Source: Cymbidium sinense
Taxonomy: Eukaryota; Streptophyta; Magnoliopsida; Asparagales; Orchidaceae
NCBI GenBank assembly: GCA_021442155.1
Contig: JAKCPB010000340.1
Coordinates: 33,878-97,877 of the forward strand
Length of the DNA stretch: 64,000 nucleotides
Reading direction: 5' to 3'
A model generated the notes under the pieces. The model did no database searches, was not told where the DNA came from, and saw only the letters and a list, made by a program, of their open reading frames with translations. Each line of letters starts with the position of its first letter. Position 1 is the first letter of the stretch. The translations under genes were made by a program, and so were the position numbers. Of the stretch, positions 1 to 64,000 are shown in pieces.

Positions 1-123
1 GAATTATATCTTATCATTATAAAATCAAAATCTAATTTTCTTTTTAAAAATTAAAATTTAAGTTTTGAAAATTTTAATATTACCCAATTCACCCCCCCCT
101 CTTGGGTGCTATAGTGTCTCACA
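1..123 (+). mobile_element. Probable 3' end of a Copia (Sirevirus-like) LTR
   Basis: AT-rich sequence followed by a C-run motif (AATTCACCCCCCCCTCTTGG, near 87-106) and ending in CTCACA at 118-123. A C-rich AATTCACCCCCC tract shortly before a terminal CA is typical of plant Sirevirus/Copia LTR ends. Homology with the Gypsy-type LTR end at 63,209 begins right after it, near 124, which would fit an LTR inserted into that older sequence. The rest of the element lies left of the window, so the assignment rests on the motif alone. Confidence 0.4.
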
Positions 124-717
124 ATAAGCATAAATCCTCACCTGGCATTTCCACAATCTTGTAGGAATTATAAGACCTAGATTTAATAAAATTTCAAATC
201 AAATAAATAATTCTCCAAAATTTCAAATATAAAGCCCAACCATAGGATAGATTGCTCACTAGGTTTCCTAGTATCATGTGTACTCTACTCATCTCCTTTA
301 GATAATAACTCTTCCTTTTTGATCCATCCCACTTGATCATCTAAAATACAACCAATTTATTGATAGTCCTATCTTTGAATTCTTTGGACACAATAACCGT
401 CTACATTAATCGACAATATTCTTAAGGGATTAATTTTTCTTAAGATGTAATTAACTCTGGGGGCTTGCCTCCATAGGGAACTTAACGAATCCAGTTTAAA
501 TAAACTCTGCTTTACTTTTCCATGTAAAGTATGGGAAAAATCTCCAGATATTCAAGACCCATCATGCATTAAGAGTCCTTTATGATTAACCTTCGTGGTG
601 TAGCATTTCTATCTTTCGAGATAGTGCACTATTCTTTGATGTCATATCATCACCAATAATTATATCCTATAATTGTCACATATACACATACAAATGAAAC
701 TAAAAATAAACACCACA
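124..717 (+). repeat. Terminal part of a Gypsy-type LTR, diverged copy of 63,209-63,824
   Basis: This stretch aligns in the same orientation to the last ~600 bp of the LTR at the other end of the window. Shared landmarks in the same order include GGCATTTC.ACAATCTT, GCCCAA.CATAGGATAG, CTAAGATGTAATTAACT, GGCTTGCCT..ATAGGGAAC, CTTTCCATGTA and GAGTC.TTTAT. It ends AAACACCACA, comparable to AAAACACTAATA at the end of the other copy, and here the terminal CA is kept. The telomere-like satellite starts at the next base, so this is probably the right edge of an LTR element or solo LTR lying in the array. No coding capacity. Confidence 0.75.
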
Positions 718-2467
718 AAACCCTAAACCTAAACCTAAATAAACCTTAAACCTAAAACCCTAAACTATAAACCTAAACCTAAACATACAACACTAAACCC
801 CAAATCTTAAACACTAAACCTAAATCTTAAAACCAAACCCTAAACTAAAATAAACCCTAAAACCTAAACCTAAACCCTAAACTAAACTAAACCAAACTAA
901 ACTAAATAAACAAAACCTTAAACCTAAACCCTAATCTAAACCCTAAACTCTAAACCTAAACTACACCCTAAACTAAACCTAAACACTAAACCCTAATCCT
1001 AACCCTAAACCCTAAACCTAAAACCCTAAACTAAAAAAACCTAAACCCTAAACCATAAACCTAAACCTAAACCCTAAAATACTAAAACCTAAAACATAAA
1101 CTAAAACTAAAACATAAAATATAAATAAATAAATAAACACACCTAAATAAAATAATAAAATAAAATAAAATAAAAACCTAAACTAAAACCTAAATCTAAA
1201 CCTAAAACTAAACTTAAACCTAAAAATAAAATAAAATAAAAATATGAACTAAACTAAAATAAATTAAATAAAAACCTAAACTGAACTAAAAAATAAAATA
1301 AAGCCCAAATTAAAAAGGACTAAATAAAATAAAAATTGAACCTAAAATAAACATTAATTAAACCTAAAATAAAGTAAAATAAAAATTGAATAAAAACCTA
1401 AACCTAAACCATAAACTAAAAAAACCTAAACCTAAAAGAAAAATAAAATAAACAAAATAAAATAAACCTAAACTAAAATAAACTAAACTATACTAAATAA
1501 AAGCTAAACCTTAACCTAAAATAAACTAAACTTAAACCTAAACATAAATAAAGTTAAATAATATAAACTAAAAATAAACCTAACCTAAACTAAAAAAAAC
1601 CTAAAAATAAACCTAAAATAAAAACGTAAAACCTAAACCTAAAAAAATAAATTAAAAACCTTAACCTAAACCTAAAATAAAAAATAAAACCTAAACATAA
1701 AAAATAAAATAAAAATAAAACTAAACTAACAATAAACCTAAACGTAATCTAAAAAATAATACCTAAAAATAAACCTAAAATAAAAACCTAAAACCTAAAC
1801 CTAAAAAAAAATAAAATAAAAACCTAAACCTAAACCTAAAATAAAAAAAATAAAACTTAAACCGAAAAAATAAAGTAAAAATAAACTAAACAAAAACTAA
1901 CCTAAACCTAAACTAAACCTTAAAATAAAGTAAAATAAAACACCTAAACAAAAAAATAAATAAACCTAAAATAAATAAACTAAACTAAATAAAAATAAAA
2001 TGAACTTAAATGAAATAAAAATAAAATAAACTATAATAAATTAAAAAATAAACTAAATAAACCTAAACCTACTAATATACCTAATTTAAAAATAAAATAA
2101 ACCCTAAAACCTAAACCCTAAACCCTAAACCCTAAAAACCCTAAACCTTATATCTTACACATTATATTCTAAACCCTAAACCCTAAACCTTAAACTCTAA
2201 ACCCTAAGCCATAAATAACCCCAAACCCTAAAACCTTAAACTCTAAACCCTAAACCCTAAATCCAAACCTTAAACCCTAAATCCTAAAGACAAAATCCTA
2301 AACTCTAAACCCTAAACACTAAACTTTAAACCCCAATATAAACCTAAAACCCAAAACCCTAAACTAGCTTAAACATTGCTATCCCTAAACCCTAAACACT
2401 AAACCCTAGCCTAAAAACTAAACCTTATACAAACTAAACCTTAACCATAAACCCTAAACCTCATACT
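718..2467. repeat. Degenerate telomere-like satellite, first segment
   Basis: Mixed CCCTAAA heptamers, CCTAAA hexamers and ATAAA/ACTAAA pentamer-like units on the + strand, nearly without G. CCCTAAA-rich stretches lie near 718-1,080 and 2,100-2,460, with a CCTAAA/ATAAA stretch between. A decayed punctuation motif lies near 2,068-2,090. No gene seen. Confidence 0.9.
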
Positions 2468-2838
2468 ATGTTGGTGGATATATGGTGGTGGTTAAGGAGA
2501 CAAAAGGTGGGGACCTGAGGTTGATGGATAAGGTCTTGGTGGATGGAGGTGGCTATGAGGAGGAGGCTACAAAGTGGTGGCGAGGGATAGATTAGGGATA
2601 TGGTGTCAATCCTAAGAGGCGAAAATTTATGTGAATTGAGAAACCAAGCATGACCGTACTACTACTTTGGACTGTGACAAGAGACAGATCTAGTTATTTA
2701 GGGTTTTTGATTTGCTCTATGTATGCTCATTTTTTATCTATGTCATCACTTGTATCTTAGAAAACTTGGTCTCTTACATGGTTGATAAAATCCAAAAGAA
2801 GAAATTTTGAATCTGGATTTGTTCTCTATTAAAAAAAA
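2468..2838 (+). pseudogene. GRP 3'-end fragment, copy A (most diverged)
   Basis: Non-satellite island homologous to the GRP fragments at 26,886, 33,224, 40,651 and 45,174. The first half is GGTGGTGG-type glycine-rich sequence, scrambled and full of stops. The second half matches their 3' UTR: TTTTTGATTTGCTCTATG, CTCATTTTTTATCTATGTCATC, AACTTGGT, TTGATAAAAT, AGAAGAAAT. It ends TTCTCTATT followed by eight A, then satellite. Unlike the other five copies it lacks the ~80-bp satellite leader and the start of the coding part. The parent would be a plant glycine-rich RNA-binding protein; this copy cannot encode it. Confidence 0.7.
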
Positions 2839-3599
2839 CTTTAAACCGTAAACCCTAAACACTAAACTAAAACCTTAACCCTAAATCTTTAACCCTAAAA
2901 ACCCTAAAAATTGTAAAACCATAAAACCATAAACCCTGAATCCTAATCCCTAAACCCTAAATCCTAAATTAACACAAACCCAAAACCCTAAACTAACCTA
3001 AACCCTAAACCCTAAACTAACCTAAATCCTAAACCCTAAATCCTAAACTGTAAACCCTAAACCTTAAACTAAAAAAACCCTAAACCCTATAAAACCCAAA
3101 TATAAAATAAAAAAAACCTAAAATAAAATATATAATAAAACTAAATAAAACCTAAACCTAAAAAAAAAAATAGATCTAAAAATAAAACCTAAAAATAAAT
3201 AATAAAAAAACCTAAACCTAAACTTAAAAAATAAACCTAAAATAAATAAAATAAAATAAACCTAAATATAAAATAAAATAAACTAAATTAAAATAAATAA
3301 ACCTAAACCTAAACTTAAAATAACCTAAAACTAAACCTAAACCCTAATAAAATAAAAAATAAAATATACTAAAATAAACCTAAACCTAAACTAAAAAATA
3401 AAACCTAAAAAATAAACTAAAATAAAACCTAAAATAAAAAATAAAAAATAAAACCTAAACCTAAAAAAAATTAAAATAAAAACAAATTACAAAATAAACC
3501 TAAACCTAAACCTAAACTGAAAAAATAATCTAAAACAAAAAACCTAAACTAAAATAAATAAATTAAACTAAATAAGAATGAAAATAAACCTACAATAAG

Positions 3600-3690
3600 A
3601 ACAACAACAACAACAACAATGACAACAACAATTTTATCCCACTATGCCTACATGAATTTATGACTCATTCTTCCTATTATGTGTCATAAG
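3600..3690 (-). mobile_element. Au-like SINE 3' fragment
   Basis: Read on the - strand, a conserved-looking body (CATGTAGGCATAGTGGGATAA) ends in repeated GTT triplets; on the + strand this is the ACAACAACAAC run at 3,601-3,620. A CATGTAG...GTGGGATAAGG body followed by a (TTG)n tail is the known 3' end of the plant Au SINE family, from memory. Only the last ~90 bp are present and the middle is mutated. It is one of few G-containing islands in this part of the array. Confidence 0.55.
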
Positions 3691-4835
3691 AATAAAAAAT
3701 AAACCTAAATAAAATAAAAATAAAATAAACTAAAATAAAACTAAATAAACTAAATTGATGTTACTTAATTTTTTTAAAAAAATAAATAAAATAAAACCCT
3801 AACATTAAACCCTAAACACTAAAATCCTAAACCCTAAACTATAAACCCTAAACCTACAACCCTAATCCCTAAACCCTAAACCCTAAAACCCTTAACCCTA
3901 AACCGAAACCTTAAACCTAAAACCCAAAACCCTAAATCCTACAACCTAAACCCTAAAATTACAACCCTAGACAATAAACACTAAACCCCAAACCCCAAAA
4001 CCCTAAACCTTAAACACTAAACCCTAAAAACCTAAAAACCTAAAACCTAAAACCTAAAACCTAAAAACCTAAACCTAAACTAAATAAAATAAATAAATAA
4101 AAACACCTAAACCAAAATTAAATAAAAAAATAAAATGAAATAAAAACCTAAACTAAAATCTAAACCTAAACCTAAACCTAAACTTAAACCTAATCCTAAA
4201 CCTAAAAAAATAAAAAAAACCTAAATTAAAATAACCTAAATAAAAACCTAAACTAAACTAAAAAAATAAAATAAACCTAAAAATAAAAAAAAATAAATAA
4301 AATAAAAATTAAATGTAAAAGAAATATAAAATAAAATAAAAACCAAATAAAATCCTAAACCTAAAAAAATAAACCTAAAAAATCCTATAAATAAGTGAAA
4401 AAATAAAACCTAAACCTAAAATAAATAAAATAAAATAAACTTAAACCTAAACTAAAATAAACTAAACTAAAATAAATGAAACCTAAACCTAAACTTAAAA
4501 TATACTAAACTTATTCCCTAAACTAAATAAACTAAAAATAAACGTAAACTTAAACTAAAAAAATAAACATAAAAATAAACTTCAAATGAAAACCTAAAAC
4601 CTAAACCTAGAAAAATAAAATAAAAATCCAAACTTAAACCTAAAAATAATAAATAAAACCTAAACCTAAAAAATAAAATAAGAATAATACTAAACTAAAA
4701 TATAAACATAAACCTAAACCTAAACTAAGATAAATAAAAAATTAAATAAACTAAAAAACTAAACTAAAAAAAAAATAAACCTAAAATAAAATAATTAAAA
4801 TAAATATAATAAACTATAAACTAAATAAACCTAAA

Positions 4836-4860
4836 CCTACTGGTTTACTTAATTTAAAAA
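4836..4860 (+). repeat. Array punctuation motif
   Basis: CCTACTGGTTTACTTAATTT then A-run, followed at once by a CCCTAAA block. It differs from the commonest form by TGG for TAG. Confidence 0.7.
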
Positions 4861-6129
4861 AAAACCCTAAACATTAAACCCTAAACACTTAATCCTAAAC
4901 TAAATAACCCTAAACTTAAAATAAATCCTAAACCCAAACCCTAAACTAAACCCTAAACCCTAAACCCTAAATAATAAAAAAATCCTAACCCTATACCTAA
5001 AACTAATCTAAACCCTAAACCCAAAATAAACCCTAAACTAACCCTAAACTTAAAATAAACCTAAACCCAAAATAAAAAAAATCATAAAAAAACCTTAACC
5101 CTGAATGCTAAAACCTAAACCCTAAACCCTAAACCCTAAACCTATATCTGAACCTAAAACCTTAACTAAACCCTAAACCTAAACCTAACTAAACTAAAAA
5201 AAATAAACCTAAACCTAAACCAAAATGAAAATAAATAAATAAACAAATAAACATAATATAAATAAAATAAAATAAAACTACTAAAAAATAAATAAACTAA
5301 ATAAAATAAACTAAACTATAAACCTAAACCTAAACCTAAACCTAAACTAAGCTAAAATAAACTAAACTAAACTAAACTAATAACCCAAATCTAAACCTAA
5401 ACCCAAACCTAAACTAAATAAACTAAATAAAGCTAAATAAAGTAATTAAAATAAATTAAATTAAATAAACCTAAACCTAAACTAAAATAAAAAATACTAA
5501 ACTAAATATACTAAATAAATAAAAAATAAATTGATTTAGAAAACCTAATCTAAATAAATAAAACCTAAACTAAATAAATAAACCTAAACTAAAAATAAAC
5601 TAAACTAAACTAGACTAAACTAAACAAAAATAAACCTAAACCTAAAACCTAAACTACATAAACCTAAACCTAAATAAATAAAATAAACTAAAATAAAATA
5701 AATTAAACCTAAACTAAATAAACCTAAATTAAAAATAAATAAATTAAACTAAATAAATAAACCTATACTAAATAAAAACTTAAATAAAAATAAACCTAAA
5801 CCTAAACCTAAACTAAACTAAATAATTAAACCTAAACCAAAATAAAAAATAAACCTAAACCTAAAACCTAAATAAAAATAAACCTAAAGCTAAACCTAAA
5901 TAAACCTAAAAATATAAACTAAAATAAAGATAAACTAAAGCTAAATAAAATAAAATAAAATAAACTAAAATAAATCAACCTAAACCTAATAAAATAAACC
6001 TAAACTAAATAAACCTAAACCTAAATAAACTAAAAACAAAAACTATAATATAAATTAACAAACCTAAAATAAAATAAAACCTAAACCTGAACCTAAACCT
6101 AAACCTAAACTAAATAAACCTAAACCTAA

Positions 6130-6439
6130 ACCTAAACTAAAAATAAACCTAAACTAAATTAATAATAACTAAACTAGCTAAACTAAAATTAATAACTAAT
6201 AAACTTAAACTAATAAACAAATTAAAAAAATAATAAAAAACTAATCATAATAAGTAACTAATAACTAATAACTAATAACTAAACTAAATTAATAAACTAG
6301 TAAACTAACTAAATAATAATAACTAAAACTAATAATAAAACTAAAGAAACTAATAAACTAAAACTAATTAACTAATAATAACTAACACTAAACTAATTAA
6401 CTAATAATAAATAAAACTAAATAAAACTAATAACTGAAC

Positions 6440-6476
<37 letters not shown>

Positions 6477-6700
6477 CTAAACTAATAATAAACTAAATAA
6501 TAAATAAAACCTAAATAAATATACTACATCTAATAATAAAAAACAAACCTAAGAAACTAAATAATAATAATTAACTAATAAAACTAACTAAACTAATAAA
6601 CTAATAAATAATAATAATGAAAAATAGATTAAACTTAAAACTAATAATACTTAAAAGAACACTTAATAATAATAAAACTTAATAACATAAAAACTAAAAC
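6130..6700. repeat. TAA-rich satellite block
   Basis: Units such as ACTAATAAACTAA and AATAATAAT replace CCTAAA here, with a pure TAA run of about 36 bp at 6,440-6,475. The block corresponds in type and position to those at 20,620-21,490, 27,515-28,440 and 33,893-36,640. Confidence 0.8.
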
Positions 6701-9524
6701 CTAAACTAAATAAATAAACCTAGACCTAAACCTAAACCAAAACCTAAAACATAAAATAAAACCTAAAAATAAACTAAATAAAATAAATAAATAAAATAAA
6801 CCTAAACCTAAACTAAACTAAATAAACTAAACTAAAAATAAACCTAGGATAAACCTAAACCTAAACCTAAACCCTAAATTAAACTAAACCTAAACCCTAA
6901 ACCTAAACTAAATAAACTAAACAAAAACTAAATAAACTAAACTTAAACCTAAACCTAAACCTTAAACTAAACATAAACCTAAACCTCCTTCTAAACTAAA
7001 TAAATAGACTACATGAAATAAAAAAAAAGCCTAAACCTAAACTAAACCTAAATAAATAAACCAAAATAAAAAAATAAATTAAGTAAGCTAAAAAATTAAA
7101 CCTAAACTAAACGTAAAACCAAAACCTAATAAAAACTAAAATAAACCTAAGCCTAAACCTAAACCTAAATAAATAAAAATAAAATAAATAAACCTAAAGT
7201 AAAATAAATAATAAACTAAATAAACCTAAACTAAACTAAATAACCTAAACTAAAATCCTAAACCTAAATAAACCTAAACATAAACAAATAAACTAAACTA
7301 AACTAAATAAATAAACCTAAACTAAATAAATTAAACTAAACTAAAATAAACCTAAACCTACTCCTAAACTAAAAATAAATAAACCTAAACCCAAAACCTA
7401 AACCTAAAAATAAACTAAACCTAACCTAAATAAAACTAAATAAAACCTGAACCTAAAATAAAATATCTAAACTAAATAAATAAACTAAATAAATAAATAA
7501 AAATAAACCTAAACCTAAACCCTAAACCCAAAATAAAATAAAACTAAATAAACTAAACTAAATAAAACCTAAACCTAAACCTAAATAAACTAAATAAATA
7601 AACCTAAACCTAAATAAATAAACCAAATAAAGAAATAAAAATAAACCTAAACTAAACCTATACTAAGTAAACCTAAAGCTAAACCCTAAACCCAAAATAA
7701 AATAAAACTTAATAAACTAAACTAAATAAAACTTAAATATAAACCTAAATAAATAAATAAACTAAATAAATAAACATAAACCTAAATCTAAATAAATAAC
7801 TAAACTAAATTAATGAACCTAAATCTAAACCTAAACCTAAACTAAACTAAATAAAATAAACCTAAATAAATAAAACCTAAACCTAAACAAAAACCTAAAC
7901 TAAATAAAACTAAAAACTAAATAAACTTAAAAATAAATAAAAAACTAAGCTATACAAAACTAAATAAACCTAAACCTAAACTAAAAATAAACCAAATAAA
8001 TAAACATAAATAAACCTAAATAAATAAAAAAAATTAATAAAATAAGAGTAAAAACTAAAATATAAATAAATGAACCTAAACTAAACAAAAAAAAAACATA
8101 AACTAAATAAACCTAAACCTAAACCTAAATTTAAATAAACTAAACTATAAATAAAAATAAACCTAAACCTAAATAAAAGTTAAATAAACCTAAACTAAAC
8201 CTAAACCTAAACCTAAAATAAAAATTAAATAAAATAAACTAAATAAAACCTAAACCTAAACCTAAACCTAAATTAAAATAAAAACTAAACTAAACTAAAT
8301 AAACAAAAATATAAATAAAAGAAAAAAATAAATAAAATAAATAAAACCTATACCTAAACCTAAATAAAACTATACCCAAAAACTACACTAAACTAAATAA
8401 ACCTAAACCTAAAGTAAATAAACGAAAAACTAAATAAAATAAACTAACCTATACTAAAAAACTAAAATAAATAAAAAATAAATAAAACCTAAACCTAAAG
8501 TAAGCCTCAACCTTAAAAATAAACCAAAATAAACATAAACTAAACTAAAATAAAACCAAAACTAACCTAAAATAAAAAAGAAACTAAAATAAAAAATAAA
8601 ACATAAACTTAAACTATATAAATAAATAATAAAATAAACCTAAACTAAACTAAAAATAAAAACCTAAAAAATAAATAAAATATAAACTAAAATAAAATTT
8701 AAAAGATAAACTAAACTAAAAATAAATAATCCTAAACCTAAACCTAAACTAAAACCTAAACTACATAGAAACTTAAACCTAAACCCACTAAAATAAACCT
8801 AATACCCTAAACCCTAAACCCTAACCTAAACCCTAAACTCTAAACCTATACCTAAATCATAAAACCTATACCCTTAACTAAACTATAAACTATAAACCTA
8901 AAACCTAAACCTTAAACCCTAAACTAAACCCAAATAAACCTAAACTAAAACTAAAACCCTAAAAAACCCTAAACCCTAAACCCTAAACATAACCCTAACT
9001 ATAAACCTAAACCCTAAACCTAAAACTTAAACTCTAAACTTAAACTAAACTTTAAACCTTAAAGTCTAAGTTAAACTAAACCTAAACCTAAACTAACTAA
9101 CCTAACCTAAACTAAACTAAACCCTAAACTAAACTAAATAAAAGACTAGATAAACTAAACCTAAACCTTAAACTATAAACGAACAAACTTAAAACCCTAA
9201 AACAATCTATAACCATAAACCTTAAACTTAAAACCTAAACCCTAAACCCTGTTAAACCTAAACCTTAAAACTAATCCTAAACCCTAAACCTACAACCCTA
9301 AACCCTAAACCATAAACCTAAAAGCATAATCCCTAAACCCTAAACCCTAAAACTTAAACCTTAAACCTAAAACCATAAACTAATAAACTACACCCAACCA
9401 TCTTTTACGTGCTCATGATTTATGATTTCCTTTCATTTTCATTGTGGCTGCTGATTTCTAATCATTTTTTTATCATAATTTGCTATTTATCTCGAATGTG
9501 AATGTGAGTTTCCTTTGCTCTTCA

Positions 9525-10984
9525 ATGGCGAGGACCCCTTTCATAGCCGCACTTGAACTTGGAGATGACGCTAGGGCATCATTTACATGGAATTATGGAT
9601 CCAAAATCATCCGCTACTCCTACGCTTAAGTCCTTCAAGGATGCATTACCCGTAAGAATCTTTCCCTAATGCTTCAATGAATTTGATCTCGACCTCATTT
9701 TGGGATGCCCGCATTATGTGCTCGATCTAGCGGAAAGTTGGCAAGCCTTTAATTCTCTTTAGTGGGTAAATTTTCCTTTCGCCGGCCAACTCTCGATAAC
9801 ATCCGATCATTTTTTCATAGCCTTAAACATTTAGGCATTTTCACTATCAGATTGATTGATCCTAGGCATATTTTAATTCAGCTCTCTAATGACTTAGATT
9901 ACTCAAGAGTCTTTTCCCGTTGCTCTTACTTTGTGTTTAATTATCAAATGCAACTTCTAAAATGGTCTCCTCTTTTTGATATAAAAGAGGAATCCCCAAT
10001 TGTTCCTATATGGCTTGCTCTTCCTAATATGAGAATACATTATGTTACACATCAAGTTCTCTTTGTTGGGGCTCTCTTTGTCGCCTCTTCAAATTGATCG
10101 TGGCCACCAGGTAAGATCATGACCTTCTTGCTCCGTATTTTGGTTGAGATTGATATTACTAAAAAGTATCCTAAAGAAGTTTGGATTGGCTCTGAGAAAT
10201 TTGGTTATAATCAAAAAGTGGAATTTGAGAATTTCCTATTTTGCACACATTGTAAGATACATGGCCATGATCAATTTGAATGTTTTATGTTGCATCCTCA
10301 TCTTAAAAAGAATAAATTGCTGAATCCTAATCCTACTCTATCAAATGAAAAAATCAATAAATTTGCTTATGTGCCTAAAGTCACTCAAAGTGGGAATCAT
10401 CCCCCTATCCTTACTCATTTTTTATCCACTGATTTCCCTATTGGAGAGCAATCTGAGCATGTTACAAATAATGCCTCTGAGGTTCATGAGGAGGCTAATG
10501 ATAACTTACATAACATTGCTTCTAATTGTAATAATTTGGCCCTTCAAGACAATACCTTCACTCATTCTAACCTACCCCTTTTGGCTAGTGAACCTGAGGA
10601 TATAAATTCTGAAATTGATCTTTTGATGAAAGAGCAAAATATGAAAATTGTTGATCCTTTGATGATGGAACAAAATCTGAAAAGTAATTCTGAAAATGAG
10701 CATGAAATTTGTACTATTAATGGCATCACAACCTCTCCTTCTACTACCCTTCAGAGTGATACACATGCTAACCCTCTTCTCGCCTTAATTAATCAAGAAG
10801 GGGAAATTACCATTAGAATGCTTTGACCGACAGTCCTATTCTCAATATCAAAATCACTCTCTCTCGGATGGGGATACTTTGGACAAAGAAAGACCTTTTC
10901 AAATTGTTTTTAAAAAAATCCCTTAAAGCTAGAATGTTCTCTAATAGCTCCACTAGAACTACTAGATCTTCTAACTTCCCTTAA
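9525..10984 (+). pseudogene. LINE copy 1 ORF1 (DUF4283 + CCHC zinc knuckle), broken
   Basis: The nucleic-acid-binding ORF1 protein of a plant L1-type LINE. I chose ATG 9,525 because related copies have an ATGGC start at the same place (36,799 and 48,439), followed by a shared KSFKxxL segment. The first frame stops after 34 codons and the KSFKDAL segment is in another frame. The DUF4283-like part is readable at 9,762-10,097 (LSNDLDYSRVFSR, LLKWSPLFD, PIWLALPNMRIHY), then a frameshift leads to 10,119-10,826. That frame holds VEIDITKKYPKEVWIG and a perfect CX2CX4HX4C zinc knuckle, CTHCKIHGHDQFEC, at about 10,240-10,282. The tail SSTRTTRSSNFP is in a third frame, ending at TAA 10,982-10,984; LINE copy 2 has a matching Ser/Arg tail. 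Confidence 0.85.
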
Positions 10985-11061
10985 ATAACTGCCTCTACTT
11001 TTCTTTTCTTCTTGCTTTTTATTTCGTTAGTTATCTCTTTTCCTTTTCTTCCTTTTTTATT

Positions 11062-14000
11062 ATGATCAATTTACTTATTTGGAATGTTAGGGGTATTGTG
11101 ACTCTCATTGTCCGCACCCATATTAGAAGTCTTTATCGTACTCATAACATAGCCTTACTTATTGTTATTGAGCCATTCATACACTCTTCTAAGATCAACC
11201 ATGCTGCTAGAATGCTTGGCTTTTAAAATTTCTTTTATAATATTAGTAATAAAATTTGATGTTTTTGGAATAATTTAGTCAACATCTCTATCCTTGATGA
11301 TCTACAACAATTGGTTAATGTCCACATCTCATTGGGTGAATTTTCTATTCTTGGTTCCTTCATTTATACTTCTTGTAATAGAGCATGTAGGAACATCCTT
11401 TGGGATAACTTAAGAACCTTTGCTTCCTCGGTCAACAAACCCTGGTTGGTTGGGGGTGATTTCAACACTATTCTCTCTTCCTCGAAAAAAAGGGGAGGTT
11501 GCTCTCCCAACATTCATTCCATGGAAAAATTTTCTAAAATGATTCTTCATTGCAATTTGATTGATATTGGCTTTACGGGCTCCGACTATATGTGGCATAA
11601 CTTTAGACTCCGGCAACGGCTTGATAGGACTCTTTTTAATTCTCTTTGGATCAATCAATGGCCCATTACTTCTGTTGAACATTTGAACAGAACTTTGTCT
11701 AATCATGCTCCGCTTTTGATTTCTATCCAAAATCTCTCCAGTAGATTATCCTCCCCCCTCTTCTTTTAAATTCCAAAATATGTGGATCCAACACATTGAT
11801 TACATAAATGTTGTATCCATTAACTGGATGGCCCCACTTCATCCAGATAATTCCATTAAGGGAATGATTCACCTCTGGCTTAAGCTTAAAAAGCTAAAAC
11901 AAAACCTAAATTGGTGGAACAAGAATAATTTGAAATATTTTTTAGCCAATCTCAGAAATATGAAATAATTAGTTTGTTCTCTTGAAGATGCTATTTTGAC
12001 TAACTCTACTAAACTTGAGGAGTTGAATGTAGCTAAAGATAACTTGGTTAAATATCAGAATATGGAAGAAACATACTAGCAACAAAAGGCCGCTAGCAAA
12101 CATATTGCTAATGGTGATAGAAATACCAGGTACTTCCATGCTTTTTTTCAAAAAAAAGAAAGTCTTAAACTCTATTAAAAAAAATTAAAAATGATAACGA
12201 CAGCTGGATCACTGATAATAATGATATTAAAGATTCTATCATACATCATTTTAAAAATTTATTAAACAACAAACCTTCCTTAGAAGCTCTTTCCAACTCA
12301 CACCTCATTCCCTCAACGATTACTAATGATGACAACCACTTGCTTAGTTTGCAACCTACGAAAGCTGAGATTGGTAATATTCTCAATAACATGAACACTG
12401 ATTCTGTTGTTGGCCGTGAAGGCTACACGACTCAAATTTTTCAGCATTGTTGGCCTATTATTAAGTCTGACCTTATTGATGCTGTCTTTGATTTTTTTGA
12501 TGTCAATCCTTTACCAAGATACTTTTCTAGCACTTCCATTGTTCTCATTCCCAAAATTAATAATCCTGAATCTTAGGGTGATTTCAGACCTATCAGCCTT
12601 TGCACCTTCTTTCATAAACTCATTGCTAAATTAATTGTCAATAGAATTAGTCCATTGTTGCCTAAAATTATTTCACCCAACCAAACTAGCTTCATTAAAG
12701 GTAGAGCTATATCTGACAACATTCTTCTTGCCCAAGAGCTGATTCATGACATTGATGCTTCTACCAGAGGTGGTAACATCCTTTTTAAATTGAACATCTC
12801 TAAAGCTTTTGACAACCTCTCTGGAATTTCCTCTTCCAAATTCTTTATTTGTTTAGTTTTCTGACTATTTTATCCGCCTCATTAAAATTGTATTACCAAT
12901 GTTTGGTTCTCTGTTATCATGAATGGTGAGTCCCTTGGTTTTTTCCCTTCGATGCATGGTTTGAGACAAGGAGATCCCTTATCACCCTCTCTTTTATTAT
13001 GTTGAATATCTTTCAAGGAGCCTTAATGATCTTTTCAACAATAATCCCATCATGTTTTTTAGTACTCAAGGTGGTCTTCCTATCTCTCATCTTAGTTTTG
13101 CTGATGACTTCATAATCTTTTGCAATGCCTCTATTCATCACATTAAAACTATTAAGAATCTTCTAAATAAATTTCATAACGAAAGTGGTCTTTTTCTTAA
13201 TGAAGGTAAAAGTTATTTCATTCCTTCCTCTAAAATCTCTAGTAATAAGATCAATCAAATTGTGAGAATTACTAACTTTCAGCAACAACAACTTCCTATT
13301 AAATATCTTGGTGCTTCACTTTTTAAAGGTCAGAAAAGATCACATCACTTTGATGAGCTAATCCAAAAAATCTCTAATAAAATTTCTATTTGGGAATTTC
13401 ATTTACTCTCTTTTGAGGCTCACTTTGATTAAGAGCACCCTTAACTCCATGCCTCTATATCTCATTCAAACCATTGTGCCCAATTAATTCTACCATTAAT
13501 AGAATTGAGCCTCCTTAACAAATTCTTGGGTTCTAACAATTCTTCTAAAAGAATGCATTGGACCTCTTGGTATAAAAGTGGCACTCTGCTAAAGGTGGTC
13601 TTGGATGTAAGCCAATCAAGGAAGCTATCACTGCTTTTTCCTATAAACTTTGGTGGAATTTTAGGAACAATAATAGTCTTTGGGCTAATTTCATGACTCC
13701 AAATACTGCCAGGGTAAGCACCCTCTCATTTACCCCTATTGAGCGGGAGACTCTCCTATTTGGAAAAGACTTTGTTCCATCAAATGGGAAGCCGAATCAT
13801 TAATATCTTGGGGGATTAACTCTGGTACCTCTTTCTTTTGGCAAGATAACTGACCGAGGTGGGTCCATTGATGACTTACTTTCTACCCATTCCACCGCTA
13901 TTTAAGTGAACTCTTTCTCGTAATATGTGGAACAATAAGCTTAGATTATATTCCATTCTCTCTTTAAATAAGCTACTACTATTCCTATCATTCCTAGTAA

Positions 14001-15107
14001 TCATGATCGATCCTTTTAAGCTTTTTCAAAATGGTGACTTCAACCTTAAAAAATGTTTGATTCATATTAAAGAAGCTCATGACTTTTCCAATGTGTTTTC
14101 AAATTTGAATAACACTATTCCTATTTCTTATTTTGTTCTAACTTGGCGTATCCTGAAAAACTTCATCCCTATTAACTCCTTGATGTGGGGTAAAGGTTTC
14201 TACTTACCTTCAAAATGCTACTATTGCTTTCACATTGAGAATGTGAATCATATTTTTGTTAACGGAGCCATTGCTTCCAAACATTGGATTTGGTATGATG
14301 ATCTCTTTAACATTGACAAATTCAATGGCTCCTTAATTTTATACCAACTTCTTGAAGTTTATTTTGAAAACACTATTAAAGGCCACATTAAAGTCATAAC
14401 TGCTATCACTCTTATTTGGTTCATATGGATGGACAGAAATGATGCAAAACATCGTGGGACTCCTATGAACCACATGAGGATAATTACTAGAATTAAAAAT
14501 AAAATTAGTGACTTGTTTAATGCCAATTTAATTAACTACAATCAATTTAAAGGTTGTAAATTTGTGACCAATAAACTGGGTTTTAACTTGGAATCCACCC
14601 AACCAAAGATGACAAGATTGTTTATTGGGTAAAACCTCATGCTAATACTATTAAAATTAACACGATGGCTCGTTTCTCAAAATGCTTCCTGGTGGCATTT
14701 TAGAAACCTTAATGGTAAAGGCTTATGTGCTTTTGCTTACCCCTTAATACTTGCTCTTCCTTTGTCGAGCTAATGGCGCTTTACAAAGCTATTGAGATTT
14801 GCCTTCAAAAGGTTGGCTCAATATTTGGATTGAGGTGGATGCCTTGTTGCTCATTGATCTTTTGACTTCCACCAAATTTGGCAATACAGAATTGTACTAC
14901 CTTCTTAAGCAGACTAGAGCTCTCCTCTCTCAACTCTATTTTAAAATCACTCATGTATGACATGAAGGTAATGCATGTGCTGATTACCTTGCTAATCTGG
15001 GAGCTAGATTGGATGGCATAAAATTCTTTGATCAACTTACACTTCCTAAACATTTGTGTGGTTTAGTTAATTTGCACAATACTGGACTCCCTTACCTCAA
15101 AATTTAA
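11062..15107 (+). pseudogene. LINE copy 1 ORF2 (endonuclease, RT, zf-RVT, RNase H), broken
   Basis: The polyprotein that would nick target DNA and reverse-transcribe the LINE RNA. Start at ATG 11,062, where LLIWNVRG matches the usual endonuclease start. Endonuclease motifs: NVRG, GGDFN (about 11,453), SNHAPLL (about 11,698). RT: FRPISL, ISPNQTSFIKGRA, LNISKAFDN (family norm LDxSKAYD) and the catalytic FADD at 13,097-13,108, followed by a KYLG thumb segment. zf-RVT: WRILKNFIP...GKGFYLPSKCYYC in 13,925-14,632. RNase H: the DGS region is shifted by one missing base near 14,664; ELMALYKAIE at 14,767; WIEVDALLLIDLL; HEGNACADYLANLGA. Last stop TAA at 15,105-15,107. Nonsense codons near 11,224 and 12,574 and several frameshifts make it non-functional although the RT active site is intact. 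Confidence 0.9.
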
Positions 15108-15599
15108 TCCATCCTATTGGTTTGGACTATTACATTACATGTTTGACTGCATGATCAACTTCTGTTTAGTTTTGATGTTTCTTTGGATTTTTCTGATGCT
15201 AATTCCTGTTAGCCCTTTTAGGTTAGTTGTTGATCTCTATGGAATCTGCTGTTGGATTACTTACCCTAACCTTATTTGGGGTTTTACTGCTGCTGCTATT
15301 TTCACTAAAACCATTGCTTTTGGTAAGGTTTCTCCCTTGGAGGGAGATGGATTATTTTATGCTTTTCTTTCTTTCTTTACAAACTTCTTGCTCTAATTAT
15401 TCTATTTATGGGTCCTATTGTAATTTTTCATTATATCATTAAGGCTGTGTTTTTTCTCTTTTCCTGAATCTAGAAATTTGTTCATGGTATCATGACTTTG
15501 TTGTCTCATTATGTAATTGCTATAATTTTGTACAACTTCATGGCAGGCTCAAATTTATCTATCTTTTCTCTCTTTAATAGGATTGTGCCCACTCCTATG

Positions 15600-16980
15600 C
15601 TATCTAACCTCACCTCCATTACCTGTATGGAGAGCAACTGCAATAACCTTGCTATTATTATCCTTCAGGGATGGGATTTTATTCTTGATTTCATTTCACC
15701 TATTTTTTACTAGTGATGTTGGCTTAGTTTCGCTTTTGTCTTGAAGGATTTCAATGATGGTTTTTTCTTGAACCCTTTCGAGTCTATGTTGTCTCCTCCT
15801 TACTTATTTATCTTATGGTGGGTGCAACAATTATTTTGCTATTTTAATTGTTGGTTGTTGGATTATCGGTTCTTTAGTCCATGATCGACTGGGGTTATTT
15901 CTCATTTTTGCTATTTGACCGGGGCCGCTTATCATCTAATATTTGTGGACTACTTAATCTGCTACTATTTATTCCATCCTGGGTTTGTTAGACTTATGCA
16001 GATCCTTATGTTATCTTATGCACTGTCTATTCTGAATGGGGTTCTATGGTCAGCTAGCTATTATTTGCTATCTTGGATATTTGTTGTCTTAGTTACTTGC
16101 TGTCTTGGTTTTTTTGATTGTTCTTGCTAATCTCATCTCCCCAACTTGTATGGAGAGACACTGTTATACCCTTGTTATTATTATTATTTTCTCCTTCCAG
16201 GATTGGACTTTCTTTTTGTCTTCTTTCCAGTCTATGTTTACTAATCTTGTTGGCTTAACTGCTGGTCTGCTTTTCTTTATCTTGAAGGATTCCAATGTTG
16301 TCTCTCCTTTGAACCCTTTCTGTGCCTATGTTGTATCACTATTTTATTTTAATTTATCTTATGGTGGGTGTAATAATGGCTTTATTATTTTATTTATTGA
16401 CTGTGATTATGCTGCTACCTACTTGGTTACTAACTAATGCACTGTCTATTCTGAATGGGTGGCTTTATGGCCAGCTAGCTGTTATTTGCTATCTTGGTTG
16501 TTTGTTGTCTTGGTTATCTGCTATCTTGGTTTTTCAAGATTCCAATGTTGGCTCTCCTTTGAACCCCCTAAGTGTCTATGTTGTTTCTCTATTTTATATT
16601 GGATTATCTTATGGTGGGTGCAATAATTGTTTTGCTATTTTATCTATTGACTATGGGACTTTAGGGTCTATGTCCAGCTAGCTACTTATGGGGTTGGCTT
16701 ACTGATTGTCTTTGATGTTTGTGTCTGGGCTACTATTTATCACCTGATATCTGTGGACTACTTAATCTACTGCTATTTTTTCCATCTTAGTTTAGTTAGA
16801 CTTGTGCAGATCCTTGTGATTATGCTTCTATCTACTTGGTTATTATCTTATGCACTATCTATTCTGAATGGGTGGTTCTATGGACATGCCGTCTTTGTTG
16901 TCTTGTCTTGGTTGTGTCGATCTGGATTATCAAGTTTTATACCCAAAGATGTATTATCAGCTATCTTTTGATGCCTTTAT
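15600..16980 (+). repeat. Shuffled ~540-bp tandem repeats in the LINE copy 1 3' UTR
   Basis: Several blocks recur in the same order with small deletions: TGTATGGAGAG at about 15,623 and 16,147; TTGAACCC with a following TATGTTGT at about 15,767, 16,308 and 16,558; ATCTTATGGTGGGTG at about 15,810, 16,355 and 16,606; GCACT.TCTATTCTGAATGG at about 16,020, 16,439 and 16,852. Open stretches here (such as 16,105-16,437) are hydrophobic translations of T-rich repeats with no family signature, and I do not call them genes. Confidence 0.7.
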
Positions 16981-17820
16981 TTGGTACTGTTTACGGTGGG
17001 ATGCAGCCTATTTTTTGTGGTTATTAGTACAACTAATCTATTGCTGCATTCTAACCTTGGTTCTGTTAGAATTCTGCATCACTTGTTGTATTTGGGTTTG
17101 GGTTCTGCTGCCTTGCTTAACATTTGCTTTTTGTTAACATCTGCAATGTTATTAATAAGGGGTTGTTAACATCTACATTGCTTATTATGATTGGGTTTCT
17201 TTCGACTATACTCGTGGCTATACTCCCAAAAGTTTCATATATGTCTCATATGTTTGGCATTGATTGATTGAAGGATTTCAAGTTGATTTTTCTATTGTTC
17301 TCTTGTGGTGGGTTTTTATGCTGTCCTAATTATACTCTTGGCTATGGTTTTAAAAGGGATTTTGGCAAAGATGGCTCATTGTCATATGTATAGGGATTCT
17401 CATGCTATGGTGACTATATTGATGATAATTTTCTTGCATGGGTCCCCTTGTCTTTCTACTCTTTGCTATCTCCTTTCTATATTATATATAGCTTTGTTTA
17501 GGTTTGCAGGTACTAAGGCCCATAATACTTTCAACAAATGGCAGCTTTCTTCTCACAAATGCATTTCTCTTTTTCTCTTGCAGGTGCATTTCTCTTGTTC
17601 CCTTGTAGGTTTGCTCCCTAGTGTCATGCATTCTCTCATCCTGAAGGGCTTTGGCCAAGATCTATTCAATGGCTTATCTATGTTAATCAATTTGTATCTT
17701 TTGCTTTCCTTTACTCTTTTATTTTTTTTTTTATACTTATAGGGATTACTCACTAGGTTGATTGTAGCTATTTGAGCATAGAATTTATCCTATTAAGGAC
17801 CTTGTAACCCTCTTTTTGGT

Positions 17821-17852
17821 AATAAAATTCATATGGGGTTTCCCAAAAAAAA
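17821..17852 (+). terminator. LINE copy 1 polyadenylation signal and A-tail
   Basis: AATAAA at 17,821-17,826 lies about 20 bp before a run of eight A (17,845-17,852) that passes directly into CCCTAAA. This fixes the 3' end and the + orientation of the LINE. Confidence 0.75.
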
Positions 17853-20104
17853 CCCTAAACCCTAAACCCTAAACCATAAAAACCTAAAAGCCCAAACCCA
17901 AAATAAAAATAAAACCTAAAACTAAAATAAAAAATAACTTAAACCTAAATAAAATAAAAAATGATATAAAATAACACCCTAAACTAAAATCTAAACCTAA
18001 ACCTAAATCTAAACCTAAAAATAAAATAAAATAAAAAATAAAAACTAAGCTAAAATAAAATAAATAAAACTTAAACTAAACTAAAAATAAAATAAAGTTA
18101 TAACTAAAGAACCTAAATAAAATAAAAACTATATGTAAAATAAAAATAAAATAAACATAAAATAAAATAAAATAAAATAAAATAAAAACCTAAACCTAAA
18201 AAATAAACCTAAAAATAAATAAGAAATAAAACTTAAACCCTAAACTAAAAAAAAGCCTAAGCCTCAAATAAACAAAATAAAATAAACCTAAACCTAAATT
18301 AAAATAAATAAAACCAAAACCTAAACCTAAAATAATCTAAACATAAGCCTTAAAATAAATAACATAAAATAAACTAAAAAATAAAACCTAAAAAGAAACC
18401 TAAAAGAAAATCCTAAAACCTAAAACTAAACAAAAAAAATTAAAAAATTATACATAAACCTAAAAAATAAGATAAAAATAAAATAAACTAAAAAATAAAC
18501 ATAAAACAAAACATAAACCTCAAAAATAAACTAAAATAAAAAACCTGAACTAAATTCAATAAATCTAAAAGAAATAAACTAAAGTAATTAAAAATAAAAA
18601 ATAAACCTAAATAAAAATAAAAAATAAAATAAACTGAAAAAAAAAATAAATAAACCTAAACTTATGGTTTACTTAATTTTAAAAAAAAATAATCATTAAC
18701 CCTAAACCCTAAACCCTAAATCCGAAACCCTAAACCCTAATTCCCAAACCCTATAACTAGCTCTAAACCCTAAACCCTAACCTTAACCCTAACCCTTAAC
18801 CTAAACTAATCCTAAACCGTAACCTAACACTAAACCCTAAACCCTAAACCCTAAATAGTAAACCATAAAAACCCTAAACCATAAATCCTAAACCCTAACC
18901 CTAAACCTTAAACCCTAAAATTTGAAACCCTAAACTCTAATCCCTAAACCCTAAACCCTAAAATCCTAAAAACCTAAACCTAAAGAAAATAAACCTAAAA
19001 TAAAATAAATAAATAAACTAACCTAAATAAAATTATAAAAATAAAATAAAATAAAACCTAAACTAAAACCTAAACCTAAACCTAAAAATAAAACAAAATA
19101 AAAAATAAATATAAACTATAATAAAATAAATAAAAACATAAACTAAATAATGAAATATAAATAAACTTAAGATTTAAAAACCTAAATAAAATAAAAACTA
19201 AATGTAAAATAAAAAAAATAAACCTAAAATAAAATAAAATAAAACTAAATAAAACCTAAACCTAAAAATGAACCTAAAAAATAAACTAAAATAAATAAAA
19301 ATTAAACCTAAAATAAAAAAAAATAAATAAATAAAATACCTAAACCTAAAATCAAATAAAATAAACTAAAATAATTTAAAATCTAAACCTAAACCTAAGC
19401 TAACTAAGATAAAATAAACTAAAACCTAAACCTAAAATAAAAAACCTAAAAATAAACCTAAAAAAGCTAAAACCTAAAGATAAAAAAAATAAAATAAATT
19501 AAAACCTAAAATAAAAAAATAATAAACCTAAAAAAAAAAATAAAACATAAAAATAAACATAAAATAAAAAAAACCTAAAATAAATAAAATTAATATAAAA
19601 AAACCTAAACCTAAAATAAAAATAAACCTAAACTTAAAAAAATAAAATATAAATAAACTAAACTAAATTAAATAAAAAATAAACCAAAATAAAAAAAATA
19701 AATTAAACTAAAATAAATAAGTAATAAACTAAACAACCTAAACTTAAATTAATTAAAAAAAAAACCCTAAACCCTAATCCCTACATAAAATAACCTAAAC
19801 TTAACTAAAATAAGCCCTAAACCCTAAACTCTAAACCTAAACCATAAACCCTAAACCCTAAACCCTAAACCCTAAACCCTAAGCCTAAAACCCTAACTAA
19901 ACCCAAAAAAAATAAACCCTAAAATGCTAAACCCTAAATAATAAAAAACGCTAAACCCTAAAAAAAAAACCTAAAAACCCTAAACCCTAAACCCAAACCT
20001 AAACCCTAAAGCCCAAATAAAACCTAAACCTAAAGTAACTAAATAAATTAAAAAATAAACCTTAACCCTAAAAGCTAATAAACTTAAACCTAAACCTAAA
20101 CCCT
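17853..20104. repeat. Telomere-like satellite between LINE copy 1 and GRP copy B
   Basis: CCCTAAA at 17,853-17,880; ATAAA-type to 18,655; punctuation motif 18,661; CCCTAAA 18,690-18,970; ATAAA-type to about 19,735; weak punctuation motif; CCCTAAA about 19,750-20,020 with four perfect heptamers plus a partial one at 19,849-19,882; GRP leader from about 20,025 (AAAGTAACTAAATAAATT). This is the right end of the unit interrupted by LINE copy 1. No gene seen. Confidence 0.85.
18661..18690 (+). repeat. Array punctuation motif
   Basis: CTTATGGTTTACTTAATTTT then A-run, followed by a CCCTAAA block. The CTTATGG start is shared with the copy at 31,539. Confidence 0.75.
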
Positions 20105-20412
20105 AAGAATGGGTAAAACCTAAATAACATCATAAAAGCCTAAATATAAATAAAAAGTGGGGATCTACTTGGTGGTGGTACATGGAGGTAAAGAGTGAGG
20201 GATGCTATAATAGGGAGAGAAGCTATGATATCCAAATAAATAAACCAGAGAAAAAATAACCAATCCGATATGGAACTGTCTTTATCGTAGATAGTTCAAG
20301 TTTTCTAAAGCTTTTGATCCCATTTTTTATCTATGTTTGTGTCTAGAACTTGGTGTGTTACTTGATTGATGAAATCAAAAAGAAGAAATGAATCCAAACT
20401 TTATTAAAAAAA
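20105..20412 (+). pseudogene. GRP 3'-end fragment, copy B (shortened coding part)
   Basis: Starts AAGAATGGG after the leader at 20,025-20,104, as in copies C-F, but the glycine-rich coding part is largely lost or overwritten by satellite-like sequence (20,115-20,165). The 3' UTR is well kept: GGAACTGTCTTTAT, TAGATAGTTC, TTTTCTAAAGCTTTTGATC, GAACTTGGTGTGTTACTTG, ATTGATGAAATC, AAAAGAAGAAATG, ending in a run of A at about 20,405-20,412. The TAA block follows about 200 bp downstream, as for copies C and D. Confidence 0.75.
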
Positions 20413-20619
20413 CTAAAACCCTAAAGCCAAAACATGAACCCTAAACCCTAAACCCTAAAATAATAAAAAATAAAATCATAAAACTAACCTAAATGCTAAA
20501 CCTAAAGCTAACCCTAATCCTTAAACCCTAAACCTACAACCCTAAACCCTAAACCCTAAACCATAAACCCTAAAACCCTAAACCCTAAACCCTAAATCCT
20601 AAACCCTACACCCTAATAA

Positions 20620-21490
20620 GAAACAAATAAAACACTAAACTAAACTAACTAAAACTAAAACTAATAAATAAAAAAAAACTAATAAAATAATAAAGAAAAA
20701 CTAATAATAAACTAAGAAAAGTAAAACCAACTAAACTAAACTAACTAAATAATAACTAAAAAAACTAATAAACTAATAATAACAAAAAGTAACTAAACTA
20801 TTAAACAAACTAATAACTAAATTAAACATAAACAAAAAAACCTCACTAATAAACTAAATTAAATATAATAAAAAACTAAACTAAACCTAAACTCATAACC
20901 AAAACTAAACTAATAAACCTAAATTAAACCTAAAAAATAAACTAATATTAATAACTAAAATAAAACCTAAACCCCAAAACATAACCCTAACCTAATAAAT
21001 AACTAACTAATAATAAAACTAAACCCAATAAAACTAATAATAACTAAACTACCAAACTAAAACTAATAAACTAATTATTAATAAAATAACTAAAATAATA
21101 ATAACTAATAACCAAAACTAAACTAAAACTAAGAAACTAACTAAACCTAATAAACTAAATAAATAATAATTAAAAACTAATAAAACTAAATAAAAATAAC
21201 TAACACAAATTATTAAACTAATAATAAATTAAACTAAAATAAATAAATAACTAAACTAATAGTTATAAAAAAAATAATAATAATAATAATAATAACAAAC
21301 CAAACAAATAATAACTAAACAATAAATAAAACCTAAATAAATATAGTAAACATAATAATAAACATACTAAGAAAACTAAAACAAAAAACCAATAAACTAA
21401 CTAAACTAATAAACTAAAAAAAATAATAATAAATAAATAAACTAAACTAAAAAACTAATAAAACTAAAAAACTAAATAATAATATAACCT
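20620..21490. repeat. TAA-rich satellite block of unit B
   Basis: Opens with CCCTAATAAGAAACAAATAA and AAACACTAAACTAAACTAAC, nearly identical to the openings at 27,515 and 33,893. Mostly AATAATAACTAA-type units. Confidence 0.8.
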
Positions 21491-24400
21491 AATAACATAA
21501 AAACTAAAACCTAAACTAAATAAATAAACCTATAAACTAAACCTAAAGCTAATAAAACCTAAAAATAAATAAATAAAATAAAAATAAATAAATAAACTAA
21601 ACCTAAACTAAACTAAATAATAAAATAAACTAAATAAACTAAACTAAAAAATAAGCCTAAACATAAACCTAAACTAAATAAACTAACTAAACTAAACTAA
21701 ACTAAATAAACTAAACCTAAACCAAATAAACTAAACTAAATTAAATAAATCTAAACCTAACCTAAACCTAAACATAAACCTAAACTAATAAACTAAATAA
21801 ATAAACTAAAGTAAATAAAAATAAACCTAAACCTAAACTAAACATAAATAAATAAACCTAAAATAAAAAAAAATTAAATAAACTAAACTAAATAATAAAA
21901 CCTAAACTAAACCTAAACTTAAACCTAAACCTAAAAACTAAAAATAAACCTAAACCTAAACCTAAACCTTAAATAAATAATAAATAAACATAAATTAAAA
22001 TAAATAAATCAAAATAAAAATCAAAATAAACTAAATAAACCTCAACTAAACGAAAAACCAAAACTAAAATAAACTAAATAAAACCTAAACCTTATTAAAC
22101 CTAAACCTAAACAAATAAAATAAACTAAACTAAATAAATAAAAAATTAAATTAAAATAAACCTAAACAAATACCTAAACTAAAACTAAATAAACTGAAAC
22201 CCTAAACCTAAACCTAAAAATAAACTAAACCAAACCTAAATAAAACTAAATAAAACCTAAACCTAAAATAAAATAAACCATTAACTAAATAAATAAACCT
22301 AATAAACCTAAGTAAATATAATAAAATAAACTAAACTAAATAGATATAAATAAAATAAAATAAAATAAAATAAAAACCTAAACCTAAAATAAAAACCTAA
22401 CTAGAAATAAAAAAATGAACAAAAATAAATAAAACAATAAACTAAAATAAAATATTTTAACTAAAAATAAATAAGAAATAAAGTAAATAAAGAAATAAAC
22501 TTAAATAAATAAAATAAATAAATAAATAAAGATAAACCTAAACCCTAAACCCAAAATAAACTAAAACTAAATAAAACCTCAACCTAAACCAAAATAAATA
22601 AACTAAATAAAGAAATAAAAATAAACCTAGATTAAACCTATACTAAATAAACTTAAACTTAAACCTAAACCCAAAATAAAATAAAACTAAATAAACTAAA
22701 ATAAATAAAACATAATCCTGAACCTAAATAAATAATGAAAGTAAATAAATAAACAAACTAAATAAATAAACCTAAACGTAAACCAAAATAAATAAATAAA
22801 CTAAATAAATAAACCTAAACTAAATAAATAAACCTAAACTAAACTAAATAAACAAAACAATAAATAAATAAAAAACCTAAATCTAACCTAAACAAAATAA
22901 AACTAAAACTAAATAAACCTAAAAATAAAAATACATTAAACTAAACAAAAATAAATAAACCTAAACCTAAACTAAAAATAAACCAAAAGGTAAACATAAA
23001 TAAACCTAAATAAATAAACTAAACAAATAAAATACAAATAAAAACTAAAATAAAAATAAATGAACCTAAACCTAAAAATGAAAACCTAAACAACATAAAC
23101 CTAAATGAACCTAAACCTAAACCTATACTAAAATAAACTAAAAACCTAAACCTAAATAAACTAAACTACAAATAAAAATAAACCTAAACCTAAATGATAA
23201 TAAAATAAACCTAAACTAAACCTAAACCTAAAATAAAAACTAAATAAAAGCTAAACCTAAACCTAAATAAAAATAAAACATAAACAAAATAAACTAAACT
23301 AAATAAACCTAAATAAACATAAAATAAAAAATAAATAAACTAAATAAAACTTAAACTAAAATAAAACTAAAACCTAAACCTAAATAAAACCTAAACCCCA
23401 AACCTAAACTAAACTAAATAAACCTAAATCGAACTTAAATAAACTAAAAACCAAATAAAATAAACTAAACCATACTAAAAAACTAAAAATAAATAAACTA
23501 AATAGAAAATAAATAAAACCTAAACCTAAAATAAACATAAACCTAAATAAACATGAACTAAACTAAAATAAAACCTAAACTAAACTAAAAAAATAAATAA
23601 ATTGAAATAAAAAATAAAACATAAACCTAAACTAAAACCTAAACTAAAAAACCTAAATAAATAAATAACAAAATAAACCTAAATAAACTACCTAAACTAA
23701 ACTAAAAAATAAAACCTAAAAATAAATAAAACCTAAAGTAAAATAAAACTAAAAAAGTAAACTAAAAGTAAATAAACCTAAACCTATACTAAAACCAAAA
23801 CTTTAACTACATAAAAAATAATAAAAACAACCTAAACTAAACCTAAACCTAAAAAACTTATACCCTAAATAAAACCATAAAACCTAAATCTAAAACTATC
23901 CTAAACCCTAAACCCTAAATCTTAAACCATAAAACCCTAAACCTACTTAAACCCTAAACTAAACCTAATATCCTAAGACTTAAACCCTAAACCTTAAACC
24001 TAAACCTAAATCAAAACCCTAAATTAACTAAACCTAAACCCTAAACTCTAAACCCTAAACTAAATTTAAACTCCTAAACCTAACTTAAACCCTAAACCTA
24101 AACTCTAAATTAAAACCATGAATATTAAATTTTAAATTCAACCCTAAAATTTAAAAGTTTAAACCTTAAACTCCTAACACTTTAAACCTAAAAGCACTAA
24201 ATCTAAACTCAAACCTTAAACCTAAAACCCTAAACCCTAAATCCTAAACCTAAATCCTAAACTCCTAAACCCTAAATGTAAATCCATAAAATTAAAACCC
24301 TAAACCCCTAAGTTTAAACTCCTAAACCATAAAACTAATCCTAAACTCCTAAACTTAAACTCTATAATGCTAAACCCTAAATCCTAAACCCTAAAACCCT

Positions 24401-25223
24401 AAACCCAAAACCTAAAACCCTAAACCCTAACACCTAAACCCTAAACCCCAGACATACAATGCCAAAACCCAAAACCCAAAACCTTAAAACCCAAAACCTA
24501 AAACCCAAAACCCAAAACCCTAACCCCTAAACCCCAAAACCTAAGCCTAAACCCTAAACCCTAAACCATTAACCCTACACCCTAAACCCTAAACCCTAAA
24601 AACCTAAAGGCCTAAACCTAAACTAAATAAAATCTAAAAATAAAATAATTAAAAAACCTAAACCTAAATAAAATAAAATAAAATAAAATAAAATAAACTA
24701 AACTAAAATAAAATAAATAAAAATGTAAACTAAACTAAAAACTAAAATAAAGTAAAAGCTAAAAAAACCTAAATAAAATTAAAACTAAATGTAAAATAAA
24801 AAAAAACTTAAAATAAAATAAAATAAAAACTAAATAAAAACCTAAGCTTAAAAATAAAACCTAAAAATAAATAAAAAATAAAACTTAAAGCCTAAACTAA
24901 AATAAACCTAACCTCAAATAAACAAAATAAAATAAACCTAAACCTAAACCAAAATAAATAAGACCTAAACCTAAACCTAAACCATAAACTAAATAAAATA
25001 AAAATTAAATTAAATTAAACCTAAAACTAAACTAAAAAATAAAACCTAAAAAAATAAACCTAAAATAAAACCTAAAACCTAAAACTAAACCAAAATTTAA
25101 AATAATATAAACATAAAAAAAATAAATAAAATAAAACTAAACTAAAAAAAAAATAAATCAAAACCTAAACATAAAAAATACATTAAACTAAACTAAATAA
25201 AAAATAAACTAAATAAACATAGA

Positions 25224-25250
25224 CTTAATGGTTTACTTAATTTAAAAAAT
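25224..25250 (+). repeat. Array punctuation motif
   Basis: TTAATGGTTTACTTAATTTA then A-run, followed by a CCCTAAA block. Confidence 0.75.
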
Positions 25251-26514
25251 TAACCATAAACCCTAAACCCTAAATCCTAAACCCTAAACCATAAACCTCA
25301 AACCCTATAACTAACCCTAAACCCTAAACTCTAAACCTACAACCCTAAACCAAAAACTCTAAACCAAAAACCCTAAACCTTAAACCCTAAACCCTAACCA
25401 TAACCCTAAACCTAAACTAACCCTAAACCTTCCACTAAACCTTCTAAACCCTAAATAATAAACTTGAAAAACCCTAAACCCTAAATCCTAAACACTAAAC
25501 CCTAAACCCTAAACCCTAAACCATAATCCTTAGCCCTAAACCTTAAAACCCTAAACCCTAAAATGGAAAACCCTAAACACTAAACCCTAATATCCTAAAA
25601 ACCTAAACATAAACAAAATATAATCTAAAAATAAACTAAATAAATAAACTTAAACCCAAATAAAAGAAACACCTAAAATAAAACCTAAACCTAAACCTAA
25701 AATAAAATAAAATAAAAATAAAAATAAACTAAAATAAAATTCAGAAAAACATAAACTAAACTATGAAATAAAATAAACTTAAGATTTAAAACCTAAATAT
25801 AATAAAACTAAACTTAAAATAAAAAATAAAATAAATCTAAAATAAAGTAAAATAAAACTAAATAAAACATAAACCTAAAAAATAAACCTAAAATTAAACC
25901 TAAAATAAATAAAATATAAAATATAAACCCTAAACTAAAAAAATTAAACCTAAAATGAAAATAAAATAAACAAAATAAAATAAACCTAAACCTAAACTCA
26001 AATAAAATAAACATAAATAATTAAAACCTAAACCTAAACCTAAGCTAAATAAAATAAAATAAACTAAAAATAAACCTAAACCTAAATTAAAAAATAAAAC
26101 CTAAAAATAAACCTAAAATAAAAACCTTAAACGTAAAGCTAAAAAAAATAAAATAAAAACCTAAACGTAAACCAAAAAATAAAAAATAAAACTTAAACCT
26201 AAAAAAATAAAATAAAAATAAAACTCAACTAAAAATAAACCTAAACCTAAAAATAAACCTAAAATAACAACCTAAAATGTATACCTAAAAATAAAATAAA
26301 ACGAACCTAAACGAAAATAAAAAAAATAAACCTAAACTTAAAAAAATAAAATAAATATAAACTCAACTAAAAATAAATATAAACATTAACCTAAACTTAA
26401 AAAATAAACTAAAATAAAAAACCTAAAGTAAAATAAATAAATCTAAAATAAATAAACTAAACTAAATAAAATAAAACCTAAATAAAAATAAAAAAATAAA
26501 ATAAACTAAAACCT

Positions 26515-26543
26515 AAACCATTAATTTACTTAATTAAAAAAAA
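26515..26543 (+). repeat. Array punctuation motif
   Basis: ACCATTAATTTACTTAATTA then A-run, followed by four perfect CCCTAAA heptamers. Lies 1.29 kb after the previous motif. Confidence 0.75.
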
Positions 26544-26885
26544 CCCTAAACCCTAAACCCTAAACCCTAAACCTAAACCCTAAACCCTAAAAAACCCTTA
26601 ACTGTAAACCCTAAACTCTAGACCCTAAACCCTAAACCTTAAACCCTAAACCCTAAACATTAAACGCTAACCTTAGCACTAAACCCTAAACCCTAAAAGT
26701 ATAAACCCTAAAACCCTAAACCCTAAACCCTAAACCCCCCCAAACCCTAAATGCTAAACCCTAATTTAACCCTAAACATAAAACCTAAACCCCAAACCCT
26801 AAACCTGAACTTAAAGTGTGTAAATAAATTAAAAAATAAACCTAAATCCTAAAATCTAATAAACTAAAACCTAAACCTAAACCCT

Positions 26886-27325
26886 AAGAATGAACTCGAG
26901 TTGGAACATCACTCAACCAGGTCTAGATCAATGGAGGCAAAAGGTGGAGGCGACGACATCACAAAGGTGGATAAGGAGGGTGGTGAAAGGTGGTGGCAGG
27001 TTATGGTAGGAGGAGCCATGGAGGTTATGGGTGGTGGTGGTAGGAAAGATTGTAGATAAGATGGTAGATCCAATTACTCGAGAGGCCGGGTGGTTCTGAC
27101 AGGAATTAGAGAAATTGAAGAACGATCGATCTGATCTACTTCTTATGGAACTGTGTCTTTATAGTAGAGACATTTATAGTTTTTTATGGCTTTTGATTTG
27201 CTCTATGAGTGTTCATTTTTTATCTATGTTGTCGCTTGTGTCTTTGAGAACTTGGTGTGTTACTTGACTGATGAAATTAAAAAGAAGAAATGATGATTCT
27301 AAATTTATTCTCTATTAAAAAAAAA
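26886..27325 (+). pseudogene. GRP 3'-end fragment, copy C
   Basis: Begins at AAGAATG after the leader. The coding part keeps the RRM end region (GGAACATCACTCAACCAGGT, with a deletion) and glycine-rich GGTGG/GGAGG codons, then AATTACTCGAGAGGCCGGG (Tyr-Ser-Arg-Gly-Arg) and a terminal AGAAATTGA, TGA at 27,116-27,118. The Trp codon of the usual NW-R-N end reads TAG here. The 3' UTR is long and well kept (AACGATCGATCTGATCTACT, TATAGTAGAGA, TTTTGATTTGCTCTATG, GAACTTGGTGTGTTACTTGA) and ends in a run of nine A. The parent family binds RNA in nucleus and cytoplasm. Frameshifts and the missing RRM rule out function here. Confidence 0.8.
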
Positions 27326-27514
27326 TCAAAGTCCCTAAAGCCTGAACCCTAAACCTAAAACCTTAACCCTAAACCCTAAAACCCAAAAAATAATCAAAAA
27401 ATAATAATAAAAAAAAAACTGTAACCCTAAGTGCTAAACCCTAAAACTAACTCTAAACCTACAACCCTAAACCTACAACCCTAAATCGCAAAACCCTAAA
27501 CCCTAAACCCTAAA

Positions 27515-28440
27515 CCTTAATAAGAAACTAATAAAACACTAAACTAAACTAATTAAAATTAAAACTAATAAAAAATAAACTAAAACTATAAACTAATAAT
27601 AAATAAAATGAATAATAAACTAAAATAAAAAAACAAATAAAACTAACTAAACAAACAACTAAATAACAAACTAATAAATTAATAATAACAAAACTAACTA
27701 AACTAATTAACAAAGTAATAACTAAATTAAATAAAACAAAAACCCCACTAATAAACTCACTAAAAATAAATTAAACTAATAAAAATAAAAAAACTAAACT
27801 AAACCTAAACTATATTAACAAAAACTAAACAAAAAACTAACTAAATTAAACCCAAATAAAATGCTAACTAATATAACTAATAAAACCTAAACTAAACAAC
27901 TAACTAATAAATAACTAACTAATAAAAAAACAAAACCCAATAACTAAACTAATAATAACTAAACTAACTAAACTAAAACTAATAACTAATAAGCTAAAAC
28001 TAAAAAATTAACTAAATAATTAATAAATTAGTAATAATAATAACTAACTAATAACTAAAACTAACAACTAAACTAAACTAATAAACTAATAAACTAACTA
28101 AACCTAATAATAAACTAAGTAAATAATAATTGTTAAAACTAATAATAAAATGAAAAAAACTAATAAACTAAAACTAAATAACTAATAACAACTAACACTA
28201 ACCTAATAATAAATTAAACTAAATAAACTAATAACTAAACTAACAATAATAAACTAAATAATAAATAAAACCTAAATAAATATACTAAATATAATAATAA
28301 TAAACTAACCTAAATAACTAGCTAATTATAATAATAAACTAATTAAACTAATTAAACTAATAAATAATAATAAAAAATAAACTAAACAAAAAATTAATAA
28401 TACCTAAAAAATACTAAATATTAATAAAACCTAATTAAAA
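27515..28440. repeat. TAA-rich satellite block of unit C
   Basis: Opens TAATAAGAAACTAATAAAAC like units B and D; AATAATAACTAA-type units follow. Length is close to that of unit B (about 0.9 kb). Confidence 0.8.
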
Positions 28441-31400
28441 ATTAAACCTAAACTAAAAAGATAAACCTAAACCTAAGCCTAAACCTAAACCTAAACCTAA
28501 AACATAAAATAAATCCTAAAAAATTAACTAAATAAAATAAATAAATAAACCTAAACCTAAACCTAAACTAAACTAAAGGATAAACTAATTTAAAAATAAA
28601 TCAAAAATAATCCTAAACCTAAACCTAAACCTAAACCCTAAACTAAAGTAAACCTAAACTCTAAACATAAACTAAATAAACTAAATGAAAAATAAATAAA
28701 CCTAAACTAAATAAAATAAACCTAAACCTAAACCTAAATCTAAACATAAACTTAAACCTAATCCTAAATAAATAAAACTAAACTAAATAAAATATACTTA
28801 AACCTAAACTAAACCTAAATAAATATCCTAAAATAAAAAATAAATTAAATACAAAGCTAAAAAAATAAAACCTAAATTAAGCCTAAACCAAATCAACCTA
28901 AAACAAAAAAAAATAAACCTAAGCCTAAACCTAAACCTAAATAAATAAAAAAAATAAACTAAATAAATAAATAAACTAAATATACCTAAACTAAAATAAA
29001 TAAATAAAAATAAAAATAAAAATAAAAATGAACTAAATAAACCTAAACTAAACTAAATAACCTAAACTAAAAATCCAAACTAAAATAAACTAAATAAAAT
29101 AAATTAAATAAATAAACTAAATAAATATATAAAAATAAACCTAAACTAAACCTAAACTAAATAAACCTAAACCTAAACCCCAAACCCAAAATAAAATAAA
29201 ACTACAAAAACTAAACTAAATAAAATATAAACCTAAACCTAAATAAACTAAAAAAATAAATAAAGTAAATAAATAAACATAAACCTAAACTTAAATAAAT
29301 AAATAAACTAAATAAATAAACCAATTAAATAAACCTAAACTTAAAACTAAATAAAGAAATAAACATAAACCTAAACTAAACCTATACTAAATAAACCTAA
29401 ACCAAAACACCCTAAGCCCAAAATAAAATAAAATTAAATATATTAAACTAAAAAAAACTTAAAACAAAACCAAAATAAATAAATAAACTAAATAAGTAAG
29501 CATAAACCTAAACCTAAATAAATAAATAAACTAAATAAATTAACCTAAACCTAAACTAAATTAAATAAAAGAAAAACTAAATAAAAAAAATAAAAATAAA
29601 CATGAACCTAAACCAAAACCTAAACTAAAACTAAAACTAAATAAACCTAAAAAACTAAAATAAAAATAAATAAATTAACCTAAACCTAAACTAAAAAATA
29701 AACCAAATAAATAAACACAAATAAACCTAAATAAAATAAACTAACCTAATAAAAAAAATAAAAACTAAAATAAAAATAAATGAACCTAAACCTAAAAATA
29801 AAAAACCTAAACTAAATAAACCTAAATAAACTTAAACCTAAACCTAAATCGAAACCTAAACCTAAATCAAAACCTAAACCTAAATAAACTAAACTACAAA
29901 TAAAAATAAACCTAAACCTAAATAAAATTAAATAAACCTAAACTAACCTAAACCTAAATAAAAAACTAAATAAAATAAACTAAATAAAACCTAAAACCTA
30001 AACCTAAACCAAAATAAAAAATAAAACCTAAACTAAATAAACTAAACTAAATAAACCTAAATAAAAATAAAAGAAAAAATAAATAAAATAAATAAAACCT
30101 ATACCTAAACCCAAATAAAACCTAAACCCCAAACCTAAGCTAAACTAAATAAACCTAAACCTAAACTAAATAAACTAAACACTAAATAAAATAAAATAAC
30201 TATACTAAAAAAAACTAAAAATAAATAAAATAAAAAATAAATAAAACCTAAACCTAAAGTAAACCTCAACCAAAAAACCTAAACCTAAATAAACATAAAC
30301 TAAACTAAAATAAAACCTAAACTAAACTAAAATAAAAAATAAATTAAAATAAAAAATAAAACATAAACCTAAACCTAAACCTAAACTAACAAAAAAAAAA
30401 CTAAATAAATAAATAATAAAATAAACCTAAATAAACCTATATCTAAACTAAACTAAAACTAAAAACCTAAAAAATAAATAAAACTAAAAAAAATTAACTA
30501 ACCTAAAAATAAATAAACCTAAACCTAAACTACATAAAAAAACTTAAACCTAAACCTAAACCTAATGAAAATAAAACCCTATACCCTAAACTAAACTAAA
30601 CCCTAAACCTAAACTAAACCCTAAACCCTAAAACCTAAACCCTAAATCAAAAAACTAAACCCTAAACTATAAATATAAATAAACCCTAAATAAACCCTAT
30701 AAACCTAAAACCTTAAAACCTTAAACCCTAAACTAAACCTAATAAACTTAAACTAAACTAAACTAAACCAACTATAAAGTAAACACAAATCTAAACCTAA
30801 ATCCTAAATTAACTAAACTAAACCCTAAACCCTAAACTAAACCTAAACCCTAAAATCTAAAGCCTAAACACTAAATAAACTTAAACCCAAAACCATAAAA
30901 AACCCTAAACTCTAAAGACTAAACTAAACCTAAAAAAAGCATAAACCTAAAACACTAAACCATAAACTAAAATAAATCTAAACTAAAAGCTACCCTAAAC
31001 CCTAAATATATAAGCCTAAACCCTAAACCCTAAACCCTAAAACCCTAAACCTTAAACCCTCAACCCTAAACCCACCCTAAACCCTAAACCCTAAAACCTA
31101 AAAAGCCTAAACCCAAACTAAATAAAATCTAAAAATAAAATAAATAAAAAAAACCTAGGCCCAAATAAAAAAAGAAATAAAATAAAATAAAAATCTAAAC
31201 TAAAAACCTAAACCTAAAGATAAACCTAAACCTAAAAAAAAGCCTAAACTTAAAAATAAACCTAAACTTAAAAATAAACCTAAACCTAAAAGTAAACCTA
31301 AGACATAAAACTAAACCAAAAATTAAAAAAATATACCTAAACCTAAAAAATAAGATAAAAATAAAATAAACTAAAAAATAAACAAAAAACTAAACCTTAA

Positions 31401-31538
31401 CCTCAAAAATAAACTAAAACTAAAAACTTAAACTAAAATAAATAAATCTAAAATTAATAAATTAAACTAAGTAAAAATAAAGAATAAACCATAATAAAAA
31501 TAAAAAATTAAATAAACTAAACTAAATGAACCTAAACC

Positions 31539-31563
31539 TTATGGTTTACTTAATTTCAAAAAA
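31539..31563 (+). repeat. Array punctuation motif
   Basis: CTTATGGTTTACTTAATTTC then A-run, followed by a CCCTAAA block. Confidence 0.75.
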
Positions 31564-32816
31564 AATAACCATAAACCCTAAACCCTAAACCCTAAATCCT
31601 AAACCCTAATCCCCAAACCCTATAACCAACCGTAAAGCCTAAACCCTAAACCCTAAACCACAAAACCTAACCCTAACCCTAAACCCTAAACCCTAAACCC
31701 TAAACTAACCCTAAACCTTAATCTAGCCCTAAACCCTAAACCCTAAACCCTAAATACAAAACCTAAGAAACCCTAAACCCTAAAACCTAAACACTAAACT
31801 CTAAACCATTAACCCTAAACCCCAACCCTAAACCATAAACCATAAAGCCTGAAACCCTAAACCCTAAAACCTAAACCCTAATCCCTAAAATCCTAAAAAC
31901 CTAAACCTAAACTGAATAAAACCTAAAATTAAAATAAATAAATAAACTTAAGCCTAAATAAAATTATAAAATAAAATAAAATAAAAACCTAAAATAAAAC
32001 CTAAACCTAAACTTAAAAATAAAATAAAATAAAAAAATAAAACTAAACTAATGGAAAATAAATGAAAACATAACCTGAACTATGAAATAAAATAAAATAA
32101 AATGTAAAATAAAAATAAAATAAACCTAAAATAAAATAAAATAAAATAAAATAAAAATCTAAACCTAAAAAATAAACCTGCAAATAAAACCTAAAATTAA
32201 ATAAAAAATTAAACCTAAACCCTAAACTAAAAAAAATTAAACCTAAAATAAAAATAAAATAAATAAAATAAAATAAACCTAAACCTAAACTAAATTAAAA
32301 TAAACTAAAATAATTAAAACTAAAAGTAAATAAAAATAAAATAAACTAAAAATGAACCTAAACCTAAACTAAAAAATAAAACCTAAAAATAAACCTAAAA
32401 TAGAAAGATAAAATCTAAAGGTAAAAAAATATAATAAAAACCTAAACGTAAACCTAAAAATAAAAAATAAAGCATAAACCTAAAAAATAAAATAAAAATA
32501 AAATTCAACTAAAAATAAACCTAAACCTAAACAAAAAATAAAACCTAAGAATAAACTTATAATAAAAACCCAAAACATAAACCTAAAAAATTAAAATAAA
32601 GTCATGAACCTAAACCTAAAAATAAAAAATAAAACCTAAACTTAAAAAATAAATCTAAACATAAACCTAAACCTAAAAAATAAACTAAAATAAAAAACCT
32701 AAACTAAAAAATAAACCTAAAATAAATAAACTAAACTAAATAAAAATAAAATATAAACCTAAATAAAAAATAAAATAAACTAAAATAAATAACTAATAAA
32801 CTAAATAAACCTAAAC

Positions 32817-32841
32817 TTACTAGTTTACTTAATTAAAAAAA
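32817..32841 (+). repeat. Array punctuation motif
   Basis: TTACTAGTTTACTTAATTA then A-run, 1.28 kb after the previous motif, matching the 1.29-kb spacing in the neighbouring unit. Confidence 0.75.
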
Positions 32842-32954
32842 CCTTAAACCTTAAATTCTAAACCCTAAACCCTACACCCTAAATAAAAAAACTAACCCTA
32901 AACCCTTAACCTTAAAAAACCCTAAACCATAAACTCTAAACCTTAAACTCTAAA

Positions 32955-33001
32955 CCCTAAACCCTAAACCCTAAACCCTAAACCCTAACCCTAACCCTAA
33001 A
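32955..33001 (-). other. Longest near-perfect telomere run; predicted G-quadruplex on the - strand
   Basis: Seven consecutive CCC tracts: four CCCTAAA, two CCCTAA, one CCCTAAA. The - strand therefore reads as GGG tracts with 3-4 base loops, enough for a G-quadruplex. Other perfect runs reach only four or five units (19,849-19,882; 26,544-26,571; 47,464-47,491). Folding is predicted from the pattern, not shown. Confidence 0.6.
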
Positions 33002-33223
33002 CCAAAACCCTAAAAGCATAAATCCTAAAACCCTAAACTCTAAACCCTAAATCCTAAATGCTAAACCCTAAACACTAAACCCTAAACCCTAACCCTAAAC
33101 CCTAAACCCTAAACCCCATACCCTAAACCCTAAACATGAAACCTAAACCTAAAGTATCTAAATAAATTAAAAAATACACATAAACATAAAAACCTAATAA
33201 ACTTATACCTAAACCTAAACCCT

Positions 33224-33695
33224 AAGAATGGCGGAACCTTGAAGGCAGGAACATCACCGTCAAGCAGGCTCAGTCTAGATCTAACGATTGAGGTGAAGTC
33301 AGAGGCGACAGTTATCGTAGTGGTAGTGGGGGATCTGGAGGTGCTTGTGGATATGGAAGTGGTGTTCAGAGTAGTGGTGGTTATGGAGATAGGAGGAGCG
33401 ACGGAGGTTATAGCTGTGTTGGTGGCATAGGGAGAGATTGTAGATATGATGGTGGATCCCGCTACTTGAGAGGCCGGGTTGTTCTAGGGAACTAGAATAT
33501 GAATAACGATCCAATCTGCTAACGGAATGTCTTTATAGTAGATGGTTCTAGTTTTCTGTGGCTTTTGATCTGCTTCATACGTGCTCATTTTGTATCTATA
33601 TCATCGCTTGTGTCTTTGAGAACTTGGTGTGTTACATGATTGATGAAATCAAAAAGAAGAAATGTTAAATCTAAATTTATTCTCTGCTAAAAAAA
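33224..33695 (+). pseudogene. GRP 3'-end fragment, copy D (best-kept 5' part)
   Basis: The start reads AACCTTGAAGGCAGGAACAT then CACCGTCAAGCAGGCTCAG, i.e. a Leu-x-Gly-Arg-Asn-Ile-Thr-Val-x-Gln-Ala-Gln segment. This is the known C-terminal end of the RRM in GRP7/GRP8-type plant glycine-rich RNA-binding proteins. Glycine-rich codons follow (GGTAGTGGGGGATCTGGAGG, TATGGAAGTGGTG), then a TACTTGAGAGGCCGG end region, a stop, a 3' UTR and an A-run at about 33,689-33,695. Reading frames open for 63 codons from 33,239 and on the opposite strand, but neither is the glycine-rich frame throughout. The leader lies at about 33,143-33,223. Confidence 0.82.
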
Positions 33696-35120
33696 CCAAA
33701 AACCCAAAGACCAAAAACCTGAACCCTAAACCTAAACCCTAAACCCTACACCCTAATAATAATAAATAAAATAAAATAAATAAAAAAAACCTTAAACCTA
33801 AATGCTAAACCCTAAAACTAACCCTAATCCTTAAACCCTAAACCTACAACCCTAAACCCTAAACCCTAAACCCTAAACCCTAACCCTAAACTCTAATAAG
33901 AAACTAATAAAACACTAAACTAAACTAACTAAAACTAAAATTAAAAAATAATAAAATAAAATTATTAAATAATAAACTAAAACTAGTAAACTAATAATAA
34001 ACTAAAACTAATAATAAACTTAAACAAAAACTAATAAAAACTAACTAAACTAAACAAACTAAATAATAACTAGAAAACTAAGAAACTAATAATAACAAAA
34101 ACTAACTAAATTATTAAACAAACTAATAACTAAATTAAACATAAACAAAAAAAACCCCACTAATAAACTAATTAAAAATAAACTAAACTAATAAAACTAA
34201 TAAAAACTAAACTAAACCTAAACTATTAATTAAAACTAAACTAATAAACTAACTAAATTAAACCCTAATAAATAACTAACTAATAATAATAACTAACTAA
34301 TAAACCTAAACCATAAACATAACTAACCTAATAAATAACTAACTAATAAAAGAACTTAACCCAATAACTAAACTAACAATAACTAAACTAACTAAACTAT
34401 AACTAATAACTAATAAACTAAAACTAATCAACTAACTAAATAATTAATAAATAATTAATAATAATAACTAACTAATAACTAAAACTAATAACTAAATTAA
34501 ACTAATAAACTAATAAACTAATTAAACCTAATAATAAACTAACTAAATAATAATAGCTAAAACTCATAATAAAATGAAAAACTAATAAACTAAAACTAAA
34601 GAACTAATAACAACTAACACTAAACTAATAAACTAATAATAAATTAAACTAAATAAAAGTAATAACTAAAATAATAATAATAATAATAATAAACTAATCT
34701 AATAATAAATTAAAAATAAATAAAACATAAATTAATATATTAAATCTAATAATAATAAATAAACCTAACAAACTAACTAATAATAATAATAAACTAATAA
34801 AGCTAACTAAACTAATAAACTAATAAATAATAATAATAATAATAATAAATAAATAAATAAAATTAAAAACTAATAATACCTAAAAATACTAAATAATAAT
34901 AAAAAATAATAACATAAAAACTAACTATACTAAACTAATAATAATAAACTAACTAACAAATAAATAAAACTAAACTAAACTAAATACTAAACTAACTAAA
35001 CTAATTAAACTAATAATAACTAACTAATAATAAAAAAACTAGTAATAACTAAACTAACTAAATAGAAAACTAATAAAAAACTAAAAAATTAATAAACCAA
35101 TAATAATAATAACCAAAAAC

Positions 35121-35160
<40 letters not shown>

Positions 35161-35894
35161 TAAATAAACTTAAAACTAAACCCTAAACCTAAATTAATAA
35201 TAGTAATAATAATAAAACTAATAATAATAAACTAAACTAAAGTAAAATAACTGATAACTAAACTAATAAAACTAATAATAATAATTAAATAATAACTAAA
35301 AATACTAATAAACTAATAATAAAACTAAACTAAAACTAACTATAACTAACTAATAAAACCTAATAAACTAATAAATATTAAACTAAAACCAATAACTAAT
35401 AAAAAAAATAAAACTAATAATAAACTAAATAAACCAAATAATAACTAATTAATAACCTAAACTAATAATTAATAAAACTAATAAACCTAAAAACAAACTA
35501 ACTAATAAAACTAAACTAATTAATACATAAACCTAAACCCTAATAAATAATAAACACTAGAACTAAACTTATAAACTAATAATAAATAATTAAATAACTA
35601 ACTAAAATTAAACCCTAATCCTAAACTATTAAACCATGAAAACTAACAAATAAATAATTATAATAATAATTATACCTAATAAACTAACTAATAACTAATG
35701 ATAAACTAATAATAAAACACATAACTAAAAAAATTAATAATAACTAAATGATAAAAATCTAATAAATTAATAACCAAATAAAACAAAACTAACTAAATAA
35801 CTAAACTAAATAACTAAAGTAATAAACTTAATAAATAAACTAATAATAATAATAATAATAATAATAACTAATAACAACTAAGCTAAAAAAACTA

Positions 35895-35935
<41 letters not shown>

Positions 35936-36671
35936 TAACTAGTAACTAACTAACTAATCTAATAAACTAATAATAATAAAAATAATAATAAACTAACTAA
36001 TAAATAACTAAATAACTAAATCGTATACCCTAACTAAATGAATAAACTAAATAATAGTAATAAAAATAATAATAATAAATATAAACTAAAGAAAAAAACT
36101 AAATTAAAACAAAACTAATAATAAACCAACTAACCAAACAAATATAATAAATAATAAATAATTAAAAAAATCTAAACCATAAACCAAACTAAAAAACTAG
36201 TAATAATAAACTAATAAACTTAAACCCATAACTAAACTAATAAGAATAATAAACTAAAAGAATAAATTAATAAATAAACTAACAAACCTAAACTAATAAA
36301 ACTAAACCACTAACTAAAACTAACTAAAACCTAAATAATAATAGAACCATAAACTAATAATAATATCTAACTAAACTAAATAAATAACTAAGTAACTAAT
36401 AATAACTAATAAATAAACTAAAATAAAGTATACCCCCATAAATAAACTAACTAAATAAACTAATAAACTAAACCTAAACCCTAAACTAACCTAAAAAAAT
36501 AATAACTAACACTGAAACTAATAAAACTAAACTTACAACCTAACTACAACTAAACTAACTAAACTAAACATAAAACTAATAATAAACTAATAATAACCTA
36601 AAATTAATAAAACCAAATAATAATTAATAAACACTAAACCTAAAACCTAAACCCTAAAACTAAACTAAACC
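33696..36671. repeat. Telomere-like satellite with expanded TAA block after GRP copy D
   Basis: A short CCCTAAA block (33,720-33,893) leads into a TAA-rich block that runs to about 36,640, three times longer than its counterparts. It includes pure TAA runs at 35,121-35,159 and 35,895-35,933. A few CCCTAAA units return just before the LINE fragment at 36,672. No gene seen. Confidence 0.85.
33893..36640. repeat. Expanded TAA-rich satellite block
   Basis: Starts with the same TAATAAGAAACTAATAAAAC opening as units B and C, but is about 2.7 kb long against about 0.9 kb in those units. Local slippage or an extra duplication is likely. The CCTAAA/ATAAA block and long CCCTAAA block expected next are replaced by the LINE fragment junction. 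Confidence 0.75.
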
Positions 36672-36945
36672 CTATTATTGGGCAATTTTGGGTTCCTTCA
36701 TGTTCTTGGTGAGTTTTTGAGCCCTTTCTCTCTTGGATTCCCTATAGATTTCTACCTTGGGCCAATCTCAACCTGTTCTTTTCATAGTGCCCTGACTCAT
36801 GGCATTGACTTCTTCAAATCCATGGGATAAATCCCATGTGCTAATGGATCCTACTAGGGAATTAGATTTTTTGGGTAATCCTACTTCTAAATTACTTGCT
36901 GTTATTAAATCTTTCAAAAAGGTTTTAGCTAGTAAGAATTGTCAA
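36672..36945 (+). mobile_element. LINE fragment: 5' UTR and first 49 codons of ORF1 only
   Basis: Matches the 5' end of LINE copy 2 (shared TTTTTGA.CCCTTTC, a CCTT.GGC segment, and ATGGC start). ATG at 36,799 opens an uninterrupted frame of 50 codons ending in CCC-TAA at 36,946-36,951, where the telomere repeat itself supplies the last codon and the stop. It contains the conserved KSFK segment (VIKSFKKVLASKN). The rest of the ~8-kb LINE is missing and the array resumes in phase at 36,946. LINEs normally lose their 5' end at insertion, so a 5'-only piece needs a later deletion or template switch. Confidence 0.8.
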
Positions 36946-38422
36946 CCCTAAACCTACAACCCTAAACCCTTAAAACCCTAAAGCCTAAATCCTAAGCCTT
37001 AAACCCTAAACCCTAAACCCTAAACCCAAAATACTTAAAAACCTAAACCTTAAGTAAATAAAACCTAAAAATAAAATAAATAAATAAACCTAAACCTAAA
37101 TAAAATAAAATAAAATAAAATAAAATAAATTCAACACCTAAACTAAAAATGAAACCTATACCTAAAAATAAAATAAATAAAACTAAAAAAAATAAAAAAA
37201 ATAAATAAAAACCTAAACTAAACTAAAAAAATAAAATAAAGCTAAGAATATAAAACCTAAATATAATAAAAAAAATTTAAAATAAAAAATAAACCTAAAA
37301 TAAAATAAAATAAAAACTAAATAAAAACCTAAACCTAAAAATAAATAAAAAATAAAACCCAAACCCTAAACTAAAAATAAAAACATAACCTAAAATAAAA
37401 ATAAAATAAACCTAAACCTAAACTAAGATAAACTAAACTAAAATAAATAAAACTTAAACTTAAACCAAAAATAAACTAAACATAAACCCTAAACTATAAA
37501 AGAAAAAAATAAACCTAAACGTAAACTAAAAAATAAAACCTAAAAATAAACCTAAAATAAAAACCTAAAACCAAAACACTAAACCCTAAACCCTAAAAAG
37601 CAAAAAAACCTAAACTTAAACTAAATGAAACCTAAATATAAAATAAATAAAAAAACCTAAACTAAAATAAAATAAATAAATAAAATAAAATAAAAACATA
37701 AACTAAAACCTAAATCAAAACAAAAACCTTAAAAAAATAAAATAAAAAATATTAACTAAACTAAAATAAAATAAATAAAATCTTAAACTAAATTAAAAAA
37801 ATTAAGAACCTAACTAAAATAAAAACTAAACCTAAAATTAAAATAAAATAAACCTAAAATAAAATAAAATAAACATTAAATAAAAACCTAGACCTAAAAA
37901 ATAAACCTAAAAATAAATAAAATATAAAATGTAGACCTTAAACTAAAAAAAAAACTTAAACCTAAAATAAAAATTAAATAATCTTGAACCTAAACTAAAA
38001 TAAACTAAACTAAAACAAACAAAACATAAACCTAAACCTAAAATAAACTATACCTAACATAAACTTAAACTAAATTAAATAAAATAAACTAAAATGAACC
38101 TAAACCTAAAGTAAAAAAAATATTAGCTAAAATAATCCTTAAATAAAAACCTAAAACCTAAACCTAAAAAAATAAATAAAAAATGTAAACCTAAACCAAA
38201 AAATAAAAAATAAAACTTAATCTAAAAAATAAAATAAAATAAAAACTAAACTAAAAAATAAACCTAAACCTAAACCTGAACCTAAACATAAACTTAAAAA
38301 AACTAAAATAAAATAAACTTAAAATAAATAAACTAAACTAAATAAAAATAAAAATAAACCTAAATAAAAATAAAAAATAAAATAAACTAAAATAATTAAA
38401 AAATAAACTAAATAAACCAAAA

Positions 38423-38450
38423 CCTACTAGTTTACTTAATTTAAAAAAAA
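38423..38450 (+). repeat. Array punctuation motif
   Basis: CCTACTAGTTTACTTAATTT then A-run; this is the commonest form. Confidence 0.8.
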
Positions 38451-39372
38451 ATTAAGAAGATAAAAAAATAAAATAAAAAATATAAAAAATTCCTAAACCC
38501 TAAACCCTAAAACTGCGACCCTAAATCCTAAACCTACAACCCTAAAACCTTAAAACTTAAATTTAAACCCTAAACCCTAAACCCTAAACCCTAAATCCCA
38601 AAACCTAAACCCTAAACCCTAAAACCTAGAACCCTAAAGCTAAACTAAATAAAACCTAAAAATAAGATAAATAAAAAAGACATAAACATAAACTAAAATT
38701 GAAACCTAAACCTAAACCTAAAAAGAAAATAAAATAAAAATTTAAAACTAAATTAAAATAAAATAAATAAAAACCTAAGCTAAACTAAAAAAATAAAAAA
38801 CTTAAATAAAATAAAAGCTCAACCTAAACTAAAGATAAAATAAACCTAAAATAAAATAAAATAAAAACTAAATAAAAAGCTAAACCTAAAAAATAAACCT
38901 AAAAATAAAGAAAAAATAAAACCTAAACTCTAAACTAAAAAAAAAAATTAAACCTAAAATAAAAATAAAATAACCTAAACATAAACTAAAATAAACTAAA
39001 CTAAAATAAATAAAACCTAAACCTAAAATAAACTAAACCTAGACCTAAACCTGAACTTAAACTAAATAAAATATAATAAACTAAAAAATGAACCTAAACT
39101 TAGACTAAAGAATAATACCTAAGAAAACCTAAAGTAAAAACCTAAAACCTAAACCTAAAAAATATAATAAATAACTAAACCTAAACCTCAACATAAAAAA
39201 TAAAGCCTAAACCTAAAAAATAAACTAAAGTTAAAACTAATCCTAAACCTAAACCTAAATATTAAACTAAAATAAATAAACCCAAAATAAAGAAATAAAC
39301 TAAATATAAATAAAAATAAACCTAAGTAAAAAAAAAAATTAAACTAAAAAAAATAAACTAAATAAACCTAAA

Positions 39373-39400
39373 CCTACCAATTTATTTAATTTAAAGAAAA
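39373..39400 (+). repeat. Array punctuation motif
   Basis: CCTACCAATTTATTTAATTT then an AAAG/A run; two substitutions from the commonest form in the core. Confidence 0.75.
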
Positions 39401-40292
39401 ATAAAACCTTAACCCTAAACCCTAAACCTTGAACTCTAAACCCTAAACCTTAAAACCCTAAACCCTAAACCCTAAACCTAAAACTAAAACCCTAAACCCT
39501 AAACCCTAAATCCTAAACCTTAAACTAGCCCTAAACCCTAAGCTAACCCTAAACCCTAAACCCTAAACCATAAACCCTAAACCATAAATCCCAAAAACCC
39601 TAAACTATAAAGCCTAACACTAAACCCTAAACCCTAAACCCTAACCCTAAACCTTAAACCCTAAAACCCTAAACCCTAAAACCCTAAATCCTAAACCCTA
39701 AAAACCTAAAAACCCAAATGAAAACTAAATAAAACCTAAAAATAAAATAAATAAACAAACCTGAACATAAATAAAATAAAAAATAAAATTAAATTAAAAC
39801 CTAAATTAAAACCTAAACTTGAACTTATAAATAAAATAAAATAAAAAATAAAAATAAACTAAAATAAAAGAATGTGAAACCTAAGCAAAAGTAAAAAAAT
39901 AAAATAAACCTAAGAATAAAAAGACTTAATAAAATAAAAACTAAATGTAAAATAAAAAAAAATAAACCAAAAAGAAAACAAAATAAAAACTAAATAAAAA
40001 ATTAAACCTAAAAAATAAGCCTAAAAATAAAACTTAAAAATTAACAAAAAATAAAACCTAAACCCTAAGCTAAAAAAACTAAACCTAAAAAATAAATAAA
40101 ATAAAAACCTAAAACCTAACCCTAAAAAAATATAATAAGAACCTAAACCTAAACCTAAAAAATAAACTAAAATAAAAAACCTAAACTAAAATAAATAAAT
40201 TGAACCAATTAAAATAAAAAATATAATAAAATGAATATAAAAATAAAGAAAAAAACTAAAATAAATAAAAAATAAACTAAATAAATTAAACC

Positions 40293-40320
40293 AACCTGTT
40301 TACTTAATTTTTTTTAAAAA
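40293..40320 (+). repeat. Array punctuation motif
   Basis: CCAACCTGTTTACTTAATTT, longer T-run, then A-run and CCCTAAA. Confidence 0.75.
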
Positions 40321-40650
40321 AAGAAAACCCTAAACCCTAAACTTGAAAACTAACCCTAAACCCTGAACCTTACACCTACAACACTAAACTTACAACCCTC
40401 AACCCTAAACACTAAACCCTTAACCCTAAAAACCCCTAAACCCTAAACACTAAATCTTAAACCCTAAACCCTAAAAGTATAAACCCTAAAACCCTAAAAC
40501 CTTAAACCATATACCCTAAACCCTAAACCTTAACACTAAACCCTATACTCAAAACCCTAAATTATAAACCTAAACCTAAAGTAACTAAATAAATTTAAAA
40601 AATAAACTTAAACCATAAAACCTAATAACCTAAACCTAAACCTAAACACT

Positions 40651-41087
40651 AAGAATGGGAAAACCTTGAGGAACATCACCATAAACCAAGCTCAGACATC
40701 TAGTGGAGCGAAGGTGGTGCATCGAGTGGTGGTGAGGGATCTAGAGGTGCTGGTGGATATGGAGGTGGTGGTCAGAGAAGTGGTGGTTATTGAGGTCGGA
40801 GGAGCAATGGTGGTTATAGTCGTGGTGATGGCAGAGGGAGAGATAGAGGATATGATGGTGGATCCCACTACTCGAGAGGTCGGGGACATTCTGATGGGAA
40901 CTGGGGAGAATGAAGAACTGCTGATCTGATCTGCTACTTATGTAACTGTGTTTTTGGTTTTTCTCTATGCGCGATCATTTTTTATTTATGTCATTGCTTG
41001 TGTCTTGGAAAACTTGTCATGTTACTTGGTTGATAAAATAGAAACAAAGAAATGTTGAATACGAATTTGTTCTATGTTAAAATAAAA
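40651..41087 (+). pseudogene. GRP 3'-end fragment, copy E (best-kept glycine-rich tail)
   Basis: In the frame ending at TGA 40,911-40,913 the sequence reads Gly-rich residues (GAGGYGGGGQRSGGY), a stop, then NGGYSRGDGRGRDRGYDGG and SHYSRGRGHSDGNWGE. This is the Gly/Arg/Tyr/Ser pattern and Asn-Trp end of GRP7-type RNA-binding proteins. The start (AACATCACCATAAACCAAG) is a decayed RRM end. After the stop come ~170 bp of 3' UTR (CTGATCTGATCTGCTACTTA, CTTGTGTCTTGGAAAACTTG, TTGGTTGATAAAATA) and an A-rich end. An alternative frame open for 87 codons from 40,666 is a shifted reading of the same glycine codons. No TAA block follows, unlike copies B-D. Confidence 0.82.
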
Positions 41088-44000
41088 CCTTTATCCTTAG
41101 ACTATAACCTCAACCCTAGACCTAAAACTTAAACACTAAATCCTAAACCCTAAAAACCATAAACCCTAAACCCTAAACACTAAACCCTAACCCTAAAACC
41201 TAAACCCTAAACCCTAAACCATAAACCCTAAACCCTAAACCCCAAACCCAAACCCTAAATCCTCAACTAACCCTACACCCTAAATCCTAAAAAGCTTAAA
41301 ACCTAAACCTAAACTAAATAGAACCTAAAAATAAAATAAATAAAAAAACTTAAATAAAAATAAAGTAAAATAAAAACATAAACTAAAAACAAAAACTAAA
41401 CCAAAACCTAAAACAAAAGTAAAATAAAAAAGAAAATAAATAACTTAAATAAAATAAAAACTAAACTAAACTAAAAATAAATAACCTAAATAAAATAAAA
41501 ACTAAACCTAAAATAAAAATAAAATAAACCTAAGGTAATATAAAATAAAAACTAAAAAAAACTAAACAAAAAAAAATAAACAAGAAAAATAAAACCTAAA
41601 AATAAATTAAAAATAAAACCTAAGACCAAAACTATTATAAAAAATAAAATTAACAAAATAAAATAAACCTAAACCTAAACTAAAATAAACTAAAACCTAA
41701 ACCTAAACCTAAACCTAAACTTAATCCTAAAAATATAATCAAATAAATTAAATAAAATAAACTAAACATAAAAACCTAAATAAAATAAAACTAAACCTAA
41801 AATAAAATAAAATAAACCTAAAATAAAATAAAATAAAACCTAAATCAGAACTAAAATAATCCTAAACCTAAAAAAATAAACAAAATAAAATAAACTTAAA
41901 CCTAAAAAAATATAAACTAAACCAAAATAAATAAAACCTAAATCTAAACATTAAATAAACTAAACATAAACCAAAACCTAAAATAAATAAAATAAAATAA
42001 ACTAAAAATAAATGTAACCCTAAACTAAAAATAAAACTTAAAACCTAAACCAGAAAATAAAAAATAAAAACCTAAACCTAAACTTAAAATAAAAAAAATA
42101 AAACCTAAATAAATAAAAAATAAAATAAAACTAAACAAAAATAAACAAAAACCTAAACCTTAACCTAAAATAAACTAAATAAAAACTTAAACAAAAAAAT
42201 AAATAAACCAAACTAAATAAAATAAAAGTAAACCTAAAAAAAATGAAATAAACTAAAATAAATAAACTAAATAAATTAAATAAACTAAACCTATCATATT
42301 TGATTTTATTAAAAAAAACCCTAAACCCTAAAAAATCCACCATAAACCTAAACCCTAAACCTTAAACCTAAACTAACCCTAAACCCTAAACCTACAGCTA
42401 AACCTATAACCCTAAACCCTAAAAAAAATAAAAAATAAAAACTAACCCTAAAACCTAAACCATAAACTAACCCTAAACCTAAACCCTGCCTAAACCCTAA
42501 ACCCTAATCACTAAACCCTAAACCCTAAAATCCTAAACCCTAAACCATAATAAACTTATAAATTTAAACCCTAAACCCTAAACCCCAAATCCTAAACCCT
42601 AAACCCTAAACCAAAAACCCTAAACCCTAAAAACCTAAAATCCTAAACCTAGACTAAATAAAACTTAAAAATATAAATAAGAAAGCCAAACTACATAAAA
42701 TAAATTAAAACCTAATTTAAAACCTATACCTAAATCTAAAATAAAATAAAATGAAAACTAAACTAAAATAAAATAAAGAAAACATAAACTAAACTAAAAA
42801 AATAAACCTAAAAGATAAAACCTAAACGTAAAAAAATAAACTAAACCTAATAAAATAAATTAAAAACCTAAACCAAAAAAATAAACCTAAAAATATATTT
42901 AAAAGTAAAACCTAAACCCTGGACTAAAAAAATAACTTGAAATAAACAAAATAAAATAAACTTAAACTTAAACTAACATAAACTAAACTAAAATAAACTA
43001 AATAAAAATAAACAAAACCAAAACCTAAACCCAAAATAAATTAAACCTAAACCCTAAACTAAATATAATAAAATAAACTAAAAATAAACCTAAACCTAAA
43101 CTAAATAATAAACCTAAAAATAAACCTAAAATAAAAAAGAAAAACCTAAACTAAGAAAATAAAATAAAATCTAAACCTAAACCTAAAAAAATAAAAAAAT
43201 AAGACCAAACCTAAAAAATATAAAAAATAAAATAAAATAAAAAAAAATAAACATAAATTTAAACATAAACTAAGAAATATTAAAATAAAACCTAAACTAA
43301 AATAAATAAACCCTAAATAAATAAACTAAACTAATAAAAAATAAAAATAAAAAATATAAATAAAAAAATAAAATAAATAAATAATAAACTAAATAAATAT
43401 AAACCTTAAACTTTAAGAAAAATAAACCAAACAAAAATAAATAAAACCTAAAATAAACCCTAAACCTAAATAAACCCTAAACCCTAAACCTAAACCCTAA
43501 GAAAATAAATAACCTAAACCCTAAACCCTAAACACTAAACTAAACCCTAAATAATAAAACTAAATCTAAACCCTAAACCTAAACTAAACCCTAAACTAAA
43601 CCCTAATCTAAACCTAACTAACCTAAACTAAACATAAACCTAAAACTAAACCAACCCTAAACTAAACCTAAACTTAAACCTAAACCCTAAACTAAAACTA
43701 ACTAAAAACCTAAACCCTAAACTAAACCCTAAAACCTAAAACCAAACTTAAACTAACTGAACCTAAACTAAACTCAAAACCCTAAACCTACCTAAACTAA
43801 TAACTTAAACTTAAACTAACCTAAACCTAAGAACCTTAAACCCAAAACCCTAAACTAAACCCTAAACCTTAAACCTAAACCTAAAACCTAAACCCTAAAT
43901 ACTAAAACCCTAAACCCTAAACCAACCTAAATCTAAAGTAACCTAAACCTAACTTTAAACCCTAAACTAACCTAAACCCTAGAACCCAAACTAAACCTAA

Positions 44001-45173
44001 ACCTAAACCCTTAAGCCCAAACACTAAACCCTAAACAAAAACTCCTAAACTAACCTAAACTAAACCTAAATTATAAATCCCTAAACCATAATCCTTAAAC
44101 CCTAAACCCTAAATCCTGCAAACTTAAAAACATAAGCCTTAACTAAATAAAACCTAAAATTAAACTAAATAAAAAAACCAAAGCCTAAATAAAATAAAAT
44201 AAAATAAAAAATAAACTAAACCTAAACCTAAACCTAAAAATAAAATAAAATTAAGAAAATAAAAGTAAACTAAAATATAATAAATAAAAACCTAACCTAA
44301 ACTAAAAATTAAAATAAACTAAGAATAAAACCTAAATATAATACAAACTACATAAAATAAAAAATAAACCTAAAAAAGAAAACAAAACTAAATAAAACCT
44401 AAACTTAAAAAATAAACCTACAAATAAATAAAAATAAAACCTAAACCCTAAACCCAGAAAAACCTAAATAAAATAAAAAATAAAAAAAAAATAAACCTTA
44501 ACCTATACTAAAATAAATTGAGCTAAAATAAATAAAACCTAAACCTAAAATAAACTAAACTTAGACCTGAATCTAATATAAATAAAATAAAATAAAATAA
44601 AATCAAACCAAAGCCTAAACTAAAAAATATAACCTAAAAATAAACCTAAAACCTAAACTTAAAAAAATAAAATAAAAACCTAAACCTAAACCAAAAAATA
44701 AAAAATAAAACCTAAACCTAGAAAATAAAATATAAATAAAGCACAACTAAAAAGTAAACCTGAACCTAAACCTAAAAATAAAAAATAAATTAAATAAAAA
44801 CCTAAACTAAAATAAATAAACCTAAAATTAATATAGTAAACTTAATAAAAAATAAACCTAACTAAAAATAAAAAATAAAATAAACTAAAATAAATAAAAG
44901 ATAAACTAAATAAACCTAAACCTACTAGTTTACATAACTTTAAAAGAAACCATAAACCCTAAATCCTAAACCCTAAACCTAAACCCTAAACCCTAAACCC
45001 TAAACCTAAACCTAAATCCTAAACCCTAAAAATATCCTAAACCTTAAACCCTAAACACTAAACCCTAAACCCTAAACCCTAACCCTAAATCACAAACCCT
45101 AAACCTAAACCTAAAGTAACTAAATAAATTAAAAAATAAACCTAAAGCCTAAAATGTAATAAACTTAAACCCT
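41088..45173. repeat. Short-type satellite unit between GRP copies E and F
   Basis: Order: CCCTAAA (41,090-41,300); ATAAA (to 42,290); decayed punctuation motif near 42,290-42,318; CCCTAAA (42,320-42,640); ATAAA (to 43,430); long CCCTAAA/CCTAAA block (43,440-44,120); ATAAA (to 44,915); punctuation motif; CCCTAAA (44,950-45,105); leader (about 45,106-45,173). Total unit 4.5 kb with the TAA block and long CCTAAA block missing. The minus-strand frame at 42,131-42,343 is satellite translation. Confidence 0.85.
44920..44945 (+). repeat. Array punctuation motif
   Basis: CCTACTAGTTTACATAACTT then A-run, followed by CCCTAAA. Confidence 0.75.
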
Positions 45174-45649
45174 AAGAATGGGTAGAACCTTGATCGCAAG
45201 AACATCACTATCGACTAGGCTTAATCTAGATCTAGCGGTGGAGGTGAAGGTGGAGGTGGTGGTTATCGCACGGTGGGGGATCCAAGGTGTGGTGGATATG
45301 GAAGTTATCGAGTGATGGTTATGGAGGTGGGAAGAATGATGGAGGTTACAGCTACAGTGGTTGCGGAGGGAGAGATCGAGGATATGATGGTGAATCCCGC
45401 TACTCGAGAGGCCTTGGTGGTTCTGATGGGAACTAGAGAAATTGAAGAACGATCGATCCGATCTACTGCTTATGGAACTGTGTCTTTACAGTAAAGATAG
45501 TTCTAATTATCCAGTGTTTTTGATTTTCACTATGCATGCTCATTTTCGATCTATGTCATTGCTTGTGTCTTAAAAAACTTGGTGTGTTACTTGGTTGATG
45601 AAATTGAAAGAAGAAATATTGAATAAGAATTTGTTCTCTGTTAAAAAAA
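45174..45649 (+). pseudogene. GRP 3'-end fragment, copy F
   Basis: Begins AAGAATGGGTAGAACCTTGA then CGCAAGAACATCACTATCGA, the RRM end with point changes, then glycine-rich codons (GGTGGAGGTGAAGGTGGAGG). The tail reads GATATGATGGTGAATCCCGC, TACTCGAGAGGCCTTGG, GGTTCTGATGGGAACTAG, then AGAAATTGA with TGA at 45,443-45,445; the usual Trp TGG of the NW-R-N end is TAG here, as in copy C. The 3' UTR follows and ends GTTAAAAAAA at about 45,640-45,649. A 73-codon open frame from 45,273 is not the native frame throughout. Confidence 0.82.
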
Positions 45650-46886
45650 CTAAAAACCCTAAACACTAAACTAAAACCTAAACCCTAAACCTAAAAACTA
45701 AACCCTAAACCCTAAACCCTAAAAACCCTAAACCCTAGACCCTAAACCCTAAAACCCTAAACCCTAAGCCATAAACCCTAAAATGTAAACCCTAAACCCT
45801 AAACTCTAAACCCTTAACCCTAAACCCCAAACCCTAAACCCTAAACTCAAAACCCTAAACTAACCCTAAACCCTAAAACTGAAGAAGCTAAAAACCTAAA
45901 CCTAAACTAAATAAAACCTAAAAATAAAATAAATAAAAAAACCTTAACAAAATAAAATAAAAACATAAACTAAAACCTAAACCTAAACTTAAACATAAAA
46001 AAGGAAATAAAATAAAAGGGATAAAATTAAAGTATAATAAAATAAATAAAACCTAAACTAAACTAAAAACTAAATAAAATAAAACTAAACCTTAAATAAA
46101 ATAAAATAAAATTAAATAAAACCTAAACCTAAAAAATAAAAAAAATAAAACCTAAACCTAAAATAAAAATAAAATAAATCTAAACCTAAACTAAAATAAA
46201 CTAAAAAAAAATAAAACCTAAACCTAAATCATCAAGATAAAATAAAATCAACTAAAATAAACCTAAATTTAAACTTAAAATAAAACCTAAAAATAAAACT
46301 AAAATCAAAACCTAAAGCCTAAACCTAAAAAAATAAATTAAAAGCCTAAATTTAAACCTAAAAATAAAAAATAAAATCTAAACCTAATAAATAAAATAAA
46401 AATAAAACTTACTAAAAAATAAACCTAAACCTAAACCTAAACCTAAACCTAAAAAATAACTAAAATAAAAAAACCTAAATTAAAATAAATAAACCTAAAA
46501 TAAATAAACTAAACTAAATAAAAATAAAAATAAACCTAAATAAAAATAAAAGTAAAATAAACTAAATAAACATAAACCTACCATTTTTCTTAATTAAAAA
46601 AAATTTAAAAAAATATAAAAAATTAAATAAAAAACCCTAACCCTAAACTCTAAACCCTAAGACTAACCTAAAATCCTAAACTTTAAACCCTAAATCCTAA
46701 AACCTAAGACCATAAATCCTAAACCCTAAACTCTAAACCCTAAACCCTAAAACCTATAACCCTAAACCCTGAATCGTAAACCCTAAACCATAAACCCTAC
46801 ACCCTAAATCCTAAACCCTAAAAACTTAAAAACCTAAACCTAAACTAAATAAAACCTAAAAATAAAATAAATAAAACCTAAACCTA

Positions 46887-46918
<32 letters not shown>

Positions 46919-48001
46919 CCTAAACTAAAACATAAACCTAAGCCTAAAATAAAATAAAATAATAAAAATAAAAACTAAACTAAAATAAAATAAATAAAAA
47001 CTTAAACTAAACTAAAAAAATAAAATAAACCTAAACATAAACTAAAATTAACTAAACTAAAATAAATAAAACCTAATCCTAAACCTAAAATAAACTAAAC
47101 CTAAACCCTGAACTAAATATAATAAAATAAACCAAAAATAAAGCTAAACCTAAAATAAAAAATAAAATCTTAAAAAAAAATATAAACCTAAAATATAAAC
47201 CCAAAAAGATAAAATAAAAACCCAAACCTAAACCTAAATAAAACCTAATCCTAAACCTAATAATAAAAGTAAAACCTAAACTTAAAAAATAAAATAAAAA
47301 TAAAACTAAACTAAAAATAAGCATAAACCTAAACCTAAACCTAAAAAATAAACTAAAATAAAAAAACATAAATAAAAATAAATAAACTAAACCAAATAAA
47401 AATAAAAAATAAACCTAAATAAAAATATAATATAAACTAAATAAACCTAAACCTAGTAAAAAACCCTAAACCCTAAACCCTAAACCCTAATCCCTAAACA
47501 CTAAATACTAAACCCTAAACCCTAAAACCTAAAACAAAAAACTAACCTTAAATTCTAAACCCTAAACCCTTAACTAAAAAAAACTAAAACTAGTAAAAAA
47601 CTAAACTAAATCCCCATTTTGCTAAACCCCAAACTAAAACTATAAAACTAAAATCTAAAATAATAAAATTAAAACTAAAATAAAAAAACAAAACAAAAAT
47701 TAAAACTAAAACTAAACTAAAACCCTAATAAAAAAACTAATAAAAACCTAAACCTTAAGAAAACCTAAACCCAAAAGAAAACTAAAAAAAACCCAAACCC
47801 AATAATAAAATCTAAACCCCCACCCTTCCAAAAAAAAACTAAAAATAAGAATTACTAAACTAATTAAAAACTATTAAAACTAATAAAAAACAAAAATATT
47901 AAAAATAATAAAAAACCTAAATAAACATAAAAACCTAACTAATATAACTAAAAAAATTAAATAAAATAATAAAAACCCCTAAATAAAACTAATACTAATA
48001 A

Positions 48002-48071
<70 letters not shown>

Positions 48072-48267
48072 CTAATAATAACTAAAACTAAACTAAAAAT
48101 AAAATCTAATAAATAATAAATAACTAAAAAACCTAAACCCTAAAAACAAAATTAGTAAAAAAACCTTAATCCCTAAACCTAAAAAAGTAACTAAGCTAAA
48201 CCAATAACTAAAAAAACCTAAACCCCTAAACCCTATAATAAACCAAAAACTAAAATAAAATATAAAC
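45650..48267. repeat. Telomere-like satellite from GRP copy F to LINE copy 2
   Basis: CCCTAAA (45,655-45,890); ATAAA (to 46,575); decayed punctuation motif near 46,576; CCCTAAA (46,640-46,830); ATAAA (to 47,450); CCCTAAA with four near-perfect heptamers at 47,464-47,491; then from about 47,580 a different A/C-rich stretch (AAAACTAAAACTAA, some C4 runs) leading to a TAA run and to LINE copy 2. No gene seen. Confidence 0.85.
48007..48070. repeat. (TAA)n microsatellite
   Basis: About 21 uninterrupted TAA triplets, the longest pure triplet run in the window and a likely length-variable site. Confidence 0.9.
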
Positions 48268-48438
48268 CCATCCCGCGACCCCTTCCTGTTTCGAGCTCTA
48301 GGAATTTTTGAATCCCTTTCCTTTTCGTTCTCCTTCTCGATGTTTTTGTGCTTATTTTCTAGAAAGTTCATCTAGTTTAGCTTCAGATCTTTTGCCTTAG
48401 GCTGATCCTTGTTCGGTTGTTAAGTGGCACCATTTGCC

Positions 48439-49943
48439 ATGGCATCGTGTTCAACGAATACTTAAGGAAAACCAAATGCTCCAGCTGCTCTAGCTCTAGC
48501 TTCTGATTCTTTGGGTATAGCTAAACCTTTTGCCTCTAAATCCTTCAAAGATGCCTTATCTGGTAAGGATTCTTCAACTTCTTCTGATGTTTCTTTAAAC
48601 CTAGTTCATACGACCTTCAAAGGTGTTCCGACTATTATATGCTCTTACTTGGATACTGAAAAACTAGCCAAGCCTTATGCGTATACTTTGTCCAAAAAAT
48701 TTTCTTTTCGGCATCCTGGTATGGAGAAAATTTGATTTTTCTATCATGATTTGAATGTTTCTGGTGTTTTTTTATTTGTTTACTAGATGGTAGACATGTG
48801 CAGAATAAATTGTCTAATGACCTTGATTATAGTCGTATCTTTGCTCACCGATCTTATTATGCTAAAACTTTCAAATGTATTCTTAAATGGACTCCATTTT
48901 TTTACTTTAAAATAGAATCTCTATAGCACCAGCTATTATCTTTACCTAATCTTCGTGTTCACTTTGTTAACTATGAATTCTTGCATGTTGTGAGTTCTAT
49001 TTTGGTAGACCCTTGCAAATCGATCAAGCAACCACGCCAAAATCTATGCCATTGTTCTAATCCTTGTTGAAATTGATGTAACAAAGAAATTTTAAGGAGG
49101 TGTGGATTGGATGAGAAATATAGATATTTCTAGCAGTTGAGTTTGAAAACTTCCCACACGCAATCATTGCAAAATTCATGGGCATGATGTATCGAATGTT
49201 TTCTTCCTCATCAACATCTTCAAAGAAAGTGGTTAAAGATCATAAGGTTGGTGGAAAAATTTGACATTTAAAAATAAAGAAATTCTACTTTAAATGAAAA
49301 GGATAACGGTGCTATGAAAAATTGTTGATGTTTCTAATAATGTTCCTAATGTTTCTAATGTTGTTCCCAATGTAAGTCGTAGTGATAAGCTTGTTAAAGA
49401 TGCTTATGTAACTGTTTTGGAGAGTAATTAGGTTTCGACTGCTATTATTTATGATATTCTTGAAAATTTGCAAGTTGATGATTTTCCTATTTTAGTTTCT
49501 AATTCTAAGGAGATTTGTGATAAAGTTGCTGAAAATCTTATAGAAAATGTTTCTCTTATTTTACCAAAAAAAATTTTAAAGAAAATCTTATTTTATCGTC
49601 TTTGAATTTGGGCAAGAATGATGGTATGGAACTTATTGATAATGTGTAGCCAAGTTTTTGTTTAGTTAATAAATCTATTTTTGCCCTTTCTCGGATGGTA
49701 TTTTGCTTAGTGATAATTCTCATTTAATGGAGAATAAGGATTTATCTTATTGTCAAATGGGATCTTCTCCTAAATCTATTGTTAATAATGATGACAAAAA
49801 TATTTTTGATGATCAATCCATCGAAAATGAGATTAATTTTCAAACTATTTTTGTGAAAAGGAAAAAAATAGTTTAAAAATTATCCTCCTAAAGTTTCTAG
49901 ATCTACTCGATCTTCTTCATCTTCTTTGCCTAATAAAAATTAA
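48439..49943 (+). pseudogene. LINE copy 2 ORF1, broken
   Basis: ATG 48,439 (CCATGGCATCG) aligns with the starts of the other two copies; a stop follows within 9 codons. The KSFKDALSGKDSS segment is readable at 48,537-48,580 in the open stretch 48,511-48,735. The DUF4283 part survives only as scattered pieces (LNDLDYSR-like near 48,815). The zinc knuckle reads NHCKIHGHD near 49,163-49,190; its first Cys codon appears to be CGC and a one-base shift precedes the last Cys. The Ser/Arg tail (SRSTRSSSSSLPNKN) is intact and ends at TAA 49,941-49,943, overlapping the ORF2 ATG (TAATG). Confidence 0.8.
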
Positions 49944-52753
49944 TGTTTAACTTTCTTAATTGGAATGTGAGGGCATTGGTACTCTTGCTGTTAGAAATAG
50001 AATTAGGAATCTTTGTAGAATTTATAATGTTGGTTTCTTGGCTATTCTTGAACCTCTTCTTTTTTTCTAAAATAATGCATGAAGCCAGGATGATTTATTT
50101 TAGCAATTTTTATTTCAATAGCAATAATAACATTTGGTTATTTTGGAATATCTCTTTTTCTACTAATGTTATTAATTATTTTCATCAAGTTATTAATGTG
50201 GATATTTCATTTGGTTATTATCATGCTTTTGGCTCTTTTGTTTATGATGCTTGTAACAAGTTAGGGAGGAGAATTCCTTGGGATCATCATTTTGCTTCAT
50301 TGTTAATAATTCTTGGATTGTTAGTGGGGATTTCAATATGGTCCTTTTTTGGAATGAAAGGAAAGGGGGTTCTTTGTCAAATTTACATTAAATAGAAGAT
50401 TTTGCATATATGATTTTGGATTGTAATCATTATGATATTCATTTCAATGGTTCTCATTTTACTTGGAATAATCATAGATTGTGACGGTTGATGCATTATT
50501 TATTTAATAATTATTTGTTAAATTGTTACCCTTTAACTTTAATGGTGCATCTTAGTAGAACTCACTCAGATCATGCTCCTCTTTTGGTTTCTATTAAGCA
50601 TAATATCACTTGTGGAATAGAAACTGCATTAAAAATCTTTTTGATAATATCAAGAATATGGAACAAAAGGTGAAAGATTTGGAAGAACTTGTTATTACTG
50701 ATTGTTCTTTCTGTTCTAATCTTGCTGAAGCTAAATGTTATCTCATTAAGTTTCATGATTTGGAGGAGACTTATTGGAGTCAAAAAGCTTCCTCTAAGCA
50801 TCTTACTGAGGAGAAGAGAAACACTAAATTTTTTCATTCTTTGGTAATGAAACAAAGAGTTCTTGGTTACATTCCTAAAATCAAGAATTCTTAGCTTACT
50901 GAAAAAGAGGATATATTTTCTTCTACTCTTAATTATTTTAAAGATCTTTTAAATAAAATTGTCAACTTGAGCATTTATCCAATCACTCTATCATCCCTTC
51001 TATTATGTCTACTGAGGATAATGAGTGCTTGGTTGCTCCTCCTTATGATTAGGAAATTTATAATATTTTTAATGGTATGAATGTTGATTCTGTTGCAAGG
51101 ATGAATAGTTACACTACTTTATTCTTTCAAAAAGCTTGGTTTATTATTAAAATTGATCTTGCTAATGCTGTTAATGATTTTTTCAAGGCAATTCTATTCC
51201 TAAATATTTTACTTGCACTTCTATTATTCTTAATCCTAAGAAAGATAATCCTGACTTTTGGAATGACTTTAGACCTATTAGTCTTTGTACGGTTTTCAGT
51301 AAATTGATTTCTAAAATTTTAATTAATAGGCTTAGTAAGTTTCTTCCTAAGATTATCTCTCCTAATCAAACTAGCTTTGTGAAAAGTAGAACTATTTTGG
51401 ATAACATCTTGCTTGCTCAAGAACTGATTCATGATTTGAATGTTAAAACTATAGTGGAAACTTACTTTTAAGCTTGACATCATCGAAGCTTATGATAACA
51501 TTTCTTGGGATTTTCTTAATATCATTCTTACATTATTTGGCTTTTCTAATCATTTTCTTTCTTTTGTTAACAATATAATTAGAAATGTTTGGTTTTCATT
51601 AGTTATCAATGGTGAAAACTTTGGTTTATTTAATTCCTCTGAAGGTATATGACAAGGTGACCCTCTTTCTTCATCACTTTTTATTATTGCGGTTGAATAT
51701 TTGTCTCATTGGCTTAATCTTTCTTTTAGAAGAATTCTAGTATGTATTTTAAGAATCTTGGTTGTTTGGCTATCTCTCACTTAAGCTTTGCTAATGATTT
51801 CATAATTTTTTTAATTGCTTGTTACATTATGTCAAAAAGCTTAAGGATTTTTTAAATAAATTTGGAAATGAAAGTGGCCTTTTGATTAGTACTCATAAAA
51901 GTTGTTTAATCACTTCTACTTCTATTTCTATTTATAGAATTAATAAAATAAAGGACATCACTAGTTTTTCTCATTAAAATCTTCTTATTAAATATTTAGG
52001 CTCTCCTTTATATTGTGGCATAAGAGATTCCATCTCTTTGATGAGGTAATTCATAATATTCAAAATAAAATTTCTACCATTGAATTTCATTTTTTCTTTT
52101 GGTAGATTAATTGTTATTAAAATTATTTTTATTCTCTTTTACTTATTGCTTAATATTGTTCCTACTTCCCACGTTCTTATCAAGATTGAAAGACTTTTCA
52201 ATAAGTTTTTTTTGGGCTCTAGGAATTCAAAAGGCTTCATTGGACTTCTTGGTCTAATATTTGTGGTACTATTTATGAAGGTGGTATTGTGATCTTTAAG
52301 GATTTTGCTAATGTTTTTCATATAAACTTTGGTGGAATTTTTGGAAAAATGAAAGTCTTTGGCTAAATTCATGAAATTTAAATATTGCAAAGGTAAGCAT
52401 GCTTTAGTTTCCAATTATAAACATGGTGACTCTATTGTTTGGAAATGGCTCTGTGATATTAAATGGGAAGCATAACGTCTCATTTTTTGGGGTATTAATA
52501 ATGGATCTTCTTTCTTTAGGTGAGATAACTGGATGGGGGATTTTTCCATTAATTCTCTACTTAATATGCACTCTACTTCTTCTTTGAAAGTTAGTCATTT
52601 TATTTGTAATGGTGAATAGAATTTATCTCTTTTAAATGATTTGGTTCTTGATTTCATTAGTAATAACATCATTAATATTTCTATTGAAGGTGATTTTTCA
52701 GATCAAATTCTTTTCAAAATTTCTAGTAATGGAGAATTTTCTTTTAAAGATAC
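49943..52753 (+). pseudogene. LINE copy 2 ORF2, left part (endonuclease, RT, start of zf-RVT), broken
   Basis: ATG 49,943 opens FLNWNVR, the endonuclease start; a missing base near 49,970 shifts the frame. Later motifs: GDFNMV (about 50,330) and SRTHSDHAPLLV (about 50,553-50,588). RT motifs: NDFRPISLCTVFSKLISKIL (about 51,265), SPNQTSFVKSRTILDNILL, KLDIIEAYDNISWDF, QGDPLSSSLF, and at 51,787-51,798 FAND in place of the catalytic FADD. The sequence ends at FSFKDT, aligned with FNLKKC in LINE copy 1, exactly at the LTR element insertion point. Confidence 0.88.
52749..52753. repeat. Target site duplication GATAC, left
   Basis: GATAC directly before the TGTTGAAC start of the 5' LTR; the same five bases follow the 3' LTR at 63,825-63,829. 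Removing the element and one copy restores a LINE reading frame that aligns with LINE copy 1. Confidence 0.85.
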
Positions 52754-52967
52754 TGTTGAACTCATTTTTGGAAGATGTCATTTTAGCAATGAGAAGATCT
52801 CAAGTTCAAATAGAGATTTCATAATTCAATATCCAAGTCACTATGCTTAGTAACTTAGGAAATGCATTTTGAGCTAAATCCAATCTACTTGGTTTGATGC
52901 AAAACCAAGTCAAATATCTAGTTTAAATTAAATCAAGTAAAATAATGAAAATAAAATGGAAGTTCAA

Positions 52968-53049
52968 AGTCAAACTTAAAGTCAAATCTAGTCAACTTAG
53001 ATTGACTTGGACCCACTTGGTCAAAAAAGTCAACCCACTAAAATTTGAC
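52968..53049. promoter_or_regulatory. Cluster of seven W-box motifs in the 5' LTR
   Basis: TTGACC/T or its complement occurs at 52,968, 52,980, 52,990, 53,002, 53,019, 53,028 and 53,045 (start positions of the hexamers). W-boxes are the known binding sites of plant WRKY factors, and LTR promoters with such clusters can respond to stress. Binding here is inferred. The segment is absent from the 3' LTR. Confidence 0.5.
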
Positions 53050-53989
53050 CAAATTAAATCATCAAAAATATTTCAAATGATCAAATAAACATGTTCAATC
53101 ATAATGACAAGAAATTTGAGTCCATTGAGGCCTAGATTAGGTAAGTTAAATTCCTTAAATCAAAATAACCTAAATAGGCTACATTGAACTCAAAACCAAG
53201 GAAAATTCAAATCACTTTGAACCAATGCATATGGGATGGAGACTAATCCTCTTAAACCTTTCTAATGAGGGAATTAAGTGCTAATTAACCTCCCTAACTA
53301 TACCACTTAAAGAACTAAATGACAAAACTCAAAATGAATTAAAAATAATTCACCAAGGGAAGGTAAAATCCATTTTCCCTTCCCTATCTCTCCACCTCTT
53401 CAGCCTAGACACTTGTAAGGCAGAGAGGGGAATCATAGCAAGCTTCTAAACTCTCTTCATGCCCCCTTGCCTACCAAGGATTAGCCAAAAAAAGAGCTTT
53501 AAAGCTCTCGACCACATAGCAAAAACACAGATACACTCTTCCCCAAGGAGAATTGAAGTTCCCTTCACTTTCATACATCCAAACCGAAGCCAAATGAAAG
53601 CTCTTTCCCTCAAAAGTGTTCTTAACCATTGCAAACCACTAAAGCCAAAATTTCTCAAGCCAAGGATTTATCTAAGGAACAATTTGTAAGGAATTAACCC
53701 AATTCCTTTGGCAAGCAAGTTCGATTCGAGGTTCTGAAGCTCTAAGATCAATTCCAAAGCCAATCGTCCAACGAATTGAGGTATGCCATTAACGAGCTTG
53801 AGTTTTTCTTTAAATAAATTGGTTATGATCATTTTCAAACAAAACATGATCTTCAATAAGATTAAATCATATATAATCATAGGATATCCTTCAACGATTG
53901 TGTAGTAATTGAAATCACTTGATTTGATGCTCTAGATCATTCACAATTAGCAAAACACTATTAATGACTCTCAACTCCCGCAAGAAATG

Positions 53990-54235
53990 AAGGAGATGAG
54001 CCCTCCACCATCTGATCTGTGTATTTGGATTGGACGGTCTAGATCTAGGTGGACCAAATGATTTGTACCCTTTAAGGAAGCGTGGGATTGATCCGCTTCA
54101 TCTTCGATCGGATGATCCGGATCATCACGTAATAGCTGACGTCACACGGGATCTACATGGACCAACCCGTGCATGCCACATGGAGGGACGCGCAGCAAGC
54201 ACGCCATGTGCATGCGATCCCGTTGCCCTTCACTT
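53990..54235 (+). promoter_or_regulatory. GC-rich LTR segment with CRE/G-box-like sites, 5' copy
   Basis: A G+C-rich island in AT-rich DNA, aligned with 59,810-60,085. It contains a perfect TGACGTCA palindrome at 54,137-54,144, a bZIP-type site. Two CACGTG boxes of the 3' LTR appear here as CACATG (54,177-54,182) and CATGTG (54,205-54,210). A role as LTR enhancer is inferred. Confidence 0.45.
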
Positions 54236-54869
54236 GAAATCATTAAATACCATTATTTAATGATTTAAAATCCTTAAAAAATTAATAGAAACTTATAAAC
54301 TTTATAAAAAATAAATATAAATCATAAAAATACAAATGAAAGTTCTATGGATTCATCTTGATGAGGAATCCATAGGAAATAAAATCCCCAATTTTATTGG
54401 GTATTTTCCCTTAAAGAAAAACATTAAACTCAAATCACTCTCTAAATAATAATCTAATTAATTTGAAACTTTATGGAATTGAAATTAAGCTTAAAACACA
54501 CCTTAGATGAATTTTTGGGGATTTAATTCTCTAAATTTAATGGAAATTGAAAATTCATATGCTTAAACTTTAAATTCATCAAATTAATTAATCCTTAATG
54601 AAACAATTAGGGAATTTTAATCTAACAACCTTAAATCACCCTAATGAAGTTCAGTGAACATTAAAACATCACTTAAACTCAATTAATGAAATAGAAAAAG
54701 TGCAACTTAGGAATTCATGAAACATCTTTAAATGCTCCTGGATGGTCCTATCTAGCCCAAATAAGAAAAAAGAAGGGAATCAAATGGAAAGAAAAAGAAG
54801 AAACATATTGATTATTCAAGGATGTTCATATTCATCCTAAAGTGTTGAGTCTTTAGGAATATCATTCTA

Positions 54870-55050
54870 CTACTCCTAAATGACCTCACTACATATTTGA
54901 TTCCATTAGAAAATTTTGATTTTAGAAGTGTAAAGTTTTTTAGGAAGTCATTATGCCAATCTTAAATGACTCACTCTCCTCAATAATTTTGAATTCATAA
55001 GTGTAACATCTTTAGAAAGTCAGTTTTACCAATTTTAAATGGCTTTACTA
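54870..55050 (+). repeat. Short imperfect ~85-bp repeats
   Basis: Repeated pattern of an AAATGACTCACT-like stretch, a TTTTGAATT-like stretch, AAGTGTAA, then TTTAGGAAGTCA, followed by CCAAT.TTAAATG. At least two full copies plus a leading partial one. Confidence 0.55.
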
Positions 55051-55435
55051 GATTTTTTGTTCATTGAAAAGATCAAAAAGAAATAGAAATGTTGGATCAT
55101 ATTATATGATCAATCAAGCAAAGACTTGAATCATATCAAAAAGTCAATCATTATAATGTTGTATTTAGACAAAAAGTTAAATACATCAAATTTCTTAGAA
55201 AATCATTTAGTGGAGTCATTTCATAATGAGTGAAATGTTATGGAAATGAGTTAAATAGATCTATCTTCTTAGTGAATCTTGTAACTAGAAAAATTTCCAA
55301 ATGTAACCTTTCATAAAGAAATGAAATCAGAATATTACCGAAAGAAAGAAACAAAGAAAAGTAAAGGGATGGAAGGACTATATCCAAGAGCAAAAGAATG
55401 AAGTCTAAAATTTCTAAGCATGTGAACATTTTTGA

Positions 55436-55930
55436 CTTTAAAATTCTCCACATCAAAATAAAATGGTAGGGTTAGAAGTTAAAAATGGTCCCTAGCTAAA
55501 CAAAAATAATCAAATATCTCATGCTTTGTAATTTTAGCCTTTGCCATGATTGGGTGAACTCACTTGGCAGTTTAAACATAAAGATAGTGGATCTTTTTTT
55601 TCAGAAGTCCATATTTTTTGAATGTCAAAGGTCCCATTTAGTATACTATGATTCCATTACAAATGAAGTAAAAATTCCCAATGTAAATAGACATTTTAAC
55701 TTCAAACTTCTCCACATCAAAATAAAGTCATAGGGTTAGAAGTCAAAAATTATCCCTAGATAAACGAAAATAAGTAGATATCTCATACTTTGTCATTTTA
55801 GCCTTTGCCATGATTGGGTGAGCTCATTGTCGTTAAAAGAAAAGATAGTGGATCTTTTTTCCAGGGTTCCATATCCTTTGTATGGCAAAGATCTCATTAA
55901 GTATACTCTAGTTCCATTACAAGTGGTCTA
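55436..55930 (+). repeat. 264-bp tandem duplication
   Basis: CTCCACATCAAAATAAA occurs at 55,446 and 55,710, and the following ~230 bp align throughout (TAGGGTTAGAAGT, TTTTAGCCTTTGCCATGATT, GATAGTGGATCTTTTTT, TTCCATTACAA). The second copy has small deletions. Confidence 0.85.
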
Positions 55931-57639
55931 TAACCATAAACAAGAAAAGTTATGGAATCATAGAGCCATTGCATGATAAGAAGCTTAAGTAGTTAGGGTC
56001 CTAACATTATTTTCAAAAGGCACTTTAGTACAATGCATGAATTTTGTTTAGATGTGTCTGGAGATTTATATAGTCTTCAAGTTCGGGATGCACCCTTAGA
56101 ATTTGAAGAAAAAGCCCATTTCACAATTGACAAGTCGATATCAATGATCTAACTCTTTAATGAGTTAGCTATTGATGACTTGATCAACCTATCTTTTGGG
56201 TTTAAAGACTACTTTATCTAGAAATAAATTGAAATGATCTCCGTGATGTTGCGCCTATAAACTTAAGTTTGATGCCATTTTTATAAACTAAGTCCCTTGA
56301 CGATTGTGGGCAAATTCCAAAAGAAAAGCCAAATTTTTGCTAAATGAAAAGCTAGAAAATGATGGATGTACATGAGAAGAAAACTTTCTTCTTGGTTAGC
56401 TAACATCATTATATGACCCACATCCTAGGACTAGGGTAGAATCTTTACCTTGAAAATGGGTTCATATTAAACATATTTCATTTTAAAATCAAAAAAGGCT
56501 TTCATGTATAAGATTATCCTTCTTAAGGATAACTTATCAAAATTGTCAAATTAAAATAATTCTAGAAAAGAAGAATTGAAAGCATATGATATGATATTCA
56601 AAATCCATACAAGAATGTTCTATTATAGATTCATATCATTCAATCTCAAAATATTTGGGGCAATTTAGCAAAAGGGTCATGATCAAGATTTCTTATAATC
56701 CCACTTTCAATTAGGTTGAGGGTTATATTGAAAATCATGCCAAAGAAGAAAAAGAAAATAAAAGAAACATCAATATGATTTGAAGAACAATCTTGTTCCT
56801 AAATATAGAGTCTTCAAATTTGCTTTTGAAGTAATTTCAAAGACCTTGTAGTAAAATATAGAAGGATCAAAAATGCAAAAAAATAAGAAATGAATCGAAG
56901 ATAGTTATGAAATTTCATTTCATATATCCTTTAAAGAATAATAAATTAACCAAGAAATTCAATTTCAAACTTAATAGGAGAATCTTAATTTTTTTAATAA
57001 GTTAATCCTTTCAATTTCATTATTGATTAGGGATAAAAGTTGTCTCTATGAGAATCCAAAAGATTATCTTGATTCTCATTCACTTTGGAAAACTTTAAAG
57101 GAATATTTTGATCTCTATTGATCCCAAGAGAATGCCCTATAAGTTATTGGTTCATGTCAACAAAGAAAAAATGGCATACATGTTCAAACAAAAAGAAAAA
57201 GAAATTACATTTGAGAAGCACTGGTTGACTTTGGTTCTTACTACTATCACATGCAAGCTCAAAAGATAGAATTCTCGTGTTAGTACCCTATGATGTCTTG
57301 CCTTAGTGACATGGACATCTAGCATGGTTCATTGTAACTTTGAGATGAAAAAAAGAAAGAAAGAAAAATGATGAACTTCTATGCTCATGGCATAGTAAAG
57401 CATTGGGTCCAAAATATACCCAAATCCTCCTTCAAAAAAATAAATTCCAACCCTTTGAAACCTTCTTCACTAAACTTCTTCATGTGTAAGGAGTATTAGT
57501 AAAATCAAGAAATGGAAGCAAACCTTCCATCACCCTTTCATTAAGTTAGATTGATTAAGTAAAGATCAAGTTCATGAAACTCTTACTTATTAGTCAAAAC
57601 TTTGGGATTAGAGTAAGTCACTTTAACCCCTTTTTTGTC

Positions 57640-59240
57640 ATTCATATCACCTAGGGTGGGATCAAGCCCTTGTGGCACCTTTCTCATGTCCTTCTAGGTT
57701 TGGTAAGCCTTCTGCACCATTCCCATGAAGAACTATCTTTGTAGGTTTGGCAAGCCCTTGTGGCACCATTCCTACTTTCCATAGTTTGGTAAGCCCTTCA
57801 TGGCACCATTCCTATTGTGTACATGATTGGATCAAGTCATTGTGACTCTTTTCATGTTACACAGGCTATTTAGATTGGATTAAGTCTTTCTAACCTAATT
57901 CTAATAGCCAAAAAGATGTAAGTCCCCCAGTCAGTGTCTTACTTTTGTGTACATGATTGAATCAAGTCATTGTGACCTGTTTCATGTTACACTGGCTATT
58001 TAGATTAGATCAAGTCCTTAGGACCCCCTTCTAATAGCTAGAAATATATAAGTCCCCTAGTCAAAATTCTTTCTAAACACTCAGGAGTAAGTCCCCTAGC
58101 CGATATCCTACTATTTTGTACATTATTGGATCAAGTCATTATGACCCCTTTCATGTTACACAAGCTATTTAGATTGGATCAAGTCTTTATGACCCCTTTC
58201 TAGTAGCAAGAAAGATGTAAGTCCCTTAATCAGCATTCTTTCTAAACATCTAGGAGTAAGTCCCCCAGTCAGCATCCTACTATTGTGTACATGATTGGAT
58301 CAAGTCATTGTGACCCCTTTCATGTTACACATGCAATTTAGATTGGTTCAAGTCTTTATGACATCGTTTTAATAGCCAGAAAGATGTACGTCCCTTAGTT
58401 AGCATTCTTTCAAAACATCTAAGAGTAACTCCCCCAGTTGGCATCCTATTTTAAGGATTGGATCATGTCTTTAAGGAGCCCTCTCCTCTTTTCAGCTAAT
58501 TAGGATGGATCAATCCCTTAATGGCCCCATCTTATTAGCTAATTAGAAAGAAGTAAGCCCCCAGTCAGCATTCTTTCTAATCAAAAAGAAGTAAGTTCCC
58601 TAGTCAGCATTCTTTCTAATCAAGTTAGAGTAAGTCTCCCACTTGGCATCCTACATAAGTGTAAGTCCCCCAGTTGGCATGTTATTTTGAGGATTGGATC
58701 ATGTCTTTAAGGACCCCTTTCCTCTTTTCAATTAATTAAGATGGATTATGCCCTTAATGACCCCATCTTATTAGTTAATCACATTAGATTAAGTCCCTAG
58801 TTGTCATTTTTTTTAAGGATTGGATCATGTCTTTAAGGACCCCTTTTCTCTTTTCAGCTAATTAGGATAGATCATGCCCTTCACCACCCCATCTTATTAG
58901 CTAATCAAGAAGATGTAAGTCTCATTCTTTCTCTAATCAGAAGAAGTAAGTTCTAGTGACATTCTTCCTAACCAAATAGAGTAAGTTCCCGCTTTCCTAC
59001 TCAAATTTATATGGAATGGAACAAAGCCATTGAAGTCCATTTCTTTTGACTACTCAAATAGGATTAAGTCCATACCTCTTATATCAAAGTGATGTGGATT
59101 AGATCAAGAATTTCAAGCCTCTTCTCCCAAGATAGCTTGAGGATTGGATCATGTCTTTAAAGACCCCTCTCCTCTCTTTAGCTAACTGGGATGGACCATG
59201 CCCTAACGACTATCTTATTAGCTAATCACATGGATCACCA
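57640..59240 (+). repeat. Complex tandem repeats before the 3' LTR
   Basis: Three repeat families follow one another. (1) ~55-bp units with TTTGGTAAGCCCTT and GGCACCATTCCT (57,650-57,815). (2) 130-169-bp units starting ACATGATTGGATCAAGTCAT at 57,821, 57,951, 58,120 (ACATTATTGG) and 58,289, containing CATGTTACAC and GTAAGTCCCCCAGTCAGCAT. (3) units starting GGATTGGATCATGTCTTTAA near 58,455, 58,693, 58,817 and 59,139, containing CCCCATCTTATTAGCTAAT. The GTAAGTCCC motif is shared by families 2 and 3. Confidence 0.85.
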
Positions 59241-59542
59241 CTATTCTATTTTAAGAGTAAGTCCCTTGAGCATAGTGATTGCATTGGGAATTGATCATTC
59301 TTTGATTCCATTCTATTCATCCTAGAACTTTATGAAGTTAAGTTTAGAATGAATCACACTTCAAAGCAAAGATGATATACATATACCTATCTTTTACAAT
59401 CAAAACCTAAATGGAAAATCAAATCAAAAATCAAAATCATGAAATGGAACCCCAAGCTTATCATTGTATGTTGATCAATCTGATCAACACCAATATGTGA
59501 AGTGTATTATGGCTGATCCACTACACATATTGGGGGTCCAAT

Positions 59543-62500
59543 TATTGACCTCATTTTGGAAGTGGTCATTTTAGCAATGGGAAGATCTTAAGTTCAAATA
59601 GAGATTTTCTAATTCCAATCCAAGTCACTATGCTTAGTAACTTAGAAATGCATTTGTTTTCAAATCCACCTATTTAGTTTGATGCAAAACCAAGTCAAAT
59701 ATCCAACATCAAGTAAATCAATGATAGGATATCCTTCAACGATTGATGTAGCAATTGGAATCACTTGATTTCATGCTCTAGATCATTCACAATTAGCAAA
59801 GTACTATGAATGGCTCTCCGATCCCATAGGAAATGAAGGAGACGAGCTCTCAGCCATCCAATCCATGTATTTAGATTGGACGGTCCTGATCTAGGCAGAC
59901 CGCATGATTTTTGCCCTTTAGGAACCGTGGGATCTATCTGGACTGTCCGATCTTTGATCAAATGGTCCAAGATCATCCTGCATAACTGCACGAGCTAACG
60001 TGGTTCCACGTGGGCTCCAAGTGGACCAACTCGTGCGTGCCACGTGATGGGATGCGCCACGTGACATGCGGATCCCGTGCAGGCCCCTTCACTTAAAATA
60101 GTTAAATACTATTATTTAACATTTTAAAATAACTAAAAAATTAATAAAATCTTAAAAAATTCATAGAAAAATAAATATAATTAAAAAAATACAATTGAAA
60201 GCTCTATGGATTCATCTTGATCAGAGGAATCCAGAAATTAAATTCTAATTTTATTTGATATTTTCACTTAATTTTAATTAAAAAATACATTAAAGATTAC
60301 TACTCTTTAATACAATTAATTAATTTCAAACTTTGGAGAAATGAAATTAAGCATAAAACATACCTTAGATGAATTTTGGGATTTAATTCTCAATTCAAAG
60401 GAAATTGAAATTTAATATGCTTAACCTTTAAATTAATCAAATTAATTAATCCTTAATGAAATAATTAGTGAATTTTAATCTAACAACCTTAAATCACCCT
60501 AATGAACTGCAGTGAACATTAAAACATCACTTAAACTCAATAAAACCTAAAAATCCTTAAATTGACCTAATTAGTAATTCATTGAATTAAATAAGTCAAT
60601 TAAATAACCTGAATTTAATTAATCATAGTAAATCAACCAGTTAAACAAAAATTTTGAATAAACCCTTATTGCAAAGATATTTCAGTGAGGAGTTTATAGA
60701 AATAAAACTCTTAACTGAATCTAATTGAATTTGGCTTAATTTAAGTTTTAATAAAATAATTAAAACCTTAATTACATCCCTAATTACAAATCTAATCAAA
60801 ATGAAATATTGAAAATTTGAAATTAGCATGTAACCCCACTTGCCAGAAAATTTTCAATCCCAATTGATCCATAGATTAGAAGTTGTTAATTTTCTAAATC
60901 CTTAGGTCAATGTTAATCAAATATTAAGTTAAGGAAATTAATTAATCTATTAAATTAAATGGTAATTCAAATCATTTTAAATCAAACATCAAAAAGTTAT
61001 CAAGGAACTTCTCTAAGTATTCTAAGTCAATTGAAGTGATCAAACTCAATCTTAAGTTAATAAGTAAACCCATAGGTTAACAAAATTATTAATTAACTTC
61101 AACCTTAAACTTTGAATCAATGAAATTTAATGAAAAACTCATCTTTAATGAATTTAAGAATGAATCTAAAACTTAGGTCAATTAAATCGATCAAATAATA
61201 ACCAAGTACTTTATGTTAAGAATCCATGAACAAACTTACGGTACTAATTCATATTAATGAACTTATACTTTAAGCTTACAATCTATAATTTAATAAACTT
61301 AAATTAAATTGAATGAAATCAAACTTTAATCTAGACTCTTTAAACTAACATGAATCAAATCAAATGAAACCCATATAGCTTATTTCAAAATGAAACAAAT
61401 CAAACAAATAAAATCAAACAAAGCAATTCAAACAAATGAAATAACCCAAATCAAAAATAAAATTAAAAAGGAAAAGAAACATAAAACCAATCCAAACATA
61501 AAAAAAATTAGAAAGATTAATTAAGAAACTTAAGGATCTTCGTTAGACTTTTGGAAACTTCATTAGGAATTAGGATGTTGAATGGAAAGAGTGCCATCCA
61601 AAAATGGAATCATTCCATTCTTTATTTTTGAAATCCTATACAACCTTAAAAAAATAAAATGGAATAAAAATGAATTTGGATCACTAAATTATTTGAATTG
61701 AAACTGCCTAATGGTAAAAATTAAACAAAATTAAATGTTAAATTGAAACATGAACTTAAAGGAGCCTAGCAAAGCCTTACCACACAAACTCATCTTTTAC
61801 ACACACTAGATCATTTAGGTCACGGACTCTAGATCTAGGTTAGATCGTTCTGTGATTTTCTTTAATCTTATGTCTTGTACATCACATGTCTATGTGGTGT
61901 ATTGCTTTATACTAGATGCCAAGGCTTGTTTGTTCATTAGACTGGATGTTAGGGCATTCTTTCTAGATTTAACACTATTTTTTTGCAAAGGGATGTACTA
62001 AGGGATCACTGTAATAAATAAATCATAAAATTGTTGTTTGTTTGCACGTGCTAAAAATCCTTTAACATAGTCCATAAGATAGGTGAGCCTGGCAAGCAAC
62101 TAATGCTAAGCCCGTATGTTTGTGAAATATAAAGTGCTTTGTGTGCAATGTGTATTTCCTAACATCTATTTTGCTAGGTGTAGGATTTCTTTTAAATTTT
62201 AAATGTAAATTTGAGCATAGAATTAGGTTAGGATCTATGGGGTTTAGGATTAGTAGGAGCTGACCCAACTAGGAGATGGTGTAGTGGTCCCTTGTGGGGC
62301 CGGATGGATGTCCCTAAAGAAAGAGACTTTCCTGGAAAGAAGACTCATATATCTAAACTAGTTGTAGGGCGTAACTCGACCCATTTTCTTTCTTCGGGTG
62401 CACAGATCCCACGATCGACCTTTTCTTAGATAATCTAATTTGGCTTGATTTATTTTGGGTGTTCAATAGAAACAACATGCTTTTTCTAGGTTTCTTTTTG

Positions 62501-63824
62501 TGCTATGTTTATGCTATGATGTATGCATAGACGTAGGCTCATAGGATAAACTAAATTTTTTACCCAACTAAATCAATCAAAACATAAAAATAAATGTAAT
62601 TCATAATCTTCATATAAAAGCCTAGGCATTAAAGTAAGATAAAATATGTAGTAACCCCTTAGCTGGATGTTTTAACATCATGCATAAATGATATTATTTC
62701 ACTCTTGATTAAGAAAGGGCTTCCATCTTTGCCAGGGAACTTGGGCTTGACCTTTGAGAGCCTATGATGGACAAACACCTTCTTCTATTCTGATTTCGCC
62801 CATAACCATTTTCTAATTGCATACATTAGGCATAAATTGCATTCCTATGACCTAAATGAATCTTGAGTCAAAATTCATAAAACCTAGAAAATATGCATTA
62901 GTTAGATGCATCTTCATGCCCTACATGATCTTAGGGATTAGGGAGTGAGTCTAGTTTCATAGATTTAATTCCTAAAAATGCAATAACCCAGCCATCTTAC
63001 ATTCATGTGACTTGACTTCATAAATTTAAAATATGCTTAGGTGGTGTTAGTTGGTAGCCTTCTCCAGGCAATTGTAAGTCTAGAAGAGTCAGGAATAGGC
63101 TAGTTCCCTCAGGTGAGGAGAATGGCCAATGATTTCCAAGAACTAGGTCAAGCATCTGACATGTGTTAGAAGCACCTGTAGACTAGGTTTTGAAGCATCC
63201 TTTTTAGGAATAAGTATTCAACCCTAGGCATTTCTACAATCTTATGCTACTAGAATCTAAGCCCTAGATTTCTAAGAAAATGATAACTAAAAATCTAAAA
63301 TTAAATCCCAAATTTGAAGCCCAATCATAGGATAGTTGAAATGTCCACTAGTATCCTAATATCAATTGGCATTTCCTACTCTTTCCCATTTGACTCTTGA
63401 TAATGACTCTCTTTAATTTGGACCTCTCCCAATTGAATTTCCAAAAATCAATCCTTTGAAAGCTACCTTAGTAGTCTTTAGGAATAACCTTTTATTTCTT
63501 TAATCGAGAGTATTCTTAGGAAGAGAATCTTCCTAAGATGTAATTAACTATTGAGGCTTGCCTTTATAGGGAACCATGATCCCAAGATAAAATAAACCCT
63601 GTTCTACCTTTCCATGTAGTTTAGGGGAAAATGCTCTAGTACATGAAAGGCCCATTAGCCTTAGGAGTCTTTTATTGAAATGATCGAATCCATTATAGGA
63701 GAGCATGTTTCTCTTTTGAGATAATATGTTTATTCCTTAATGTTGTATTTGGTCATCTAAATAAAATATTTCTAAACTCTATGTGGTGTCATTTCTTTTC
63801 TCTATTCTAGAGAAAACACTAATA
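59543..63824 (+). repeat. 3' LTR (4.28 kb)
   Basis: From TATTGACC (TG start mutated to TA) to AAAACACTAATA. Its first kilobase matches the 5' LTR remnant with a 920-bp deletion near 59,730. Its last ~600 bp match the LTR end at 124-717. The 60,545-63,200 part has no partner in the window, as expected if the 5' LTR lost it. AT-rich, no convincing open frame; frames at 59,761-59,991, 60,641-60,829 and 62,062-62,268 (all minus) have no domain signature. The region near 61,800-62,410 is less AT-rich and could hold LTR transcription signals, which I cannot place. Confidence 0.8.
60007..60063. promoter_or_regulatory. Three G-boxes (CACGTG) in the 3' LTR
   Basis: CACGTG at 60,007-60,012, 60,041-60,046 and 60,058-60,063, in a G+C-rich segment. 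G-boxes bind plant bHLH and bZIP factors. Two aligned sites in the 5' LTR have lost the central CpG. Confidence 0.5.
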
Positions 63825-63829
63825 GATAC
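63825..63829. repeat. Target site duplication GATAC, right
   Basis: Identical to 52,749-52,753. The LINE reading frame resumes here. Confidence 0.85.
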
Positions 63830-64000
63830 TTGGCATTATATTAAAGTTAAAAAAATCATCTTCTCCTATTTTCCTTAAAATTGGGAATAATATTATTCCT
63901 ACTTTTTATTCTATTCTTGCATGGAGAATTTTTAGGGATTGCATTGGTATTGATTCTTTACCTTTAAACAAAGGATTTTATCCACCTTAAAATGCATGTG
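63825..64000 (+). pseudogene. LINE copy 2 ORF2, right part (zf-RVT region), continues beyond the window
   Basis: After the duplicated GATAC the sequence reads WHYIKV, aligned with LIHIKE of LINE copy 1. After a frame change it reads IPTFYSILAWRIFRDCIGID and SLPLNKGFYPP, aligned with IPISYFVLTWRILKNFIPIN and SLMWGKGFYLP of copy 1. A stop replaces the Ser of PSKC. The RNase H part and 3' UTR would lie right of the window. Confidence 0.88.

Follow-up and report, generated by a model that had tools for sequence, protein, structure and literature searches.

The window analysed here, a stretch of 64,000 nucleotides on a contig left unplaced in the 3.53-Gb assembly of the Cymbidium sinense genome, carries tandem units that very probably belong to a fossil, telomere-derived satellite family of this orchid, founded by the retroposed mRNA of a glycine-rich RNA-binding protein (GRP), subsequently amplified and since decayed. 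The units and their parts are listed in Table 1. Unit 1 begins with a truncated GRP fragment, followed by a CCCTAAA block, a TAA-rich block, a CCTAAA/ATAAA block, a long CCCTAAA block, an ATAAA block and an anchor motif, then by a further CCCTAAA block, an ATAAA block, a second anchor and a final CCCTAAA block with its leader, giving eleven parts in all. An initial annotation had described this order in two adjacent units, and both the order and the coordinates were correct on reading, with unit 2 taken as 26,886-33,222 (6,337 bp).

Table 1. Units, gene fragments, anchors and LINE sequences in the window
Feature	Position	Strand	Remarks
GRP fragment copy 1	2470..2837	+	5' end degraded; BLAST match 2,680-2,837
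LINE copy 1-split unit, left part	5635..9384	+	unit positions about 451-4,410
LINE copy 1	9385..17848	+	inserted in a unit
LINE copy 1-split unit, right part	17849..20104	+	unit positions about 4,400-6,781
Unit 1	20105..26885	+	6,781 bp; monomer type a by body
GRP fragment copy 2	20105..20405	+	carries deletions; BLAST match 20,260-20,405
Anchor motif	25210..25256	+	...GTTTACTTAATTTAAAAAA
Leader 5' of GRP fragment	26810..26888	+	like CCTAAAGTGACTAAATAAATTAAAAAATAAACC...CCCTAAG; read by eye
Unit 2	26886..33222	+	6,337 bp; monomer type b; block order as unit 1
GRP fragment copy 3	26886..27323	+	type b
Unit 3	33223..40651	+	TAA-rich block expanded; holds short LINE 5' fragment
GRP fragment copy 4	33223..33695	+	type a
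Short LINE 5' fragment in unit 3	36676..36945	+	read by eye
Unit 4	40652..45176	+	short form without TAA-rich block
GRP fragment copy 5	40650..41085	+	
Unit 5	45177..48260	+	incomplete; interrupted by LINE copy 3
GRP fragment copy 6	45173..45649	+	
LINE copy 3	48266..52760	+	terminates array within window
Further anchor copies	near 2,076, 3,760, 4,844, 18,668, 26,525, 31,545		
Further anchor copies	near 32,824, 38,431, 39,381, 40,299, 44,929, 46,585		

The gene fragment comes from the 3' end of a GRP mRNA and is truncated at its 5' side. Its parent gene lies at 36.95 Mb on contig C13, where a predicted two-exon reading is open once joined and has its best protein matches in orchids. The identity of the peptide is settled by these protein homologues, as a Pfam search with it returned no family and its match in the PDB, to a plant glycine-rich RNA-binding protein, is weak (E 0.01). 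A single intron was read in the parent gene, and the fragment starts downstream of it. The copies match the gene up to ...TTTGTTCTTTGTT, after which 21 of 25 copies have a run of 5-10 A, where the gene reads TGATCATT with no more than three A. This is the untemplated poly(A) at an mRNA cleavage site that marks a processed pseudogene. As the copies carry a poly(A) that the parent gene does not, the founder of the satellite is, as judged from these ends, apparently a retroposed mRNA. Telomeric repeats flank the fragment on both sides, and in such sequence a target-site duplication is unrecognisable. Of 149 protein matches, 126 are of the array type, with 106 of these beginning at query residues 55-61, adjoining residue 62, and the other 20 upstream of this common breakpoint, at residues 42-54. 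Because one 5' breakpoint is common to most sampled copies, a single founder event would be the simplest reading. None of the copies read has kept a coding function.

It is apparent that percent identity is of little use in repeats of such low complexity, it was tried as a test and rejected because a shuffled unit also reaches 0.94 at lenient gap costs, and scores alone therefore count as evidence. The alignment of unit 1 to unit 2 that had been proposed as a check scores well above word-shuffled controls, and the lack of a continuous diagonal, set beforehand as the outcome that would speak against the repeat, was not encountered. With the gene fragment removed, the telomere-like parts of the two units score 6,655 against 5,475 (sd 45) when words are shuffled within 250 bp, and with stricter gaps the score is 2,855 against 2,420 (sd 24) in shuffles. 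The unit alignment reaches 6,778, with rotated versions giving 4,664 to 5,960, and rare shared 26-mers fall most often at offsets of 6,250-6,750, the two fullest bins, with 35 of 540 runs. A similar block order is found at 20.40 and 297.73 Mb on C1, a chromosome-sized contig of 377 Mb, with a GC-rich stretch inside the long CCCTAAA block at the former and one anchor instead of two at the latter. Locus L050 on contig C6 and unit 4 have other block arrangements, so that the eleven-part order is only one of several forms that the unit takes.

The anchor motif by itself is weak evidence, since with two substitutions allowed it occurs at 13 sites against 4-10 in ten block shuffles, and it is the composition step at these sites that carries the argument. 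The C-content step across anchors is 1.57 (random mean -0.01, sd 0.12), measured at 26 of the 29 listed sites, with 13,095, 16,131 and 53,621 (contig coordinates) excluded as chance or degenerate. The modules are polar, each passing from degenerate to canonical telomeric repeat in the manner of a natural telomere. In the units themselves no open reading frame of at least 90 aa was found save two antisense low-complexity frames (47,085-47,369 and 48,093-48,371), the second of which extends into LINE copy 3, and among frames of this length there is no reverse transcriptase of the kind that a telomere-targeted retrotransposon would carry.

The LINEs are probably later insertions into the array. 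The 1-kb flanks of LINE copy 1 map to unit positions 3,298-4,413 (left) and 4,403-5,411 (right), and as these positions are contiguous one unit has been split by the element, which bears out the interrupted third unit of the initial annotation. LINE copy 1 has Exo_endo_phos and zf-RVT domains above cut-off and an RVT_1 domain just below it, and LINE copy 3 is 67% identical to it across about 1.5 kb. A BLAST comparison at E 1e-4 did not match the short LINE 5' fragment in unit 3 to LINE copy 1, and a lineage search with a LINE peptide gave no match at E <= 0.001 among 136 candidates.

The two adjacent units had been taken for copies of one repeat, and whilst they do share their block order their bodies differ, unit 1 being of a type a and unit 2 of a type b. 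On present sequence comparisons long units that adjoin belong to two monomer types, which together make up what is apparently a dimer, a higher-order repeat some 13 kb long. The order a-b is seen on both fragment and body at two distant loci of C1, where it is firm, and in the window on the body only. Four-taxon sites at these loci group first unit with first in 22 cases, units of the same locus in two and crossed units in none, and GRP distances are 0.096 for a-a and 0.145 for b-b, with neighbours at 0.167 and 0.195. Plain distance alone would place L027b nearer to L051a (0.138, the crossed pair) than to L051b (0.145), so that the types are there separated by site patterns and bodies only. 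A fixed monomer order with equivalents closer than neighbours is therefore found at the two C1 loci, and in the window by bodies only.

The excess of body scores over shuffles is 175-182 per kb for a-a pairs and 183, 129 and 71 for b-b pairs, with the other 15 pairs at 38-90. When set against the type a units that lie at 20.40 and 297.73 Mb on C1, the first 3.3 kb of the unit 1 body exceeds shuffles by 175 and 182 per kb, as compared with 74 for the neighbouring unit, although the degraded GRP fragment of unit 1 leans to type b (a-derived at 2 of 5 sites, b-derived at 4 of 7), contrary to the body typing. For the body of unit 2 the excess is 129 per kb with one of the two remaining type b units and 71 with the other, its fragment is b-derived at 6 of 10 sites and a-derived at 3 of 8, and unit 3 has an a-like fragment (6 of 10 sites) with a body of neither type. 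Higher-order repeats of the alpha-satellite type consist of ordered monomer types, with sites that are common to equivalent monomers of separate places and absent from their neighbours. The orchid repeat resembles them in both respects, but its monomers are 6-7 kb long, the dimer is the only order demonstrated and no recent homogenisation is seen.

The satellite is not restricted to this contig. A count of the places where telomeric DNA joins the gene fragment gives 55,046 junctions (27,934 + 27,112), as against 5 (2 + 3) for the reversed pattern, and this count is a floor, since the pattern detects 6 of the 11 GRP fragment copies on the 98-kb contig of the window. All 11 are on the + strand, and a high copy number in head-to-tail arrays is what defines a satellite. 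Its share of the genome is about 7%, as estimated from a small sample. The arrays at 20.40 and 297.73 Mb of the 377-Mb contig are interstitial telomeric repeats, and the subtelomeric location, one of the two first suggested, was not borne out, as exact matches to the 3'UTR word are found on C1 between 20 and 370 Mb as well as on many further contigs. C1 is strongly enriched in the repeat and holds 38 of the 84 exact matches to the 3'UTR, together with 47 of the 126 protein matches of the array type, and the largest chromosome has probably been enlarged by it. Array lengths and copy number come from one assembly, and collapse or misassembly could affect both.

The copies are old. Relative to the parent gene, 25 copies have transitions at 33% of CG, 30% of CHG, 12% of CHH and 7% of A/T sites, a spectrum which suggests decay of the methylation type. 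Their divergence is star-like, and neighbour pairs (n = 16) differ by a mean of 0.242 and non-neighbours by 0.251, with no local homogenisation overall. The history that fits these observations begins with the 5'-truncated 3' end of the GRP mRNA, which together with its poly(A) came to lie between C-strand telomeric repeats, as the copies still have it. The enzyme responsible may have been a LINE-type reverse transcriptase, and priming on the T-rich G-strand within a telomeric array would explain the orientation of the fragment. The composite would then have multiplied in tandem, its units measuring about 1.3-7 kb. The long units follow the order of types a and b, and blocks of about 13 kb also came to be copied elsewhere in the genome, most likely by way of circles or break-induced replication rather than by one-by-one transposition. 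Amplification would then have ended, with the copies presumably methylated and decaying independently, as their mutation spectrum indicates, and LINEs and an LTR-like element inserting into the arrays. At present the satellite is most likely inert or selfish heterochromatin.

Other explanations can be put forward for the same sequence. Copies that are numerous and dispersed over many contigs, that end in poly(A) and that are oriented on the C strand would suit independent insertions of a non-autonomous, mobile retroelement targeting telomere-like DNA, with the tandem order no more than apparent, but a single 5' truncation point in 106 of 126 array-type matches, kilobases of telomere-like flank that align between loci and a neighbour order a-b common to distant loci make this very unlikely. 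A functional satellite kept by selection, for instance in pericentromeric or centromeric chromatin, is slightly less improbable, given that comparable telomeric blocks in Cycas are pericentromeric (PMC9827991) and that the C1 enrichment is strong. The star-like divergence, the unhomogenised neighbours and the spread of copies over C1, where they are not confined to a single place, suggest relics instead.

It could also be argued that these are ordinary decaying interstitial telomeric repeats and that their block order comes from noise in low-complexity sequence or from an artefact of the assembly from which all of this is drawn, the more so as low complexity inflates identity. Yet every unit pair compared beats local word-shuffles, by 6 to 62 sd, the order is repeated at two places on C1 that are 277 Mb apart and the composition step at the anchors is sharp, which leaves such a reading highly improbable. 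The initial annotation had proposed a megasatellite of this species, telomere-derived, with a gene fragment, subtelomeric or interstitial. An unusual and interstitial repeat it is, but one that is genome-wide rather than local, and a megasatellite of limited extent, for all its telomeric composition and the one orientation of the GRP copies on the contig, deserves the least credence of all given the 55,046 junctions and the distribution of 3'UTR words on C1 and beyond.

Telomere-derived satellites are already known, and it is the composition and scale of this one that look new. In Cycas (Vozarova 2022, PMC9827991), pericentromeric blocks of telomeric variants consist of heptamers with single or double substitutions, are methylated and are thought to have varied after their relocation. 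The orchid repeat is likewise a very large interstitial amplification of TTTAGGG-type sequence with variants, but differs in its kilobase monomers, anchors, shortened words (CCTAAA, CTAAA, TAAA) and the retroposed gene end in each GRP unit. A census of 34.6 kb (6,762 words) gave 14% TAAA, 9% CCTAAA, 8% CTAAA and 5% CCCTAAA, and not the mainly base-substituted heptamers of a Cycas-type block. In Solanum (Tek and Jiang 2004 and later, as cited in PMC8621592) telomere-similar arrays, for which circles have been proposed as a route, are also in tandem and reach megabase size, whereas the relevant passages of that review mention neither a retroposed mRNA end nor a dimeric kilobase-scale order. SART/TRAS, Zepp and HeT-A are non-LTR elements that insert into telomeres, and telomeric tandem repeats of Drosophila carry poly(A) tracts and are presumed to descend from retro-copies, as set out in passages of PMC10088271. 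All have in common with the orchid repeat poly(A)-ended copies within telomeric DNA, yet the orchid unit is without a reverse transcriptase, comes from a host mRNA and lies in arrays that are interstitial and old. No title among the best matches listed from open-licence PubMed Central papers names this satellite, and the main text of the C. ensifolium genome paper (PMC8633000) contains no word beginning with 'telomer'.

A founder at a chromosome end can also be envisaged, in which the 3' overhang of a telomere G-strand primed reverse transcription of the GRP mRNA at its poly(A), telomerase re-capped the cDNA and telomere-type recombination and interstitial spread followed. This is rather unlikely, and if true it would be a HeT-A-like event using a host mRNA in a seed plant. 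Wherever the retroposed GRP mRNA was joined to telomeric repeats, the birth of the satellite can be read, as a known parent gene, a shared breakpoint of retroposition and a poly(A) that the gene does not encode provide a rooted marker inside the GRP-bearing units. Pure telomeric repeats allow no such typing or placement on a tree, and it is because these units can be typed and placed that questions of amplification and long-range dispersal become testable.

Glycine-rich RNA-binding-protein (GRP) fragments in the telomere-like arrays are retroposed mRNA ends set in telomeric repeats, with a common breakpoint, a tandem and higher-order arrangement, wide dispersal and methylation-type decay. The consensus of the fragment translates as NGQNLDGRNITINQAQSRSSGGG...GNWRN and then a stop, and the homologues of this peptide are mostly plant glycine-rich RNA-binding proteins. 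The parent gene lies on contig C13, with an intron predicted from GT..AG. Among the best 120 of 7,362 matches to the parent protein Dendrobium (94% over 51% of the query) and Phalaenopsis (92% over 53%) come top, with the remainder at 84% or less, thus the host is, going by these matches, most likely an orchid. The copies track the parent gene from GAATGGGCAG in exon 2, past the stop codon and across the 3'UTR as far as TTTGTTCTTTGTT; beyond this the parent gene reads TGATCATT, whereas in 21 of the 25 copies an A-run of 5-10 comes next and leads into telomeric words. The A-run is an untemplated poly(A) at the mRNA end, which makes the founder a 5'-truncated retroposed mRNA.

The protein search gave 149 matches, 126 of them array-type, with 106 of these starting at query residues 55-61, adjoining the breakpoint residue 62, and 20 at residues 42-54. 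A single founder for the GRP-bearing copies is the most economical reading. The 20 matches that reach at least 7 residues upstream of the common breakpoint may have been extended by chance or may come from a small number of copies that have another breakpoint, and the 24-base junction pattern CCCTAAGAATGGGNNGAACCTTGA, as it spans the breakpoint, is uninformative on how rare other breakpoints are.

The initial annotation proposed that units 1 and 2 of the window share the same eleven-part order, and this is borne out. Percent identity proves nothing for these units because the DNA is of low complexity (a shuffled control also gives 0.94). Alignment scores were therefore compared with those of controls in which telomere-like words had been shuffled within 250 bp. 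Without the GRP fragment, the telomere-like parts score 6,655 against 5,475 (sd 45) in shuffles, or 2,855 against 2,420 (sd 24) with stricter gaps. The units score 6,778 in register, but 4,664-5,960 when one of them is rotated by 500-5,000 bp. The proposal that a unit to the left is interrupted by LINE copy 1 also holds, the flanks of the LINE being adjacent on the unit (end 4,413, start 4,403).

Later LINE and LTR-like insertions are present in the arrays. The A-run of LINE copy 1 directly abuts CCCTAAA, and the LINE pieces in the window, including this copy and the short LINE 5' fragment, have the same direction. Identity between LINE copy 1 and LINE copy 3 is as low as 67%, thus at least two LINE families are involved, and an apparent LTR-type element is nested in LINE copy 3.

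Positions of the parent gene, the window units and the other features discussed (L027 and L046 are stretches fetched from C1 and C13)
Feature	Position	Position in fetched stretch	Remark
Parent gene	C13:36,950,260-36,950,849	L046 coding 1,301-1,414 + 1,504-1,890	open when joined
Unit 1	window 20,105-26,885		
Unit 2	window 26,886-33,222		
Unit 3	window 33,223-40,651		
LINE copy 1	window 9,385-17,848		
Short LINE 5' fragment	window 36,676-36,945		
LINE copy 3	window 48,266-52,760		
Apparent LTR-type element	window about 52,760-61,000		
Related stretches	window around 54,612 and 60,470		share a 37-mer
GC-rich stretch	C1:20.4025-20.4030 Mb	L027:3,780-4,270	packed with GGGCC words, in place of the long CCCTAAA block

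A block order near-identical to that of the window is found at C1:20.40 Mb (L027, L052) and C1:297.73 Mb (L051, L053). At the former the long CCCTAAA block holds a GC-rich stretch, and at the latter just one of the two anchors (copies of the punctuation motif) is found. The GC-rich stretch is no clean insertion, since the alignment to unit 1 scores lower once it is taken out. Between the two C1 loci, 22 sites in the GRP fragments group equivalent copies (the two first copies together and the two second copies together), 2 group copies of the same locus and none are crossed. GRP distances are 0.096 between the type a and 0.145 between the type b monomers, and 0.167 and 0.195 between neighbours, with the crossed pair L027b-L051a at 0.138, so that plain distances only partly match the a/b split. 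The unit bodies (without the GRP fragment) were compared over their first 3.3 kb as score per kb above shuffles. Mutual scores among the type a bodies (window unit 1 plus the first unit of each C1 locus) are 175, 176 and 182, and the second units of the C1 loci score 183 with each other, with physically adjacent bodies at 46, 90, 74 and 84. Against the C1 second units, the body of window unit 2 reaches 129 and 71, the 71 being no better than between types.

On these body scores unit 1 is assigned to type a and unit 2 to type b, although the degraded GRP fragment of unit 1 runs counter to this (2/5 a-derived and 4/7 b-derived sites). The fragment of unit 2 is b-like (6/10 b-derived against 3/8 a-derived sites) and that of unit 3 a-like (6/10 a-derived against 2/10 b-derived), with the unit 3 body fitting neither type in the body-score comparison. 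A higher-order repeat in the strict sense is thus well established at the two C1 loci, with support for it in the window as well. It measures about 13 kb (12.7 kb from first to third GRP fragment at C1:20.40 Mb, 13.1 kb in the window), and its length varies, since no third GRP fragment occurs in the 14.3 kb fetched at C1:297.73 Mb. Alternative arrangements include 3.1-kb units on C6 (L050) and spacings of about 1.9 kb on C1 and on C257, the window's contig. A second TAA-rich block is found in the type b units of both C1 loci (L052, L053) and is absent from type a and window unit 2.

Within the units, 26 anchor sites on C257 (the other three of the 29 listed were set aside as chance or degenerate) part nearly CCCTAAA-free DNA from some 250-300 bp rich in CCCTAAA words. 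The CCCTAAA share of words goes from 0.00 to 0.46 across the anchor, and the mean C-run step is 1.57, compared with a mean of -0.01 (sd 0.12, maximum 0.37, n=500) for random anchors. The modules are polar because CCCTAAA content steps at the anchors, and in G-strand direction degenerate repeat gives way to canonical repeat along each of them, as in natural telomeres, a likeness that is suggestive, not proof, of a chromosome-end origin.

Compared with the parent gene, transitions in the 25 copies affect 33% of CG, 30% of CHG, 12% of CHH and 7% of A/T sites, with transversions at 11%, 9%, 7% and 6% respectively, a spectrum of the kind that methylated DNA is expected to give. Mean divergence from the parent gene is 19.4% (copies with more than 400 compared sites). 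Distances between neighbouring GRP copies average 0.242 over 16 pairs, little below the 0.251 of non-neighbours, and 23% of random draws reach a value as low; the copy tree is star-like with long tips, with a clade of eight long-unit copies, those long enough for placement, at a support of 0.94. By sequence divergence, the satellite family appears to be a relic of an old burst, without present homogenisation. G makes up 1.5% of the telomere-like DNA of the window (34.6 kb), below the ~3.4% predicted from GRP mutation rates, thus turnover, by renewal or purging, may be faster in the telomere-like repeats than in the adjoining GRP fragment.

The genome scan covered 3,525,751,733 bases in 2,174 contigs, of which C1-C20 are apparently chromosomes (among C1-C13, C15, C17 and C20, C1 is longest at 377 Mb and C20 shortest at 73 Mb) and C21 is 150 kb. 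The window corresponds to C257:33,878-97,877. With up to 3 mismatches CCCTAAGAATGGGNNGAACCTTGA occurs at 27,934 forward and 27,112 reverse places, its reversed control at 2 and 3. As the pattern recovers only 6 of the 11 known copies on C257, the true number of junctions, extrapolated from this one contig, may be near 10^5. A 32-base 3'UTR word, in the form present in long units, occurs at 9,269 + 9,099 places. Telomere-like DNA fills 103 of 1,448 100-bp windows, or ~7%, in 28 sampled stretches (13 of 10 kb at round positions, 15 random of 1 kb), with a wide error as 89 of the 103 fall in three stretches. C1, 10.7% of the genome, carries 38 of the 84 places that match the 3'UTR word exactly; C4, C8, C10, C12 and C13, contigs chosen post hoc, have none where 18.7 are expected. 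The 126 array-type protein matches include 47 on C1, 21 on C3, 10 on C9, 20 on small contigs, two on C10 and one each on C4, C12 and C13. Chromosomes are thus unequal in copies, C8 having zero in both sets. The three sampled contig ends (both ends of C1 and the start of C2; L043, L044, L045; 1 kb each) have no canonical telomere, and decayed array DNA lies at the start of C1.

Both Cycas (PMC9827991) and Solanum (cited in PMC8621592) have telomere-derived satellites, and retroelements in telomeric repeats and poly(A)-tract tandem repeats at Drosophila telomeres have been described (PMC10088271). The passages on these systems describe no dimeric megasatellite of telomeric origin with a piece of host mRNA built into it. 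Among the open-access titles listed none names such a satellite.

The founder may have formed within an array or at a chromosome end, two origins that look alike because telomeric repeats would hide any target-site duplication. The maker would be a LINE reverse transcriptase, with the T-rich telomeric strand as a natural primer for poly(A), and such priming would also account for the shared direction of the LINE pieces in the window. Amplification was probably by circles or break-induced replication. The satellite encodes no product, and its present state would be heterochromatin.
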